NCBI RefSeq assembly: GCF_019039035.1
Contig: NZ_JAHNZT010000008.1
Span: 1-64,000 of the forward strand
Reading direction: 5' to 3'
Length of the DNA: 64,000 nucleotides
DNA from: Citreicoccus inhibens
Lineage (GTDB): Bacteria; Myxococcota; Myxococcia; Myxococcales; Myxococcaceae
Shown: piece by piece, positions 1-64,000 of the stretch
How the letters are laid out: every line of letters starts with the position of its first letter
How positions within the stretch are numbered: the first letter of the stretch is position 1
Translations under genes and position numbers: made by a program
The notes under the pieces: generated by a model
What the model was told of the DNA's origin: nothing
The model's database searches: none
The model's input: only the letters and a program-made list of their open reading frames with translations

Positions 1-47
1 GACCACGGACCCGCCCCAGGCGCACCTCCTACCTCCGCCCTGAACAC

Positions 48-269
48 CCTTCCGGTCGCGGCGCTCGCCGAACACGGCACCCATCCGTCTTCAACCGCTC
101 TCCACACGTCACTCGCCGGACGGTTACCTTCCGGTCGCGGCGCTCGCCGAACACGGCACCCATCCGTCTTCAACCGCTCTCCACACGTCACTCGCCGGAC
201 GGTTACCGCCGAACACGGCACCCATCCGTCTTCAACCGCTCTCCACACGTCACTCGCCGGACGGTTACC
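48..269. repeat. Three tandem copies of a 62-79 bp segment at the edge of an IS66 remnant
   Basis: The segment starting CCTTCCGGTCGCGGCGCTCG at 48 and ending at the GGACGGTTAC motif is followed by a second copy starting at 127, a period of 79 bp. A third copy, 62 bp later, lacks the first 17 bases of the unit. The copies look identical where they overlap. The last copy runs directly into the IS66 transposase tail at about 267. Neither 79 nor 62 is a multiple of three, so the copies cannot all be read in the transposase frame, and they probably arose by slippage or unequal crossing-over inside a dead element. Bases 1-47 hold nothing I recognise. An assembly artefact cannot be excluded. Confidence 0.85.
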
Positions 270-530
270 GACAACAACGCCGCGGAGCGGGCGTTGCGCG
301 CCATGGCCCTTGGCAGGAAGAACTACCTCTTCGTCGGCAATGACGAGGCAGGTCGCAATCTGGCGGGGCTCAGTTCCCTGGTCGCGACGTGCGAAGCGAA
401 CGGCGTCAATCCCGAGGCGTACCTCGCCGACGTCCTGATGCACCTTGGCAGCCACTCCGCGTCGCGCTTGGACGAGTTGCTGCCGCACCGCTGGCAGCCG
501 TCCTCCGCCCCCGCGCCTGACTCCTCTTGA
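267..530 (+). pseudogene. IS66-family transposase, C-terminal fragment
   Basis: Reading in frame from 267, the translation begins T-DNNAAERALRAMALGRKNY and continues through LFVGNDEAGRNLAGLSSLV to EANGVNPEAYLADVL and a TGA at 528-530. DNN-AAERA-R, GRKN-LF-G and the short NG-(D/N)P--YL--VL tail are hallmarks of the last 80 or so residues of IS66-type DDE transposases, which are normally about 500 residues long. Everything upstream, including the first catalytic acidic residues, is missing and replaced by the tandem repeat. The fragment cannot encode an active transposase. A TTG at 294 could start translation but there is no reason to think it is used. Confidence 0.88.
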
Positions 531-600
531 GGTGATGCATGCCTTTGCATCCGGCCAACACCAACGCGCGGCGAGCATGCGGCGCGAACGGAAAGGTGCG

Positions 601-807
601 TCCTTCGAACGCCACCCGTCGGTCGGTTACGAAGCGATTGCGCCACGCATACACCGTCGGCTCGCTCACTCCGTGACTCTTCGCGGTCTCCGGCACCGAG
701 GCTCGCTCCACCTCGCGCAGAATCGCGATCATCTGATCTTCGCTGAACCGACCCTTCTGCACCGCCTGCCTCCGCTGTTCCCGGAGCGGCACCTTCTCGA
801 GCTTCAA
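601..807 (-). pseudogene. IS3-family transposase OrfA, N-terminal fragment
   Basis: From a TTG at 807 the minus strand encodes a short basic leader followed by KGRFSEDQMIAILREVERAS and HGVSEPTVYAWRNRF. This is the helix-turn-helix half of an IS3-family OrfA (typical pattern RF-EEQI--IL-E-E-G---ELCR-HGIS--T-Y-WR-KY). Similarity stops near 631, about 59 residues in. The remaining open frame, down to about 406, is composition-driven and unlike OrfA, and no OrfB follows. The fragment lies on the opposite strand to the IS66 remnant, so the region received at least two insertions followed by decay. Confidence 0.8.
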
Positions 808-831
808 CTGATCCGAAAATCCCAGAACATG

Positions 832-1215
832 TCACACCGTCGCGTTCGTCAAATGCGCCACCAACCAACTCAGCGTGGTGGCTATCTTGCCTCGAAGTGG
901 GCAATCAGTTGCGGCCACCCATCGATCGAGGCACGGCATCTCATGTCTCTCACAACAACCCCGCCTGCGGAAAATCCAAGCAACCGGCAATCCTTCATCC
1001 CAGAAGGCCCGCACAATAGTCCGCCGCAGCATCTCCAGGCCAGCCCGCAGAGACAAAAACCAACCAACCGCCCAAGACCAACCCCACCAAAAAAACAAAA
1101 CAAACACCAAGACAAAAGACAAAATAAAACCCACACGCCCACACAACACAATCCCACCCACCTCCCGCAAGTCCCTGAAGGAGAACCATGCCTCATTTGC
1201 CATCAGAGGCAACAT
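832..1215 (-). CDS. Possible small membrane protein (second immunity candidate)
   Basis: The frame encodes up to 127 residues from ATG 1215, or 123 from ATG 1203, and overlaps the last bases of the upstream immunity gene, which suggests translational coupling. The product has an acidic/basic start, a strongly hydrophobic Phe/Val/Leu/Trp-rich stretch at about residues 21-57 (one or two membrane spans), then a basic, Cys-containing tail (GCCERHEMPCLDR). Base composition is lower in GC than the surrounding genome, as in the neighbouring toxin tip and immunity gene. Small membrane proteins often act as immunity proteins, but no family is recognised. Another frame (ATG at 1196, overlapping the previous TGA) is also open to 882 but gives an implausible Cys/Gly-rich product. 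The gene stops 24 bp before the IS3 fragment and may itself be truncated. Confidence 0.4.
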   Translation of the reverse strand: MLPLMANEAWFSFRDLREVGGIVLCGRVGFILSFVLVFVLFFWWGWSWAVGWFLSLRAGLEMLRRTIVRAFWDEGLPVAWIFRRRGCCERHEMPCLDRWVAATDCPLRGKIATTLSWLVAHLTNATV

Positions 1216-1576
1216 GCACTCCCCCCTTAGTTGTCACAATATATCTCCCACTGCAAACTGGACACTCCCGCCCTGAATACAACACCCCATGAATAGCACA
1301 GCGATTGACACAATCTACCGGACGGCAATCCATCTCCGAGATCACTCCAGAATCCGCCTCGGCAAATCCAGGAAGGACCCTCAATACCTCCACGGCATCA
1401 ACCCAACCACAGAAATGACAAACACGCACCCATCCTCCCGATCCAACAATCAACCCCAGCTCCTCCAGCGCCTCGGCCACCAAAACATCGCGCGTTCTCA
1501 TAATCCACTTAACAACCTCAGACTCCCCCCCCGCCTTCAAGCGACACCATGCATCAAAATAGACAGACAACTCCAT
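1193..1576 (-). CDS. Presumed immunity protein of the Rhs toxin (127 aa)
   Basis: The ATG at 1576 lies 12 bp after the stop codon of the giant Rhs gene and is preceded by a GGAGGG ribosome-binding site, so the two are cotranscribed and probably translationally coupled. The product is a soluble 127-residue protein without a signal peptide. It has several cysteines (HFCGW, DCRPVDCVNRC, CPVC) whose paired arrangement in the second half suggests a small metal-binding knuckle. Lower GC than the Rhs core matches the toxin tip and fits joint horizontal exchange. The assignment as immunity protein is inferred from position, size and composition. I recognise no immunity family, and a zinc-ribbon protein of other function remains possible. 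Confidence 0.72.
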   Translation of the reverse strand: MELSVYFDAWCRLKAGGESEVVKWIMRTRDVLVAEALEELGLIVGSGGWVRVCHFCGWVDAVEVLRVLPGFAEADSGVISEMDCRPVDCVNRCAIHGVLYSGRECPVCSGRYIVTTKGGVHVASDGK

Positions 1577-1588
1577 ACCATCCCTCCA

Positions 1589-4500
1589 CTAACGAATTGT
1601 TCCTCGTTCAGCCTGACTTCTAAGCCACTTCACCGCGCCGCCAGCATTTCGATCGTAATCCATATTATGCTCATCGATCGAAAACCTAAATGGCGGATTA
1701 ACATTGCCTCGCACATCCTCCAGAGGGACCACCACTGAACTCCGCTGGGGAGATCCAACCCATTGCTTCTCCCAGAGAGCGGCCTGGTCTCCCTCAAAGG
1801 CCACCAACATACCATTCCGGAAAACAACATCACCACTAGCAACCGTCACTCCTCTAGGATGAGTATGAAAAATCAACATTGTCTTCGCATCTATCGCCCC
1901 CGCTGACACTGCCCCCGCATCTCCAGAGTATAGTGTATAGTACCCACCACCACCATTCCTTCCGGGGCCGTAGGTGTAGGTAACAGAAAATTCAATACCA
2001 TTGTGCTTTCGCGTTAGGTTCCGCATTTCAGCCACGGTCGGGCGTCGTGGAATTCGCACACCACGAGAACCTGGCAGATTCTCGCCGACCTTACCTCCAT
2101 AAAGCAAGTCACCAACAGGGTCTCCGGGCTCCCGGAGGACACCTGTCGCGACTGATGAACTGACTTCACCAGAAGCTTCACCTACAAGAGCCTTCGCGCC
2201 TTCGGAACGCGACATGACTCCTGAGCCAGGCTCGGTTCTTGCCGCCGGTAGGAATCTTAGCGAACCGAGAGCCAAGCGAAATCCGCCGCCCAGTACCGCT
2301 CCACGGATGCTGACATCGAGCGTCTGCGAGAGGTCGAACGAGTTGCGCCCATCAACAGCCAGTTCGACTCCCTGCTCCGCCGAGTCACCAAGGCCTCCAA
2401 GGAGGAAGCCCTCACCTGCTTCCAGTCCTACCCCCAACGCTAGCGTTGCAGCGCGACCCAACCCCCAACGCGTAGCCAAGCTCTCCGCTGCAGTCCCGGC
2501 GCCACCCACCAACCCCATTGTCGCCGCAATAATCAGCCCTTTTGAGGCACCAATCACAGCTTCACGGGTGTCCTGAACGGCCTGCTCGCTCTGAGTTAAC
2601 AAAGTTGCAAGGGGGAATCCTGCGTGAGCCCACGTGGCGGCTGCTTCCAACTGTTCACGCGACTGACTTGGATGAGCAAGCATCCCTTGGTCAGCAAGTT
2701 TCTTCGCCGTCAGGGCTCTTCGATAGTCTTCAATTGTGTCGCCAGGCGCTTGTCCATCCGGATCAATAAATCGAATCGGGTTGCCGTTGGCATACAGCCA
2801 GGTTTGCATACCCGTTGGTACGGCCAGAAAGCTACCGGCTCCGATTGGGTCCTCAGATAGGAAGCGCCCTGTCCCTGAGTTGTACCACCGCTGCTGAGCG
2901 TAGGTAAGGCCCACATCCGCGTCCCAGGCATGGCCCGTGTACCCAATACTGGACTGAGTTGAAGTCGGCGCCGTGTCACTCCGGTACCCACCCCATGCGT
3001 CGTACCGCGACTCAGCTAGGATACCACCTGCATTCACCCGCCCCACTGCACTGCCAAGTCCATCGTGGAGAATGCGCTCGGAGCCCACGCCAATCACGAG
3101 GCCCAATGCGCGTGTGTACACCAACGCGGACGGTCCAGGCAGGCGTTCCTCGAGCAGCTCTCCGTCGCCCCACTGGTAAGTCGATAGAGACGCAGTGCCC
3201 GTCTTTCGCTGGACTCGGAGGCCGTCCCAGCCGTAGGTGTATGCAGTCGTGACGCTGCTACCTCCAGTTGGCGTCACGACAACCTTGGCCAGCCGCCCCG
3301 CTCCATCCCAGCCGTATGCCTTTTGAATGCTGGCGGACTTCTCAGACGTCACTCGGCCCGAGACGTCCGTCACATAGGTTACGAGCCGTTTGCGAGACTC
3401 ATCCGACTCGAGCTCGTTGAAGACCCCTTCCAGTCCGCCTCGCGCGTCGAAGGTGTAACGCCAATGGCGGTCGGCTATCTGGTTGCCGAAACTCGACGAC
3501 GACAACGACAATGCCCCTGCATAGCCTGACGCGGTCTCTTTCTCTTGCAGTCGCGTGCCATCATCGGCCAGACGGTAAAGCACAGCCTTTCCGCCTGGGT
3601 ATCGGACTCCGGCCAGCCGGTCTGCGTCGTCGTAGCCATACTCCGTGACTTCTGTGTCCGTACCCGCCGCCCCCTGATACGTCTCCTTGAGTCGGTTACC
3701 TCGCCCATCATACTCATACTCAAACAGACTGTAGCGATCCGGTGCGGAACTCAGAACACTGCAGGCGGCGTCTTTCGTGCCATTCAGGATGGCCTTCATC
3801 CGGCCGCGCGAGTCGTAGCAACGGCGCTCCACCACATTGCTCCCCTTGACAGCAAGCAAACGTGCGCCACCGGCTTCCCATTCGAGCGCCGAAATCCCTG
3901 CAGGCCCCGTTACGGCATTGATCCGGTCCAGAGAATCGAATCCATACCCCACGGTTCCAGCCGCCGACTTTACGCTGTTCCGCTGGCCGTTCGTGGCGTA
4001 TCCGAAAGTGACATCCTCCGTGCCTCGCGACTGTTTCCACAGTCGCCTGCGTGCGTCGTAGTGATATGCGCTCTCCACCGTCCCGCTCGCCCCGCGCGAC
4101 TCCAGCATTTTCCACGGTTGGTCCGCGCCCGTGTACCTCAGCGTCACCGAAGTCAGCGTGGTGTTCCCAGCACTCGCGGGCCCTGGTTCGTAGGTCACAG
4201 TCGAGGCTCTGCCTCGCCCGTCCATGAGCGTGCGGATCGTGTCTCCGTTGCCGTCGACCTGTACCGCAACACCCGCGGCCCAGGTCGTCTGCCAGCGAGC
4301 GCTTCCCCGCGTCCGCAACACCTGCCGCCCCAAACTGTCATAGGCATACGTCTGCTCGGCCGTTGGGCTCCCGATGGGTGGCGTCACCTTGGTCAGCCGC
4401 AGGAGACCATCGTACGCGTACTCAAAGGAATTGGTACTTCCCGACTGGGTTACACCCAGCAGTTCGCCTCGCGCACCTCGCTCGTACTCCCAGACCTTCT

Positions 4501-7500
4501 CGTCAGCCGTTCCATAGGCAAACGATACCTTCACGACGCTACCATTGGCGTCGTACGCGTACTGGGTGCCGTCGTAGTCCCCCAGCTTCCCGTATCGCCT
4601 GGTCTTGAGCAGCCCTCGCGGCCAGTACTCGTAAAGCGTTTCGCGCCCGTCTGGGTCCTCACGCTTCTGGAGTTGGCCGTCGTTGTAGTAGGTGTACTTT
4701 GTCTCTTCGAGCCCCGTGGCCGCGGCCGCGCCAAACCTCTCGGTTTTCAAGACACCGTCGACATACGAATACGTCGTTGGCTGCGCTCCCGAGGGTTGCG
4801 CCTTCAGCACCTTGCCAGAAGCGTCATACTCCCAGGTGTCTGTCTCTGAGCCGATCGCCCGGGAGAGAACGTTCCCCAAAGAGTCCATCTTGTAGGTCGA
4901 CACCTGCGTGTAGGTCTCCCCGCTCACGGTGTCTTTCTGCGTCTGAGTGGCCGTGCGATTCATCCAGGCCGTCGTCGTCTCGTAGAGATACGACTGGGTC
5001 CCAGATGCCCAGGTCTCCAGTTCATGGAGCGCCCGGCCCTGGTCATCCCGCTCCCGGTACTCGGTCTTCGCGGTCCACCCTGAGCCTTCCTTCACTTCGC
5101 GGGACAACGCCCAAGGCCCATCCCACGTCACGTCCAGCGTGCGCGTCGTTCCTCCCCCCGAGACCTCGAGGTTCACCAGACGCCCGCGCGAGTTCTCCTT
5201 TCGCTTGGTGATGATCGTGTTCCCGTCCCCAAGGATCGCTGTCTCCGTGACCTGCTGATCCGCGACGCTGTAGTCATAGGCCCACTTCATCTGCGGCGTC
5301 GACTTGTACGCGGCGATCGTCTTCGTCGAGAGACGCCCGAGTTCGTCGTAGTCGTAAGTGCACGTGAAGTGCACGTCAGGCCGATTCTCGACATGCACCC
5401 GTCCGGCATTGTCGAGTTCGTAGACCGAGGAAAACCCCTCAGCGTCGACCTCTTGTGTCTTGTTCCCAAGCGGGTCGTAGTAGGTCTTGGTGACAGCGTT
5501 CGTCGGGGAGGTATAAGACCAAACCTGCCCCCGCTCCGTGTACTCGAACTTCTCCACGGACGGCTGGCCATCAACGCTGCGGTGCACCTCCAGAACGCGG
5601 CCCGCGGGGTCCAAGAACTGCGTCTCGGTCTCCGTCCGCTTCGCCTGCGCGTTCTCGTCGATGACGCGCGACACCACGACCTTCAGCGGCCCCGTCGTGT
5701 AGGTTCGGGTCTCCAACTGCGTCAGTTCGCCTGTCGTTGTCTTCACGACCCGCTTGCGCTCAGTCAGGCGGCCCAGCACGTCCCCATAGACATACGTTTC
5801 GACCAGGCCCGACTCTCGGTCTTCCAGCCGGGTCAGCCGTCCTGCGCTGTCGAACAGTCGACTGGCGTGGACCGCACCCGTCGGACTCACGCTGTCGACA
5901 CGTTGTGAATGCCCCATCGGGTCCAACGTCGTCATCACCTGCCCATGCGATCCCTGGGTGCGGCGCAGTTCATTTCCTTGCGCATCCAACTGCACGGTCT
6001 CGACATCGTTCTCGCCCCAGTCCCACGACACAGGGCGCCCGAGTCCGTCATAATCAATCTTGGTCTTCCGCCCCAGGCTATCGGTCGTCTCGATAGGGTT
6101 GCCCTCGACGTCTCGCGAGTACACCGCCTCGCTCAACAGGCCCTCCCGTAATTCCACTTTCACCTGAGTCAGGTTGCCCGACTCGTCATAGAAATAGTGG
6201 TGAGGGTGCCCCATCTCGTCGACCACCCTGGCCAACCGTCCTCCCTGCGCGTACGCATAGGAGCGTGTGACCTCGCGGGCAGGGTTTCCCACTTGAAAGG
6301 ATTCAGAATCAAGTACTCCATCAACATACCTCATCGTTCGTTGATGGTTTGCGCTCGTTCCCGACGTCGCCTTGTTGAGGGCCTCGGTCACAGCCAGGAC
6401 CAAGGTCCCGTCCGGCTCCGAGGTCTCTTGATAGGCATAACTCCAGCTCTCCGACGGAGTTCCTTGCCGCGTGAACCCGAGTTGCCGGCCCAGTGCATCA
6501 TAACGATAGGCAGTCAAAGCCCCTGTCTCATTCTCAGAAGCAGAGAGCAGGCGGCCATAGCTGTCATACGTCAATGTGCGCGTCAGCGTGGCGAGGCCCG
6601 TGGTAACCGGAGCCAGTGTCAGCACCGAAAGCTGCGGCTGCCCTAGCGCATTGAACTGAGCGAACTGAACCAACCGTCCCGCCGAGTCCCGATACGACAA
6701 CAGGATACCGTCCGCGTCGTACACCGCATTGGACATAACGGTCTGAGTATCCTGACCTTTCTTGACCGAAAGCGACTGGAGTTCACCGTTCGCGGAGCGG
6801 GGCGACTGCATCGTGACCAAGCCCTCCCCCGTCGAGACGGAAGTGGCCTCTGGCACACCAAACTGCGGATTCCACACATGCTGGGTCAGCGTGCCGTCCG
6901 TGGGCAATCCGCGCACCGGCGCACTTCCTGCGGGGACTCTGGTCAGACGCTGTTCAAGCAACTGCAAGCGGTCATTGGGCGTGCGCTCCACAGTTCGCAA
7001 AGACCGCGCAATCGAAGCAGTCTGGAAGACTGGGCCACCCCGATCATCGCTGCCCCATCTCGCTGTTCCAGCGCCCGCAGGCGTAGCCATGACTTTGTAG
7101 TTTCCCGAGTCATTCAGCGTCAGGCTCACCGGGACGTTGTCGGGCAACGTCACGCTTCGCGTTCTTGCGCCATAGTTGATGCTCAACTGCCCATCCTTCA
7201 TCCCCGATTCCTTGACCCCTGAGACAAGCTCCAATGCGGTCAGATGCACGTAGGGTGGGCTCGTGACATTTCGATAATAGGCCGCACGCCAAACCGTTGG
7301 CTCATCCGCGGTCTCGGTAGCACCGTGGATGATTCGCGCGGTCTCCAGTTCGTTGCTGGAATTCCACCGATCATTCGCGCTCACGGACGACGAGAGCGGG
7401 ACATAGGAGTATGCGTAGATCTGAGAGGGCTCTCCTGGAGTCCGGACCGCCCGCGTGAGATTGCCACGGTCGTCTCGGCTGAATGTCACCTTGTAGAGTT

Positions 7501-10500
7501 CCGTCACCCCAGACATGAGCGAGACAGACTTCAACCATTGCACCACGCTCTGTTTGGAGAGCTGCACCAACTCTGGGAGGGGATGCGGACCGGCGGCGAC
7601 AATGGGCTCATACTCGAAGCTCAGTGCGAGGCTGCCTTTCTCGCCCAAGCGTTGGACAGTGCGGACCATGTCCGTCTGGCCGTCGTACGTCAGCGTCGTC
7701 CAGCCCAGACCATTCTCTCGACCGTGCGCATCCGCGTAGCGGGTCAGCAACCATCGTCGACGTCCCTCCGACTGCGCCCCCTGCGCGGGACGGTTGAACT
7801 CGAAGCGCTCGCCCGTGGACGTCGTGAAGACGACCTTGTCAGCTCGCTGCGTTTCGTCCGGCAACTCCAGCGGCGCATCTACCGTCAACTCGTGCCCATG
7901 CGAGTTGTCCGTCTTGCAGGAAGTCACGCTCCCAGCGTGTCCAGCGCGCACGTCCTTCGCACACGCGGGGAAGGCAAATGCCTGGCCGTTGATGACGACC
8001 AGGTAGCGACCCACTTCCTCTTCACGCACCCAACCTTCGTAGTTGTGCGTCCACCCCACTCCGAGTGGGCGCATCTCGTTGCTCTGATTGTTGTACGTGC
8101 GAGTAAATCCCATGCTGCCCGCGAGGAATGGAACCGAGAAGTCCTCATGCGTGAAGGACAGGAGCCCCGATGCCAGATTGACGCCATTCAGCGTCGGCTG
8201 CCCCACAGGCGCGGCATTCGAACTCGTGAATGAGCCCAGGGGGCGCCCCAGCCCACGGACAAGACGCTCCTTCTTCGGCGCAACGGGATCCACAACCAAG
8301 TACAGGGCAAACGCGGCCTCCTTGTTCCCCGGCATGCGCCCGCGCGCCAGATAGGCAGGCAGTGGCAGGCGGAACCGCCGCGTCCCCGCCGCCGTCATGC
8401 TTCGCGATTGCTGGAGTTCGGCCTTGATGCTGCCGCGCCCGGTGTCGGTCACGGTGTACTTGCCATCAGGCTGGCGCTGGACAGAGACCTCCTTCAAGAG
8501 ATTCTCGGCCTCGGGGGCACACCCTTCATTGAGGCACAGCTTGACCACTCCCGCGGTGATCTTCGCGGGGTCGAGCATGAAGTCAGCCATCGCGGGCCTC
8601 GAGATGGGGCGCCCCACCGCTGGCGTTCCATCCGGCAGGGACTTCTCCACCGCGGCGTCGGCCGTGTACGACATGGAGACGGTCAGGTCATCCTTGCGCG
8701 CCGCCAACCCCTGGAAGTTGAAGCGGTACAACACGTTCTCGGCATTGCCGCTCAGGTACAGCTCGACGTAGAGGATGTCGCTCGCACTGAGGACGTCCGC
8801 AAGCGAGTCACCTCCACAGCTCGCGGTGATGGTATGCGCGGATGCGTCCAGCGTCAGCGGGCAGTCGATGCCGAATTGATCCGACCCCAAGCGCACCCGG
8901 TAATCACCACTCAGAGTTCCCGCGCGCCCCGGATCCTCAGGAGCCAGGAGGCTCGCCAGGAATTCATACGAGAGGTCCTGCGGGCTACTCTCGGGCAAGG
9001 CGTTGGGTCCCGTCTCCAGCGGCCGTGAGCCAGCGCTCCCTGTCGCGGTCACCTTCGGGGAATCCAGAGCCAGCACTCGGAACTCGTGCTCCCGCGCATA
9101 GTCGTACTGATCTGAAACCGCGCCAGCCGAGTCGAGACGACGGAACACGCTCTTCAGGAACAGAGCCCGTGCAGGCAGGCCCGGTGGATTCGTTCCACGC
9201 GGGTTCGGCTCCTCGAAGTGCGGCGGCGTTGCCTCGTTCTCGGCCGGGCTGACGTAGCCGTCGCCGTCCCGGTCTCGCTCGAGCAGGCGATTGCCCACCA
9301 CGTGCAGGTAGTAGTTCGCGCGGACCAGGTTGTTGAGGGTCTTCTGCTTCCCCTCCTGATTGACCATTCGCAGCGACGCTTGGATGTTGACCGTATTCTG
9401 GCCTGGAGCCACCTGGAATGTCGTGACAGCCGGCTGCTCCACCGCCGTCCCCGTCACGCGGACAATCTGCCCCTCGAGCGCGGGTACCCCCTTGGGCACG
9501 TCACGCAGCTCCTGATCGTCCTTCAGACACGTCGCCCACTGCACTGGAGAGGCTGTGGGCGCGAGCTCGGAGCAGTAGACCTCCAGCGGAGTGCCATCCC
9601 GAGCGTCATCGTCGGTCAGGACTCCGGGAGCACAGATGCCACCGTCCGACATGAATCCTCGGACGCACGTCGCTCCGCCAGCGTCAGCGCCAGGGACTCC
9701 GCCGTCCTCTCCCGTCCGAGGCGCCCCCTGCTTCGCGCGGCGCACCCGCCAATGCGTCACCACCTGCACCGCGTCATCCCGCGTCGTCCCAGCGCCCCCC
9801 GTCCGGATGAGATGCGCCGCCGCGCTCTGCTTGAAGCCGTCATCCTGGGCGCGCCGCTGCACGCGGACGTCGATTTCGGGCGGATAGAGGTCCACGTCTC
9901 CGGGGATGCCCAGCTCCGCCTGGGTGCAGTGGGAGATGGAGAACGTCTGGTCTCCTTCCTGAATCTTCAGGAGGCCATTTGCATCCGCCGCGCACAGGCC
10001 GTCCGCCCCACGGGTCGAGGTGCTAGCGGGGGGCACCGTCACCGTCGACATGCCCGCGTAACCGGTGGCGTGGTTCACCGCGAAGACCACCAGCCGGTCC
10101 CCCGGAACCAACCACAAGAAGCTCCCCGAGGTTCCTCCACACTCGGCCCGGAAGAACTGCTTGTCCGCCTCGGTCTTTTGCCCCGAGGCCTCCAACTCCT
10201 GACATCGCTCTCGGGTCGCACGCGACACGCCATGGGTGGGCCCGAGCCTCACGCGCGAATACTCGCCCTGCGCTCTCTGCGGCGGGTGTTGAGCGTCCTC
10301 GCACACCTCTGCCAGCGGCCGCGTCACCGCGTACTTCGCCAGCGGGTGCTCCAGGTCATCCTCACGGAAGAAGTGCACCTCGGTCGTCGCCGCATCGTCC
10401 TCCGACACGGTGCGGAGCTGGCCTGAGACTGGATCCACCGTGGTCTGCGTCACGCCCTTGCAAATGCCAGGGACAGGACTGCCGTCCTTGGTCTTGAACG

Positions 10501-13500
10501 TGACGCGACCATGCAACAACCGAACATCCACGAGGACGTCCGCCCGCGTCGTTCCCCCCGGAGACAGCCAGAAATCAGGTGAGCAGGTCGAGAAGGAACT
10601 CCCCACGCTGTCGAAGCGGGTGTTGCCATTGGCATCCAGACGCGCCACCCACCGAGGCCCCAAGGGGATGTCCGCGCACGCAATGCTCATCGTGTTCGAC
10701 GCGAGCAGCGGGACCAACGTGGAGTACTGGCCCGAAGCCGCCGTCGTCGCCGAGGTGTCGACCGTGCTGGTGATGTCCACCCGGACGCCCTGGAACCGAG
10801 CGGAGCCCTGCAGCGGGTCCTTCTCTCCCTCCTCCGAGCTGTCCGACTCCTTCACGAGAGTCAGCTTCGCGCGCCGAGGAGGCCCACTGCCGGCGTCCTC
10901 GACAATGGGCTCTAGCTGCGCCTTCAGACGGATGGCACGCGTGTCAAACCGCGTCGTCCCCGTCAGGGTGAACGTGGTGGCCCCAGGCGCAAGCGTCACC
11001 TCCGTGAAGAGGTAAACCTCGTCCTCGCCCTGGACGTGCCACTCTTCCCCTGCCTCTGGAGCCAGACGCCCGCCCGTCGGAGAGATGCCCTCCACTGTCG
11101 CGGTAACGACCGTCGGCGCGCCTCCCGGTGTCCTCGTCGATGAATACTGCGCAGAGAACTCAAGCGGGAGCGTGTAGGGCAGCTCCACCTCCACCGTCTT
11201 CGACAACGACTCGGCAGCAGGTGTCTTCAGCGTCAGCGCGGTGAGGTCTTCTCTCGGTGTACGCACGACGCCCCAGACGCGAGACGTCCCGCCAGGGAAC
11301 GTGTCCAGGACTCCCAGCCCCACTCCCAGCGCAGCGCCCCATTGAGCATGGGCCGTACCAAGCACGGCCTCGCTCATCCGCTGCCACAGCGTGGGCGGAG
11401 AGCGGGCTGGCAGGAGTTCATTGAACCCCAGTCCGCCATCCGTCCCACCACCAGTGCTTCCCGGTACGCCACCGGCCCGAGCGATCGCGGCCTCGACCTG
11501 GAGCTGCTGCTCCGGCGTTATCTCCATGTAGCCGAAGTACTCGAATGAGGCCGAGGCCACGTCACCGTCTGAGACAATCCCCTCGGGGGTGACATGCCCG
11601 AAGCCCACTCGCTTGAGCGCGAGGCGCTTCTCATCCTGCGCGAGCAGCACCACCATCCGCCCCACCGCGAGCGATGTCCGATTGGGCAGCGTCAACTTCA
11701 CGGACTTCATGAAGTGAACCTGCTCGGGCCCCAGTTGCCACAACGCCGCCACCGCAGCGCGGTCCTCAATGGGCACTGGCCGCGCGTACGGCGGCAACTC
11801 CGTCGCAGTGAGGAAGCCCGATAACGAGCCGTCCACGAAGGACACGCCGCCAGCTGGCACCTCCAACGTCATGGCCCCCTGCGTGCCGTTGAAGCGAACC
11901 GTTCCACCACTCGTGCCATCCACAGCCTGCGCGGAAGCACTGTTCACGGCCACCAACATGATCGGCCGGTCCTTCGTCTCCTGCCCCGCCGAGACGACAA
12001 GACTGCGCCGAACCGTGGGCAGCACCCTGCCATCCGAGGTCGTCCCCCCCTCGAACCGAAGCACCACCACGCCCGGCTGGATGCCCAGCAGCGCCCAGTT
12101 GCCGTCTGGTCCCGTCCGATCCGACGCGTCCTGTCCCACGACTTGCACGCGGACGCCCGACAGCGGCTGAAAACGCTCGTCCAGCACCACGCCACGAACC
12201 ACCGTCAACGGGCGACGCACCGTGAACTCGCTAGAGAACGTGGCCTGCTGGTCTGGCCCTTGGCCGGCCTTCATGCCGCTCACCTTCACGATGACGCGCT
12301 CGCCCACGGGGAGGGCCTTGCGCGCCACGAAGGTCATCGTCTGACCTCCGGGCGCCAGCGAATAGCCGCCCTCCAGGAGTTCGCCGCGTGCCCGCACTTC
12401 GAAGTGTTGCGCTGCGGTCGTCTCATCCACGGGCTTGTTGAAGGCCACGCTCACCAGCGCATCCGTCTCCACGCCCTCCGTGCCCGAGGCCGGATCCACC
12501 CCGGTCACTGCCAGTGGCTCCTGCGTCGCGTCGCGGTAGCGCACCGTCACTCGCGCCGAGCTAGAGAGCCCCTGCGCATCCGTCGCGGTGACATCAATCG
12601 CGTTCTCGCCCAGGGACAGGGGCACCTGCGCCTCATAGACACCGGGCGACACCAATGCCGCGGCTCCCGTGCCGATGGAAACCGAGGACACCTGCGACGC
12701 GGAGGACACCCGAGCGCGCACCATGACAATGGGCTGCTCGGCCTGTGTGCCATCCAGCGGCGACAAGATCGTCACCACCGGGGCAACGCTTGGAATGAAC
12801 AGGTGTTGCACCAGCTCGCGGTGGTTCCCCGCCAGATCCTCCGCGACGAGCTCAATGTCGTTGTTGCCCGCTTGGAGCGACAGCGCCACCGAGAAGCCTC
12901 CGGCCACAACCGGCACCGAAATGCCCCGCACCGTCAGGCTCGCGAGGTTCGCGTCCCCCACGGTCCCTTGGAGGAGATACGGGCTCTCCGAGACCAACGC
13001 GGGGTTGCTCGCAGGCCGAGTCACCTGGAGATAGGGCGCCGTGCGATCCACCGTCACTGTGCGCTGAGCCGCAGCTGTTCGCCCCATCGCGTCCGTTACT
13101 TGAATGGACAGGGATTGCGTTCCTTCCAACAGCGCCAGGGAGGCGCTGAAGTGCCGAGACGACACTGCGGCGGGCGCGCCATTCACCGTCACCTGGAGCG
13201 GGAGCACGCCCTCGTCCACCCGGCCTGTCACGGCGAAGCGCATTCCTCCCACCATGGTGCCGTCCGCGGGAGCCTCCACCACCAGTGACGGGGGCGCCTC
13301 GACGGTGCCGGCATCCCGTACGGGAGTGCCCGCATCCGTCCCCGAAACTCCAGCATCCTGCTGGGGCGGCGTTCCTGCATCGGCACTCCCCAAGCGGACC
13401 AGGTTCAACGTGGACTGCGCGGACTGCCCCAGCCGGTCCTCCACACGAACGAGCACCGCCCTGGGGCCTACGGGCACATCCAACGTGTGCGCGAAGCGAC

Positions 13501-16378
13501 CGCCTGCGCCCACTGGAACCGCGACACCATCGACCGTGAGCCGAGGTGTGTCCGTGGGGTCCCCAACGGTCGCCTCCCCCCGTACCGTGACGAAGGACTC
13601 CGTAAACCGGTACCCCTCGGGAGGATCCGTCACCACCAAGGTGGGAGCAGCCGTGCCCACCGAGAGAACCCGCGTGACGGTGGAGGTATTGCCCGCCGCG
13701 TCGGTCGCGCTCACCACCACCTCGCGCTGGCCGGACTGCAGGACATACGTGGTGGAGAAGGCCCCGCCCCCCTCCAGCACCACCGGCGAGCCCCCGATCT
13801 TCACTGTCAACTCAGTCAAGTCGGTTGCGGTTCCGGATACCGCCACCGAGTTTCCCGTCACCGGGAAATGATCAATGGGCGCAGTCACAGTCAACGCCGG
13901 CGCCACGGTGTCTTTCACCAATTGAAACGACAACGCGGTCGAGTTGCCCGCATCGTCAAAAGCAATCACCTCGAACGCATTGCCACCTTCCATGAGTGGC
14001 ACCACCGCTCGGTATTTGCTGTCCGGTCCCCGAACCATCGGGATACCACCCAGTCGCACTTCCCCCAGGGGGCCGTCATCGGTCGCGCGAACCACGACGC
14101 TGACCTCGGACGATTGCGTCACAAGGTTTGTCGAGGGCGACTCCAGCACCACCGTTGGAGCCACCGTGTCGACCGCGAAGTGGACCGTCACTCCGCGCTC
14201 GTTCCCCAATGCGTCCCGAGCCGTGACGACCAGCAAGTGAGTCCCCGTGGCAGAGATATGGCCACCATTGATGAAGGGCTGGCCATCCAGCGTCGCCGAG
14301 ACCTCCGCCGCATGGGCATCCGTCGCGGAGAACGTCACCTGAACGGGGACTCGGTAGCGAGCGCCGTCAGCCACACCCACGATGGAGATCTCGGGCGCAG
14401 TCGCATCGATCGTGAAATGCGCCACGGCGGTCCGCTGATTGCCCGCCAGATCCTCCGCCCTCACTTCCAACAGATACGCACCATCCGCGGTGACGCGAGT
14501 TCCGCTCACGAACGGCGCCCCATTCAAAGTCGCCCCGACCAGCTTCAGGTTCGCATCCGATGCGCTGAAGGTGGGCGTCACCGCCTCGGCCACCAGACTG
14601 TTCTCGATGACCCCCGCCAGCGCGACCACCGGAGGCGTGAAGTCGAGCGTGAAGTGGCGTGTGGCCTTCGTCTGGTTCCCCGCCTTGTCCGTCGCGGTGA
14701 CTTCAAAACTGTGCGCGCCCTCGGTCGAGACCAGGTCTCCACTCACGAATGGCTGGCCATCCAGGGTCGCCACCGGCGCCGCGTCCACGAGGTTCGCGTC
14801 GTCCACAGTGTACGTGACGACCACAGGCTGATTCCGATGGCTCCCCTCTTCGGGGCCGAGCACCGTCACGCTCGGGGGAACAGAATCGAGCGTGAAACGC
14901 AGCGTGGTCACACTGAAATTCCCAGCCCGGTCCTTCGCGACGATCTCCAGAGTGTGCAACCCATCACCACTGATGGGCGTTCCTTTGACGTACCCCACTC
15001 CATCGAGGGTGTAGGTATCCACCTCAAGGAACTGAGTCTCAATGTTGATGGCGGGCGTGACTGGCCCCCTCGCAAACGCCCCATCCTGGATGCCCGAGAC
15101 AGTGATGACCGGCCCCGTGACGAGAATGGTGAAGCGGACGCGCTTGATCGCCACGCGTCCTACCTGATCTGTCGCCGTCACCAACAGCTCGTGCGGTCCA
15201 TGAGCACTCACCGCGGTTCCCTGCATCCAGGGATTACCATCTAGCGTCGCCGACGACGTGGCCAAATAGCCTCCAGTCACCGACCAGGACGGCGTCACGG
15301 GCCCCCGTGTTACCAGCCCTTCCGTTACACCCGATACCTCAATGACGGGCGCCTGCCCTTCCAACACCACTGCCCGACACACACGGGAGATGTTCCCGCA
15401 GGCATCCATCGCGGATGCAGTAACGGCATTCAGCCCCTCAACGAGGGGAACATCAGCCTGATACCCATGGTCACCAACAATACTCGCGGGTGCCCCTGCG
15501 ACGAGAACTTCAGTTGCCTCCGGACCGAATGTACCTGATGCGGAGATGGGAGAACTCGTAAAGAAAGAGCCATTCGACGGCTCGTACATCGTCAGCATCG
15601 GAGGCAGCGTATCAACATCAAACACAGACACACGCACACTCGAGCCCTGCGCATTCCGAGCAAACACGAATAATGTATTCTCCCCCTCTTCCAGCGTTAC
15701 GGGCACCAGTCGGACTGCGTCCCCCGATTCAGGCAGCTCAATATTCGCCCCATTGAGTGCAATTTGGACTGACCCAACAGCCCCGACCGGCGCCAACATC
15801 AAAACAGGCAATGACCCAGGCCCATGTGAATAGAACGTCTGCGTGATCGAGTTCTTGAGTTCACGCAGCGTTCCGGTGTCAGCCATGACACATGGAAGCA
15901 GGTCCAGAGATGCCACTGCGACGCGAACCCGGCCGCCCCCTGTTGCAGAGACGACCAACTGATTGAGTCCCGCGGTCGGGACAGCTGCCCCTCGAACAAA
16001 CAAGGGAGTCCCTGACGAAATAGAGCCAAGGGACTCCCCGTTAAGCTGCACGGTCGCAGACTGCACCTCATCGTGCCCCTGACCATCTCCATTCTGAACA
16101 ACAACAATAACTGGCTCTCCGAGCAGGCGATGAAACTGTGCTGTCCCCTGGCTACCGCCCGGCACAACCATTACACCGCCCAGCCAAGACATATCGACAG
16201 ATTCGAGGACCTCGGCCGCACAGGCAGGCGCGAGGTCCTGAGCCGAGAGCTTCATCCGCGTGGAGGCCTTCGTCGCCCGGGACTTCGGCTCGACGGGCTC
16301 AGACTTCCGCGGACATCCCGCGAGCAGCACCAGTGCCAGGACTCCCCAACCCCACACCCAAGCTCGGCTCTTCATCAC
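1589..16378 (-). CDS. Giant Rhs-repeat lipoprotein with Ig-like stalk and JAMM-like toxin tip
   Basis: This is a protein of about 4,930 residues. The N-terminus is a lipoprotein signal (GVLALVLLAGC lipobox, Cys near residue 22). Residues from about 200 to 1280 are tandem Ig-like domains with D-AGN motifs. An SbsA-type Ig domain lies at about 1290-1390 and a carboxypeptidase-regulatory-like domain at about 1393-1460. A long region of mixed beta domains follows. The Rhs entry (LASGLLSFTHEDFSVPF...TRTYNNQS) is at about 2725-2785, YD-RHS repeats run to about 4460, and the RHS core (GRFLSEDPIG...YANGNPIRFIDPDG) ends near 4545. A Gly/Ala-rich hydrophobic linker and the toxin tip (about 4779-4929) complete it. 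Its start overlaps the upstream foldase stop (GTG 16378 or, more likely, ATG 16375). By family knowledge the RHS repeats form a shell around the C-terminal toxin. A lipid anchor implies surface display rather than T6SS loading. The immunity gene follows after 12 bp. Confidence 0.93.
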   Translation of the reverse strand: MMKSRAWVWGWGVLALVLLAGCPRKSEPVEPKSRATKASTRMKLSAQDLAPACAAEVLESVDMSWLGGVMVVPGGSQGTAQFHRLLGEPVIVVVQNGDGQGHDEVQSATVQLNGESLGSISSGTPLFVRGAAVPTAGLNQLVVSATGGGRVRVAVASLDLLPCVMADTGTLRELKNSITQTFYSHGPGSLPVLMLAPVGAVGSVQIALNGANIELPESGDAVRLVPVTLEEGENTLFVFARNAQGSSVRVSVFDVDTLPPMLTMYEPSNGSFFTSSPISASGTFGPEATEVLVAGAPASIVGDHGYQADVPLVEGLNAVTASAMDACGNISRVCRAVVLEGQAPVIEVSGVTEGLVTRGPVTPSWSVTGGYLATSSATLDGNPWMQGTAVSAHGPHELLVTATDQVGRVAIKRVRFTILVTGPVITVSGIQDGAFARGPVTPAINIETQFLEVDTYTLDGVGYVKGTPISGDGLHTLEIVAKDRAGNFSVTTLRFTLDSVPPSVTVLGPEEGSHRNQPVVVTYTVDDANLVDAAPVATLDGQPFVSGDLVSTEGAHSFEVTATDKAGNQTKATRHFTLDFTPPVVALAGVIENSLVAEAVTPTFSASDANLKLVGATLNGAPFVSGTRVTADGAYLLEVRAEDLAGNQRTAVAHFTIDATAPEISIVGVADGARYRVPVQVTFSATDAHAAEVSATLDGQPFINGGHISATGTHLLVVTARDALGNERGVTVHFAVDTVAPTVVLESPSTNLVTQSSEVSVVVRATDDGPLGEVRLGGIPMVRGPDSKYRAVVPLMEGGNAFEVIAFDDAGNSTALSFQLVKDTVAPALTVTAPIDHFPVTGNSVAVSGTATDLTELTVKIGGSPVVLEGGGAFSTTYVLQSGQREVVVSATDAAGNTSTVTRVLSVGTAAPTLVVTDPPEGYRFTESFVTVRGEATVGDPTDTPRLTVDGVAVPVGAGGRFAHTLDVPVGPRAVLVRVEDRLGQSAQSTLNLVRLGSADAGTPPQQDAGVSGTDAGTPVRDAGTVEAPPSLVVEAPADGTMVGGMRFAVTGRVDEGVLPLQVTVNGAPAAVSSRHFSASLALLEGTQSLSIQVTDAMGRTAAAQRTVTVDRTAPYLQVTRPASNPALVSESPYLLQGTVGDANLASLTVRGISVPVVAGGFSVALSLQAGNNDIELVAEDLAGNHRELVQHLFIPSVAPVVTILSPLDGTQAEQPIVMVRARVSSASQVSSVSIGTGAAALVSPGVYEAQVPLSLGENAIDVTATDAQGLSSSARVTVRYRDATQEPLAVTGVDPASGTEGVETDALVSVAFNKPVDETTAAQHFEVRARGELLEGGYSLAPGGQTMTFVARKALPVGERVIVKVSGMKAGQGPDQQATFSSEFTVRRPLTVVRGVVLDERFQPLSGVRVQVVGQDASDRTGPDGNWALLGIQPGVVVLRFEGGTTSDGRVLPTVRRSLVVSAGQETKDRPIMLVAVNSASAQAVDGTSGGTVRFNGTQGAMTLEVPAGGVSFVDGSLSGFLTATELPPYARPVPIEDRAAVAALWQLGPEQVHFMKSVKLTLPNRTSLAVGRMVVLLAQDEKRLALKRVGFGHVTPEGIVSDGDVASASFEYFGYMEITPEQQLQVEAAIARAGGVPGSTGGGTDGGLGFNELLPARSPPTLWQRMSEAVLGTAHAQWGAALGVGLGVLDTFPGGTSRVWGVVRTPREDLTALTLKTPAAESLSKTVEVELPYTLPLEFSAQYSSTRTPGGAPTVVTATVEGISPTGGRLAPEAGEEWHVQGEDEVYLFTEVTLAPGATTFTLTGTTRFDTRAIRLKAQLEPIVEDAGSGPPRRAKLTLVKESDSSEEGEKDPLQGSARFQGVRVDITSTVDTSATTAASGQYSTLVPLLASNTMSIACADIPLGPRWVARLDANGNTRFDSVGSSFSTCSPDFWLSPGGTTRADVLVDVRLLHGRVTFKTKDGSPVPGICKGVTQTTVDPVSGQLRTVSEDDAATTEVHFFREDDLEHPLAKYAVTRPLAEVCEDAQHPPQRAQGEYSRVRLGPTHGVSRATRERCQELEASGQKTEADKQFFRAECGGTSGSFLWLVPGDRLVVFAVNHATGYAGMSTVTVPPASTSTRGADGLCAADANGLLKIQEGDQTFSISHCTQAELGIPGDVDLYPPEIDVRVQRRAQDDGFKQSAAAHLIRTGGAGTTRDDAVQVVTHWRVRRAKQGAPRTGEDGGVPGADAGGATCVRGFMSDGGICAPGVLTDDDARDGTPLEVYCSELAPTASPVQWATCLKDDQELRDVPKGVPALEGQIVRVTGTAVEQPAVTTFQVAPGQNTVNIQASLRMVNQEGKQKTLNNLVRANYYLHVVGNRLLERDRDGDGYVSPAENEATPPHFEEPNPRGTNPPGLPARALFLKSVFRRLDSAGAVSDQYDYAREHEFRVLALDSPKVTATGSAGSRPLETGPNALPESSPQDLSYEFLASLLAPEDPGRAGTLSGDYRVRLGSDQFGIDCPLTLDASAHTITASCGGDSLADVLSASDILYVELYLSGNAENVLYRFNFQGLAARKDDLTVSMSYTADAAVEKSLPDGTPAVGRPISRPAMADFMLDPAKITAGVVKLCLNEGCAPEAENLLKEVSVQRQPDGKYTVTDTGRGSIKAELQQSRSMTAAGTRRFRLPLPAYLARGRMPGNKEAAFALYLVVDPVAPKKERLVRGLGRPLGSFTSSNAAPVGQPTLNGVNLASGLLSFTHEDFSVPFLAGSMGFTRTYNNQSNEMRPLGVGWTHNYEGWVREEEVGRYLVVINGQAFAFPACAKDVRAGHAGSVTSCKTDNSHGHELTVDAPLELPDETQRADKVVFTTSTGERFEFNRPAQGAQSEGRRRWLLTRYADAHGRENGLGWTTLTYDGQTDMVRTVQRLGEKGSLALSFEYEPIVAAGPHPLPELVQLSKQSVVQWLKSVSLMSGVTELYKVTFSRDDRGNLTRAVRTPGEPSQIYAYSYVPLSSSVSANDRWNSSNELETARIIHGATETADEPTVWRAAYYRNVTSPPYVHLTALELVSGVKESGMKDGQLSINYGARTRSVTLPDNVPVSLTLNDSGNYKVMATPAGAGTARWGSDDRGGPVFQTASIARSLRTVERTPNDRLQLLEQRLTRVPAGSAPVRGLPTDGTLTQHVWNPQFGVPEATSVSTGEGLVTMQSPRSANGELQSLSVKKGQDTQTVMSNAVYDADGILLSYRDSAGRLVQFAQFNALGQPQLSVLTLAPVTTGLATLTRTLTYDSYGRLLSASENETGALTAYRYDALGRQLGFTRQGTPSESWSYAYQETSEPDGTLVLAVTEALNKATSGTSANHQRTMRYVDGVLDSESFQVGNPAREVTRSYAYAQGGRLARVVDEMGHPHHYFYDESGNLTQVKVELREGLLSEAVYSRDVEGNPIETTDSLGRKTKIDYDGLGRPVSWDWGENDVETVQLDAQGNELRRTQGSHGQVMTTLDPMGHSQRVDSVSPTGAVHASRLFDSAGRLTRLEDRESGLVETYVYGDVLGRLTERKRVVKTTTGELTQLETRTYTTGPLKVVVSRVIDENAQAKRTETETQFLDPAGRVLEVHRSVDGQPSVEKFEYTERGQVWSYTSPTNAVTKTYYDPLGNKTQEVDAEGFSSVYELDNAGRVHVENRPDVHFTCTYDYDELGRLSTKTIAAYKSTPQMKWAYDYSVADQQVTETAILGDGNTIITKRKENSRGRLVNLEVSGGGTTRTLDVTWDGPWALSREVKEGSGWTAKTEYRERDDQGRALHELETWASGTQSYLYETTTAWMNRTATQTQKDTVSGETYTQVSTYKMDSLGNVLSRAIGSETDTWEYDASGKVLKAQPSGAQPTTYSYVDGVLKTERFGAAAATGLEETKYTYYNDGQLQKREDPDGRETLYEYWPRGLLKTRRYGKLGDYDGTQYAYDANGSVVKVSFAYGTADEKVWEYERGARGELLGVTQSGSTNSFEYAYDGLLRLTKVTPPIGSPTAEQTYAYDSLGRQVLRTRGSARWQTTWAAGVAVQVDGNGDTIRTLMDGRGRASTVTYEPGPASAGNTTLTSVTLRYTGADQPWKMLESRGASGTVESAYHYDARRRLWKQSRGTEDVTFGYATNGQRNSVKSAAGTVGYGFDSLDRINAVTGPAGISALEWEAGGARLLAVKGSNVVERRCYDSRGRMKAILNGTKDAACSVLSSAPDRYSLFEYEYDGRGNRLKETYQGAAGTDTEVTEYGYDDADRLAGVRYPGGKAVLYRLADDGTRLQEKETASGYAGALSLSSSSFGNQIADRHWRYTFDARGGLEGVFNELESDESRKRLVTYVTDVSGRVTSEKSASIQKAYGWDGAGRLAKVVVTPTGGSSVTTAYTYGWDGLRVQRKTGTASLSTYQWGDGELLEERLPGPSALVYTRALGLVIGVGSERILHDGLGSAVGRVNAGGILAESRYDAWGGYRSDTAPTSTQSSIGYTGHAWDADVGLTYAQQRWYNSGTGRFLSEDPIGAGSFLAVPTGMQTWLYANGNPIRFIDPDGQAPGDTIEDYRRALTAKKLADQGMLAHPSQSREQLEAAATWAHAGFPLATLLTQSEQAVQDTREAVIGASKGLIIAATMGLVGGAGTAAESLATRWGLGRAATLALGVGLEAGEGFLLGGLGDSAEQGVELAVDGRNSFDLSQTLDVSIRGAVLGGGFRLALGSLRFLPAARTEPGSGVMSRSEGAKALVGEASGEVSSSVATGVLREPGDPVGDLLYGGKVGENLPGSRGVRIPRRPTVAEMRNLTRKHNGIEFSVTYTYGPGRNGGGGYYTLYSGDAGAVSAGAIDAKTMLIFHTHPRGVTVASGDVVFRNGMLVAFEGDQAALWEKQWVGSPQRSSVVVPLEDVRGNVNPPFRFSIDEHNMDYDRNAGGAVKWLRSQAERGTIR
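1592..2044 (-). other. C-terminal toxin tip of the Rhs protein, JAMM/JAB-like
   Basis: These are the last 151 residues, beginning RPTVAEMRNLTRKHNG. The stretch contains an upstream Glu (HNGIEF, about residue 4796) and MLIFHTHPRG (His 4838 and 4840), followed by V-A-S-G-D (Ser 4848, Asp 4850). E...HxHP...S-x(1-2)-D is the metal-binding signature of JAB/MPN+ (JAMM) domains, which occur as polymorphic toxin tips (Toxin-JAB1 and relatives). The Ser-Asp spacing is one residue shorter than the usual S-x-x-D. If active it would be a zinc isopeptidase or amidase. The segment has visibly lower GC than the RHS repeats, the usual mark of a swapped-in tip. Confidence 0.6.
2745..8190 (-). repeat. RHS/YD repeat region and RHS core of the toxin shell
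   Basis: The region opens with the DUF6531-like entry (SGLLSFTHEDFSVPF, GVGWTHNYEGW). It continues as dozens of degenerate units of about 20 residues of the form YD-x-GR-L with G-x-x-x-x-x-Y/W (for example YDALGRQLGFTRQG, YDGLLRLTKVT, YGFDSLDRINAV). It ends in the conserved RHS-associated core (YTGHAWDADVGLTYAQQRWY, then GRFLSEDPIG and IDPDG). In studied Rhs and Tc proteins this region folds into a hollow cocoon, and the core's DPxG/DPDG region marks autoproteolysis and the toxin junction. The boundary between conserved shell and variable tip therefore lies just downstream on the gene, near 2745. Confidence 0.9.
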
Positions 16379-17229
16379 TGCTCCCCCTCAGCCTTCTTCG
16401 TCCCCACCACACCCGACAGCCGCTCCGGGTAGCGCCGAACCGGAATGTCTTCTCGCAACCGGCGCATGAGCATCTCCTCGGCCTCATGACGAGCCTCTGC
16501 TGCCATCTGCCCACGCACCTCCTGGAACGTCGGAAGCACGGTCCGCGGCGCTTCCAAGGCTCGTGCGACGTGGAGCCCGAAGTCCGTCTCGAATGGCTCG
16601 GACACTTCACCTGGCTTCAGGGCGACCACAGCGCCGAAGAAGCGGGCATCAACCTGTCCCTCGCGCACGAGTCCCAGGTCTCCGCCCAGCGCCCCTGTCA
16701 CGGTGTCCTCGGACAATTCGCGCGCAACGGCTGCGAAGTCCGCCCCGCTCACAATGCGGGCATGCGCCGCATTGATCTTCGCTTGCGCCTCAGCCCGCGC
16801 CCGACGATCCGCGCCCATGGCGAGCCGGACCACAATGTGGGCCACATGCACTTCCCGACGCGCCAATCCTTCTCGACGCGCCTCATACCGCGCGCTCAGG
16901 GACTCTTCGGTAGAGGTCTCACGCGCGACGCGGTCGAGGTACGCATTCGCGATCACCTCGCGACGTGCAGCCTCAACCCGTGCCGCAACCTCGGGGTCCT
17001 TCAGGAACTCGTCCTCCCGAGCCTTCTCGACGAGCAGCGTCCGCTCGACCACGGCATCGAGCGCACCCTCCACCGCCCCAGCCCCTTCGTGCGTCTGAAG
17101 CCACAGCGCCACATCCGCCCGAGTCACCGGCGTTCGCCCCACCTTCGCCACCACGTCGGCGGAGTCGCACCCCACGCCCCCCCACCCCAACACACCCACC
17201 AGAACCACCCCCAACAGCCCCTGATTCAC
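16375..17229 (-). CDS. Parvulin-type peptidyl-prolyl isomerase lipoprotein, catalytic-looking
   Basis: This 284-residue protein starts at GTG 17229, overlapping the stop of the 9,679-residue gene (GTGA). It has an N-terminal lipoprotein signal (VLGWGGVGC-D). Asp after the lipid-carrying Cys would, by the classical +2 rule, favour retention at the inner membrane. An N-terminal SurA-like helical region is followed by a parvulin (PpiC) domain at about residues 125-245: VHVAHIVVRL, a GADFAAVARELSED segment, GALGGDLG, LKPGEVSEPFETDFGLH. Both His positions of the parvulin active site (AHI and FGLH) are present, so prolyl isomerase activity is plausible. It sits between two giant secreted proteins and probably helps fold them in the periplasm. 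Confidence 0.9.
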   Translation of the reverse strand: MNQGLLGVVLVGVLGWGGVGCDSADVVAKVGRTPVTRADVALWLQTHEGAGAVEGALDAVVERTLLVEKAREDEFLKDPEVAARVEAARREVIANAYLDRVARETSTEESLSARYEARREGLARREVHVAHIVVRLAMGADRRARAEAQAKINAAHARIVSGADFAAVARELSEDTVTGALGGDLGLVREGQVDARFFGAVVALKPGEVSEPFETDFGLHVARALEAPRTVLPTFQEVRGQMAAEARHEAEEMLMRRLREDIPVRRYPERLSGVVGTKKAEGEQ

Positions 17230-20200
17230 TGTCCGCCTCCCAGGAACTCGCAGGCCGTTCCGGCCACGCAGTCGCCATCATCACAAGTCATGGTGCTGGT
17301 GGCACCACTCACAACGCTCGCAGTACATCGGCCCGCGGAGCCCGGCTTCCAGACGCCCGGCGTGAATGCCCCGCGCAGGCGTGACGCTCCGGCTGATGCG
17401 TCGGGTATCAACCAGGCCCCACCGTCCCAGGCGTCCTGCCCGTCGGCCCAAGAGCCCGCCCCTAGTTCGTGGCACCGGAACGCCCCAGCCGAATCCTGCT
17501 CACACCGTCCCGAGGCGCAGACGAAAGCCGTCGACTCTGGCTCACACCGAGCCCCTACTCCAAGTCGAGCCCTCTGGAGGGTGACGCGCGGAGTGTCACT
17601 GCCTTGGTGCGCACGCCGCACGAAGAGTCGAGCCCCTGTCGACAGCGGGCCCACCGTCTGTGTTCCCGCCATGCAGGCCAGAGGTACCGCGCCGCAGCCA
17701 TCTTGGGCGAAAGCGACATCCGTGGCAGAGAACGTGAGGCTCTCGACCGCTCCGTCGAACGGCAGCGACAGCCAAGCTCCCGCCATGCCGGCGTAGCAGT
17801 TGGGCGAGTCGGCGACGCTTGTCACGGGGACCGACGTTTCGCCCGGCTTCAACGGGATGGGTAGTTCGCAGGAGGCTCCTGATCCCGCCGGCAAGCGCTC
17901 CACCTGTCGGGACGCGATCGCGCGCCCGCCCGAGCTGTCCACGACTTCAACCTCGACGCGCGCCGGACCTGTCGTCGAGGCCGTATAGGGCACCTGAACT
18001 GCTGGCGGCCCAATGGCGTCGAGCCGCCCGCCTGGAATCACGTCCCCATCGACGCGGAACTCCGCCCAGCTGAGCACCAGGTCCCGACTCGACCAAGCGG
18101 CAGACAACGGAATGGGGCGCCCGACGACCAGGTAATCAATCGCATCCAGTGACACCGAGGGCACCGCGGTCGAGGCCCCCACAACTTCAGACAGCGGCGA
18201 CTCCGTCGTGTTCAACGAGGACAGGCCGGGAACTATCGACGGCACGGATGAAACCGCGAGACTTGGTGCGCTGTCGCTCGCCGGAAGCACCGTGTAGGTC
18301 CGAGTCGAACTCAGTGCGCGACCAAGAGGATCCTTCACCTCCAACGCCAACGTGACACTCTGGCCCACCTGCGGCTCGGGGATGCGCAGATCGTAGAACA
18401 ACGGATAGCCGTAGTAGTTGGCATACGGAATATCCTGCGTCGCAACCACCGCACCATCCACCTGCAGCGAGTACACATACGGACCGTAAGGCCAATAGTA
18501 TGAAGTATTGATGCGATTCACGTATGGCAGGGCGCGAAGCTGCGTGGGCAAGCCCCCCGGAGCGGCGGTGAATGCTGGAGGCGGCTCGACGTTGACTGTC
18601 ACCTGAGACCTCGCCATCCGTCCGGTCCCATCCACGAGTTCCGCTGACAGCGTCTCACTGAGCGCGGTCTCAACCGCTGGCATCCGAATGGCAAGAACTG
18701 TCCAAAGAGTGCCCGGCTGCGGATGCATGACGCCTAGCAACCGAGAGCCCAGCCGAAGCGCAATCTGAGCAGGAGCAACCAAGTCATTGTGACGTACCGT
18801 GAGTTCTACGAACTGGCCGGAGTGATAGGTCGTCCCATTATAAACATCCACTGTAATGGAAGGGGTGGTGCTCACGACCTGAGCGACTCGGACGCGGGCA
18901 GGTGGTGACATTGCCGCCTTGCCATTCGCGCTTCTCGCAAGAAGCTGCACAGACAGTTCAGTCCCCGGGCTTGCTCGCATAGGCACTTGATGGATGTAGC
19001 GGAGCTCGCGGTCCGAGCTGGTCCCCACGATTTCACCGTCAATCAACAGGTCGAAGCTCTCGACATCGACGCCAGATGCCTCGCCCAAGACAACGAACCT
19101 GTCACCCGGACGCAGTTCCGACCCCGACACAGGTAGCGTGAGACGGACTGATGGCGCAGCGCTCATACGTGGCAACGGGAAGCGCCTCACACCGTGGATT
19201 GCATCAGCTACAACAATGTCCTCACCACTAAGGACCGCATCATCCGCGCGTCCCGCAGGGAACGAGGCCACCAACATCGGGACATCGACCTGCGTGAAGT
19301 CGAATACCTGCACACCCTTGTCTGCCTCACTCAGGACGGCAATGCGGCCATAGAGCCTGGCTCGGACAACAGCCCCTGCAGTAGCCAGCGTCACCCGTTG
19401 GGTCGCAGATGTCTCACCGACAGTCCACGCGGTGACCGTCGTGGCATTGGCCGTCACGGCCAGATCGCCTCGCAGAGCAACCGCACGCACAGCGACTCCG
19501 GGATAGCTCGCCAGCTTGCGCATGCTCCCTGAAGCATCGACGCCCAGCAAGCTCCACCCACCTGCATCATGTGCCACGGCACCGTGAGAATCATCACCCG
19601 CGATGTCAACGGCCCCGCTCGACATCAGCATGGAGGGGACACCCGTTCCATCGGGCAAAGCGAGAGTGGAAATCCTGCCACCATTCATCGCCCAGAACCG
19701 CCCCTTGGAGACCGCGAAGCGCGTGATAGGTCCCATCTGGGCCAACCAGTAGTTTCTGTACCAGCCGCCCATGCTCAAAGACAGTCGACCATCATCTTGC
19801 TCATCGCTCCACTCCACCCTACTTCCGAGCAAGTAATAGAGGTCATTCCCCGTCCGCTCGATCTGGCGGGCCGAATCCCTCGTCAACTGCGAGCGTTCGA
19901 CGAATCGCGTTGGCGAAGAAGCATCGAGGTATCGGAACCCGGCATTGCCCGCCGCAACGACAACGCCTCCTCGATAATCCGTGAGCCCCATCGGAGCGTC
20001 CGAGAACAACATGGCGGCAGACGGGGTGTCTGTCGGCAGCACTGTATCGTGAGTCAGCGTTCGAGCCTCGATTCCCCATCGAGACGCGGTCAGGAGAACT
20101 CCGCTCGAGATCGCGATGTCCGCCCCTTCGAGATGTTCCGATGCCAGAAGCGTTGCAGCAATGGGCTCGCGGACATCCACGATCCGCATGCGCCCATCCG

Positions 20201-23200
20201 CGCACAACACGTACGCCAATCCATTCATGACGCGAAGTGCACGAGGTGTTGCAGGCAGCGGGACCGACGACAAGAACGTTCCGTATCGCAGGGCGTGCAC
20301 TCGAATGGACCGCTCCGTGGCAATCACAACACGACCAAACTCTCGCTCTGCGGCAATGATGTTCTCATTGGGTTCAACCCACGAGGTTGCCCCACTGGCG
20401 CTGTCACTCGCGGTCAACCCTGTGCGGGCAGGAACATACAAACCATTCCCCGACTTCTGCATCGCCCCATCGACCTCCGCCCCCACCAGCACGCCAGTTC
20501 CACCATACGGGTACTTGACGAGTGGATGCTCGAGGTCGGACAAGTCCAACGCCGCGACAGAGTTTGGCGTCACCGTTGACGCATAGACCGCGCCTCCAAA
20601 GGCAGCCACGACTCCGAACTCGTTACCCAAGTGACTCACAACCACAGGCGCAGTCGGCTCGGCTGCATTCACAATGTCCACACCACCGGCGCCATAAGCC
20701 AACACGACTGTGTCACCTGTCACCGCCATCGAGAGCGGCCGGTTCGTCGCCACGAATCGTCCCTGCACGTTCAGGGACACCGGAGCGCCTCGCGTCAGGG
20801 CTCCAACCGTGAACCCCGTCGCCGTCCGGACGTAGACGCGGTCTCCGTGCACCACGAGTTGCTCGGCCCCTTCGAACGAAGATGTGAAGAGCTGTCCTGT
20901 CGCGGAGAGCATTGGGGCAATCACTTCCCATTTCACCGTCTTGTTCGTGACGTTGCCCATCCGGTCGGTCACCGTCACAAACAACTGTAGCGACGTGCCC
21001 ACCGGCGTCGCCTCGGGCACCGTGTAGCGAATCGCCGCTCCTCCTGTCGTGAGCTCTGTGCCCCCCTGAATCAGTCGCTGCTCGACATGCAGCACCCCTC
21101 CCGCGTCAGAGGCCGTCACCATCGCCGTGAGCAGCGAGCCTGCGGCAATGCGACCTTCGGATGGCTCCAGCGCGAGGGACAGACTCGGCTCCGCGGTGTC
21201 ATCCACCACAATGAGAGACAGCGAGACTGGATCAGACTCTCGGCCTTGCAGATCCACTGCCACAGCCTCCACCACGACATCACGAGAACCCGTCCCCGTC
21301 GGCATCAGCAGCGATGCCACGTAGGGGGCGCTCGGCACTCGCTGCTGCTCGACATGGCCCACCCGGAAACGGACTTCACGGACCGTAGCCGGCGACGTCG
21401 TGGCCAGCACGCTCACGCGCGCCCCCTCCAGAATGGGACCCGTCCCCTGCCGCGCCAAGGCCGTCACCTGAGGCACCGGCGCCGGCGTCACATCGTCCAT
21501 GACCGGGAGCTGAGCCTGGACAACCGGGCCTCTGCGCCCCTGAGCATCGATGGCCACTGCCGTCACCGTAACGGACGTGCTCGAGGTGACCACCGGAGCC
21601 CGCATGACACCCGCCCAAGTGGGCGCAGTGAACGTGACCGGCGATTGGCCCGAGACCGTCACTTCGACCGCTGCCACTCGTGCCGGCTCCTTCGCCATGG
21701 GGCGAACCTGGAACTCCGTCCCCTCCAGGACCGAGCCGGGCAGCCCCAACCCCAACAGCACGGGCCCCACGCCATCATCCAGCAAGGACACGGTCCGCTG
21801 CGCGGTCACCCCATTCCCCGCCAGGTCACGAACGCGCAGCGTGAGCTGCGTGGAGGTTCCCAGCCGAGGCAGATCCACCGTGCTCGGCAGACGGCTGTCG
21901 AGCACCTCGATGACTCGCCCGTCGACGAGCAGCTCCGCCGTGTACGCATTGAGAGGATCAACCTCATCCGCCCAGGTCGTAGACAACGCAAGCCGTGCCC
22001 CGGGTGCAGCCGTGCTCGCTGTCGACAGCGTGAGCTGCGGCAAGCCCGGTCCTCGCGCCAATCCCAGACGAGACACCGTCTCCCCGCGAGCTGCGAACAC
22101 CGTTCCGCCCATGGCCACCGCCCGCCCCCGAACCTCTGAGTACCGGCCAGCGACACGTGGCGCAGAGCGAGCATCCAGCACCGTCAGGCCCGTATCCGTG
22201 CCCACCAACAACCACGGGCCCAGTGCCGTCACCGAGACAGCCGGCGTCGGCAGGCCCTTCTCTCCTGAAGGCGTCAAGCCATTCCCGCTCCAGGTGAAAC
22301 ACTTCACCAAGGCGCCCGCGACACACACTCGGTCAGCGCCCAGCGCCGTCACCACGACCGCGCCCGTCGCATCAACCGAGGCGACCACCTCAGGCGCCGG
22401 AGGTACCGACAGGTCAACCACGGCGACTTCTCCCCCCGCCAGGACATACAGCCGCTCGCCCTGCGCGGAGATCCCCTTCACGGCTCCCAGTATGAGGCGC
22501 GCCTGCAAAGCGCCCACGGCATCGCGAACTTCGATTCCCTCGTCCGTACCCACGAGCCAGCCACCCCGGAAGGCGGCCAACGCGGAAGGCTCGCGGCGCA
22601 GCGGAATCCGGACCACCGTCGACAGGTCGGGCGGTAGCAAGGCCAGCTCACCAGCTCCCGCGACCCGCAGCGCCACCGCGACCTGGTCTCCTCGCGTCGC
22701 CAGGACCCCACTGTCGCCCTCGAGCGTCCGAGCCACGAGCAGGGCCCCATCCACACGCGCATGCCCCTCGATGCGGCTGCGCCCACCGCCGTCATCGCGC
22801 AGGACCCACAGGTGCTCGCCCATGAGCGACAGGTCCGAAACCGACGCAGGTCCTTCCAACGGGAGTTGCACGGCGGTGCCCGCCGCGAACACAGCCAATG
22901 CGCCTGTCGACTCGGCGGTCGCCGTTCCTCCCAGACCCGATGCCTCGGCGGACACTCGAACGCTCGCGCCCTCGGGGCCCAGCGGCAGCACGGCGCGGCC
23001 CGAGGAGTCTGCGATGTCGGAGCCAGCCACCTGGACATGCGGTGTGAGGCTGGCCCCCGTGGTCGCGGATGCGACTACGGAAACCTGTGAACCTCCTGCG
23101 AACACCGGCCCTTCGGGGTCAGCCGTCAGGGTCACCACCGGCGCCGTCGTTCCACTGTCACGCACGCGGATCTGCAGCGTCGCGGGGGCGCTCTCCACGC

Positions 23201-26200
23201 CCCCCTGGTCCTCAACCACCGCCCGCAACATGGCGGAACCGCCCGCGGCGCCAACCGTGGGAGCCACGAAGGTGTAGCTCCACGGTGGCTGGGTGAGGAC
23301 GACCTCGTTCGTATCCATGGACAGCCTCACGCGGCGGATCCCCGCGGGGGCGACCGGATACAATGACACCGCCACCGGACTCCCCTCCACGAACTCGGTC
23401 CCCATCCCCGGACTGGAGAAGGCGACGTACATGGGCGCCGTGCTCGGCTCGATCGTGAGTCGCGAGGTCGTCGTGCCGATGTTGCCGCGCTCATCCCGCG
23501 CGCTCACCGTCACCACCACGTTCCTGTCCGCAGTGACGACCGGCGCGTGCCACCGAGCAATCCACGGCGAGCTCGTCAGCGTTGCCACCGCCACGCCATC
23601 GATCTCGAAGCGCACCGAGCGCACCGGGTTGGTATCCGTGGCGTTGACGCGCAGGTCCAGCATCGTGCCTGACACCACGCGCGTGCCATCCGCCGGCGAC
23701 AGCACCGACACCACGGGAGGCGTGAAATCCGGCATCACGGTGAGCGCCACCGGAACGGCGCTGCCCGTCAGGCCACCTTCGTCCGTCGCCGACGCGGTCA
23801 GCACGTGAGCCTCCGCGCCCGACACCATCCGGGGCATGCGCACGCGATGTGTCAGCGTTCCGCGCTCTGTCGTCAGCGACGTATCACGCGTGAGGGATGC
23901 ACCGTCCAGGCGAAGCTCCATCGCGCTGAGCTTCGTGTTGTCCGTGGCGGAGACGGCGACATCCAGCGTCGCGCCCTCCTCAATCGTCAGCGCCGCAACC
24001 GAGGGTTGGGTGAATGTCACCGTCGGCGGGACGTCGTTGACGATTTGCACCGTCACCTGCACCTCGGTTGAGTTTCCGGCCCCGTCTTCTGCGCGCGCGA
24101 GCAACTGCGACGTCTTGCCCACCTTGTCAGGCGACCACGTGTACGCGAAGACACCGTTGCTCCCGACCAGAGGCACGCCATCCACGGTCAAGGCCCTCGG
24201 GCCCACGATGCCGGAGTCGTCCGTCACTCGAACCTCGAGCAGCCATTCGATCTGGGCCGTGAACAGCTCGCCCATCTCGACGGGCCGACCTGAGTTCTTC
24301 ACGACCAAGGTCACCATCGGGCTGGTGACGTCCACCGTTCGGAACGACGTGGTGCCCCCCTGGGTGATGGCGTTCCCCTTCAAGTCTCGGACGCCCTGCA
24401 CACTCAGCACGTACTGCGTGGTGGACAGCAGCGAGACCGAGGGCATCAGGGTCAGTCCCATGCCATCCGCGGTCATGGACACGGTCGCCGGCTCGGCAAT
24501 CGTTCCACGCCACAACTTCGCCTGAGCGACGCTCGCCGCGTCGATGGGCTCATCGAACCGGACCGTGAACCGGCTGGTGAGAGGCAGGTTCTGCCCACCC
24601 ACGACCTCCGCAGGCGCCCAAGCCACCACCAGCGGGGGCCGCATATCCGTGCGCTCCACGGAACCCACCAACTCCACCGTGGGTCCCCCCGGCTGAACGA
24701 GCTTGATCGTGACGGCCCCCAGCGGCCCCTCTGGCACGAACAGGCGCAGCTCAGTCGGGCTCACTGCGTTGCTCGGCACCTGACCGCCGTCCACCGTGAC
24801 CACGATGCCGCGCGTGAAACCCGTTCCCGTCAGGGTCACCCAACCGCCTTGCTGGGCGACCTTCGACGGAGCCACCGCCGTCACCGACAGTGGCGCGACA
24901 TAGACGAAGCCACCCTCCACGAGCACCCGGTCGCCAGCCGCCGAGCGCAACTCCACCGTCACAGGTCCCGCTCCCGCTGCCGCCGGGGCGCGCACCCGCA
25001 CCAGCGATGCGGTCGCAGGTTGGAGCAGCACGGCGGGCACACCACCGAAGCGCACGTCTGACACAGCGTCGAGCCGCATCCCCGTGATATCCACCAGGAC
25101 GCCTCCCGCCACGTCACCATGATCCGGCGTCAGAGAGGCCACCTGCATCCGAGTCTCGGCCGCGCTGCCCAGAACCGAGTAGCGCCACGGGGCCGCCAGC
25201 ACGCCGCCCCGAACATCGGTGGGCGCGAGCGTCGCTTCGACCGTGTAGCGCTGGCCCACTGCAAGCGACGGGGACGGCTTGAAGCCACGCGTGAAGCCCG
25301 AGTTCGCCGCAGTGCCCGCCACGGGCACATTCCCAAGGTAGGACTTGACGAGCACGTAGCTCGCCTCGGCCTGCGCCTGGGAAAGCAACGGCGACACCGT
25401 CACGGAGCTCAAGCCCTCCGCAGGCACCTCACCTCCGGGCGAAGGCTGGGTCCCCACCGTCACGGGATACGGCAGGTGGTACACCTCCATGCGCGTGGCG
25501 TTCGCCGCCACCGCCACGCCCGCCACCACCGCGACGTGCTGGCCCGCGAAGTCGAGCGCGGGCGCCCACGTGCGCTCCACCAGTCCATTCGTGGTGTCCA
25601 CCCACGACAAGCGCTGGCGGCCCCCCACCCAGGCCCACGGCCCGAACAGCGACACCGACAACGCGTCATTCCCCGCGGAGCCCGAATCCCACGTCCCCAC
25701 CAGTTCGGGAGCGTCCAACTCGGTCGCGTCGACCAGGCGCGCGCCCACTCCCAAGCCCAGCAACAATCGGTTGCCATCCGCCGCCATCGAGTGGGCTGGC
25801 GCAGGCAGTCCATCCAACTGGCCCAGAAGCTCCAACTGGGCATCATCGAAGCTGCGAATCTCGAGACGAGACATCGTGCCGTCATCGACGAGGATGGCCA
25901 AGCCCCCGCGGATCCGCTCCATCGCGCGGATGTTTCCCCCAAACACATAGGCACGCGCGACCACGCGGAACACACCGTCCACGCGTCCCAACAGCGCCAG
26001 CTCATTGCCGCCCCCCATGGCCACGTAGGCCGCGCCAGGCGTGGCGACAATGGCCGTGGGCGTCACATCGGCCGGAGACAGGAAGATGCTCTCCTGCTTC
26101 TGCGGCACACACGGCACGCGGGGACCCATTCCACACGAGCCCAGCGTGTAACGAACCACCACGCCTGCGCCCGCCAGGAAGGCCTCGTCCCCACTCACAC

Positions 26201-29200
26201 GCAGGGCCGTGGCTTGGGGCACTCCCGAGACCGCGCCCAATTCGTACGGCACCTCCGCCACGGACAAGTCCAGCGCCGAGAGCTGCCCCGCATTCGCGAC
26301 GAGCAAGGCATTGCCCACCCGAGCCATGGCCTCGGCGCCCACGCCAAAGGGGCCACGAGGCTGGAGCGTGAACATGAACGCGCCGTTCCACGATGCCCCC
26401 ACTGGACCTGCCGGCGCTGGCGTTGCGATCCGCACCTCCGCGGCGCCCGTGATTCCATCCGGCACCCGCACCTGCAATGTGGTCGCGGACAGCAGCCGAA
26501 CCTCGGTGGCCGGCAGGCCCCCGAACGTCACCAGCGAATCCGAGAACAAGCCCTGGCCCGTCAATGTGACGTACGCTTGGCTGTTGAAGGGGGCGGAGGC
26601 CGGCGACACGCCCGCGAGGACCGGCGCGACCAGATAGCGATACGCCCCGAGCTTCACATCCGACAGCCCACCCACGTTCTCCACGCGGACCGCTGCGGGC
26701 CCCGCCACCCCCGGAGGCACCTTCACCGTGATGGAGCGCCCATCCGGAGCCACGGTCCTCTGCAGGACCGGGGTCCCCCCGATGCTCACCAGACAGCCGT
26801 CCACGAACTGCTCACCCTGAATGAGGACGGTGTCCCCGCCTGCCTCCAGGCCGTATCCCGGAGTCACTCCGGTGATGAGCGGACGCTCGGCGCTCGCGGT
26901 GGAGGCCGTGCTGAAGCGGATCTCCACATCCACCCCGAGCTTGCCGCCCGCCAGGTCCGAGAGGTCCTTCCCCACATGCAAGCGGTAGCGCGTGCCGCTG
27001 AGGAGCGGCGCATAGGGCTCGAGGAGAAGCTCCGCGCCCTCCGTTGTCGAGACCGCACGCCGCGCAACCCGGACCGGCGTCGCCACGCCGTCCTCCGAGA
27101 CGAGCGTGACGGCCCCCGCGGTGTTCATGTCCGGGAACGCCGTCAGACGCAGACGCATCGGAGTCCCTACCGCCACCCGCTCGCCTTGCGCTGGGGTCGA
27201 CCCCACCAACTCCAGGTGGTCCATCGCCACCGCGGCCAGGGCACCCGCCAGGACACCCAGGCGCGACGCCTCCTTCTGGAGCGGCAGCTCCACGGCCTGG
27301 CCCGCGACGTCCAGGAACATGGTGCCCACGAGCAGATGGTCATCCGCGAAAGCCAGGGTCCTCGCATCCCCCACGACCCACGCCCGCTCCAGCGCAGTCG
27401 GAGACTGCCCCACGGGAACCGCGAAGCGCTGGACCTTCCCACCGCCCGCAGCGACATAAGCCACGCCGCCGCTCACCCACGTCTGCTCGGCGGACATCCA
27501 AGTACGGCCCTGGGGGTCGCTCAGCACCAGACTCCCCGCTGGGGCCGGATTCAGCGGGTCCGCCATCTCCACGATCGCCACCTGCCGCACACGACCCAGC
27601 GAGGCGAAGGCGCGTGAACCGTTCACCGTGATGTGACGCGCGGGCGCGGACAGAGGGAACCCTGTCCCCACTTCCGGCAGATCGCCTCGGGTCGCATCCA
27701 GAACATGCAGCCGTGGCGCCGCCGCGTTTCCGTCCGCGACCAGCAGATAGGTGCCATGGAGCGCGAGCGCCGTAGCGCCTCCGACCACCGCCCGCTTGCC
27801 CACTGGCAAGGGCGCCTCGGTCTCGCCGAGCCGATACTGAGACACGCCCGCCGCGTCCGCGACGAACAAGAGCCGGTCCTGGACCACCACATCCATCGCC
27901 GCGCCGGTCGTCACGATGGCCGGCTGCTCCACCGGTGCCGCGGGCAGCGAGACATTCCAGCGCTTGAGGCCCGCTGCCCCCGCCGCCATGTAAAGCATGC
28001 TGCCCGTCATCGCGAGCCGCCGCCCACCTCCCGCCGCAGGGAAGCGCAGCGTCTTCTCTTCACGCAGCGAGGGCAACTCATTCAGTCGAGCGATGAGCAA
28101 CCCACCCTCATCCGTGGCGCGAGAGGCCTCGTAGACCGTCCCATCCTCTCCCACGATGGGCGATTCCCCCCCCAGCGCCGCGTATGCAACACCGTTGTCC
28201 ACCAGGACGTGCGCCACGGGCAGCGTAGGTAGCCGCGCCACTGCACCCGCGCCGTACAAGAAGGACTGCGGCAGCGCGAACGACTGCCCCACCACGGACA
28301 CCGAGACGTCCACCAATCCCGCCGTGTGCGGAGGCACTCGCGCCACCGCCTGCTCCATCGACAGCACGCGCACTTCGAACGAAGGGGTATCGCCAAACGA
28401 GACGGACATGCCCGGCTGGAACCCCTTGCCCGTGAGCGTGACCCCAACACCGCCCTGCTGCGGCGACTGCGTCGGCGCCACCACGAGCAAGCGCAGCGGG
28501 TCTCGGTACAAGAAGCCACCCAGCCGAGAAGCGCTCAAGCCAGACGGCCCGTCGATGACCTCCACCCGCGCGGGGCCAGCCGCGGCGCCAAGCGACGGGG
28601 GCACTGTCACGGACAGGGTGTCCGCGGCAATCCACGCAACTGTGGCCTCCTGGCCGCCCACCAAGACGCGTGTCCCAGGCGTGGTGCCCTGGGCGGGGCG
28701 GAAGCCCGCCCCAGTCATTCGGACCACCGTATTCGCGTTCGCCAATCCCGAGGCGGGCGTCAACGAGCCCAACACAGGCTGGAGCGCGCCTGCGGGTGCG
28801 AGCGTGAAATGCACCGACACCGGCACAGCCAGCGGCCGCGTGTCGAAGGCGCGCACGCCCGACGTCACGGAGACCTGCAACTCGTCACCTTCTGCGAGGG
28901 TCCCCGGCTGCGGGGTGAACATCACAGTGGATCCCCGCACCGCGTAGACCTTCTCGAGCGTTCCCGAGACGTCGCGCCACGCGCCCCCATGTCGAGCACG
29001 CACGAAGAACGTGGAGCTCGTCACCGAGTCCTCTGCCACCGGCAACGTGAACCGGACCTGAATGGGAGTTCCCACCGGGACGACGGCGCCCTCCGCGGGA
29101 GTCACATCCACAGCCAGCAGATCCGTGGGAGGCACCTCGATGATGGTCGAGCTTCCAGATGTCGCCGCGAACAGCGAGCCGCCCACCTCCGTCAAGCCAG

Positions 29201-32200
29201 TCACTGGCGCCCCCAGGTCCGTTGCCTGGAGCAACCGAGGATGGCCTTCGTCACTCAAATCGAAGACATGCACCTTCGTCCCGACCGTGACGAAGGCTTG
29301 CCCGCCGCGGACCAGCAGGCGACTCGCAACGAGCTGCTCATAGCTTCTCGTTCCGCTCAGCACGGTCGCGCTGCCCAAGCGCGCTCCCTGTCGGTCGTAC
29401 ACCGTCAGCGACAAACCCGCGCCCGTGCCGTTCACCACTTGCGAGGTGAGCGCGTAGAGGCGGCCAGGGCCGACGTCGAGCGCCAGAGCATCCGCGTCCA
29501 GCGGGACCGAGGTCGGCGTGGACAACCGGGGCCCGCTCGCCTGGAAGACCTGGATGGCGCCCGGGGCCGCCTGCGGGTCCGTCACGCTGACGAAAACCTC
29601 CGGCCCCACCACGCGCACACCTGTCGCCCATCCGAACGTGGTCGCGTGATCCGCCACGAAGGGGAACGCGGGCTCGGAGACATCCACCACCGATAGGCCC
29701 AGCGCATCCGTCGCCAGGAACGCGACCGAGCCCGACACATCGAGGCCTCGCACCGACGTCTCGGTGAGCACCCCACCCAGCCGCAAGGGACGCTCCTCGA
29801 CCTTCACGTCGAAGATCTCCAGCCCTGCGAGCCCCGGCGTCGACACGCCCGCGTACAGCGTATCCCCGCGCAGGCGAATCTCCGAGGCCACACGCGGCGG
29901 GAAGCCCGGCAGGGACAGCGAGGTCCCCACCGGCATGTCGTACGAGAAGAGGCCCACCTGGACAGGCGCCTCGTCGGGCCGCTGAACCTTCACAGGCACG
30001 AGCGCCGCACCGTCCACCGCGGGCGTCGTGAAACGCAACGCCGACAGGTCTCGGATGTCCACGTCCACCGCGGGCGCGTCACCGACAAACACCTTCGTCC
30101 CAGGAGCCAGCGCGCGCGCGCCGGACAGAGCCAGCGTCACCCGGGTGCCACCCTCCACCGGGCCATGGTCCGGCGTCAGCGTCACGGGGGCTCCCGCGAG
30201 CGAGTCCAGGTACAGCACCGCGGACGGCAGCGTGCCCGTGGGCCCGCCCCTGTTCTCAACGGTCAGGTCCGCCGGCCCCGCGAGCGTTGCCCCGGGCACC
30301 GTCACGCGCAGCTCCGTATCGGACAGTACCTCGAAGGTCGCGGACGCGCCGCCGACCATGACTCGAGCCGTACCCGTGAAGCCCGCTCCCGTCACGGTGA
30401 GGAGCGTGCCGCCCGCGAGGTCAGCCGTGGACCGAGAGACCGCCAGCGGCTTCGGCACATGGCTGTTCGCCGCCGCGGTCCGGAAGTCCAGTCGGAACGG
30501 GACAAGCAATGCCCCCCCGCGCTGGTCCGTCACGGTGGAGTCCACGGACAGGTGGTAGTCCCGACCCGGGCTCAACGCGCCGCCCGCGCGCACAGTGAGC
30601 ACCGCGTCCGAGACCTCCAACGTCACCGGCACGTCCTCGTCGCCCGGACCCACCAGTCGCACGTTGCGCGACGTCACTCCCGAGGTCGCCATCGCCCGAT
30701 TGAACTGCACCGTCAGCACCACGCTCTCGGGCGGCACCGCAGCCTGTCGCTCCGGGGCAAAGCCCGTCACGAACAGGAACGGCACGGACAGCTCAGACAC
30801 ACGGTCACGACTGGCCAGCAGCAAGCGGTCCTGTACGGACACCACGTCCCAGGCACGCTCCACGTTGCCACCGCTCACGAGCTGCGGATTGGTGGGGTCC
30901 GATACATCCACCAGCACCACGCCACCTTCGGCCGATGCCACGAAGAGCATGTCGCCCAAGAGCCGCAGGCGCTGCGGGTGCCCTGGCGCATTCGAGAGCT
31001 TCGAATCGAACGGAATGGACGCATTCGGAAGCAGCACGGGCACCGAGGGATCCGCCACGTTCACGAACAACAGGCCGAAGTCCGCAGCGGCCACGATGGC
31101 CACGCCTCGCACCACGACCACATCCGTGAGGATGTAGGGGAGCGGGAGCTGTCCCACCACCCCCGCCCCAGGCCGCGCTGAGCCATAGACGAGCAACTGC
31201 CCCGTCGACGCCCAGCCCACATGGGGCAGAGCCTGATCTCCCGCGCCATGCCCCGTCAGCGAAGTCTCCGGAGGCGGAGGCAGATCGCGCGGATCACCGG
31301 AGTCCGGCGGGCAGTAGTAGAGCCCCTCGTGCGAGCCCGTCACCACGAAGGCACGCCCCTCCGCGACGGTCGCGCCGAAGACATCCGGGAGTTCCCCCAA
31401 TGAACCGAGGAGCACCGGATCCTGCGGGACGCGCGCATCAAAGAGCGCGACGGAACCCGCCTCTCCGTATGCGCGCAGCGAGCCAGGACACTGCTCGTTC
31501 ATGAGCTTGTGCAACTCCGTGCCAAGCACCCACGCCCCCGTCGGCGTGGGGAGCACGCGAGTGGCCAGCATCGTCTCGCCGCTCCCGCGTCCGTTGAGCG
31601 CGGCTCGCCCCAGCAGCGGCAGGCTCCGCGTGTCCGTCGCGTCGAGTACCGTCAAGCCACTCTGGCCGTTGGCCACGTACAGCCGGCCATCGCGGGCCGC
31701 GACATCCAGCGAGTCCGGCATGACTTCGATGTCCGGCAGCGCGGTGTCGTTCACGTAGCGCATGCGCACCGCGAAGTAGCGGTCAACCAGCACATCCGGC
31801 GGATCCACCACCTGAGCGGCAGACGTGCGCGGAGCCCCGGGCCGCGTCGCATCCAGCACGAAGGCGCGGTACGACTCCGGAATCGTCCCCTGCTTCGTGA
31901 TGGGGCCGACGTAGTCCTGCGCGAAGCGGTTCCCGTTACCACTGGCACCAGCCGCAACGAACACCTGCAACGGCTGGGCGGGATTGGCCACCAGCGCCTG
32001 GGGCGCGGTGGCCACCGTGCGCTCCTCTCCGGAGAAGGGCAAGCCGTAGCCCATCTTGCTCGCCGCGCTGGCGCGAGACATCCCATCGGGCGCCACCACC
32101 GCCACCTCGGCGGCACCGAAAGAACCCGCCGGAGCCACCGCCGTCAGCGTGTGGAAGGACGTCACCTGGACGTCCGACGCGGGCAGCCCTCGCACCAGCA

Positions 32201-35200
32201 CCCGCGTGGCCCCGAGCGGATCCGCCCAGGCAGGCAGGAAACCATCACCCACGACACTCACCGTGCTACCGCCTCTCGGGTTGAGGAAGCGCGGAGTGGC
32301 CTCGGTCGCTCGCAGCGGGGCCGCATACAAGAACCCGCCCGAACGCCGAGCCTGCAGCCCAGACAACTCCTGCCTGACTTCCACGTCCGCCAGGCCCACT
32401 GCTCCCGGAGGCGTCATGACCTCGAGGCGAGTGGACGATGCGGCCCACACCTGCGCCGGCAACCCGCCAATCCACACCGTCGAGTCCGAGGTGAAGTGGC
32501 TGCCCAGCACCTGCACCCGCTGGCCACCCAGCACGGGGCCCACGCGAGGAACCACCTGCGAAATCACCGGTGCGGCCCCCAGGTCCGCCGCGGCGATGAA
32601 GGACACCGAGAACGGGGCGATGAGCGCGGCCCCCCCGGGCGTCTTGAGCGCCTTCGACACGGACAACCGCATCACCGCGCCCGCGGGCAACGGCTGCGAT
32701 GGCCGGAACACCATCGTGCTGCGCAGATCTCCCTCGCCGCCCACCTCCGGCGCCGGCCCCTCGACGGGCACACCATTGGCCGTCAGCGAGAAGGCCCCCG
32801 GCGCCGTGGCGGGATCGAACGCCGCTGACAGGAAGACCGTGACGGACGGCAGCGTCCTCGGGACCCGATCTCCCTCGGCCACACTGGCGCCCACCACGGA
32901 CAGTTCGGACGCATCGCCAAACTCCAAGGACCAGCCGCGAGCGCCGCGCTCGCGCATGCTCACGAGGCGGCCCCCGCCGAGCGCCACTGACCGAGCGTCA
33001 CCTCCGTCATTCCCAGCGACGTGGTAGAGCAGCTTCGGGTCGAGCAGGTCGCTGAGGTCCACGACCGCCACACCCGCGCTCCCGGCTGCCACATAGGCCA
33101 CCCGCCCGGCGAGCCGCACATCCCAGGCAAAGCCCTTCACGTCCACTGCGGCCAGGCGAACCGGCACCGTGGACGACACGTCCACCAGCACCAGTCCCTC
33201 GGCCCCCGCCGCCACCACCGCCACATCTCCCAGCATCCTCACGCGCTGCGCCGAGATGGGCTGAGCCAAGGCGCTCACGGGCACGGGCGCGCCCGACATG
33301 GACCAGACCTGCATGGCGCCCGCGCTCACGCGGAAGTCCGCGTCACGCGTCCCCGTCCCGAGCACCGCCCGGTCACCCCAAACCGCCACGGCCTGCGCTC
33401 CCGGAGGAGCCTCCACTTCATGAACCGGGAATGCCTCCACCGAGATATCAAACGAACGCAGGCCGCTGGCCGCGGCGGCCGCGAGCAAGCGGTCGCCTCG
33501 CGCATCCACGCCGAAGACGCCATGCTCTCCCGCACGCGTCACGCGGCGCAGGACGGGGGATTCGGGATGATCCACATCCACCACCGCCACCGCCCCCTGT
33601 TTCGTTCCGCCCGCCGCAGCCGATGGAATGACGAGGCCCACGTACAGCAGGTCTCCCCCCTCGGGCGGATACGCGATGGACGTTGCCTCCCCAGGGAGGG
33701 TCAGGCTCCCCAGTCGGCGGTCATCACGCTGGTCACCGTTGTCATCCACCAATCTGCCCCGCTGGTCCGGGGGAATGGGCATGCCCACCAGAGGTCCGAA
33801 GCGCCGCAGTCCCGACAGGTCGATGACCTCCAGCGCCGAGCCACCCACCGTGAAGGCCAGGTCGCCCACCACCACCGCATCCCGCAGCGGATGCCCCAGT
33901 GCAACGGCGGCGCCCGTGGGTTGATCGAATGTGAAGCCACGCACCAGCGTGCGCGTGGTTCCGTCCGGGTTGGTGACCGCCACATCCACTGGCCCGCGCA
34001 GCCCATCCGGCGTGTAGGCCTGGATAAGCCCCAACCCGAGCACGCGCACTTGGTCCGCGAGCCGACCGCCAAACTTCACCTGCACGCCACCATCTGGCGC
34101 GAAGCCCGTGCCTGCGATGAGCACCCGCGTGCCGCCGGACGTGGGCCCACGCGCTGGCGTCACCGACGCGACCGAGAGCGGATCCACGTAGAGGAATGCA
34201 CCCACGAGGTCCGCACGACTACCGCCCGGCGCGACCACCGTGAGCGTGGCGGCCCCCGCTCCACCCGCAGGCGCCTTCACGACCGCCTGGGTGCTCGACA
34301 CGAGCGACACGAGCTGCGCGGGGACATCGTTGAACCGGACCTCCATCCCCGTCCCGAAGCCCGTACCTGACAGCGTGACCAGGGTCCCTCCCGCGGACGG
34401 CCCCTGACGGGGCGTGAGCGTGGAGACGGTGACTGGCACCGCCGAGGGCTGCGTAGCAGTGGTGAACTCCGCCACGAAGGTCCCAGGCATGGGCGTCGAG
34501 TTCTTCCGGGCATGGAGCCCCTCGACGCGAATCCGGTACGTCTGGTTGACGGCCAATCCATCCCGAGGAACGAGCGTCAGCGTGGTTCCCGCCGTATCGG
34601 CTTCAACGCGCGACAAGGGCACAGGCACGCCCGCCGCCGAGCCGTTCATCTGCACCAACTTCACCGTGGACGCATCCGCATCCAGGACGGATTGGCTCAA
34701 CAGAACGTGCGGAGTGGTGCCCACGTAGACAGCGGTCTCTCCATCCGCGGGCACGCTCCCCGTGACCACGGGGAACGGCACTCCCACGACGACCAGCGCA
34801 TCGCCCGGGACCTGAGCTCCGATAGGCACAGGCACCGTCTCGGACACGGTCCCCACGACCACATCCCCATCCACCGCCACATCGGACAGCTTCGCCGCAG
34901 GGAACAGGTCCACCGCGTCGACAGCTTCGGGGCGCGTCGGATCCGACGCCATCATCACCTGGAGGAGCGCCGTGTTACCGGAAGCGCCCGCCACGCCCAA
35001 CTGGGCCCCGAGCGCGGCCGACGTGAAGCGCATGCCGGCCACCAGCGGCGTCACCGTCGAGACCTCGTGAGGACGGGTCGGCGGTGCCAGGGACAACGTG
35101 CGCAGCGCCTCCCCCACTACGGACAGACCTCGCCGGCCCGAGAGCGCGATCGCAGAACTGCCTCCACCCAGCTCGCCCACGACGGGCAGCCCCGGCATCG

Positions 35201-38200
35201 CGAGGTCGGCGACGAGCAGGCGCCGCTCACCGCCCCACAGCGCCCTCAACACCGCGTAATGGCCAGACACAGCCACGTCCTCGATGGACGGCTCGCGCTG
35301 CGAGCCCTTGAAGAGGAACTTCGTCACGCTGCCCAGCAGCACCGGGCGATCCGGCTCCATCAACGAGAACAACGTCACGCCCGAGCCTCCCGACGCCATC
35401 AGCGCCAGGTCACCCGCGAGCGCCAGGCCCGTTGCCTTGCCCACGCCCGGGACCGCCACCACCAGCGCTGGCGAGGTCGGAGTGGTCACGTCGACAACGA
35501 GCAGCGACGGGACGCCTTCGCCCACCACGTCCACATACGGCAGGCTCGCACCGTTCACCGCCACGTAGGCGCGCGAGCCCCGCACCGCGAGCGCCACCGG
35601 TTCGTAAGGAGCGGGCATCGACATGCCGCCCATCACCGAGGCCTGGCTGGGCTGTGCCACGTTCACCACCGACAGCGCGCCCTGGATGCTCGACCGCTGC
35701 AACTCCACCACGTCCTTCGCACCGGTCGCGACCGCCGCCGGCGAGAGCACGTAGGCCTTGCCGGCCGACAGCGCCACCTTCACGGGCGGCAACGGCGGGA
35801 GGCGTCCCGCGACCGGCCCTCCCTCCCCCGATACCTGGCGCCCCACCACGGACGACACCGCAAGGTCCGTGTACAGGTAGGCGCCGGGCACGACCACGCC
35901 GCGGCCGTCCGGGTTCGTCACGCGGACATCCGCTGGACCGAAGTTCCCGGACGGCATCTTCACCGTCATCAAGCCCGGAGACAGCACGCGCACGTTGGTC
36001 GCGGCGTTGCCACCTACCGTCACGGTGGCGCCTCGCTGGAACCCGCCTCCGACCAACTCGACCGTGTTGTTGCCCGCCAGGGGTCCGGTGGCCGGGGAAA
36101 CGAAGTTCACCTCGAGCACCTTCAGGAAGAGGAAGCCGCCATACAGCGACCCCTCCAGTCCATTGGGGTTCACCACCGTCACCGTGGCTGCGCCCTCGAG
36201 CTGCGCGGGAGTGCGGGCCGTCAGGCTCGTGCCATCCGCGGCCACGACCACCTCCGAGGCCTCCGCCCCAGAGAAGAGGACGCGAGCCCCAGTCGTGAAA
36301 CCCGTGCCGTGCACCGTCACGACGGTGCCGCCTTCCAGCGGACCCGACGCAGGCACTACCTCGAGAACCGACGGCAGTGCCGCACTCACCGCGCGCGTGG
36401 TGAAACGCGATCGGAAGGTCTCGCCCAGGACCAAGTGTGTGGAGGTGGCCACCTCCGGCCGCACCGTGAGGAAGTAGTCCGTGGAGACCACCAGCGGCTG
36501 CATCGGGCGCAGGCGCAGCAGCCGCCCCACGACCTCCACCCGCATGGGAACCGGGGGACCCAGCTCCGGATCTCCCGCGCGCAGTACCACCGTTTCGGGC
36601 TTGATGCTCTCAAGGTCCGGCGCCGTGGAGAACTCGACATCAATGTTCAGTTCATTCGCGGCAACCGGCACCTGACGCGCGCCGTCCAGCGGACTCACGG
36701 ACATGACGACCATCCGCTCCAACCCGTAGAGCGCCAACGACCCATCCACCGTCGTCACCGCGCCCCCAGCGGCCGGGACCACCTGGGCCACGCGAGGCAA
36801 GTTGGCGCGAACCAGCGTGTTCGCAGAGCCGTTCGGATTGACCATCGAGACGGCCATCAGCCCCTTCACGGGCTGGGCATTCGCGTCGACCAGTTGGGTG
36901 GTTCCCAGGACCAGGTTGCCCGTGGCCGCCACGGACGCCAGCCCCGTGGCCAACACGTCCTGGCGCGCCAGCGCATGCGGCAGCAGAGAGAGCAGGCGCG
37001 GCGACTCGGGCCGCGTCAGGTCCACCACCGCGAGCCGCGCCCCCGGGCCATCACAACCGACGAAGGCACGAGACCCGACCGCGGAGACGGTCAGCGCCGC
37101 GCCAGGGACGGCCACGAAGCCCCGCTGCTTCAGCCTGGGATGCCGCGGGTCGAGCACGAGCAGGCCCGCGTCGCCCGCCGCCACGAGCAGCAGCTCCCCG
37201 GCGACGAAGACGTCGCGCGCGCCACCGAGCACGGGCACCGTGAGCACTCGCTGCGGCGCCGTGGGCACGCCCACGTCCACCACCACGACCCCCGCCGAGC
37301 CATTGGCCACGTACGCGAGCCGATCCTTCACGGCCACGCCCCGCACCTCGTTGCCCGGCAGGTCCACGCTGCCGCGCAGCACGCGGGTGCTTGCGTCCAC
37401 CACCGACAAGGTCGGGGGCACGTAGGCCCCTCCCGCCTTGAGCCGCGAAGGGGACACCACCAGCGCGTACTGCCCCGCCATCGTCATCGCCGCAGGCGGC
37501 GCGTCGAGCGGCACCAGCCCCAGCGCGACCAAGGGATTGTCGCCCTGCGTCGCCTGGATAAACGCCACCGCATTTCCCGAGGGCGAACTCTGCGGACTCA
37601 CGCCAAAGCCGCCCACCGCCACGAGGCCCGCTGAATTCGCTGCCACGGGCCCGAGCGGTGCGGCCGTGTTGAACGGGCTCAACAGCTGCGACGGGCGCAG
37701 ACCGATCTCCACCTTCACGGCGCTGGATTCCGCGCGGTTCTCGGACGGGTCCACCGCCGCCGCATGCAGCGTCACCAGTGAGCCCGCCCGCCCCCCGGGC
37801 ACGAGCCAGTTCAGGGCATGCAACGGCCGGTTCGAGGGGCCCGGACGCGTCTCCGCCGTCGATCCGAGCTTCGTGCCATCCACCCAGAACTCAACGAAGT
37901 CGACCCCCGCGTTGTCACGCGCCGCCGCGGACAAGGTAACGGTTTCACCTTCCGTCACGAGGTCATAGGCGGGCGGATCCACCATCTCCACTTCGGGAGG
38001 CACGGTGTCTCGCACGGTGCCCACCGTCACGGGCACGGACACGGTCTCCTGCCCCGCGGTGTCCACCGCCACGGCGGTGAGCGTGAAGGTCCGGTTGCCA
38101 CTGCCCACCGGCGCGATGAACTCACCGACATACACATTGGGCGCGCCAGGGATGCCCGCGGGTGTCTCGGCGGTCGCCACGCGCTTTCCGTCCACCAGGA

Positions 38201-41200
38201 AGATGACCTGCCGGATGCCCCCATCGGCGTCCGTGGCCTCGACCTGCATGCGCACCGGGCGCCCATCGAAGACGTTCGTGCCGGGCAGAGGCTTCTTGAT
38301 GGCCACCACGGGACGGGCGTCCGGAACCACCTGGACCTGGAGCGGCGCGGAGCGCGTCTCCTGCCCCGACAGGTCCACCGCGCGAGCGCGCACCGTCAGC
38401 GTCGTACCGACGAGCGACGCGGGCGCCTCGTAGTCAAAGTCGTAGGGCAACACGTAGCGCCGAGCCACCTCGGGCAGGGAGTCCCCCGTCCCCACATCCA
38501 AGGACACCGAGGCCACGCCCACGCTGTCCTCGGCCGTCACCGAGAACCGGCGCTTCAGCCCCGCGACCACCTGCGTGGGACCATGGAGGGCCACCGTCGG
38601 CGGTTCGTCCTTCACCACTTTCACCGAGACCTGCTGCTGCGACTTCAACTGCGAGCTGTCGGTGGCCTCGGCGATGAACGTCAGGGTGCTGCCCCGAGCC
38701 CCCATGGGCACTCGGTACGAGAAGCGATACGGCGCGACCGGCATGGTGGCGAGCGGCTCAGCACTCCCCGCCAGACGGAACACCACGCTGGCCACACTCA
38801 CGTTGTCCTCGGCCTTCGCCTCGATCTCCAGGCGCATGCCCTCGACGATCTCCGAGCCCGCCGCCGGCGCCAGGAACGCTACGGTGGGCGGCTCGGTATC
38901 AGCGTGGACTGGCACCGTCACGACGGGAGCCAGGGACTCCTGGCCCAGCGTGTCCCGAGCCCGCGCGCGCAACGTGAGCGTCCGACCCGCGGACCCATAC
39001 GGCACCGGCACGCGGAAGGAGAACGGACGCGTGGTGCCCGTGTAGCGCAGCGTTCCACCCACGCCACCCTCGACGAGGACCTCCACCCACGAGATGTCAA
39101 CATCGTCCTGGGCTGCGACCACCACGGCGAAGTCGCGGCCTTCCGTCAGCGTGTCCCCCGCGTGTGGCTGCGCCAATGCCACGGTGGGCGCCTTGTCCGC
39201 CACGACTGGCACGCGCACGAGCTGGCTGTTTACCCGATGGGGGAACGAGTCCACCGCGGATGCCTGGAGCGTCATCTCCGTCGCGCCCCGCGGAACAGGC
39301 ACCTGGAACGCGAACGGCGGACGCCGGAGCACCAGCGGCGTCACGGAGCCATTCACCGACAGCTCGACCGAGTGGATGCCCACATCATCCTCGGCGGACA
39401 CGACCACCGTCGCGGTGCTGCCCTCGACCACCGAGCGACCATCCGGCGGCGCGATGATGGCGACCGCCGGCTCGCGGTCCCGCACCACGTTCACCTGCTG
39501 AATGAACCGCAAGCTCCACTTCTGGCTCAAGTCCCGTGCCCGAGCGGCCACGAAGTACGGCGCGCTCTGAGCGCCCGCCCCGGCCAGCGTCGCGAGCGTG
39601 GGCGCCGTCACCGCGTAGCTCACGGGAGGGGCGTACACGTCGAACGGCGACGAGGGCAGCGCGTTCTCGGGTGGGAAGCCTCCCGCCACGTACACGACCT
39701 GGAGCGCGGCTTCGCTCGGTCCCGCGAGGATTTCCACACGATCCACGAAGACGTTGTCCCAGGCAGACACCTCCACCTGGAAGGGCGTCTTCTCAACCAC
39801 GCTCTGGCTGGGCAACGGCTGCAAGAGGGAGACGACGGGCGCGCTCGTGTCGGCCACCACCACGACGACCTGCTCCTCGGAAGACGCATGGCCCTCCAGG
39901 TCTGTCGCCACCGCGCGCAGCGTGAGCGACGTCTGGGTCCGGTTCGGGTCCAACGCCACGAATCCGGGCGGCAAGCGCACCCGACCGCCATAGAGCTTCA
40001 GGCGGGACACGTCCTGGAATGGTGCGTTCAATCGGAGGACCGCCGCCCGCACGTCCGGATCCAACGGAACGGGCAAGTCGTTCTCCACATGGTCGGCCAG
40101 CACGGGGATGGCCTGCGCGTTTGCCTCGAGGACCTCCAGCACGGGCTGCCCGTTGATGAACCACTGCACGCTGCGCACGCGCGTGTCATCGCCTGCGACA
40201 GCCTGAAGGAAGAGCTGGATGCTTCCCTCGGAGAGCGTCGCATTCGGCGCGGGCGTGGCAATGGCCACCGCGGGCGCGCTGGCGCGGCGTCCCTCCACTA
40301 CGAGCCGGGCCTGCCCCTTCTTCCCTTGGGTGTCCGTCACAGTGACAAGCAGCACGGAGGGCTCACCGTCACGGCCGACGGGTGGACTGAACCCAACGCG
40401 CCGAGAGGCCAGCCGGACCGAGGGCGATACCACCTCGCTCAGCACCACGGCATCCCGGAACCGCACTTCGACCGAGGCCACGCCCACGTCATCCAGGGCA
40501 TCGAAGGCCAGGTTCGCCACGGTGCCCTGCAGCAGTCGGACGAAGCCGCTCGCCAACTCGGGCGCCGTGACGCTCTCCACGTCGGAGGCCAAGGAGTTCC
40601 AGCGGACCGACGGCCCTGCGTCCGGGCGCACATCCACGAACGTGGAGGCAGACACCGAAGCATTGCCAGCGCGATCACGCGCCACCACAGACAGCGCCAC
40701 GGGCGCACCGTTTGCCGGACGGCGCAGCACCAGCGACGTGCTGACGCTGGAACCTGGACGCGTGAAGGACTCGACCGTCAGGCCGTCCACCCGCAGGTCC
40801 GCCGACTCAACCTCGACGTTGTCCTGGAACGACAGGGACACCGCCACCGGCGAGCCCTCGACGACCGCGCTCCCATTGGCCGGATCCGTCACCATCACCG
40901 AGGGGACCTGGGTGTCTGGCTGCACGCGCAGGGGAATCGCCGCCATCGCGCGCTTGCTCGCGGTGTCACGTGTGAACGCGCTCAGCACCGCAGCACGCGG
41001 CGCCCAGCCCATCGGCGGACGCAGTCGCGCTTGTGGCTGAATGGTGCGACCAGGGGTCACTGAATGAGAGTCCAGCAGGCCCAGCGCGACCCACTCGCCC
41101 CCTGCCACCACTCGTGCCTGGACACCCAGGGCATCGAACACGAGCCCCGTGCGGGACACCACGATGGGCTCACCCGCCGTGGACTCGGGAAGCAGCTCCA

Positions 41201-44200
41201 CATCAACTTCATCGACTTGGACATCCGTCGCCGGGAAACCGAGATCCACCTCGTACAGCGGGGCCCGGAGCACCACCTCGCCCCGTCCCAGGGGATACGC
41301 CGCGAGGAAGTCGCGCACGGACGCGGAGGTCTCGGCTCCCGCGCGAATGCGGTAGCGATAGGCGACCCGCGCTCGCGCTCCCTTCCCCGTCGGGGACGGC
41401 GCCACTCGCAGCTTGACGCGGCCCGGGGCATTCCCCAGGTCGACCGAGGTCGGGGGAACGATCCGCAGCGCCCCTGCATCCACCGACGCCCGGAACGTCT
41501 GGGCCTGCCCGAAGCTCCACGTCACTTGAGACGCAGTGCCTTCCGGCAGGGCATTGGGGACCGAGACCTCCACTGCATCCGGCGTCTCCGTAGAAAGCCG
41601 CGCGGCCGAGGTGGAGAGCACGACGAAGCCAGACTCCAAACCCACGTCGTCCTTCAGTTCCACCTGGATCTGCTCGCGACGCTCCTCGGTGATGGCTGTA
41701 CCTGACTGGGGACGGATGACCGCGACCGAGGGGGCCGCATCCGCCACGAGCACGCGCGTCAGGCTCGCCTCGGTGACCTTGAGGGTCGAGTCCACGGCCC
41801 GCGCGGAGAATGTCAGCACCCGCGTTCCCGCACCTTGCGTTGGCAGCAAAACCGGAACCGTCACGGCGACACTCGCGCCCGGCGAGTAGGCCGGGAGGTG
41901 AAGTGGCTCCCCGTCCAAGCTCGCCTCCAACGCGCGGACTTCACCGTCATCACTCGCGGCCACGGTGAGGTTCACGGTGGTCCCCGCCACGCACACGCGC
42001 TCGTCCGGCCCTCCAGCCAACGACAACGTCAGGCGCGGAGCCTCCTTGTCGAGCAGGGGCTTCACGACGAAGTCCACCGCCGAGGTCTCCGTGACGTTCC
42101 CTGCGGGGTCGAACGCACGGGCCACCAGGGTGTGCTTTCCCTCCGCTATCGCCCCGAGGGAAACGGTGCCCGCGAAACTCCCCACATACTCTCGGCGGGT
42201 CAGGATGCTGCCCGGCCCCAGCGGATCCGGAACGCGGGTCTCCTCGAAGCGCTCCTCCGCGACCCTCAGCGGATCCGAGCCATCCGTTTGCTGCCGCACG
42301 ACCCCGTCCACGAGCACCGCGACGCGGGACACCCGGACGTCGTCACGCACTTCCACGCGCGCACCCAGTGAGCCGTTCAGCACCACCTCCAACGGGGTTT
42401 CTCGAGAAGGCAGCGGCGACACCAGCAGCGCGGTCGGTGGCTGCAGATCGCGAGTCACTTGGAGCGCGACCATCGCCGGCTCCGAGTTCTGCCCCCCGGT
42501 GTCGCGCGCTACGACCCCCACCGTCTCCGGCTGGCCCAAATGGGTGATGGGCGCACGAACCGTCACCACCTGAGGCGTGCGCACATCTCGCGCAGGCCCC
42601 GTAGCAGGCAGGGTTCCCTGGAGGATGTCGCCAGACACCCCCACCCACCCGATGACGCCATCGTCGTCCGCGAGCATCACAGCCACCGGCACGTCCTCGC
42701 CCTCGCGGTAGGGACTGCCCGGCGGAGGGGAGAGCACGGTCACGGTGGGCGGTTGGTCTCGCACGGCGAGGACCGCGATCCTCCGCTCGGCCGTCTGGCC
42801 ATGGGTGTCGGAGGCCACGGCTCGCAGCTCCAGACTCTGAGGCTCCGTCTGAGTCGGGGGCTGCGCGGGGATGGGCACCTGGAAGGTGAAGACCTGATAG
42901 AGGCCATCCCGCACGCCCTCTTGCAGCCGGGCCACGCGCTGCGCCCCCAGGTACAATTCCGCCCAGGCCACCGCCACATCGTCCGAAGCCACCACCTCGA
43001 CGCTCAGCGTCCGGCCCGCGAACACCCGGGCACCCTCGGCTGGCGCTCGGAACCCCACGAGCGGTGCCTGCGTATCCTCGACAATCTCCACCGAGACCTG
43101 GGACTCAGCCGTCGCGTCCGCGCTGTCCGTGGCCACCGCCTTCAGCACCACGCCGCGGGCCGGCCCGGAGATGGGCACCTCGAAGCGGTATGGAGGAACC
43201 GCCCGCGTGGCCACGGAGGTAGCGCCCAGGAAGAGCTCCACCTTCTTGACCGCCACGTCGTCCGAGGCATCCACCACGACCTCGAGCTTGCTGCCCACCG
43301 TGACGTGCTGACCGGAAGTGGGGCGGCGCAGTGAGACCTCGGGAGGCGAGTCACCCAACGCGTGGATCAACACCTCAGGCGAGAACCCCACGTTGCCCGA
43401 GACGTCATACGCACGCGCCCGCAGGCGGTGGTCCGCCCGACTCTGGAGCAAGGAAGGCGCCACGATGGCATGGGTGACGAAGCTGCCCGGAACCCCAGCG
43501 TTCTTGGGGGGTGCGGTGTCCGTGAAGACGACCGCGTCGTCGACGAGCAGCTCCACCTTGCTCACCTCGACGTCGTCGAGCCCCGCCACGCTCACCAAGA
43601 GTTCTTCGGTCCGCACCACCTTCGCCCCCTGGGAGGGCGTGACGAGCGCCAGCGACGGTGGCTGCACATCCGGCGTGGAGAAGATCGTGACGGACTGGCG
43701 GGTCTCCTGGCCCGCGCTGTCTCGGGCCACCGCGTCGATGACGAACGTCTGCCCCGCCGATGTGGGAGGCAGCAGATAGCTCACGGCATAGGGCGCCGCG
43801 CTCGACAAGCCCACGGGCGCACCATTCACGAACCAGCTCACCTGGACGGGCTGCTGCGAATCATCCAGGGTCGCAGCGAGCAAGGACACATGCGAGCCAG
43901 CCAGGACGCTGCCCTGATGCGTAGGGCTCAGGATGCTCAACTGCGGCGGTGAATCCGCCTTCACCACCGCGTTGAACGCCACACGACGCTCATTGCCTCC
44001 CACGTCGATGGCCTGGACCTCGATCTTCACGCGCTTGCCCAGGCTGGTCGCGGGCGGCGTCCACGTGAACGCGAAGTCCTCCGAGCCCGCGGGCGAACTC
44101 CCCAGCGAGCCCTTCGACAGCCGGGTGCCCGCCACCACGGCCCCATCCACCCACAAGCGAACATCCACACCAAAGGCGAGCGCGTCATCCCCCAGCGAGC

Positions 44201-46265
44201 CCGCCACGACGAGGGGGGCGCCCACGGTCGCATCGGTCATGGGCCCCACTGGCTGACTCAAGGTGAGCAGCGGCGCGGTGTCCGCGGCGATTCGCACGGC
44301 GAGCGCCTCCACCGGAACCTCCGCGCCCGAGCCATCCACCGCGGCCGCGCGAATGACGGCCGAGGTCCCCGCGGCCGTCTTCGGCGGAACGAAGCTCACC
44401 TCCCACAGCGGGACAAGGACCGGCTCCTGGCCCTTATCCGTCGACTTCATGCGGATCTCGACGCGCGGCGCGACGGCCATGCCCAGGGGCGCGTCATCCA
44501 CCGTGAAGCGAACCGACTGGAAGTCTCCCGGCGCCAAGGCGCCCGAGGTCCAATCGCCGCTTGTCACCCGGAGAATCTGCGGCAACCCGGCGACGAGCAG
44601 CTGCCCTGCCTGAGGCGCCTCGTAAACCACGTGCCGCGCGCTGGGCGCAGGGACTCCAGTCACCGCGACCCGAACCTCTGGCGACAGCCGCTCCTGGTGC
44701 GCGGTGTCCACCACCCGGGCGCGGAGCACCAGCGTGCCCCCCGAGTACGGAGGCGCCTTCACCTGCAACACATAGGGCGGAGAGGTATCGGACACCGTCG
44801 GTACGCCGTTGACGAGGAAGTCCACCCGCGCGACGCCCACATCATCCGAGGCAGTCGCCCGCACCTCCAGACTGCCCCCGGCGACCACCGTCGCGGGAGC
44901 GCTGAGCGTCACGTCTGGCAACCCGTCACGCGCATCCACCTTCAGCGAGACAGGGGCCTGTCCGGGATACTTCGCGAAGACCCGCGTGGGAACCGCGCGA
45001 AGCGACGTCACCCGTCCGTCCGGAGAGACCGTCAGATTGGAGGCATCCTCGGAGCTCCACTGCGTCCCCAACTCCGCGGGCGTCAGGTCAACCCGGGTGC
45101 CATTGGTGAGCACGCCCTCCAGCCGAAGCTGGAGTGCTGCGCCTACCCGCTCGATGACCGCCGCCGTCGCGGGCAGCGCGGGCAGAATCTCCAGCGACGC
45201 GAGGACCGCTTTGGAGTCCACCACCACCGGCACCGAGGCCGTGTAGCCGGCATACGCCACCGTCACCGTCGTCGTGCCATTGGCACGCGCCACCACCTGC
45301 CCATCGCGCGTGACCATCGCCACGGACTCGTCCTGGGAGGTGTACGTGGCGCCGCTCGACGCACCACTGACATTCACCTCACCTGCGATTGCGAACTTCG
45401 CCGTCGCCGTCAGCGTGACTCGCTGCCCGGGCCCCTCGGACAGCAGCAGGGGCGAGGGGCCAGCCCGCAGGGAGAGCACCGGATCAAACGCGTTCGAGTC
45501 CGTGAACTCCACCGTCGAGGTGTGGACGGTGCGGCCGAACGGATCCACCAGCGCCACGTCCGCGACCACCACACCATCGGGAGGAATGGCAGGCGTGCGC
45601 ACAGGCAAGGAGAACGTCACCTGCCCAGGCGACGTCAGACGGGGATGGGCCACCAGCCGGCGCGCCACCACGAAGGCGTTCGCCTCCACGTCATCCAGGT
45701 CGCCCTTCACCGTGCGCAACAGGGAGGATGACGCGCCCGTCACCGTCAACTCGGCGCGCGCCACAGCCCCCTGGAAGGCAACATCCACCAGCAACTGGCT
45801 CGCATCCGAGGACGCCCGTACGCGCACTGCGTTTGACGCGAAGCCCGGCGGCGGGGCGCCCGCATCCAGCACCGCTTGGGCGGTCGCGGCCTGCGTCCCC
45901 GACGACACCACAGGAGATGCGCGCACCGTGAGGCGGCCATCTACCGGGAGTGGCGCGCTCAGCGGCACCAACACATGGAATGGAACCGCGCCCGCCTCGT
46001 CCCGCGAAACCACGGTCCGCGACAGGTCCGCGAACGCGCCCGCCGAGACCGACGTGCCCTGCACGCTGACGACGACCTGACGGGCGTCGCCCCCCTCGAC
46101 CTCGAAGCCCAGCTCCACCGAGCGAGCCCCTGGCTGCGGAGGCACCACCGGATAGATGGCCACCACCGACGGCGCGGACTGCGCCACGGCGAGGCCCGGC
46201 GTCGCGCACACGAATGCCAGCACGACACCCAGCGCCCCCAGGCGCCACGTGGAGAGCCACTGCAT
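17226..46265 (-). CDS. 9,679-residue secreted modular protein (Ig-like, LVIVD propeller, IPT/TIG)
   Basis: One 29 kb frame with a Sec signal peptide (residues 1-28, AVA cleavage site, no lipobox) and an ATG at 46265 preceded by a GGGGAAG ribosome site. Residues of about 260-450 resemble Big_2 domains. Roughly 450-2850 hold about twenty tandem bacterial Ig-like domains (PP-V--L-P--G--V-EG...DDVGV--VEL-V-G). Roughly 2850-7205 are seven supermodules of LVIVD propeller, SbsA-type Ig and two IPT/TIG domains. The rest alternates Ig-like domains with two more propellers and ends in a tail with about 16 cysteines, including VCASGRCEQD and CDDGDCVAGTACEF. No kinase, protease or membrane span is seen apart from the signal. 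The predicted mass is about 1 MDa. The likely role is an extracellular fibre, adhesin or scaffold, by inference only. Confidence 0.93.
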   Translation of the reverse strand: MQWLSTWRLGALGVVLAFVCATPGLAVAQSAPSVVAIYPVVPPQPGARSVELGFEVEGGDARQVVVSVQGTSVSAGAFADLSRTVVSRDEAGAVPFHVLVPLSAPLPVDGRLTVRASPVVSSGTQAATAQAVLDAGAPPPGFASNAVRVRASSDASQLLVDVAFQGAVARAELTVTGASSSLLRTVKGDLDDVEANAFVVARRLVAHPRLTSPGQVTFSLPVRTPAIPPDGVVVADVALVDPFGRTVHTSTVEFTDSNAFDPVLSLRAGPSPLLLSEGPGQRVTLTATAKFAIAGEVNVSGASSGATYTSQDESVAMVTRDGQVVARANGTTTVTVAYAGYTASVPVVVDSKAVLASLEILPALPATAAVIERVGAALQLRLEGVLTNGTRVDLTPAELGTQWSSEDASNLTVSPDGRVTSLRAVPTRVFAKYPGQAPVSLKVDARDGLPDVTLSAPATVVAGGSLEVRATASDDVGVARVDFLVNGVPTVSDTSPPYVLQVKAPPYSGGTLVLRARVVDTAHQERLSPEVRVAVTGVPAPSARHVVYEAPQAGQLLVAGLPQILRVTSGDWTSGALAPGDFQSVRFTVDDAPLGMAVAPRVEIRMKSTDKGQEPVLVPLWEVSFVPPKTAAGTSAVIRAAAVDGSGAEVPVEALAVRIAADTAPLLTLSQPVGPMTDATVGAPLVVAGSLGDDALAFGVDVRLWVDGAVVAGTRLSKGSLGSSPAGSEDFAFTWTPPATSLGKRVKIEVQAIDVGGNERRVAFNAVVKADSPPQLSILSPTHQGSVLAGSHVSLLAATLDDSQQPVQVSWFVNGAPVGLSSAAPYAVSYLLPPTSAGQTFVIDAVARDSAGQETRQSVTIFSTPDVQPPSLALVTPSQGAKVVRTEELLVSVAGLDDVEVSKVELLVDDAVVFTDTAPPKNAGVPGSFVTHAIVAPSLLQSRADHRLRARAYDVSGNVGFSPEVLIHALGDSPPEVSLRRPTSGQHVTVGSKLEVVVDASDDVAVKKVELFLGATSVATRAVPPYRFEVPISGPARGVVLKAVATDSADATAESQVSVEIVEDTQAPLVGFRAPAEGARVFAGRTLSVEVVASDDVAVAWAELYLGAQRVARLQEGVRDGLYQVFTFQVPIPAQPPTQTEPQSLELRAVASDTHGQTAERRIAVLAVRDQPPTVTVLSPPPGSPYREGEDVPVAVMLADDDGVIGWVGVSGDILQGTLPATGPARDVRTPQVVTVRAPITHLGQPETVGVVARDTGGQNSEPAMVALQVTRDLQPPTALLVSPLPSRETPLEVVLNGSLGARVEVRDDVRVSRVAVLVDGVVRQQTDGSDPLRVAEERFEETRVPDPLGPGSILTRREYVGSFAGTVSLGAIAEGKHTLVARAFDPAGNVTETSAVDFVVKPLLDKEAPRLTLSLAGGPDERVCVAGTTVNLTVAASDDGEVRALEASLDGEPLHLPAYSPGASVAVTVPVLLPTQGAGTRVLTFSARAVDSTLKVTEASLTRVLVADAAPSVAVIRPQSGTAITEERREQIQVELKDDVGLESGFVVLSTSAARLSTETPDAVEVSVPNALPEGTASQVTWSFGQAQTFRASVDAGALRIVPPTSVDLGNAPGRVKLRVAPSPTGKGARARVAYRYRIRAGAETSASVRDFLAAYPLGRGEVVLRAPLYEVDLGFPATDVQVDEVDVELLPESTAGEPIVVSRTGLVFDALGVQARVVAGGEWVALGLLDSHSVTPGRTIQPQARLRPPMGWAPRAAVLSAFTRDTASKRAMAAIPLRVQPDTQVPSVMVTDPANGSAVVEGSPVAVSLSFQDNVEVESADLRVDGLTVESFTRPGSSVSTSLVLRRPANGAPVALSVVARDRAGNASVSASTFVDVRPDAGPSVRWNSLASDVESVTAPELASGFVRLLQGTVANLAFDALDDVGVASVEVRFRDAVVLSEVVSPSVRLASRRVGFSPPVGRDGEPSVLLVTVTDTQGKKGQARLVVEGRRASAPAVAIATPAPNATLSEGSIQLFLQAVAGDDTRVRSVQWFINGQPVLEVLEANAQAIPVLADHVENDLPVPLDPDVRAAVLRLNAPFQDVSRLKLYGGRVRLPPGFVALDPNRTQTSLTLRAVATDLEGHASSEEQVVVVVADTSAPVVSLLQPLPSQSVVEKTPFQVEVSAWDNVFVDRVEILAGPSEAALQVVYVAGGFPPENALPSSPFDVYAPPVSYAVTAPTLATLAGAGAQSAPYFVAARARDLSQKWSLRFIQQVNVVRDREPAVAIIAPPDGRSVVEGSTATVVVSAEDDVGIHSVELSVNGSVTPLVLRRPPFAFQVPVPRGATEMTLQASAVDSFPHRVNSQLVRVPVVADKAPTVALAQPHAGDTLTEGRDFAVVVAAQDDVDISWVEVLVEGGVGGTLRYTGTTRPFSFRVPVPYGSAGRTLTLRARARDTLGQESLAPVVTVPVHADTEPPTVAFLAPAAGSEIVEGMRLEIEAKAEDNVSVASVVFRLAGSAEPLATMPVAPYRFSYRVPMGARGSTLTFIAEATDSSQLKSQQQVSVKVVKDEPPTVALHGPTQVVAGLKRRFSVTAEDSVGVASVSLDVGTGDSLPEVARRYVLPYDFDYEAPASLVGTTLTVRARAVDLSGQETRSAPLQVQVVPDARPVVAIKKPLPGTNVFDGRPVRMQVEATDADGGIRQVIFLVDGKRVATAETPAGIPGAPNVYVGEFIAPVGSGNRTFTLTAVAVDTAGQETVSVPVTVGTVRDTVPPEVEMVDPPAYDLVTEGETVTLSAAARDNAGVDFVEFWVDGTKLGSTAETRPGPSNRPLHALNWLVPGGRAGSLVTLHAAAVDPSENRAESSAVKVEIGLRPSQLLSPFNTAAPLGPVAANSAGLVAVGGFGVSPQSSPSGNAVAFIQATQGDNPLVALGLVPLDAPPAAMTMAGQYALVVSPSRLKAGGAYVPPTLSVVDASTRVLRGSVDLPGNEVRGVAVKDRLAYVANGSAGVVVVDVGVPTAPQRVLTVPVLGGARDVFVAGELLLVAAGDAGLLVLDPRHPRLKQRGFVAVPGAALTVSAVGSRAFVGCDGPGARLAVVDLTRPESPRLLSLLPHALARQDVLATGLASVAATGNLVLGTTQLVDANAQPVKGLMAVSMVNPNGSANTLVRANLPRVAQVVPAAGGAVTTVDGSLALYGLERMVVMSVSPLDGARQVPVAANELNIDVEFSTAPDLESIKPETVVLRAGDPELGPPVPMRVEVVGRLLRLRPMQPLVVSTDYFLTVRPEVATSTHLVLGETFRSRFTTRAVSAALPSVLEVVPASGPLEGGTVVTVHGTGFTTGARVLFSGAEASEVVVAADGTSLTARTPAQLEGAATVTVVNPNGLEGSLYGGFLFLKVLEVNFVSPATGPLAGNNTVELVGGGFQRGATVTVGGNAATNVRVLSPGLMTVKMPSGNFGPADVRVTNPDGRGVVVPGAYLYTDLAVSSVVGRQVSGEGGPVAGRLPPLPPVKVALSAGKAYVLSPAAVATGAKDVVELQRSSIQGALSVVNVAQPSQASVMGGMSMPAPYEPVALAVRGSRAYVAVNGASLPYVDVVGEGVPSLLVVDVTTPTSPALVVAVPGVGKATGLALAGDLALMASGGSGVTLFSLMEPDRPVLLGSVTKFLFKGSQREPSIEDVAVSGHYAVLRALWGGERRLLVADLAMPGLPVVGELGGGSSAIALSGRRGLSVVGEALRTLSLAPPTRPHEVSTVTPLVAGMRFTSAALGAQLGVAGASGNTALLQVMMASDPTRPEAVDAVDLFPAAKLSDVAVDGDVVVGTVSETVPVPIGAQVPGDALVVVGVPFPVVTGSVPADGETAVYVGTTPHVLLSQSVLDADASTVKLVQMNGSAAGVPVPLSRVEADTAGTTLTLVPRDGLAVNQTYRIRVEGLHARKNSTPMPGTFVAEFTTATQPSAVPVTVSTLTPRQGPSAGGTLVTLSGTGFGTGMEVRFNDVPAQLVSLVSSTQAVVKAPAGGAGAATLTVVAPGGSRADLVGAFLYVDPLSVASVTPARGPTSGGTRVLIAGTGFAPDGGVQVKFGGRLADQVRVLGLGLIQAYTPDGLRGPVDVAVTNPDGTTRTLVRGFTFDQPTGAAVALGHPLRDAVVVGDLAFTVGGSALEVIDLSGLRRFGPLVGMPIPPDQRGRLVDDNGDQRDDRRLGSLTLPGEATSIAYPPEGGDLLYVGLVIPSAAAGGTKQGAVAVVDVDHPESPVLRRVTRAGEHGVFGVDARGDRLLAAAAASGLRSFDISVEAFPVHEVEAPPGAQAVAVWGDRAVLGTGTRDADFRVSAGAMQVWSMSGAPVPVSALAQPISAQRVRMLGDVAVVAAGAEGLVLVDVSSTVPVRLAAVDVKGFAWDVRLAGRVAYVAAGSAGVAVVDLSDLLDPKLLYHVAGNDGGDARSVALGGGRLVSMRERGARGWSLEFGDASELSVVGASVAEGDRVPRTLPSVTVFLSAAFDPATAPGAFSLTANGVPVEGPAPEVGGEGDLRSTMVFRPSQPLPAGAVMRLSVSKALKTPGGAALIAPFSVSFIAAADLGAAPVISQVVPRVGPVLGGQRVQVLGSHFTSDSTVWIGGLPAQVWAASSTRLEVMTPPGAVGLADVEVRQELSGLQARRSGGFLYAAPLRATEATPRFLNPRGGSTVSVVGDGFLPAWADPLGATRVLVRGLPASDVQVTSFHTLTAVAPAGSFGAAEVAVVAPDGMSRASAASKMGYGLPFSGEERTVATAPQALVANPAQPLQVFVAAGASGNGNRFAQDYVGPITKQGTIPESYRAFVLDATRPGAPRTSAAQVVDPPDVLVDRYFAVRMRYVNDTALPDIEVMPDSLDVAARDGRLYVANGQSGLTVLDATDTRSLPLLGRAALNGRGSGETMLATRVLPTPTGAWVLGTELHKLMNEQCPGSLRAYGEAGSVALFDARVPQDPVLLGSLGELPDVFGATVAEGRAFVVTGSHEGLYYCPPDSGDPRDLPPPPETSLTGHGAGDQALPHVGWASTGQLLVYGSARPGAGVVGQLPLPYILTDVVVVRGVAIVAAADFGLLFVNVADPSVPVLLPNASIPFDSKLSNAPGHPQRLRLLGDMLFVASAEGGVVLVDVSDPTNPQLVSGGNVERAWDVVSVQDRLLLASRDRVSELSVPFLFVTGFAPERQAAVPPESVVLTVQFNRAMATSGVTSRNVRLVGPGDEDVPVTLEVSDAVLTVRAGGALSPGRDYHLSVDSTVTDQRGGALLVPFRLDFRTAAANSHVPKPLAVSRSTADLAGGTLLTVTGAGFTGTARVMVGGASATFEVLSDTELRVTVPGATLAGPADLTVENRGGPTGTLPSAVLYLDSLAGAPVTLTPDHGPVEGGTRVTLALSGARALAPGTKVFVGDAPAVDVDIRDLSALRFTTPAVDGAALVPVKVQRPDEAPVQVGLFSYDMPVGTSLSLPGFPPRVASEIRLRGDTLYAGVSTPGLAGLEIFDVKVEERPLRLGGVLTETSVRGLDVSGSVAFLATDALGLSVVDVSEPAFPFVADHATTFGWATGVRVVGPEVFVSVTDPQAAPGAIQVFQASGPRLSTPTSVPLDADALALDVGPGRLYALTSQVVNGTGAGLSLTVYDRQGARLGSATVLSGTRSYEQLVASRLLVRGGQAFVTVGTKVHVFDLSDEGHPRLLQATDLGAPVTGLTEVGGSLFAATSGSSTIIEVPPTDLLAVDVTPAEGAVVPVGTPIQVRFTLPVAEDSVTSSTFFVRARHGGAWRDVSGTLEKVYAVRGSTVMFTPQPGTLAEGDELQVSVTSGVRAFDTRPLAVPVSVHFTLAPAGALQPVLGSLTPASGLANANTVVRMTGAGFRPAQGTTPGTRVLVGGQEATVAWIAADTLSVTVPPSLGAAAGPARVEVIDGPSGLSASRLGGFLYRDPLRLLVVAPTQSPQQGGVGVTLTGKGFQPGMSVSFGDTPSFEVRVLSMEQAVARVPPHTAGLVDVSVSVVGQSFALPQSFLYGAGAVARLPTLPVAHVLVDNGVAYAALGGESPIVGEDGTVYEASRATDEGGLLIARLNELPSLREEKTLRFPAAGGGRRLAMTGSMLYMAAGAAGLKRWNVSLPAAPVEQPAIVTTGAAMDVVVQDRLLFVADAAGVSQYRLGETEAPLPVGKRAVVGGATALALHGTYLLVADGNAAAPRLHVLDATRGDLPEVGTGFPLSAPARHITVNGSRAFASLGRVRQVAIVEMADPLNPAPAGSLVLSDPQGRTWMSAEQTWVSGGVAYVAAGGGKVQRFAVPVGQSPTALERAWVVGDARTLAFADDHLLVGTMFLDVAGQAVELPLQKEASRLGVLAGALAAVAMDHLELVGSTPAQGERVAVGTPMRLRLTAFPDMNTAGAVTLVSEDGVATPVRVARRAVSTTEGAELLLEPYAPLLSGTRYRLHVGKDLSDLAGGKLGVDVEIRFSTASTASAERPLITGVTPGYGLEAGGDTVLIQGEQFVDGCLVSIGGTPVLQRTVAPDGRSITVKVPPGVAGPAAVRVENVGGLSDVKLGAYRYLVAPVLAGVSPASAPFNSQAYVTLTGQGLFSDSLVTFGGLPATEVRLLSATTLQVRVPDGITGAAEVRIATPAPAGPVGASWNGAFMFTLQPRGPFGVGAEAMARVGNALLVANAGQLSALDLSVAEVPYELGAVSGVPQATALRVSGDEAFLAGAGVVVRYTLGSCGMGPRVPCVPQKQESIFLSPADVTPTAIVATPGAAYVAMGGGNELALLGRVDGVFRVVARAYVFGGNIRAMERIRGGLAILVDDGTMSRLEIRSFDDAQLELLGQLDGLPAPAHSMAADGNRLLLGLGVGARLVDATELDAPELVGTWDSGSAGNDALSVSLFGPWAWVGGRQRLSWVDTTNGLVERTWAPALDFAGQHVAVVAGVAVAANATRMEVYHLPYPVTVGTQPSPGGEVPAEGLSSVTVSPLLSQAQAEASYVLVKSYLGNVPVAGTAANSGFTRGFKPSPSLAVGQRYTVEATLAPTDVRGGVLAAPWRYSVLGSAAETRMQVASLTPDHGDVAGGVLVDITGMRLDAVSDVRFGGVPAVLLQPATASLVRVRAPAAAGAGPVTVELRSAAGDRVLVEGGFVYVAPLSVTAVAPSKVAQQGGWVTLTGTGFTRGIVVTVDGGQVPSNAVSPTELRLFVPEGPLGAVTIKLVQPGGPTVELVGSVERTDMRPPLVVAWAPAEVVGGQNLPLTSRFTVRFDEPIDAASVAQAKLWRGTIAEPATVSMTADGMGLTLMPSVSLLSTTQYVLSVQGVRDLKGNAITQGGTTSFRTVDVTSPMVTLVVKNSGRPVEMGELFTAQIEWLLEVRVTDDSGIVGPRALTVDGVPLVGSNGVFAYTWSPDKVGKTSQLLARAEDGAGNSTEVQVTVQIVNDVPPTVTFTQPSVAALTIEEGATLDVAVSATDNTKLSAMELRLDGASLTRDTSLTTERGTLTHRVRMPRMVSGAEAHVLTASATDEGGLTGSAVPVALTVMPDFTPPVVSVLSPADGTRVVSGTMLDLRVNATDTNPVRSVRFEIDGVAVATLTSSPWIARWHAPVVTADRNVVVTVSARDERGNIGTTTSRLTIEPSTAPMYVAFSSPGMGTEFVEGSPVAVSLYPVAPAGIRRVRLSMDTNEVVLTQPPWSYTFVAPTVGAAGGSAMLRAVVEDQGGVESAPATLQIRVRDSGTTAPVVTLTADPEGPVFAGGSQVSVVASATTGASLTPHVQVAGSDIADSSGRAVLPLGPEGASVRVSAEASGLGGTATAESTGALAVFAAGTAVQLPLEGPASVSDLSLMGEHLWVLRDDGGGRSRIEGHARVDGALLVARTLEGDSGVLATRGDQVAVALRVAGAGELALLPPDLSTVVRIPLRREPSALAAFRGGWLVGTDEGIEVRDAVGALQARLILGAVKGISAQGERLYVLAGGEVAVVDLSVPPAPEVVASVDATGAVVVTALGADRVCVAGALVKCFTWSGNGLTPSGEKGLPTPAVSVTALGPWLLVGTDTGLTVLDARSAPRVAGRYSEVRGRAVAMGGTVFAARGETVSRLGLARGPGLPQLTLSTASTAAPGARLALSTTWADEVDPLNAYTAELLVDGRVIEVLDSRLPSTVDLPRLGTSTQLTLRVRDLAGNGVTAQRTVSLLDDGVGPVLLGLGLPGSVLEGTEFQVRPMAKEPARVAAVEVTVSGQSPVTFTAPTWAGVMRAPVVTSSTSVTVTAVAIDAQGRRGPVVQAQLPVMDDVTPAPVPQVTALARQGTGPILEGARVSVLATTSPATVREVRFRVGHVEQQRVPSAPYVASLLMPTGTGSRDVVVEAVAVDLQGRESDPVSLSLIVVDDTAEPSLSLALEPSEGRIAAGSLLTAMVTASDAGGVLHVEQRLIQGGTELTTGGAAIRYTVPEATPVGTSLQLFVTVTDRMGNVTNKTVKWEVIAPMLSATGQLFTSSFEGAEQLVVHGDRVYVRTATGFTVGALTRGAPVSLNVQGRFVATNRPLSMAVTGDTVVLAYGAGGVDIVNAAEPTAPVVVSHLGNEFGVVAAFGGAVYASTVTPNSVAALDLSDLEHPLVKYPYGGTGVLVGAEVDGAMQKSGNGLYVPARTGLTASDSASGATSWVEPNENIIAAEREFGRVVIATERSIRVHALRYGTFLSSVPLPATPRALRVMNGLAYVLCADGRMRIVDVREPIAATLLASEHLEGADIAISSGVLLTASRWGIEARTLTHDTVLPTDTPSAAMLFSDAPMGLTDYRGGVVVAAGNAGFRYLDASSPTRFVERSQLTRDSARQIERTGNDLYYLLGSRVEWSDEQDDGRLSLSMGGWYRNYWLAQMGPITRFAVSKGRFWAMNGGRISTLALPDGTGVPSMLMSSGAVDIAGDDSHGAVAHDAGGWSLLGVDASGSMRKLASYPGVAVRAVALRGDLAVTANATTVTAWTVGETSATQRVTLATAGAVVRARLYGRIAVLSEADKGVQVFDFTQVDVPMLVASFPAGRADDAVLSGEDIVVADAIHGVRRFPLPRMSAAPSVRLTLPVSGSELRPGDRFVVLGEASGVDVESFDLLIDGEIVGTSSDRELRYIHQVPMRASPGTELSVQLLARSANGKAAMSPPARVRVAQVVSTTPSITVDVYNGTTYHSGQFVELTVRHNDLVAPAQIALRLGSRLLGVMHPQPGTLWTVLAIRMPAVETALSETLSAELVDGTGRMARSQVTVNVEPPPAFTAAPGGLPTQLRALPYVNRINTSYYWPYGPYVYSLQVDGAVVATQDIPYANYYGYPLFYDLRIPEPQVGQSVTLALEVKDPLGRALSSTRTYTVLPASDSAPSLAVSSVPSIVPGLSSLNTTESPLSEVVGASTAVPSVSLDAIDYLVVGRPIPLSAAWSSRDLVLSWAEFRVDGDVIPGGRLDAIGPPAVQVPYTASTTGPARVEVEVVDSSGGRAIASRQVERLPAGSGASCELPIPLKPGETSVPVTSVADSPNCYAGMAGAWLSLPFDGAVESLTFSATDVAFAQDGCGAVPLACMAGTQTVGPLSTGARLFVRRAHQGSDTPRVTLQRARLGVGARCEPESTAFVCASGRCEQDSAGAFRCHELGAGSWADGQDAWDGGAWLIPDASAGASRLRGAFTPGVWKPGSAGRCTASVVSGATSTMTCDDGDCVAGTACEFLGGGQ
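24650..37705 (-). repeat. Seven-fold supermodule array: propeller, SbsA-Ig, TIG, TIG
   Basis: Seven successive blocks begin near 37705, 35812, 33893, 32002, 29920, 28240 and 26341, and the last ends near 24650 (spacing 1.68-2.08 kb, about 620 residues). Each block has the same order. First come LVIVD-like beta-propeller blades (for example LAYVANGSAGVVVVDVG). Then comes one SbsA-type Ig domain (VSPLDGARQVPVAANE-type start, L--G--Y-L-V ending). Two IPT/TIG domains close the block (GTGFTTGARVLFSG; V-NPNG---G-FLF). The units are highly diverged in sequence, so the array is old and not a recent tandem duplication. Boundaries are approximate, read from motif positions. Confidence 0.8.
37705..44930 (-). 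repeat. Array of about twenty bacterial Ig-like domains
   Basis: In this stretch the translation repeats a unit of 90-130 residues with the pattern PP-V-(L/I)--P--G--(V/L)-(E/A)G--(L/V)-V---A-D(D/N)VGV--VEL-V(D/N)G and a C-terminal A-D--G. I counted twenty starts, for example PPSLALVTPSQGAKVV, PPEVSLRRPTSGQHVTVG and EPAVAIIAPPDGRSVVEG. Three or four units are longer or degenerate. The DD/DN at the end of the central strand is a typical calcium-site position in such Ig arrays, so calcium-stiffened rods are plausible. Confidence 0.8.
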
Positions 46266-46306
46266 GGTCTTCCCCCTCTCCCCTCAACGCGTCCCCGACG
46301 CGCCGT

Positions 46307-47194
46307 CTACTCGATATGAACGTCCGCCGCGTCCCGGAGCCGGGCCCGCAGCGAATCGAAAACCTTGCGCTGACGCACTGGCGCCAGCCGCCCCTCGACC
46401 TCTCCCCGCACCTCTTCGAACGGCGGAATCCGCCCCTCTCGCCGCTCGATGAGCTGGAGCACCGCGAACCCCTCCGCGGTCTCCACCACCGGTGACACCT
46501 GGCTCACGTCACGCAGCGCGAACGCGGCGTCCTCCAGGCGTCGGTCCTTCAACTCGCCTCGCGCGAACAGGCCCAGGTCCCCCCCCAGCGCCCGCTCTGG
46601 CCCATCCCCGCTGCTTTGAATCCGCGCCAGCGTTTCCCCCGCCTTGAAGCGACGGACGAAGCCCTCCGCGCGGGCCCGCGCCTTCGCGCGCTCCGCGGCA
46701 CTGCTTCCTTCCGGCACCGCCGCCAGCACTCGCCCCACATGCACGCGCTCCGGCTGCGCGTAGTCCTGTCGGTTCGCCGAGTAGGCGCTCCGCAGCTCCG
46801 TCTCGGTGGGGGCCGGAGCCGTCCGCTCCTCATCCGCCAGCAAGGCCTGGACCACGAGACGCTCTTCCAACTCCCGCACCTGCCGGGCGATGTCCTCACG
46901 CTGCCCGATGCCTCGCCGCTTCGCCTCGTCCACCAGCAGTCGTTTGTCGACCAGGGATTGCGCGAACTCGCGCCGGCCGGCCGGATTCTCGAACTGGGTG
47001 CGGAGCGCGGGCGGCAGCCGCAATGCCTCGCGCTGAAACTCCTCGCGCGTGATGACGCCGCCCTTGAAACGGGCCGCGACGGCCACCGAGGAAGACGCAG
47101 TCTGTGCCGGAGACGAGGCAGCCGACGGCGGCTGGCAGCCCGCCAGTACCAACCACGCCACCCATCCCCACCCCGCCTTGTTGGCCTGACGCAA
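46307..47194 (-). CDS. Parvulin-like lipoprotein foldase, degenerate active site
   Basis: First gene of the giant-protein operon, ending 41 bp before the 9,679-residue gene. I prefer the TTG at 47194: it follows GAGGA and gives a compact lipoprotein signal (MRQANKAGWGWVAWLVLAGC). Upstream in-frame starts at 47254 (ATG) or 47260 (TTG) would add 20-22 residues of AT-richer sequence before the hydrophobic core. A SurA-type N-terminal helical part (FARE-like EEFQREALRLPPALRTQFEN) precedes a PpiC-like domain (VHVGRVLAAV, ALGGDLGLFARGEL, SPVVETAEGFAVLQL). The conserved His of the first motif (normally A-H-I-L) is replaced (VGRVL), and the last motif lacks its His, so it may act only as a chaperone. 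Likely partner: the giant protein encoded next. Confidence 0.85.
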   Translation of the reverse strand: MRQANKAGWGWVAWLVLAGCQPPSAASSPAQTASSSVAVAARFKGGVITREEFQREALRLPPALRTQFENPAGRREFAQSLVDKRLLVDEAKRRGIGQREDIARQVRELEERLVVQALLADEERTAPAPTETELRSAYSANRQDYAQPERVHVGRVLAAVPEGSSAAERAKARARAEGFVRRFKAGETLARIQSSGDGPERALGGDLGLFARGELKDRRLEDAAFALRDVSQVSPVVETAEGFAVLQLIERREGRIPPFEEVRGEVEGRLAPVRQRKVFDSLRARLRDAADVHIE

Positions 47195-47375
47195 AATGTC
47201 CTCGAATCGCAAAGCAGCTGGACGCCGCGCAGTCTGCGCGATCTGCCAATTCATTTTCAATGCCCTACCCCATGCACGTTTGAGTGATGTCGGCCCGCTT
47301 TGGTACGGTGCCGGCGGCCACGTTTCCCCGTCGAGGGTCCGCCCTGTTCGGAATTACCATTAGGATTTGCAATTC
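47195..47375. promoter_or_regulatory. Divergent intergenic region between two foldase lipoprotein genes
   Basis: About 180 bp of locally AT-richer sequence separates the start of the 46 kb minus-strand operon from the plus-strand foldase gene, so it must hold both promoters. I see no convincing -35/-10 pair or strong palindrome. The minus-strand start may extend to 47260. Confidence 0.5.
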
Positions 47376-48338
47376 ATGAACATCCTGAAGATAGCCGCAG
47401 CGTCAGCCACAGCCCTGTTTCTCCTCGGTGCATGCAAGGGTTCGGGTAGCGGAGCGGCCAGCGAGGCGAAAGGCGCCGTGGTTGCTCGCGTGGGCGAGGG
47501 AACCATCACGGCCCAGCAGATCGAGGCGAAGCTGGAATCCCAGCCCCCCCTTATCCGCTCGCGCTTCGCCACGCTCGAGGCGAAAAAAGAATTCCTAGAC
47601 AACATGGTGCGCTTCGAACTGCTCCTCCAGGAAGCGCGGCGTCAGGGATTGGAGCAGGACCCCGAGGTGAAGGGCACGCTGGAGAAGCTGCTGGTGCAGC
47701 GGCTCATCCAACGGCAAGCGGAGCAGGCGGAGGCCCGGCCGCTCACCGAAGAGGAATTGAACAAGTATTACCAGGATCATTTGTCCGAGTTCGTACAGCC
47801 AGCCAAGGTACGCGTGTTGCAGATCTTCCTGGCGTCGGCCGCGAACGATTCCAAGCACGCGGCGGTGAAGGCCGAGGCAGAGGCGCTCTACGCGGACATC
47901 CGCAAGAAGGAGTCCGGCCCGGCGAAGATAGCCTTCTCCGAACAGGTGAAGGCCCGCTCCGATGACGCGGTGTCGAAGGCGGCCTCGGGAGACCTGGGCA
48001 CGCTGACCCACGAGCAGCTCTCCGCCCGTTGGGGGAAGGCCGTGGCGGACGCGGCCTTCGGCCTCCAGGCCATGCATGACCTGGCGCTGGTGGAGTCCGA
48101 GCGCGGCATGCACGTGCTCAAGCTCATGGTGCGCGAGCCCGCGCTCGAACTGACGATGGAGCAGGTCCGCCCGCGCATCGAGAGCCGCGTGCTCCTGGAG
48201 CGTCGCACCGGAGCGGTCGACACACTCGTCGCGTCGCTCAAGAACAAGACAACCATCCAGGTAGATGACGCCGCCCTGGGCGCGGTCCGGGTCCAGACGG
48301 ACGGCGTGGGCGCCGCGCGCCCCAGCCCGACGCCCTGA
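47376..48338 (+). CDS. Parvulin-like lipoprotein foldase (third of the locus)
   Basis: A 320-residue protein from ATG 47376, with AGGA 10 bp upstream. A TTG at 47367 is in frame but has no room for a ribosome site. The lipoprotein signal is MNILKIAAASATALFLLGAC. The N-terminal half (VARVGEGTITAQQIEAKLES...LDNMVRFELLLQEARRQGL) matches SurA/PrsA-type chaperone domains. The PpiC part is recognisable (VRVLQIFLAS, ASGDLGTLTHEQL, ERGMHVLKLMV) but the first active-site His is replaced (VLQIF). It is transcribed away from the giant-protein operon but shares its control region. The C-terminus ends in a short Pro-rich tail. It probably assists the same clients, with weak or no isomerase activity. Confidence 0.87.
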   Translation: MNILKIAAASATALFLLGACKGSGSGAASEAKGAVVARVGEGTITAQQIEAKLESQPPLIRSRFATLEAKKEFLDNMVRFELLLQEARRQGLEQDPEVKGTLEKLLVQRLIQRQAEQAEARPLTEEELNKYYQDHLSEFVQPAKVRVLQIFLASAANDSKHAAVKAEAEALYADIRKKESGPAKIAFSEQVKARSDDAVSKAASGDLGTLTHEQLSARWGKAVADAAFGLQAMHDLALVESERGMHVLKLMVREPALELTMEQVRPRIESRVLLERRTGAVDTLVASLKNKTTIQVDDAALGAVRVQTDGVGAARPSPTP

Positions 48339-48406
48339 ATCCGGGACTCCGAGACAGGCCCTGATATCGCTTTCGTCCGAGGTTTTTTGCCAGGGTTGAA
48401 TCACCG

Positions 48407-48432
48407 GGTCATTCTGATTCCACGGAATGACC
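48407..48432. promoter_or_regulatory. 8 bp inverted repeat upstream of the radical SAM gene
   Basis: GGTCATTC at 48407-48414 and GAATGACC at 48425-48432 are exact inverted copies around a 10 nt spacer. They lie 67 bp before the ATG at 48499 and 69 bp after the foldase stop. An operator is possible. The hairpin lacks a U-tract, so it is a weak terminator candidate. Confidence 0.35.
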
Positions 48433-48498
48433 GGGGGGCTCACGACCGAGCACGGGCCCAAGGCCGGCGTTCCTCGCCAAGAGCCTGGAAGCCACCGC

Positions 48499-49914
48499 AT
48501 GCGGATCGCTGTCATCGCCACGTACACGCACCCTACCCGGCTGCGCGTCAAGGAACCCTCCATCATGCAGTCCTCCGTCCCGGAGCTGATCGCGGGACTG
48601 TGTCCCGTGGACGCCGAGGTGGAGATCTTCAACGAGAAGGAGACGGACATCCCGTTGGATCGGGATTGGGATCTCGTCTTCTTCTCGTACCTGCACTCGT
48701 ACTACGAGCACACCAAGGTGCTCTCCACGCTGCTGCGCCAGCGCGGCATCAAGACGGTGGGCGGAGGGCGCCACGCCAGCTACTTCCCCGACGACGCCGA
48801 GCGGTACTTCGACGCGGTCATCACCGGCGAGCCCGAGTCCAACGTCCCCGCGCTCATCGCGGACTTCGAGCGGGGCGCGCTCCAGAAGCGCTACGCCTTG
48901 CCCTCGAAGGGCGCGGCGGCCATCCAGCCGTACCGCTACGAGCTCATCGACTTCACGCACAACAAGGTGCGCCTGCCGGGCATCGAGGCGTCACGCGGGT
49001 GCCCGTTCTCCTGCAATTTCTGCGTCCTCACCGGCAACGAGCGCTACCGCTTCCGCCCCATTCCCCAGGTCATCGACGAGATCCAGACGCGCATGCGCTG
49101 GAACCCGAACTACCTCGGGATGATGGAGGACGCGTTCGTCTTCCTGGACAACAACCTGGGCGGTTCCCCCAAGTACCTGCGGGAGCTGTGCGAGGCCCTC
49201 ATCCCGCTGAAGAAGACCTGGGGCTGCGCGCTGACCTTCAACGTCCTCAAGGACGAGTCGCTCGTGAGGCTGATGGCGAAGGCGGGCTGCCGGTACGTCT
49301 ACACGGGCCTGGAGTCGCTCAACCCGGACTCCATCAAGGCGATGAACAAGGGCCAGAACAAGCTGTCGGAGGTGGACGCCGTCATCCAGCGCGTCTTCTC
49401 CGCCGGCATCCTGTTGTCCTTCGGCCTCATCGTCGGCTCGGACGGCGACACCAACGACTACCTGCTCAAGCTGCCGCAGTACCTGGCGGACCTGCGCTAC
49501 TTCTCCATCACCTTCCTGGGCATTGTCTGCCCGTATCCCGAGACGCCCTTCTTCCGCGAGCTGCAGGCCGAGGGACGCCTGCTCCCGGGCACCATCAGCC
49601 GCGACTATGACGGCTACACGCTGTGCCACCGCCCCAAGCAGCTCCACCCCTCCGAGGTCATCGAGCACTTCCACCGCCTGTGCAGCGAACTGGGGAGCCT
49701 GCCCAACATCGCCAGGCACTACTGGTCCAAGCTCACGATGAGCGCCATGCCGCGCTACAAGACGACCATCCTCTTCTCCGGACCGGAGATCCTCAGCATC
49801 CGCAATCCGGTGAAGAACCCGGCGCGCCGCTACATCGCGGGCATGGATGCGCTGGAGGAGTGGGACGTGCGGCAGATGGCCGCGCTGGGCCTGGAGCCCC
49901 AGCGGCTTACCTGA
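48499..49914 (+). CDS. Radical SAM protein with B12-binding-like N-terminal domain
   Basis: I place the start at ATG 48499 (MRIAVIATYTHP, 471 aa) because the Rossmann-like domain begins immediately. The frame opens at ATG 48427, but that leader is not protein-like. Residues 1-130 resemble the cobalamin-binding fold of class B radical SAM enzymes (DLVFFSYLHSYY, VGGGRHASYF, AVITGEPESNVPAL) but lack the DxHxxG cobalt-ligand motif. The [4Fe-4S]/SAM motif is RGCPFSCNFC (Cys 168, 172, 175). The TIM-barrel signatures EDAFVFLDNNLGG and TGLESLNPDSIKAMNKGQN follow, and the C-terminal third continues to residue 471. The substrate is unknown. Its stop overlaps the convergent desaturase gene by 8 bp. Confidence 0.88.
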   Translation: MRIAVIATYTHPTRLRVKEPSIMQSSVPELIAGLCPVDAEVEIFNEKETDIPLDRDWDLVFFSYLHSYYEHTKVLSTLLRQRGIKTVGGGRHASYFPDDAERYFDAVITGEPESNVPALIADFERGALQKRYALPSKGAAAIQPYRYELIDFTHNKVRLPGIEASRGCPFSCNFCVLTGNERYRFRPIPQVIDEIQTRMRWNPNYLGMMEDAFVFLDNNLGGSPKYLRELCEALIPLKKTWGCALTFNVLKDESLVRLMAKAGCRYVYTGLESLNPDSIKAMNKGQNKLSEVDAVIQRVFSAGILLSFGLIVGSDGDTNDYLLKLPQYLADLRYFSITFLGIVCPYPETPFFRELQAEGRLLPGTISRDYDGYTLCHRPKQLHPSEVIEHFHRLCSELGSLPNIARHYWSKLTMSAMPRYKTTILFSGPEILSIRNPVKNPARRYIAGMDALEEWDVRQMAALGLEPQRLT

Positions 49915-50728
49915 GGTTCGGCGTGGGCAGGTGGACCTGCCGCGCCAACCCCACCGCGCGCAAGCAGCGGATGAACGTCCAGCCCACGTCCACCTGCCAC
50001 CAGACCCAACCGTGGCGGGCGGACGCGGGGAACGCGTGGTGGTTGTTGTGCCACCCCTCGCCCAGCGCGAGCACGCTCACCCACCAGACGTTGCGGCTGT
50101 GATCTCGCGTGTCGTGCACCCGCGTACCGAAAGCGCGCGCGTGGCACACCGAGTTCACCGCGTAGGTGCTCTGCATCCAAGACACCATGGGCAGGAAGAA
50201 GTACGCGGGCAGCGTGCGCCACCCGAGCGTCAAGCCCAGCACCAGCACCGCGATGACCTGGGGCCCCAGGCGGAAGCGCAGGAGCCAGTGGTAGTACCGG
50301 TCCCCCGCGAGGTCCTTGCACCACGTGCGCCACGCGTCGTCATCCGTGGACGCCTCATTGAGGATCCACCCCATGTGCGCGTACCAGAGTCCGCGCTCGG
50401 GCGAGTGCACGTCGCCCTCCGTGTCCGCCTTCGCGTGATGGATGCGATGCGTGGCGGCCCAGAGCAGCGGGCTGCCCTGCCCCGTCAGCATGGCCACCGT
50501 GACGAGGCCGTACTCCACCCACCGGGGACACTCGAAGGCGCGATGGCAGATGAGCCGGTGCAGGCCCACCGTCGTGCCCAGCCCCATGGCCACATAGAGC
50601 GTGAGCGCCACCGGCAGCGCATGGGGTGGCCAGGGCAGGACGAAGGCCGACGCCGCCAGGGCATGCACCACCAGCATGTACACGACGATGATGAGGCTGA
50701 CTCGGAAGCGCGGTGACTCAGCGGACAT
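49907..50728 (-). CDS. Acyl-lipid/acyl-CoA delta-9-type fatty acid desaturase
   Basis: A 273-residue integral membrane protein from ATG 50728. The frame is open much further upstream, but that extension overlaps the previous gene and is not desaturase-like. The three histidine boxes of the di-iron desaturases are complete: HRLICH (HxxxxH), HRIHH (HxxHH) and HNNHH (HxxHH). Hydrophobic spans lie at about 10-55, 145-170 and 180-200. It would introduce a cis double bond into acyl chains using O2 and an electron carrier. It is the last gene of an apparent operon, 50 bp after the cyclase/ATPase gene, so membrane fluidity may be linked to that regulator. The stop TAA (49907-49909) lies inside the convergent radical SAM gene. 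Confidence 0.93.
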   Translation of the reverse strand: MSAESPRFRVSLIIVVYMLVVHALAASAFVLPWPPHALPVALTLYVAMGLGTTVGLHRLICHRAFECPRWVEYGLVTVAMLTGQGSPLLWAATHRIHHAKADTEGDVHSPERGLWYAHMGWILNEASTDDDAWRTWCKDLAGDRYYHWLLRFRLGPQVIAVLVLGLTLGWRTLPAYFFLPMVSWMQSTYAVNSVCHARAFGTRVHDTRDHSRNVWWVSVLALGEGWHNNHHAFPASARHGWVWWQVDVGWTFIRCLRAVGLARQVHLPTPNLR

Positions 50729-50778
50729 GACGGAACTCGGAGGGTGGAACAAAGGGATGCGCCGCGCGAGGCGAGGGC

Positions 50779-53700
50779 TCAGGCCGAGGCACGCTCCGGA
50801 GCGGAGAGCGAGACCCCCGCGGCCGTGCCCGCCTCCAGGCGATCGATCCGTCGCAGCTCGGCGCGAGCGCCAATGTCCGTGAAGAGGGCGCGGGCCCGAG
50901 CCAGGAACGCCGCCCGGCGATGCGGCAGCGCCACCGCGGCATCGAAGTAGGCCACGCCCGTCTCCCACCGGTTGGGGCTGGCCTCCAGCACCGCGATGGC
51001 TTGAAGGAACACGGGTTCGGCGGCCGCCACACCCTTGCGCAGCCGCAGCGCCCGCGCGGTGACCCGCAGGGCCGGCCCCTTGAGATACGGATACAGCCGA
51101 GCGATGGCGCGCGCCTTGAAGCAGCTCCGGCGGACGACCCGCCACAGCTCCGCGCGGGGCACCACCGTGGCCCCTTCCTCCAGCGCGAAGAGAGCGGCCT
51201 CGGCCGCGTCCACCAAGCCCACCTGAAGGAAGGGCACCAGCACCTGATAGCTCCAGATGGTGCTGAAGGCGCGCACGGCCACCAGCGCCGCCTCCTCCAC
51301 CTGGTGCTCGCGCACCGTCACGTTGGCCAGGTGGTTGAGGCTGGCGCACTGGTTGGCCAGGTCATCCACCTCCACGCTGATGCGCAGCCCCTGCTCCAAC
51401 TCGGCGCACAGCTCCCCCACGTCGCCCTGGCCCAGCAGGTAGCGACACATGGGGCTCCAGGAGTGCGCCCAGCCCTGGTGCATCAGCGCATTGAGCTCTA
51501 CGCCAATGGTGCGCATCTGCTGGTAGAGCTGGTCGGCCGCCTCGAAGCGCGAGCAGAGGAACTCGCCTGTCGCCTGCATCATGAGGCACGTCTGGCGCTC
51601 CCAGCGCTCGCCCACCAGACGGAGCGTGGCCACGGCCTGCTCCTGGTAGTCCCGCGCGCGCCGCAGCTCGTTGCGGAAGAAAGCCTGGATGCCCAGGCGA
51701 CTGAGCGCGAGTCCCTCCGCCACGGGGTCCCTCGCGCGCCGCGCGTACTTCAAAGCCCGCTCGCAGTAGCGCAGCGAGCGCTTCACCTGTCCCGAGCCGA
51801 ACAGCAGCGACGCGAAGAAGCCACTGGCCAGGCTGACCGCGTAGTCGCTGCGCGAGCGCCGGGCCATGTTCACCGTCACCAGCGTGGCCCAGGTGAGCTT
51901 CTTGATGTCCGCGAAGTAGTAGATGCGGATGAGCGAGAAGAGCGTGGAGAGCTGCCGCAAGTACTGAGACAGCCGCGCCGAGGGCAGCGGTCGCAGCACC
52001 CAGGGCAGCACCATCGTCAGCGCCAGGAGCAGCAGGTTGCCCAGCGTGCGCACCCCCAGGGCCAACAGGTTGCCGGGCAGGCTGCGGCCCATCAGCACCA
52101 GGGACTTCTCCAGGTGCTGCGTGGCGCGGCTGGACTCGCCCTTCTCCTGGTGTGCTCGGCCCAGCCCCAGGTGGATCTCCGCCTGCCGCGCGACGAGCTG
52201 CTCGTCCGCGAGGCACTGCTCGAACATCAGGATGGCGCCCGCGTAGTTGCCCGCCTGGAGCAGCGTCTCGGCCAGCTCCTGCATGACGGTGCGCGTCTGC
52301 CGCAGCACCTCGTCAGGATCCATTCCCTCGACGGTGCCGAGCAACTCGAGCGCACGGTTGTAGTGGTGCAGGGCGTCGTCGTTGGCGTACTGCGCCCGCG
52401 CGCCGCGCGCCGCCATCAACGTGTACTCCAGGCCCTTGAGCGGATCATTCCCGGCCAGGAAGTGGTAGGCCAGGATTCCGGCGGACTGGAAGGGATTGTC
52501 CCCCGCGCGCGCTTCCAGGTAGCGGGCCAGACGCCGGTGCAGATCCTCGCGCCCCGACACGAGCAGCGTGTTGTAGGCCACGTCCCGGATGACGATGTGC
52601 TTGAAGATGCAGGTGAACGGCTCCTCCATCTCCAGGAGGATGAGGCCCAGCTTCGTGAGCGTGTCGATGGCCTCGCGGATCCGCGAGGCCCCCACGGACT
52701 CCGGCGCGAGCGCCGCCACCGCGTCCAGCGTGAAGATGCGGCCAATCACCGAGGCCACCTTCACCACCAACTGCTCCGTCTCGCTCAGCAGGTCGATGCG
52801 CGCGAGCACCACGTCCTGGATGGAGTCCGGCAGCGTCAGCCCTTGAAGGCTGCGCTTCAGCTCCATGCGCTCCTCGCCCAACCCCACCGGCCCCACGTAG
52901 CCCTGCTCCACCAGTCCCTGGACGATGGACTCGGTGAAGAACGGGTTGCCCTGCACCTTGGCCAGCAGCAGTTCCTCCAGCCCGGTGTCCGGCGGCGTCA
53001 TGCGCAGGTGCAGGCGCAAGAGCTCCCGGGTCTCGTCATCGTCCAGGCTGGACAGCTCCAGCGTGCGCAACCCGGTGAGCCCTTGGAAGCCTCGGAGCTG
53101 CTCACCGCCCGGCCGGAGCGTGACGAGCAGCGTGATGCGCAGCTCGGACAGCCGCGCGGCCACGTGCTCCAGCAGGTCGATGGAGATGTTGTCCGCCCAG
53201 TGCAGGTCCTCGAAGAAGAGGAGCAACGGCTGCACGCGGCTGAGCCTCTCCAGCAACAGGAAGATGATCTGGAACACACGCAGCTGCTTGCTGCGCGCAT
53301 CCAGGTTGCGCGTGACGGCGGCCTCCTCCACCGGCAGGCCCAGGATGCCCGCCATCACGGGCAACCACTCGTCCTCCACGCCCTCCAACCCCTCCAGGCC
53401 CTGGCGCAGGCGCGCGAGCTGCGTCTCCAGATCGTTCGCCTCGTGGAGTCCGAACGCCTGGATCAACACCTCCTTCCACGGGAAGAAGGGCGTGAACATC
53501 TCGTACGAGTAGCAGATGCCGTACAGCGAGCGGGCGCCCCGGTCCTCGGCGTCCTCGACCACGCGCGCGCCCAACCGGGACTTGCCGATGCCCGCCTCAC
53601 CGGACACCACGCACAGCCGGCCCGCGCCGTCCAACGACTCCTCCACGGCCTGCCGCAGCACGTCCTGCTCGCGGTGCCGTCCGACGATGCTCCCGCGGCC

Positions 53701-55056
53701 CTTGATGAACAGGCTGCGGCGAATCTCCGACTGGAGGCGATAGACGGGCACCGGGCGCGCCACGCCCTTCAGCTGGGCGGCGCCCACGAACTCCGAGATG
53801 AAGCCGCCCTGGTGGAGCCGCCCCTCGGTGTGGGCGTCCACGTGGATTCCGCTGCCTCGCCCGTGCGTCATGAGGCGGGCGGCCATGTTCACCACCTCGC
53901 CCAGCGCCGAGTACCCCTTGCGCCAGGGCGAGCCCATGTCCCCGCAGTAGGCGTGGCCCGTGGCGATGCCGATCTGCAGCTCCTGCACGAACGGGAAGGC
54001 GTCCTTCTCACGCTGGAGCTTGCACGCCAGGCGGCACGCCAAGACCTCCTTGTTCGGCAGCGCGGTGGGCGCGCCGAAGAGGACGTAGAGCACGTTGCCC
54101 TTGTCCGTGAAGTCCGTCATCAGGAGCACGCCGCCGTGGTGCGCGCTCTCCCTCTGCACGAACTCGTAGAAGGCGTTGAGTTCCTCGGTGAAGGCCTCTG
54201 CCTCGGAGGGGCCCCGCGCGCTGGTGAAGCGCAGGAAGAAGCAGGTGACGTCGCGGAAGTCTCCCGAGAACTGCTGGTGCGCCGTGGTGATCTTCGTGAA
54301 GAGGACCGGGTTCAGCAGCAGCGCGCACCGCCCCACCAGCTCCAGGCCGCCGGGCGTGGGCCGCGCCTCCACTGTGCGCGCCTCCAGGGCCGCGGCGGGG
54401 TCCAAGCGGAAGCAACCGTCGTCGCGCACCTCGCCCCGGCGCGCGGACTCGGGCACGAGCGCCCAAGCCTGGGCGCTGAGGATGACCTCGCCCACCGCGG
54501 CGCGCTTCTCCGCGAGGACGGCCTGCGCGAGCGGCTCGCCGATGAGCGCCGGGTGCATCCACAGGCCCGTGGAGCCCATCACGATGCGGTGCGATTCACC
54601 GAACCCCACGCCGATGCGTGACGACACGCCGAAGCGCTGGCCCAGGAGCTCGATTTGCGCGAAGCGCGCCAGTCGCCGCTGAACCTGGAGCGCGCACACC
54701 GCCGCGCGCTGCACCACGAGCGCGTCGCCCTCGTCCGGGAGCGGCTCGAAGCAGGTGAGGATGGAGTCGCCCGCGAACTGGTAGATGTCCCCGCCGTGCT
54801 GGCGCACGACGCCAATCATCTCCGTGTAGTAGCTGGTGAGCAGGCGCTGGAGCGCGTCGATTCCGCGAGGCCCCGCGCCGCTCAGTCCCACCACGATGGG
54901 CGTGAAGCCCGCGATGTCCAGCAGGAGGATGGCTCCGCGCACCGGCTCCACCGGCGGCAGGGTGTACGCCTCCGCGTCCGCCAGTCGCGCGAGGACGGCG
55001 GCTGGGATGTACGGCACCAGCGACGCGACGACGGGGTCTGTGCTCTCCGGGAGCAT
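50779..55056 (-). CDS. Soluble-adenylyl-cyclase-like protein: two cyclase domains, AAA-type ATPase, TPR
   Basis: I prefer ATG 55056 (1,425 aa), with GAGGAAG upstream; the open frame to 55128 would overlap the preceding gene. Cyclase domain 1 (about 35-180) keeps the two metal Asp (LLLDIAGFT, D47; GGDIYQFAGD, D97) but lacks the Asn-Arg transition-state pair. Cyclase domain 2 (about 255-400) lacks the metal Asp but has the purine-contacting Lys (TDKGNVLYVLFG, near 317) and GEVVNMAARLM (near 389). Together they would form one composite site, as in mammalian soluble adenylyl cyclase. A signalling ATPase follows (VSGEAGIGKSRL Walker A, near 490; LLLFFEDLHWAD Walker B, near 615), then a long TPR-like helical half. 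The likely product is cAMP, though bicarbonate or calcium control is only an analogy. It lies between a membrane-protein gene and a desaturase gene. Confidence 0.9.
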   Translation of the reverse strand: MLPESTDPVVASLVPYIPAAVLARLADAEAYTLPPVEPVRGAILLLDIAGFTPIVVGLSGAGPRGIDALQRLLTSYYTEMIGVVRQHGGDIYQFAGDSILTCFEPLPDEGDALVVQRAAVCALQVQRRLARFAQIELLGQRFGVSSRIGVGFGESHRIVMGSTGLWMHPALIGEPLAQAVLAEKRAAVGEVILSAQAWALVPESARRGEVRDDGCFRLDPAAALEARTVEARPTPGGLELVGRCALLLNPVLFTKITTAHQQFSGDFRDVTCFFLRFTSARGPSEAEAFTEELNAFYEFVQRESAHHGGVLLMTDFTDKGNVLYVLFGAPTALPNKEVLACRLACKLQREKDAFPFVQELQIGIATGHAYCGDMGSPWRKGYSALGEVVNMAARLMTHGRGSGIHVDAHTEGRLHQGGFISEFVGAAQLKGVARPVPVYRLQSEIRRSLFIKGRGSIVGRHREQDVLRQAVEESLDGAGRLCVVSGEAGIGKSRLGARVVEDAEDRGARSLYGICYSYEMFTPFFPWKEVLIQAFGLHEANDLETQLARLRQGLEGLEGVEDEWLPVMAGILGLPVEEAAVTRNLDARSKQLRVFQIIFLLLERLSRVQPLLLFFEDLHWADNISIDLLEHVAARLSELRITLLVTLRPGGEQLRGFQGLTGLRTLELSSLDDDETRELLRLHLRMTPPDTGLEELLLAKVQGNPFFTESIVQGLVEQGYVGPVGLGEERMELKRSLQGLTLPDSIQDVVLARIDLLSETEQLVVKVASVIGRIFTLDAVAALAPESVGASRIREAIDTLTKLGLILLEMEEPFTCIFKHIVIRDVAYNTLLVSGREDLHRRLARYLEARAGDNPFQSAGILAYHFLAGNDPLKGLEYTLMAARGARAQYANDDALHHYNRALELLGTVEGMDPDEVLRQTRTVMQELAETLLQAGNYAGAILMFEQCLADEQLVARQAEIHLGLGRAHQEKGESSRATQHLEKSLVLMGRSLPGNLLALGVRTLGNLLLLALTMVLPWVLRPLPSARLSQYLRQLSTLFSLIRIYYFADIKKLTWATLVTVNMARRSRSDYAVSLASGFFASLLFGSGQVKRSLRYCERALKYARRARDPVAEGLALSRLGIQAFFRNELRRARDYQEQAVATLRLVGERWERQTCLMMQATGEFLCSRFEAADQLYQQMRTIGVELNALMHQGWAHSWSPMCRYLLGQGDVGELCAELEQGLRISVEVDDLANQCASLNHLANVTVREHQVEEAALVAVRAFSTIWSYQVLVPFLQVGLVDAAEAALFALEEGATVVPRAELWRVVRRSCFKARAIARLYPYLKGPALRVTARALRLRKGVAAAEPVFLQAIAVLEASPNRWETGVAYFDAAVALPHRRAAFLARARALFTDIGARAELRRIDRLEAGTAAGVSLSAPERASA

Positions 55057-55075
55057 CCGGGCGGTCTTCCTCGGC

Positions 55076-55477
55076 TCAGGCCAGGGTGGAGAAGCGGAGC
55101 CAGAACGCGATGACACAGACCGCGCCATACAGCGGAATCTCGGCCGTCTCCGCCCACGGTTGCGCGCGGCGCAGCGCGCCCCAGACGTGGACCCCCACCA
55201 TCAATCCTCCCACCAGGCCGATGAGTTCGAAGATGGCCCGGTGGCTCTTGGGGTCCGGGACGAACTGCACCACCGTGATGATGACCGCCAGGGCCACGCC
55301 GCCCAGGCATCGGCCGAAGTACACCGTCAGGTCGTTGTTCCCCGTGGGCAGCTCCCAACCGAACCACTTCGCCCATCGCATGGGGATGAGCAGCAGCGGC
55401 AGCGCGTAGACGAACAGGAAGAACGACGTGGAGACGACGAGGAACCAGCTGGCCAGGGGATACTGGGCATTGATCAT
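55076..55477 (-). CDS. Four-span membrane protein of unknown function (133 aa)
   Basis: From ATG 55477 the product begins MINAQYPLASWFLVV. It has four hydrophobic segments at about residues 8-32, 52-72, 82-102 and 113-130, joined by short charged loops (RWAKWFGWELPTGNN; DPKSHR; RRAQPWAETAE). I recognise no family; small four-helix proteins of this kind are often annotated as hypothetical membrane proteins. It is the first gene of the operon and ends 19 bp before the cyclase start, so it could anchor or sense for the cyclase, but that is only positional inference. The ribosome-binding site is weak. Confidence 0.75.
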   Translation of the reverse strand: MINAQYPLASWFLVVSTSFFLFVYALPLLLIPMRWAKWFGWELPTGNNDLTVYFGRCLGGVALAVIITVVQFVPDPKSHRAIFELIGLVGGLMVGVHVWGALRRAQPWAETAEIPLYGAVCVIAFWLRFSTLA

Positions 55478-55657
55478 GGCGGCGACGGGGTAACGGCCGG
55501 GCGCCAGATTCTTGAACGCCAGAAGTCCGCCCCCCGCTGTCGCATCCTAGACGTTTCACCCGGGGGCGTGTGGGCCTTGCGCACCCCAGCGCGTGCGGCC
55601 GTGCCGGGGCGGGTCAAACGCACCCCAGACCTGACGCATCGCGTTCAGGCTCCGGCG

Positions 55658-56197
55658 TCAGCCCACCTCGCGGGTGGCGGCGAGGAGGAACTCGGTGACG
55701 CGCTCCAGCGAGACGGTGCGCTCCAGTTCCGGGGGGAAGTGGCGGAACGCCTCGGGGGGGCCGTGGAGGATGATGGGCTTGCCGTAGCGCAGGGCCAGGG
55801 CGCTCTCGGAGGCGGTCCCCTCACCGCCGGGCAGGCCCACCAGGGCATGGGGGGTGAGGACGTTGATGTGATTGCGGCTCATGGGTTCGGTGCCGTGCTC
55901 ACCGCTGAGCGGCAGGTGCGTGTAGATGGGCAGCTCGATGGCCCGATGGGGGTAGCCCTTCCGGGGCTCGTAGCGCCCTCCCCCCGCGATGCCCCCAGGG
56001 ACGATGCCAATGGAGATGCCTCGGCGCCCTCGCACTTGAACGAAGGCCTCGGCCGCCGCGCCCATGACCCCGCCACCCGCTCCCGTGAGCAGGTCGAATC
56101 CGGACTCGGCGATCCATCTCGCCAGGGGCACGACCACCGGCACATGCGCCTCCTTTCCCGAGCCGAAGACCCCGATGATGCGGCGTTCACTGCGCAT
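55658..56197 (-). CDS. LOG-family (SLOG/Rossmann) nucleotide-binding protein
   Basis: A 179-residue protein from ATG 56197 with GGAGG 8-10 bp upstream. It has a Rossmann-like start (RRIIGVFGSGKE), LLTGAGGGVMGAAAEAF, and the family signature LPGGEGTASESALALRYGKP. That corresponds to the PGGxGTxxE motif of cytokinin-activating LOG phosphoribohydrolases and the related TIGR00725/MoCo-carrier group. The length is typical. The likely activity is hydrolysis or binding of a nucleotide or nucleotide derivative, but LOG-type N-glycosidase activity cannot be separated from the non-enzymatic carrier group here. It lies about 180 bp upstream of the membrane/cyclase operon on the same strand. Between them (55478-55657) I see only a weak hairpin near 55632-55660. 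Confidence 0.83.
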   Translation of the reverse strand: MRSERRIIGVFGSGKEAHVPVVVPLARWIAESGFDLLTGAGGGVMGAAAEAFVQVRGRRGISIGIVPGGIAGGGRYEPRKGYPHRAIELPIYTHLPLSGEHGTEPMSRNHINVLTPHALVGLPGGEGTASESALALRYGKPIILHGPPEAFRHFPPELERTVSLERVTEFLLAATREVG

Positions 56198-56425
56198 GGA
56201 CCGCGCCTCCTGACTGCCACCGAAGAATCCTCCAAGCTGCGCAGGGCCCCCGCCGCCCGGAACTCCGTGCCGCCAGACCCGACGCGTCGGCCGTCCACCA
56301 GCGAAAGGATCCAGCCTTCGACAGTGACGTAGTTGTCGGTTGATTCGCCTGGCGCTCCACCCACCCGAGCCCCCGCATGTCAGCCCCCTGCTCTACCTTC
56401 CCGCACGTCAGCCAGGAGGCCGACC

Positions 56426-56731
56426 ATGTTCGACGCCTGTGGTGGATGTGAGCGACGTGGCAGTGCGGGTGAAATCTTCGACTGGTGCGCGCATTGCGAA
56501 CTGTCGCTGTGCCCCCGGTGCATGGCACGCGGCTGCTGCGAGTCCCTCCCCGCGCGCTCCGGACGCAGCGCGCCACACGCGCTGCCCGAGCCTCCTTGCG
56601 AGGACCGCACGCCGCTGCCGGAGCACTTTGGCGGACGCTGCTGCACCCGCGCCCGCGCCATCGCGTGCTCCTGCGCATTTCATTGGGTCTGCGAGTCGCA
56701 TGGCGACCTGCACGTGGGCACCCACGACTGA
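56426..56731 (+). CDS. Small cysteine-rich protein, probably zinc-binding (101 aa)
   Basis: ATG 56426 is preceded by a strong AGGAGG at 56414-56419, which decides the start; longer readings from 56333 have no ribosome site. The product has about 16 cysteines in pairs: CGGC, CAHC, CPRC, CC, then CC, CSC and single Cys/His, interrupted by a Pro/Ser/Arg-rich linker. Two small zinc knuckles or a treble-clef-like fold are likely. There is no signal peptide or membrane span. I recognise no family. It stands alone, divergent from the LOG gene and 157 bp upstream of the sigma-54 activator gene, which has no sensor domain of its own. A partnership with that activator is possible but unsupported. Confidence 0.7.
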   Translation: MFDACGGCERRGSAGEIFDWCAHCELSLCPRCMARGCCESLPARSGRSAPHALPEPPCEDRTPLPEHFGGRCCTRARAIACSCAFHWVCESHGDLHVGTHD

Positions 56732-56888
56732 CGGCCTCGGGCCCGCAGTGTCGAGAGCGACCTGACAGGTCCCCAGTACCCCTCCTACCTCCGAATCAAT
56801 GGCGACTCGGACGTTTCTTAAAAGACCGCTGATTTCTCGAACGACGAGATGACCTCGCAGGCGGTCAGGTAGGACACGGGGGGAAGCC

Positions 56889-57866
56889 ATGGTCGCCATC
56901 CTTGGTCGCAGCCGCGCGCATGTCCGACTGCTGGACATGGTGTCCTCCGCTGCGACGCACGACGTCGAGGTCCTGATCCAAGGGCCCAGCGGGGTGGGCA
57001 AGGAGCTGTACGCGCGGCACATCCATGAGCGCAGCCACCGAACCACGCAGCCCTTCGTCCCGGTGAACTGCGGAGCCGTGCCACCGGAGCTCTTCGAGAA
57101 TGAGCTGTTCGGGCACGTGAGCGGCGCCTTCACTGGAGCCAAGGCGCGCGCCCAGGGGTTGGTGGCCGAGGCGGAGAACGGCACGCTGTTCCTGGATGAA
57201 GTGGATGCCCTGCCGCTGTCCGCCCAGGTGAAGCTGCTGCGCTTCATCCAGCAGAAGGAGTACCGGCCGTTGGGGGCGTCACGCGCCTTGCGGTCGAACG
57301 TGCGCATCATCGCCGCCACCAATGCGGACCTGCTCACGGAGGTACAGGCGGGCACCTTTCGCTTCGACCTCTTCTTCCGCCTGCGGGTGGTGCCTCTGGA
57401 GGTGCCCGCGCTGCGCGAGCGCCCCGAGGACATCCCGCTGTTGATGGAGCACTTCCTCCAGCGTTACGCCGCCGAGTACGGCAAGGCCCCCGTGACCTTC
57501 TCGGATGCCGCGCTGGAGCGGCTGCGGACCTACTCCTGGCCGGGGAACGTGCGCGAGTTGGAGAACTGCGCGCGCTGTCTGCTGTGCACTCGCGCGGGCT
57601 CGCGCGTGGACGAGGGAGACCTGCCACTGCTTCCCCAGGCGAAAGCCACACCGGAACTGGATGCGCGTCCTCGCCCCCCCGCGCAGCGCGAGCCGTTTCA
57701 TGAAGCCAAGCGCAAAGTGGTGGATGCCTTCGAGCGAGCCTATGTCGAGGAGTCGCTCGTCGAGCACGCCGGCAACATCGCCGCCGCTGCGCGAGCCAGC
57801 GGCAAGCACCGCCGCGCCTTCTTCGAGCTGATGCGACGGCACGGACTCACCCTGCGAACGCGCTGA
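56889..57866 (+). CDS. Sigma-54-dependent transcriptional activator without sensor domain
   Basis: A 325-residue protein from ATG 56889 (GGGGGGAAG ribosome site). It consists of an AAA+ domain followed by a Fis-type helix-turn-helix. Visible motifs are Walker A GPSGVGKE (32-39), GAFTGA (79-84), Walker B GTLFLDEVD (98-106), the RxxxFRFDLFFRLRV region, RERPEDIP and SWPGNVRELENC. The C-terminal helix region (GNIAAAARASGKHRRAFFELMRRHG) is the DNA-binding segment. No receiver, FHA, GAF or PAS domain precedes the AAA+ core, which starts at residue 4, so activity must be controlled by its own expression or by a partner. Immediately downstream are two matching palindromes and a sigma-54 promoter in front of an eCIS operon, which I infer to be its target. 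Confidence 0.93.
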   Translation: MVAILGRSRAHVRLLDMVSSAATHDVEVLIQGPSGVGKELYARHIHERSHRTTQPFVPVNCGAVPPELFENELFGHVSGAFTGAKARAQGLVAEAENGTLFLDEVDALPLSAQVKLLRFIQQKEYRPLGASRALRSNVRIIAATNADLLTEVQAGTFRFDLFFRLRVVPLEVPALRERPEDIPLLMEHFLQRYAAEYGKAPVTFSDAALERLRTYSWPGNVRELENCARCLLCTRAGSRVDEGDLPLLPQAKATPELDARPRPPAQREPFHEAKRKVVDAFERAYVEESLVEHAGNIAAAARASGKHRRAFFELMRRHGLTLRTR

Positions 57867-57908
57867 GCCGCCCATCGCTCGCGACTCGTCCCTCGCCCGT
57901 CTTCAAGC

Positions 57909-57947
57909 GAGGATGACCCGCTCGCCCGGGCTCGCGCGGGCATCCTC
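57909..57947 (+). terminator. GC-rich hairpin after the activator gene
   Basis: GAGGATGACCCGC at 57909-57921 pairs with GCGGGCATCCTC at 57936-57947 with a single bulged base, giving a stem of about 12 bp 42 bp after the stop codon. There is no U-tract, which is common for terminator-like hairpins in high-GC bacteria. It could equally be an mRNA-stabilising structure. Confidence 0.5.
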
Positions 57948-58170
57948 CGTGCTGAGCTGAGGCAGCGTGCACGCCGGGGCGCAGGCAGAGCCGCGGCGCC
58001 ATCACAGGCCTCCCAGCGGAACACCGCCACGCTCGCCGCACTGCCAACCTGCACTTTTCTGATCCACTGCGATGACGCGGCCACCCGCGCCCGCGTGGAC
58101 CTCCCTCATTCACACGCATGACGCGACTTTTCCCCTGCCGCGGGCCGGGCGGCCGAGGGCCGTCACGACG

Positions 58171-58188
58171 GTGGACGCATTCATCCAC
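58171..58188. promoter_or_regulatory. Enhancer-type palindrome, copy 1 (GTGGA-N8-TCCAC)
   Basis: GTGGACGCATTCATCCAC is a dyad with arms GTGGAYG/CRTCCAC. A second copy with the same arms and TTC core is centred 59 bp downstream. At about 150 bp upstream of the -24 element it sits where sigma-54 activators bind. The binding protein is inferred to be the adjacent activator. Confidence 0.7.
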
Positions 58189-58229
58189 CCCTCCGTTCCG
58201 AGCAAGCCCGCGAGGTTATGCGCACCGGG

Positions 58230-58247
58230 GTGGATGTTTTCGTCCAC
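58230..58247. promoter_or_regulatory. Enhancer-type palindrome, copy 2 (GTGGA-N8-TCCAC)
   Basis: GTGGATGTTTTCGTCCAC matches copy 1 at GTGGA-G--TTC-TCCAC, with the two differing arm positions exchanged symmetrically (C/T and A/G). It is centred about 108 bp upstream of the predicted transcription start, a usual enhancer position. Confidence 0.7.
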
Positions 58248-58320
58248 CGCGCCGTCGCGCAGCGCTCCGCGAGACGTAGCAAGTGCGCGCAATCCCGTGG
58301 ATCCGCCACGACATCACGCG

Positions 58321-58336
58321 TGGCCCGGCAGTTGCT
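58321..58336 (+). promoter_or_regulatory. Sigma-54 (-24/-12) promoter of the eCIS operon
   Basis: TGGCCCGGCAGTTGCT matches TGGCACG-N4-TTGCW at all but one consensus position (C for A) and keeps the invariant GG-N10-GC spacing. Transcription would begin near 58347, leaving a leader of about 69 nt before the GTG at 58416. It lies downstream of two palindromes and next to a sigma-54 activator gene on the same strand. Confidence 0.78.
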
Positions 58337-58415
58337 GTGGAGGAGCCAACGCTCGGCACGAACTCCAGGGAGGGTTCGGAGCCTGGATGGCGCGGACGCA
58401 CGGGGGACACAACGG

Positions 58416-59006
58416 GTGGCGACGTACGCGGCAATCGCATCGGTGGGGCAGGCCATCCTGGCGCTGCTCGAGCAATCGTGCCCGAAGCCAGAGTTCGAGG
58501 GCGCGAAGTTCGAGCTGTATCAGGCGGGCGACTTCAAGACGCCCATGGACGAGGGCATCTCCCTCTTCCTGTATCGCGTCGCGCCCAGCACCGTTCGCCG
58601 CAACCTGTCCGGACGGGAGGACGCACTCGGCCGCCGCGCGAGACGGCCGCTTCCGCTGGACCTCTGTTACCTCCTGACGCCGTGGGCGAAGTCCGCCGCG
58701 AAGCAGCACCGGCTGCTCGCCTGGAGCATGCGGACGCTGGAGGACACCCCCACGCTCACCGCCGGCTTCCTCAACCACCACGGCCGGCCCGAGCCCGACA
58801 CCTTCCTCCCGGACGAGACGGTGACGCTCGTGCAGGACACGCTCTCCATCCAAGACATGCTCAACGTCTGGGAGGTGGGCAAGCCCAACATCCAGGTGTC
58901 CGCGACGTACATCGCGCGCATGGTGTTGATTGAGTCCGCCATCTCCGACACGCAGGGCCCGCCCGCGCAGACGCGCGCCTTCGGCCTGGGGAGGACCGAG
59001 GGATGA
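58416..59006 (+). CDS. eCIS cap/terminator protein, Pvc16 (DUF4255) family
   Basis: A 196-residue protein from GTG 58416 (VATYAAIASVGQAILALLEQ), with GGGGGA about 9 bp upstream. The predicted promoter at 58321 excludes the longer reading. The family pattern is clear: an N-terminal helix with VG--I---L, then F--Y-------P---GISLFLYRVAPSTVRRN, PLPLDLCYLLTPWA, a helix with WSMRTLEDTP, and ETVTLVQDTLSIQDMLNVWE. DUF4255/Pvc16-type proteins cap the tube and sheath of PVC/Afp-like extracellular contractile injection systems. As the first gene of the operon its stop overlaps the next start (ATGA), indicating coupled translation. Confidence 0.88.
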   Translation: MATYAAIASVGQAILALLEQSCPKPEFEGAKFELYQAGDFKTPMDEGISLFLYRVAPSTVRRNLSGREDALGRRARRPLPLDLCYLLTPWAKSAAKQHRLLAWSMRTLEDTPTLTAGFLNHHGRPEPDTFLPDETVTLVQDTLSIQDMLNVWEVGKPNIQVSATYIARMVLIESAISDTQGPPAQTRAFGLGRTEG

Positions 59007-59902
59007 GGCCCGCCCCGCGCGTGCTGGAGACGCTGTCGCGCGTGGCGCCCTTGGGCGTGCGCTTCCGCGACGAGTTGATGGGAACACTCGTGGGCGACGG
59101 GCTCGACGTGAGCGCGTACCCGGAAGGGCAGCCTCACCTGCGCCGCCGGGCGAGCGTCAGTCGCTCGGGAGTGCACGTCCTGTCGGATCTGCCTGGGCTT
59201 CGCTCCTTCGAAATCGGCGGCGCGGAGATGGGGGACGCCGCGTGGTGGGCCCAGCTCCCGCCGCGCCAGCCCTTCACCGTCGAGGTGGAGGATTCGCTGG
59301 GACGCTTCCTGCCGTGTTCGTTCCGCGCGGAGCTGCCTTTCCGTGGCCTGTTCGAGTTGGACGAAGCCCCACCGCCGGGCTCGCCACCCACTCTGGCGAG
59401 GCCGCCGTCCGTGCCGCTGTTCTCCGCGCCCGCGCGCGTCACCGGCACACCGCTGGCCGTGCTCCGCGCGGAGCTCTGGGACACGCACGCCCGAGCGCCC
59501 GCGGCCTGGGCGCGCGTGGAGGTCACTCCCGAGGGAGGCCCGGTCGCGCGCGGGGTGACGGACGCGCAGGGCCGGCTCGCCCTCTTCTTTCAGTACCCCG
59601 CGCCCGTGGACCTGCCCCCGGGCTCGTTCGCGGATGCGTCGACGCTGCCCTCAGGTCCACCCTTGCTCGAACAATCGTGGGCGCTGGCGGTGCGAATCCA
59701 CTACGCGCGGCGCTCGCCCGTGCCCGCGCGGCCTGACCTGCGCGTCACCCTGTCCCAACCATCCTCGTGGGTCTGGCCGGATGCGGGCACCTCGCTCGAG
59801 TTGCTCGAGCCCACGCTGCGATACGGCCAGGAGCTCGTCCTGAAGACCCAGGGCGCACCGCGTTCCCGGCTGTGGATCACGCCCACGGGTTCACCTCCCT
59901 AG
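59003..59902 (+). CDS. Conserved eCIS-associated protein with carboxypeptidase-regulatory-like part
   Basis: A 299-residue protein from ATG 59003, overlapping the cap gene by 4 bp. It has an N-terminal segment (VLETLSRVAPLGVRFRDELMG), then LSDLPGLRSFEIGGAEMGDA and FTVEVEDSLGRFLPCSFRAELP. A middle beta-sandwich (LRAELWDTHARAPAAWARVEV, ARGVTDAQGRLALFFQYP) looks like a carboxypeptidase-regulatory/transthyretin-type fold. There is no signal peptide. Proteins of this type often accompany Pvc16 homologues in myxobacterial and cyanobacterial contractile-system clusters. Its role in assembly is unknown to me. Position between cap and sheath suggests a structural or assembly factor. Confidence 0.75.
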   Translation: MRPAPRVLETLSRVAPLGVRFRDELMGTLVGDGLDVSAYPEGQPHLRRRASVSRSGVHVLSDLPGLRSFEIGGAEMGDAAWWAQLPPRQPFTVEVEDSLGRFLPCSFRAELPFRGLFELDEAPPPGSPPTLARPPSVPLFSAPARVTGTPLAVLRAELWDTHARAPAAWARVEVTPEGGPVARGVTDAQGRLALFFQYPAPVDLPPGSFADASTLPSGPPLLEQSWALAVRIHYARRSPVPARPDLRVTLSQPSSWVWPDAGTSLELLEPTLRYGQELVLKTQGAPRSRLWITPTGSPP

Positions 59903-59911
59903 GAAAGACCG

Positions 59912-61873
59912 ATGCCCGAATATCTTGCTCCCGGCGTATTCGTCGAAGAGACCTCGTTCCGTGCCAAGTCCATCGAGGGCGTGAGCACGACCACCACTGG
60001 CTTCGTGGGTCCTGCGCGCTACGGGCCCGTGGACCTGGAGCCGGACCTCATCACCAGCGTGGTGGAGTTCGAGCGCGTCTATGGCAACCGCCGCCAGCTC
60101 GACTTCAAGAAGGCCGGCACGCTCCACAACTACACATGGCACGCCGTGCGCGCCTTCTTCGAGGAAGGAGGCAAGCGACTGTACGTGGGCCGCCTGTTCC
60201 GCCAGCTCGATGACACGACGTACAGCGGCATCGACGCGACCATCGACATCACCACGGGCTCCGTCCAGAGCGCCTACAACGACGGGCACGCGAGAGCGCT
60301 GCTGGAGCCCGCCGCGACGAACAAGAAGAAGACGCTGCTGCTCACCGCGCGCTATCCAGGCTCGGCGGGCAACCTGCGCGTGCGCTTCTCGTTGCGACTG
60401 GGCCAGAACGTCCTGTCCTTCGAGGGCAGCACGCCCAAGGTGGGCGCGCTCCTGGAGAAGGACGTGGTGTTGCTGCGCGACACCCAGTCGCCGCTGGCCA
60501 GCCCCGTGGGCGCCGGAGAGTTCTATCTGGCGACCTGGAGCGAGGACGTCCAGGACTGGGTCTTCACCGGAGGCCCCGGCTCGCCCATCGCCCTGTCCAG
60601 TCTGACCAAGGACGAGGGCTACGAGCTGCGCGTCCTCACCCTGGCGGTGACGGTCATCCCCACGGATGAGCCCGCGGCCTCGCAGGTCTGGGACGGCCTG
60701 GCCCTGGACCCCACGCACGCGCGCAATGGCTCGGCGGATTCGCTCACCGACCGATTCCTCCTGGATGCCACCCAGCCCGCGAAGAACCGCGATGTGCCGG
60801 TCATCATCGACACGCAGCAACTCAAGACGGGCCTGGAGGTCCTCCAGGCGTTCCTCGACGCGAGCCTCGCCAGCCCGGTCATGAGCCCCGCGCTGGAGCT
60901 GGCGCTGGACAATCCTGATTCTCCAGAGTCCCAGCGCTCTCTGGAGGTGCTGCTCAAGGGCGGCGTGGATGGAGAGCGCCCCCAGGGCGATGACTACCTG
61001 GGCCGGCAGATCCCCAACACCACGCGCAAGACGGGCCTCGTGCAGTTCGAGGACTTGGAGGACATCTCCATCGTCGCCGCGCCGGGCTCCACCTTCGGCT
61101 ACGAGAACGGCTACGGCACGCACGCGGCCACGGTGCTCAACGCGCTCATCAGCCATTGCCAGCGGATGAAGTACCGCATCGCGGTACTCGACAGCGGCAA
61201 TGGACAGACGCTGGGGCAGGTGCGCGCCCAGCGCGCGAAGATCGACTCCAGCTACGGAGCGCTCTATTACCCGTGGGTGAAGGTGCTGGACCCGGTGACG
61301 CGCCAGCCCATCTTCCTGCCACCGAGCGGCTTCGTGGCGGGCATCTACGCGCGCAACGACGTCAACCGCGCCGTGTACAAGGCCCCCGCCAACGAGGTGG
61401 TGAACCTGGCGCTCGGCTTCGAGTCCAACCTGAGCAAGTCCCAGCAGGAGGTTCTCAACCCCGAGGGTATCAACGCCTTCCGCTACTTCGAGGGGCGCGG
61501 CTACCGGCTCTGGGGCGCGCGCACGGTGAGCTCGGATCCCGAGTGGAAGTACGTGAACCTGCGCCGATACTTCGCCTACCTGGAGCGGTCCATCGACAAG
61601 GGGACGCAGTGGGCGGTGTTCGAGCCCAATGGCGATCAACTCTGGGCGAGCGTGCGGCGCACCATCGAGGACTTCCTGCTCAATGAATGGCAGACGGGCG
61701 CGCTGCTCGGAGACAAGCCGGACAAGGCGTACTTCGTGAAGTGCGACCGCAGCACCATGACCCAGAACGACCTGGATAACGGTCGGCTGGTCTGCCTCAT
61801 CGGCGTGGCGCCGCTGCGTCCGGCCGAATTCGTCATCTTCCGCATCGGGCAGTGGACCGGAGACCGGAAGTAA
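59912..61873 (+). CDS. Contractile tail sheath protein (Pvc2/phage-sheath family)
   Basis: A 653-residue protein from ATG 59912 (AGGA 9-12 bp upstream). The N-terminus MPEYLAPGVFVEE is the diagnostic start of phage and eCIS sheath proteins, followed by STTTTGFVGPARYGPVD and VRAFFEEGGKRLYVGRL. The C-terminal domain has IVAAPG, YYPWVKVLDP, LPPSGFVAGIYARNDVNRAV and KAPANE, then INAFRYFEGRGYRLWGARTV and the closing VKCDRSTMTQNDLDNGRLVC...GVAPLRPAEFVIFRIGQW. This length is within the range of sheath proteins with an inserted middle domain. It forms the contracting outer cylinder around the tube encoded next. Confidence 0.95.
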   Translation: MPEYLAPGVFVEETSFRAKSIEGVSTTTTGFVGPARYGPVDLEPDLITSVVEFERVYGNRRQLDFKKAGTLHNYTWHAVRAFFEEGGKRLYVGRLFRQLDDTTYSGIDATIDITTGSVQSAYNDGHARALLEPAATNKKKTLLLTARYPGSAGNLRVRFSLRLGQNVLSFEGSTPKVGALLEKDVVLLRDTQSPLASPVGAGEFYLATWSEDVQDWVFTGGPGSPIALSSLTKDEGYELRVLTLAVTVIPTDEPAASQVWDGLALDPTHARNGSADSLTDRFLLDATQPAKNRDVPVIIDTQQLKTGLEVLQAFLDASLASPVMSPALELALDNPDSPESQRSLEVLLKGGVDGERPQGDDYLGRQIPNTTRKTGLVQFEDLEDISIVAAPGSTFGYENGYGTHAATVLNALISHCQRMKYRIAVLDSGNGQTLGQVRAQRAKIDSSYGALYYPWVKVLDPVTRQPIFLPPSGFVAGIYARNDVNRAVYKAPANEVVNLALGFESNLSKSQQEVLNPEGINAFRYFEGRGYRLWGARTVSSDPEWKYVNLRRYFAYLERSIDKGTQWAVFEPNGDQLWASVRRTIEDFLLNEWQTGALLGDKPDKAYFVKCDRSTMTQNDLDNGRLVCLIGVAPLRPAEFVIFRIGQWTGDRK

Positions 61874-61890
61874 CCCGGGAGGATTGAGCA

Positions 61891-62343
61891 ATGGCTGTCC
61901 AACGAGAGCGCCCTTATGTGCAGTTCAACTTCCTGGTCGACCTGGGAACCGGCAGTACGGATGGAGCGGATGCCGGGTTCCAGGAAATCAGCAACGTGGG
62001 CATGGAAGTCACCGTGGCGGAGTACCGCAACGGCAACGAGAAGGAGAACAGCGTCCGGAAGATCACCGGCCTGAACAAGGCGACGGACGTCACCATGAAG
62101 CGCGGGGTGATTGGCTCGCTCAGCCTGTATCGCTGGCTGGATCAACTGCGAAACGGCGATCCCAACGCGCTGCGCACCGTCACCATCCAACTCCAGAACG
62201 AGGACCACACCGCGGTGGTGCAGACGTGGAAGCTCTTGCGTGCGCGCATCGTCAAGCACTTGAGCGGCCCCTTCAACGCGAAGGGCACGGACGTGGCGAT
62301 GGAAGAGCTGACCCTCGCGTACGAGCGCCTGGAGATGGAGTGA
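61891..62343 (+). CDS. Contractile system inner tube protein (Pvc1/gp19 family)
   Basis: A 150-residue protein from ATG 61891 with a strong GGAGG site, 17 bp after the sheath gene. Typical tube motifs are YVQFNFLVDLG near the start, AGFQEISNVGMEVTVAEYRNGNEKEN, KATDVTMKRGVIGS--LYRWLDQLRNG and a closing AMEELTLAYERLEME. Tube proteins of this size stack as hexamers inside the sheath. Order sheath then tube with short spacing is standard for eCIS and phage tails. Confidence 0.95.
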   Translation: MAVQRERPYVQFNFLVDLGTGSTDGADAGFQEISNVGMEVTVAEYRNGNEKENSVRKITGLNKATDVTMKRGVIGSLSLYRWLDQLRNGDPNALRTVTIQLQNEDHTAVVQTWKLLRARIVKHLSGPFNAKGTDVAMEELTLAYERLEME

Positions 62344-62344
62344 C

Positions 62345-64000
62345 GTGAGTCGCCCGGCCGCCAGACGCCTTCCCGGCATCCGCTTCGAGGTGCAAGCGCC
62401 TCCCGTCGAGGAGGCGCTGCCCCGCATGGACGTGGCGGCCTTCGTGGGCTTCGCCGCGTCCGGGCCGCTCCACGTGCCCGTGGCCGTGGAGGACCCGGCC
62501 GACTTCGAGGCCGTGTTCGGAGGGGCCCCCACGCTGGCGAGGGACCCGGTGACTGGCGAGGTGGTGATGGCCCACCTCGCCTCGGCGGTCCGGGCCTTCT
62601 TCCGCAATGGAGGCCGGCGGTGCTGGGTGGTGCGCGTGGCCGGGGACGGAGCGAAGTCCAACACCTTCCCCGTCCCTGGGCTGGTGCGCTGCTCCGAGTC
62701 CGGCAAGGTGACCGCGGCCGTGGCGCACGCGCGCTCCGAGGGGAGCTGGTCCGACGACGTGCGCGTGGCCACCAGCCTCACTCGCGAGCTGCTCGAGCTG
62801 GGCACGTGGTCCGCCGTGGGGACGGACGTCGTGCTGGAGGTGACGGTCCCCGGAGGTGTCGCACCCGGAGATCTGCTCCGCCTCACCTTCGGCGACGGTT
62901 CGCTGGCGCTGCTCGTCCCCGTCGATGCCGCCGAGTCGGTGGACGCGACCCAGACCCTGCCCATGCCCGGCCTTGCTCCGCGCCGGGTGACGCTGCGGGT
63001 GCGCAGCCCCCGCGCGCGCTGGCTCCAGACAGGAGTGGGCCTGGGTGCCCTGCCCCTCTTCGCGCAGTGGACGCGCGGAGACGGCCAGGTCGTGACGATT
63101 CCCGTGCTCCAGGTGGATGACCCAGGCGCGGCCTCGGACCGTCGAACCCTGACGCTCACCCTGGACACGTCGGCCGAGCTGGCGCCCGAGCCTGGAGCGG
63201 TGCTGCGAGTGGTCGCCGCGGGCACGGGTGAGCACTGGCTGACGGTGGAGTCACGGGTGCTGGGCCAGGGCACTGGCGTGGTTCAGGTGACGGGCGTGGC
63301 ATCGCGCGCGCTGACCGCTCCGCCCCTGGATGTCTCGTCCACGCCTGTGTTCTGCGAGCGCCTGACGCTGAGCCTGTGGACGCGGCGTGGCGACGAGCAG
63401 CCAGCGCGCCTGGACCTGCTCGGACTGTGTCCCGCGCATCCTCGGCACTGGGGGTCTCTGCCCACCGATGTCCGCCGAGCCTGGGACGAGGAGCCCGAGT
63501 CACTCCCAGGGCGACTCCCCGAGGTACGGCTGCCGGGCGACTGGCGACAGGGCATCCCTGTGTCTCGCTTTCCCCTCGCGGGTCCTGGGCCGGAGGGCGA
63601 GGCCTTCTCGTTCCCACTGGGGATGACGGACGTGCCGGGCGGGTGGCTCGGGTGCGTGCCGCCCCCGAGCGAGGCCTTGGTCCGCGATGGGCTGAATGAC
63701 TTCGGCTCGGAGCTGTTCCTGGACCGCGACCTGCGCGACCTGGGCACGGACACGCTGATGGCCCAGGCCGCGTTCCTGCGGTACCAGGCCAGCCAGCCAC
63801 GTGCCCCGCGGGGCATCCATTCCCTGCTGTGGCGCGCGGACGTCACGCTCGTCGCCGTGCCCGACCTGGTGCATCGGCCCTGGGTGCGCGAGCCCGTGGC
63901 CACCTACCCGCCCGCGCAGGCCGGGGACACGCCGCCACAGCCCGCCTGGGGCACCTTCCTCGACTGCGCGCGCATGGCCCCTCCCGCGCCCACGGCCCTG
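62345..64000 (+). CDS. Second sheath-like protein of the eCIS operon, truncated by window end
   Basis: The frame opens at GTG 62345, two bases after the tube stop, and is open to the end (552 codons seen). The N-terminus after a short leader (RMDVAAFVGFAASGPLHVPVAVEDPADFEAVFGG) and LASAVRAFFRNGGRRCWVVRVAG match the first domain of long Pvc3/4-type sheath paralogues. A large inserted beta-rich region follows (SWSDDVRVATSLTRELLELG and so on). The conserved segment LNDFGSELFLDRDLRDLGTD, RYQASQPRAPRGIHSLLW and VTLVAVPDLVHRPW is visible before the sequence ends. The C-terminal sheath domain would lie beyond the window. It probably builds specialised sheath rings near the baseplate. Confidence 0.85.
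   Translation, partial: MSRPAARRLPGIRFEVQAPPVEEALPRMDVAAFVGFAASGPLHVPVAVEDPADFEAVFGGAPTLARDPVTGEVVMAHLASAVRAFFRNGGRRCWVVRVAGDGAKSNTFPVPGLVRCSESGKVTAAVAHARSEGSWSDDVRVATSLTRELLELGTWSAVGTDVVLEVTVPGGVAPGDLLRLTFGDGSLALLVPVDAAESVDATQTLPMPGLAPRRVTLRVRSPRARWLQTGVGLGALPLFAQWTRGDGQVVTIPVLQVDDPGAASDRRTLTLTLDTSAELAPEPGAVLRVVAAGTGEHWLTVESRVLGQGTGVVQVTGVASRALTAPPLDVSSTPVFCERLTLSLWTRRGDEQPARLDLLGLCPAHPRHWGSLPTDVRRAWDEEPESLPGRLPEVRLPGDWRQGIPVSRFPLAGPGPEGEAFSFPLGMTDVPGGWLGCVPPPSEALVRDGLNDFGSELFLDRDLRDLGTDTLMAQAAFLRYQASQPRAPRGIHSLLWRADVTLVAVPDLVHRPWVREPVATYPPAQAGDTPPQPAWGTFLDCARMAPPAPTAL

Follow-up and report, generated by a model that had tools for sequence, protein, structure and literature searches.

Proteins that carry a tandem pair of class III cyclase domains together with an AAA-ATPase and TPRs were described in 2013 as the LA_4008 / MXAN_4545 / COCOR_04748 / STAUR_4866 group (PMC3789758), the available text of which calls the myxobacterial members orthologs. 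In the same text, a factor that raises host cAMP is reported from the supernatant of leptospiral cultures; release from the cell and a cAMP rise in other cells are given there for the leptospiral protein alone. The available text of a further source, PMC1183210, holds nothing on this family. For the human soluble adenylyl cyclase (sAC), ADCY10, the residue roles used below are those given in PMC12867704. The window analyzed here is a stretch of 64,000 nucleotides from Citreicoccus inhibens (contig NZ_JAHNZT010000008.1, positions 1 to 64,000). It encodes a protein of 1425 aa, hereafter the window cyclase, that shares with the LA_4008/MXAN_4545 group the domain order, the two cyclase domains, the AAA-ATPase and the TPRs; the architecture as such is therefore already in print (PMC3789758). 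In the Myxococcus xanthus AM003 genome a single match spans the tandem model, and it is the window ortholog. Over window residues 4-1405, a homologue on a Leptospira borgpetersenii plasmid shares 34% identity. The gene and its domains are as follows.

50779..55056, minus strand: tandem cyclase-ATPase-TPR protein, 1425 aa (open frame, Pfam and NCBIfam, ADCY10 homology, dN/dS)
54442..54951, minus strand: cyclase domain C1, the metal-binding half, aa 36-205 (phmmer to human sAC C1, AlphaFold2 model)
53722..54270, minus strand: cyclase domain C2, aa 263-445 (Pfam Guanylate_cyc, phmmer to human sAC C2)
53137..53688, minus strand: AAA_16 ATPase domain, aa 457-640 (Pfam, E 8.5e-20)
50842..52380, minus strand: TPR region, about aa 893-1405 (Pfam TPR models)

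Pfam assigns Guanylate_cyc to aa 277-435 (E 3.7e-10) and reports no domain for C1 at 1e-3. The AAA_16 domain has a Walker A motif at aa 486-493 and a Walker B-like stretch from aa 611; of 31 close sequences, 30 keep each pattern, and the one without Walker A is a C-terminal fragment (L062). In one pair, the window cyclase and its same-genus copy, dN/dS is 0.059 overall, 0.034 for C1 and 0.098 for C2. An alternative start, ATG 55128, lies within the upstream gene for a four-span membrane protein; in the orthologue frames an ATG occurs close to the position of the window ATG 55056, a weak indication, as the scan took the nearest ATG. Promoter and terminator scans returned no sites, with almost none expected by chance either. 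A hydrophobic stretch around aa 999-1020 (hydropathy 1.79) is not put forward as a membrane segment, the strongest peak lying elsewhere in many homologues.

Both cyclase domains are collinear with human ADCY10 (phmmer, E 7.4e-18). The AlphaFold2 model of the tandem half of the window cyclase (pLDDT 88.4, pTM 0.88) matches human ADCY10 with a VIA Z of 43.5 and an rmsd of 2.3 over 424 residues. By sequence and predicted model, the two collinear domains make up one heterodimer-like unit, as in an sAC-type tandem. In the tree, window C1 groups with human C1 and window C2 with human C2 (split support 100/99), and an arrangement with human C1 and C2 as sisters is rejected (AU p 6e-5), on a narrow sampling and with long human branches. 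With each half placed beside its human counterpart, the tandem, judged from this tree, looks like one shared with human sAC by descent. Human sAC is placed nearer to the L018-type myxobacterial cyclases than to the window type, with the alternatives at AU p 0.13 and 0.18, not rejected. The cyclase-cyclase-ATPase-TPR order, which the sequence-only reading had likened to soluble adenylyl cyclase, is borne out by the domain search, the ADCY10 alignment, the model and the tree.

The catalytic residues were compared in a close set of 30 sequences, the window cyclase counted among them.

54916..54918, minus strand: D47, first metal Asp (human D47), invariant in 30/30 close sequences
54766..54768, minus strand: D97, second metal Asp (human D99), invariant in 30/30 close sequences
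53875..53889, minus strand: N390...R394 (human N412, R416), both invariant in 30/30 close sequences
54616..54618, minus strand: R147 at the pyrophosphate-receptor position (human K144), Arg in 30/30 close sequences

All four residues D, D, N and R are kept in 43 of the 47 tandem rows of the alignment. At the mirror site, Asp is absent on the C2 side from the strand FFLRF and from N321, and on the C1 side A177 and L181 stand where Asn and Arg are expected; within the close set Asn never occurs at position 177, and Arg occurs at 181 in 2/30. Judged by its residues, the mirror site is dead, and one composite site is built from the C1 metal Asp residues and the C2 Asn and Arg. The earlier proposal of complementary domains, with metal aspartates D47 and D97 in C1 and the Asn-Arg of VNMAAR in C2, agrees with both the ADCY10 alignment and the close set. 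The same alignment places these four residues at catalytic positions and removes from them the Lys of TDKG, which had been read as the purine Lys.

54118..54120, minus strand: M313 at the purine-Lys position (human K334), Met in 30/30, gap-free alignment
54097..54108, minus strand: TDKG, aa 317-320, in the C2 beta2/beta3 loop (human FDKG), from the alignment
53908..53910, minus strand: S383 at the adenine-Thr position (human T405), Ser in 26 and Trp in 4 of 30

The gap-free stretch sets human GQINK334VFMFDKG341 against window GVLLM313TDFTDK319G320. K319 is rejected as the purine Lys, as it falls in the loop that PMC12867704 names C2 beta2/beta3, and M313 stands opposite K334. Two features of class III adenylyl cyclases are accordingly absent from the close set: the purine-specifying Lys, and the second base residue, Thr (as in sAC) or Asp. 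Trp at the second position may be a poor fit for adenine. The L. borgpetersenii homologue differs in having Leu/Thr at the two base positions, where the window cyclase has Met/Ser. Other myxobacterial tandem cyclases (L017-L022 and L116/L117) share the tandem and keep D, D, N and R, and in L017-L022 the alignment extends into the ATPase (query to 906-949); however, they have Gln or Lys at the purine position, where the window cyclase has Met.

The Met/Ser or Met/Trp pair, found where Lys with Asp or Thr is canonical, could mean that the enzyme cyclizes a base other than adenine, giving cGMP or a pyrimidine product. Ser is among the residue types at the second position of guanylyl cyclases, but these have Glu, not Met, at the first (PMC4215837). 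Pycsar cyclase models match the window tandem with a best E of 4.3e-11, yet three control relatives do equally well or better, a K/T relative scoring slightly better on the best model, so that these matches are generic and uninformative. We consider a non-adenine cyclase unlikely. About the same weight is given to a pseudo-cyclase, in which ATP bound by the tandem would not be cyclized but would serve to regulate the ATPase/TPR half. Loss of the purine Lys would fit such a role, as would the structural match (Z 25.5) to 6yii, by its title a class III-like ATP-binding protein of Pseudomonas aeruginosa; the invariance of the metal Asp, Asn and Arg residues in the close set goes beyond what binding alone would lead one to expect, and makes the proposal improbable.

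Activation by bicarbonate had also been suggested from the likeness to sAC, and here the residues point the other way.

54778..54780, minus strand: Q93 at the bicarbonate-Lys position (human K95), Gln in 30/30 close sequences
54517..54519, minus strand: V180 at the bicarbonate-switch position (human R176), Val in 30/30 close sequences

K95 and R176 occur together in none of the 47 tandem rows aligned; Lys at K95 alone is found in five, and His/Arg in four. Two metazoan sACs that have lost one bicarbonate residue are reported not to be bicarbonate-controlled (PMC12867704). The predicted fold, the composite site and the common descent of the tandem would fit an adenylyl cyclase that bicarbonate activates as it does mammalian sAC, but with both gating residues replaced we find this explanation barely credible; on these alignments, gating by bicarbonate in the human-sAC manner is not supported. 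The window cyclase thus resembles human ADCY10 in fold, in the composite site D47/D99/N412/R416 and in the grouping of each half with its counterpart, and differs from it in lacking the purine Lys, the adenine Thr and the K95/R176 site.

The cyclase-ATPase part (aa 257-914) also matches the TOMM kinase/cyclase fusion model TIGR03903 (E 3.4e-68). It differs from that family in scoring 230.6 bits against a cut-off of 705.75, and Pfam finds no kinase domain in the window cyclase.

The sequence-only reading had linked the cyclase in an operon to two neighbours.

55076..55477, minus strand: four-span membrane protein, 133 aa (four hydrophobic peaks, conserved neighbour)
49907..50728, minus strand: fatty acid desaturase (PF00487, E 4.1e-18), lineage-restricted neighbour

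The link holds for the four-span gene, which ends 19 bases ahead of the cyclase ATG and lies directly upstream in 51 of the 53 genomes with a window-type cyclase (in one of the 51, G149, as fragments only), and in none of 43 genomes without one. A search of the family genomes that have L017-L022 types and no window-type cyclase gave no four-span match. The gene was not found in the cyclase genomes G134 and G148; given these absences and the fragments in G149, the cyclase can persist without it. The window protein matches no Pfam family; weak DUF1304 matches appear in 6 of 21 four-span members (best E 0.013). Its AlphaFold2 model is poor (pLDDT 69.7, pTM 0.59), and the best Foldseek match to it has an E of 2.2; we assign it to no family.

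For the desaturase the link is not general. In the window it starts 50 bases past the cyclase stop on the same strand, with no terminator-like site in 50600-50900 (only 0.1 expected by chance), and the four-span protein lies upstream; an operon coupling the cyclase to fatty acid desaturation, with the cyclase as a membrane-lipid regulator, would account for this arrangement. Of 29 related loci, however, only 12 have the desaturase directly behind the cyclase, namely the same-genus copy, Corallococcus, one further genome and one MAG. In Hyalangium (L053) it lies on the opposite strand past a convergent radical SAM gene, and in the other 16 loci it was not found within the flanks examined. Such a role in lipid regulation appears to us very unlikely.

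The reading that we prefer, with a probability of about 0.6, is that the window cyclase is a predicted class III nucleotidyl cyclase belonging to the sAC-type tandem lineage, signal-gated, with unsettled base specificity, and not gated by bicarbonate as human sAC is. It joins a predicted fold and computed site residues, residue losses, linkage and constraint to an inferred activity, product, gating and partner function. C1, with its two metal Asp residues, and C2, with Asn and Arg, would form the single composite active site. By analogy, the half made up of the ATPase (STAND-like, a label given here) and the TPRs probably acts as a sensor and switches the packing of C1 against C2. The four-span membrane protein probably tethers the cyclase or passes the signal on to it. 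The enzyme would make a cyclic nucleotide, cAMP being the most likely, and would recognize the base in a relaxed or unusual way; the product could be read by some of the cNMP-binding proteins of the genome, in which there are 24 PF00027 matches. We also put forward, tentatively and with some doubt, that the window lineage has abandoned canonical adenine recognition and yields a non-cAMP cyclic nucleotide or serves as a switch that gauges ATP, in either case controlled by a dedicated four-span partner in the membrane.

For this family, the four-span gene is a concrete candidate for a membrane partner of the cyclase, and a single scaffold that occurs with Met, Gln or Lys offers a clean test set for class III base choice. 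These observations suggest that the sAC core is fixed neither in its bicarbonate site nor in its adenine pocket, and that mammalian soluble adenylyl cyclase has its two-domain core from a tandem held in common with bacteria.

The cyclase gene of the window (50779-55056, minus strand) encodes a protein of 1425 aa. An alternative upstream ATG, at 55128, falls within the gene for a four-span predicted membrane protein, and ortholog frames with an ATG near the position of ATG 55056 lend weak support, since a nearest-ATG search was used, to a putative start there. Pfam reports the following features, with no C1 cyclase domain at 1e-3:

aa 277-435, Guanylate_cyc domain, a single match
aa 457-640, AAA_16 domain, the ATPase, which we presumptively label STAND
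TPR models

The C-terminal half of human soluble adenylyl cyclase (sAC, ADCY10) is likewise ATPase/TPR-like, and bacterial orthologs of sAC were reportedly proposed by Roelofs and Van Haastert in 2002. Human ADCY10 is the top phmmer match of the window protein among PDB sequences (E 7.4e-18), both cyclase domains being collinear with it (36-204 with 36-200, and 263-441 with 285-462). The AlphaFold2 model of the tandem (aa 1-460), built with 34 aligned sequences (the 35 made up of the window and 34 loci, less L048), has a mean pLDDT of 88.4 and a pTM of 0.88. Human sAC accounts for all of the top 24 PDB matches of this model in Foldseek (best E 1.3e-31, TM ~0.8), and VIA-align gives Z 43.5 against 4clk (rmsd 2.3, 424 residues), with AC9 as the runner-up group (Z 34.5). 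Judging from the alignment and the predicted fold, the protein is a real sAC-type tandem cyclase; the sequence-only reading had proposed a look-alike of mammalian sAC. The ATPase/TPR half also occurs with other heads, which were read by eye: a kinase and one cyclase in locus L060, and a kinase without a cyclase in L063.

The roles of human sAC residues are given in a table in PMC12867704 and further in PMC12250328 (both as excerpts). Human stretches from the phmmer output were added to the multiple alignment of tandem proteins, where D47, D97, R147, N390, and R394 of the window correspond to human D47, D99, K144, N412, and R416, respectively. All five are invariant in the 30 close sequences covering them, which are not independent samples because several loci are near-copies or conspecific (the close set has 31 sequences including the window, among them the C-terminal fragment L062 and also L058, in which part of C2 is missing). 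In the window the mirror site is degenerate: C2 has no metal aspartates, and A177 and L181 occupy the would-be Asn and Arg places, position 177 being Asn in none of the close set and position 181 Arg in 2/30. Since these residues are missing and the catalytic ones are kept, the window protein has a single composite site, putatively active, with the metal aspartates in the first domain and the Asn-Arg pair in the second, as first proposed. A wider set of 47 tandem rows comprises the window, Myxococcota loci, and one Leptospira and one Rhizobium plasmid homolog; from the close set, only the window and six loci were entered initially (L010, L014, L016, L039, L053, L056), three too-short fragments were skipped, and four loci whose genes duplicate included rows were dropped. 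The two Asp, Asn, and Arg are all present in 43 of these rows.

The purine lysine had been placed at K319, the K of TDKG. Human GQINK(334)VFMFDKG(341) and window GVLLM(313)TDFTDK(319)G(320) are equally spaced and align without gaps in both phmmer and the multiple alignment; therefore, the purine position is M313, Met in 30/30 close sequences, and K319 is ruled out, TDKG corresponding to the human FDKG loop (named in an excerpt of PMC12867704). The adenine Thr (human T405) position holds Ser in 26 and Trp in four of the 30; Trp at this place, position 383, is seen in Hyalangium (L053) and three relatives (L014, L015, and L016). Among class III enzymes, Lys and Asp are typical of adenylyl cyclases, whereas guanylyl cyclases typically pair Glu with a variable residue (PMC4215837, in excerpt); the Met/Ser and Met/Trp of the window lineage match neither pattern. 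The pairs in the 47 rows are K/T 13, Q/A 8, Q/V 7, M/S 5, M/W 5, and Q/T 2, with seven further pairs found once each.

Bicarbonate activation had also been suggested. Human K95 and R176 are replaced by Q93 and V180 in 30/30 close sequences, and the two residues occur together in 0 of the 47 rows (Lys at the K95 position alone in five, the pair His/Arg in four). Because bicarbonate control is reported to be missing from two metazoan sACs in which one of these residues was lost (PMC12867704, in excerpt), activation by the sAC mechanism would not be expected here.

The domain tree contains 39 C1 and 39 C2 domains (78 in total) from Myxococcota, one Leptospira homolog, and human sAC; it omits the Rhizobium row and eight bacterial proteins, namely six visually judged near-copies and two with lost catalytic residues (L128, L129). 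C1 and C2 are separated with support 100/99, each human half on its own side. Sister placement of human C1 and C2 is rejected (AU p 6e-5), as is a single clade of window-type C1 and C2 (p 0.006). Thus the tandem seems older than the split of these lineages, with the proviso of narrow sampling and long human branches. In the tree, human sAC is closer to L018, L021, L116, and other myxobacterial tandem types than to the window type (human C2 99/94, human C1 87/87), but the AU test does not reject its placement with the window type (p 0.13 and 0.18).

The architecture is already in print: excerpts of PMC3789758 describe LA_4008 of L. interrogans as a tandem of two cyclase domains with an AAA-ATPase and TPRs, the arrangement of the window protein, and call MXAN_4545, COCOR_04748, and STAUR_4866 its orthologs. 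There, cAMP in THP-1 cells is reported to rise under leptospiral culture supernatant, an increase abolished by a specific antibody; the later PMC5100919 restates this in one sentence. In the M. xanthus AM003 genome one match, the window ortholog, covers the tandem model; therefore MXAN_4545, also named in PMC4902038, is very probably this gene. Among the matches listed in a limited literature set, we found no study of the myxobacterial enzyme, nor mention of the purine-lysine loss, the bicarbonate-residue loss in the window lineage, or the four-span partner gene. On the Leptospira borgpetersenii plasmid lbp2, a homolog of almost full length (L094 7986-12179, 34% identity) adjoins GMC oxidoreductase and sphingomyelinase genes, which suggests transfer between phyla. 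The record titled Comamonas sp. KCTC 72670 (L047) is probably mislabelled, since its locus is myxobacterial (73% identity) and includes four-span, SLOG, and radical SAM genes next to the cyclase.

Other window genes include two back-to-back divergent PPIC-type peptidyl-prolyl isomerase genes (46307-47260, minus; 47367-48338, plus) and contractile injection system genes (58218-64000, plus; Pvc16_N E 2.5e-30, tail sheath PF04984 E 2.2e-20). Between the window and a same-genus copy 98% identical, dN/dS is 0.059 for the cyclase (C1 0.034, C2 0.098); the four-span gene gives 0.045 and the desaturase 0.051. These values are rough because they come from a single pair.

The operon first proposed joined the cyclase to both the four-span gene and the desaturase. 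The four-span profile matches in 51/96 genomes of the family, all among the 53 with a window-type cyclase (assigned by genus and checked only for rows in the tandem alignment), and in all 51 the gene is directly upstream of the cyclase match on the same strand (gap 10-67 bases, median 25). No match was found in two window-type genomes, G134 and G148, or in any of the 43 genomes without such a cyclase, although for some of these 43 scoring was confined to 44 first-look candidates and some assemblies are incomplete. These counts show that the four-span gene and the cyclase are linked, though shared ancestry inside one family may account for part of this. In G149, one of the 51, the four-span gene is reduced to a remnant of two fragments (profile positions 1-41 and 97-132 only; G149:C1:8336592-8336825) just before an open cyclase frame. 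In the window a SLOG LDcluster4 gene (55658-56197, minus; PF18306 E 2.6e-23) lies upstream of the four-span gene; 25/30 loci also have it upstream and on the cyclase strand, the remaining five having only 2 to 533 upstream bases. The desaturase was not found in the flank sequence of 16/29 loci (~1.5 kb in five of them; the L062 fragment and the window excluded) and in L053 lies beyond a convergent radical SAM gene. It comes directly after the cyclase, in the same orientation, in only 12/29, and its link to the cyclase is therefore a lineage feature.
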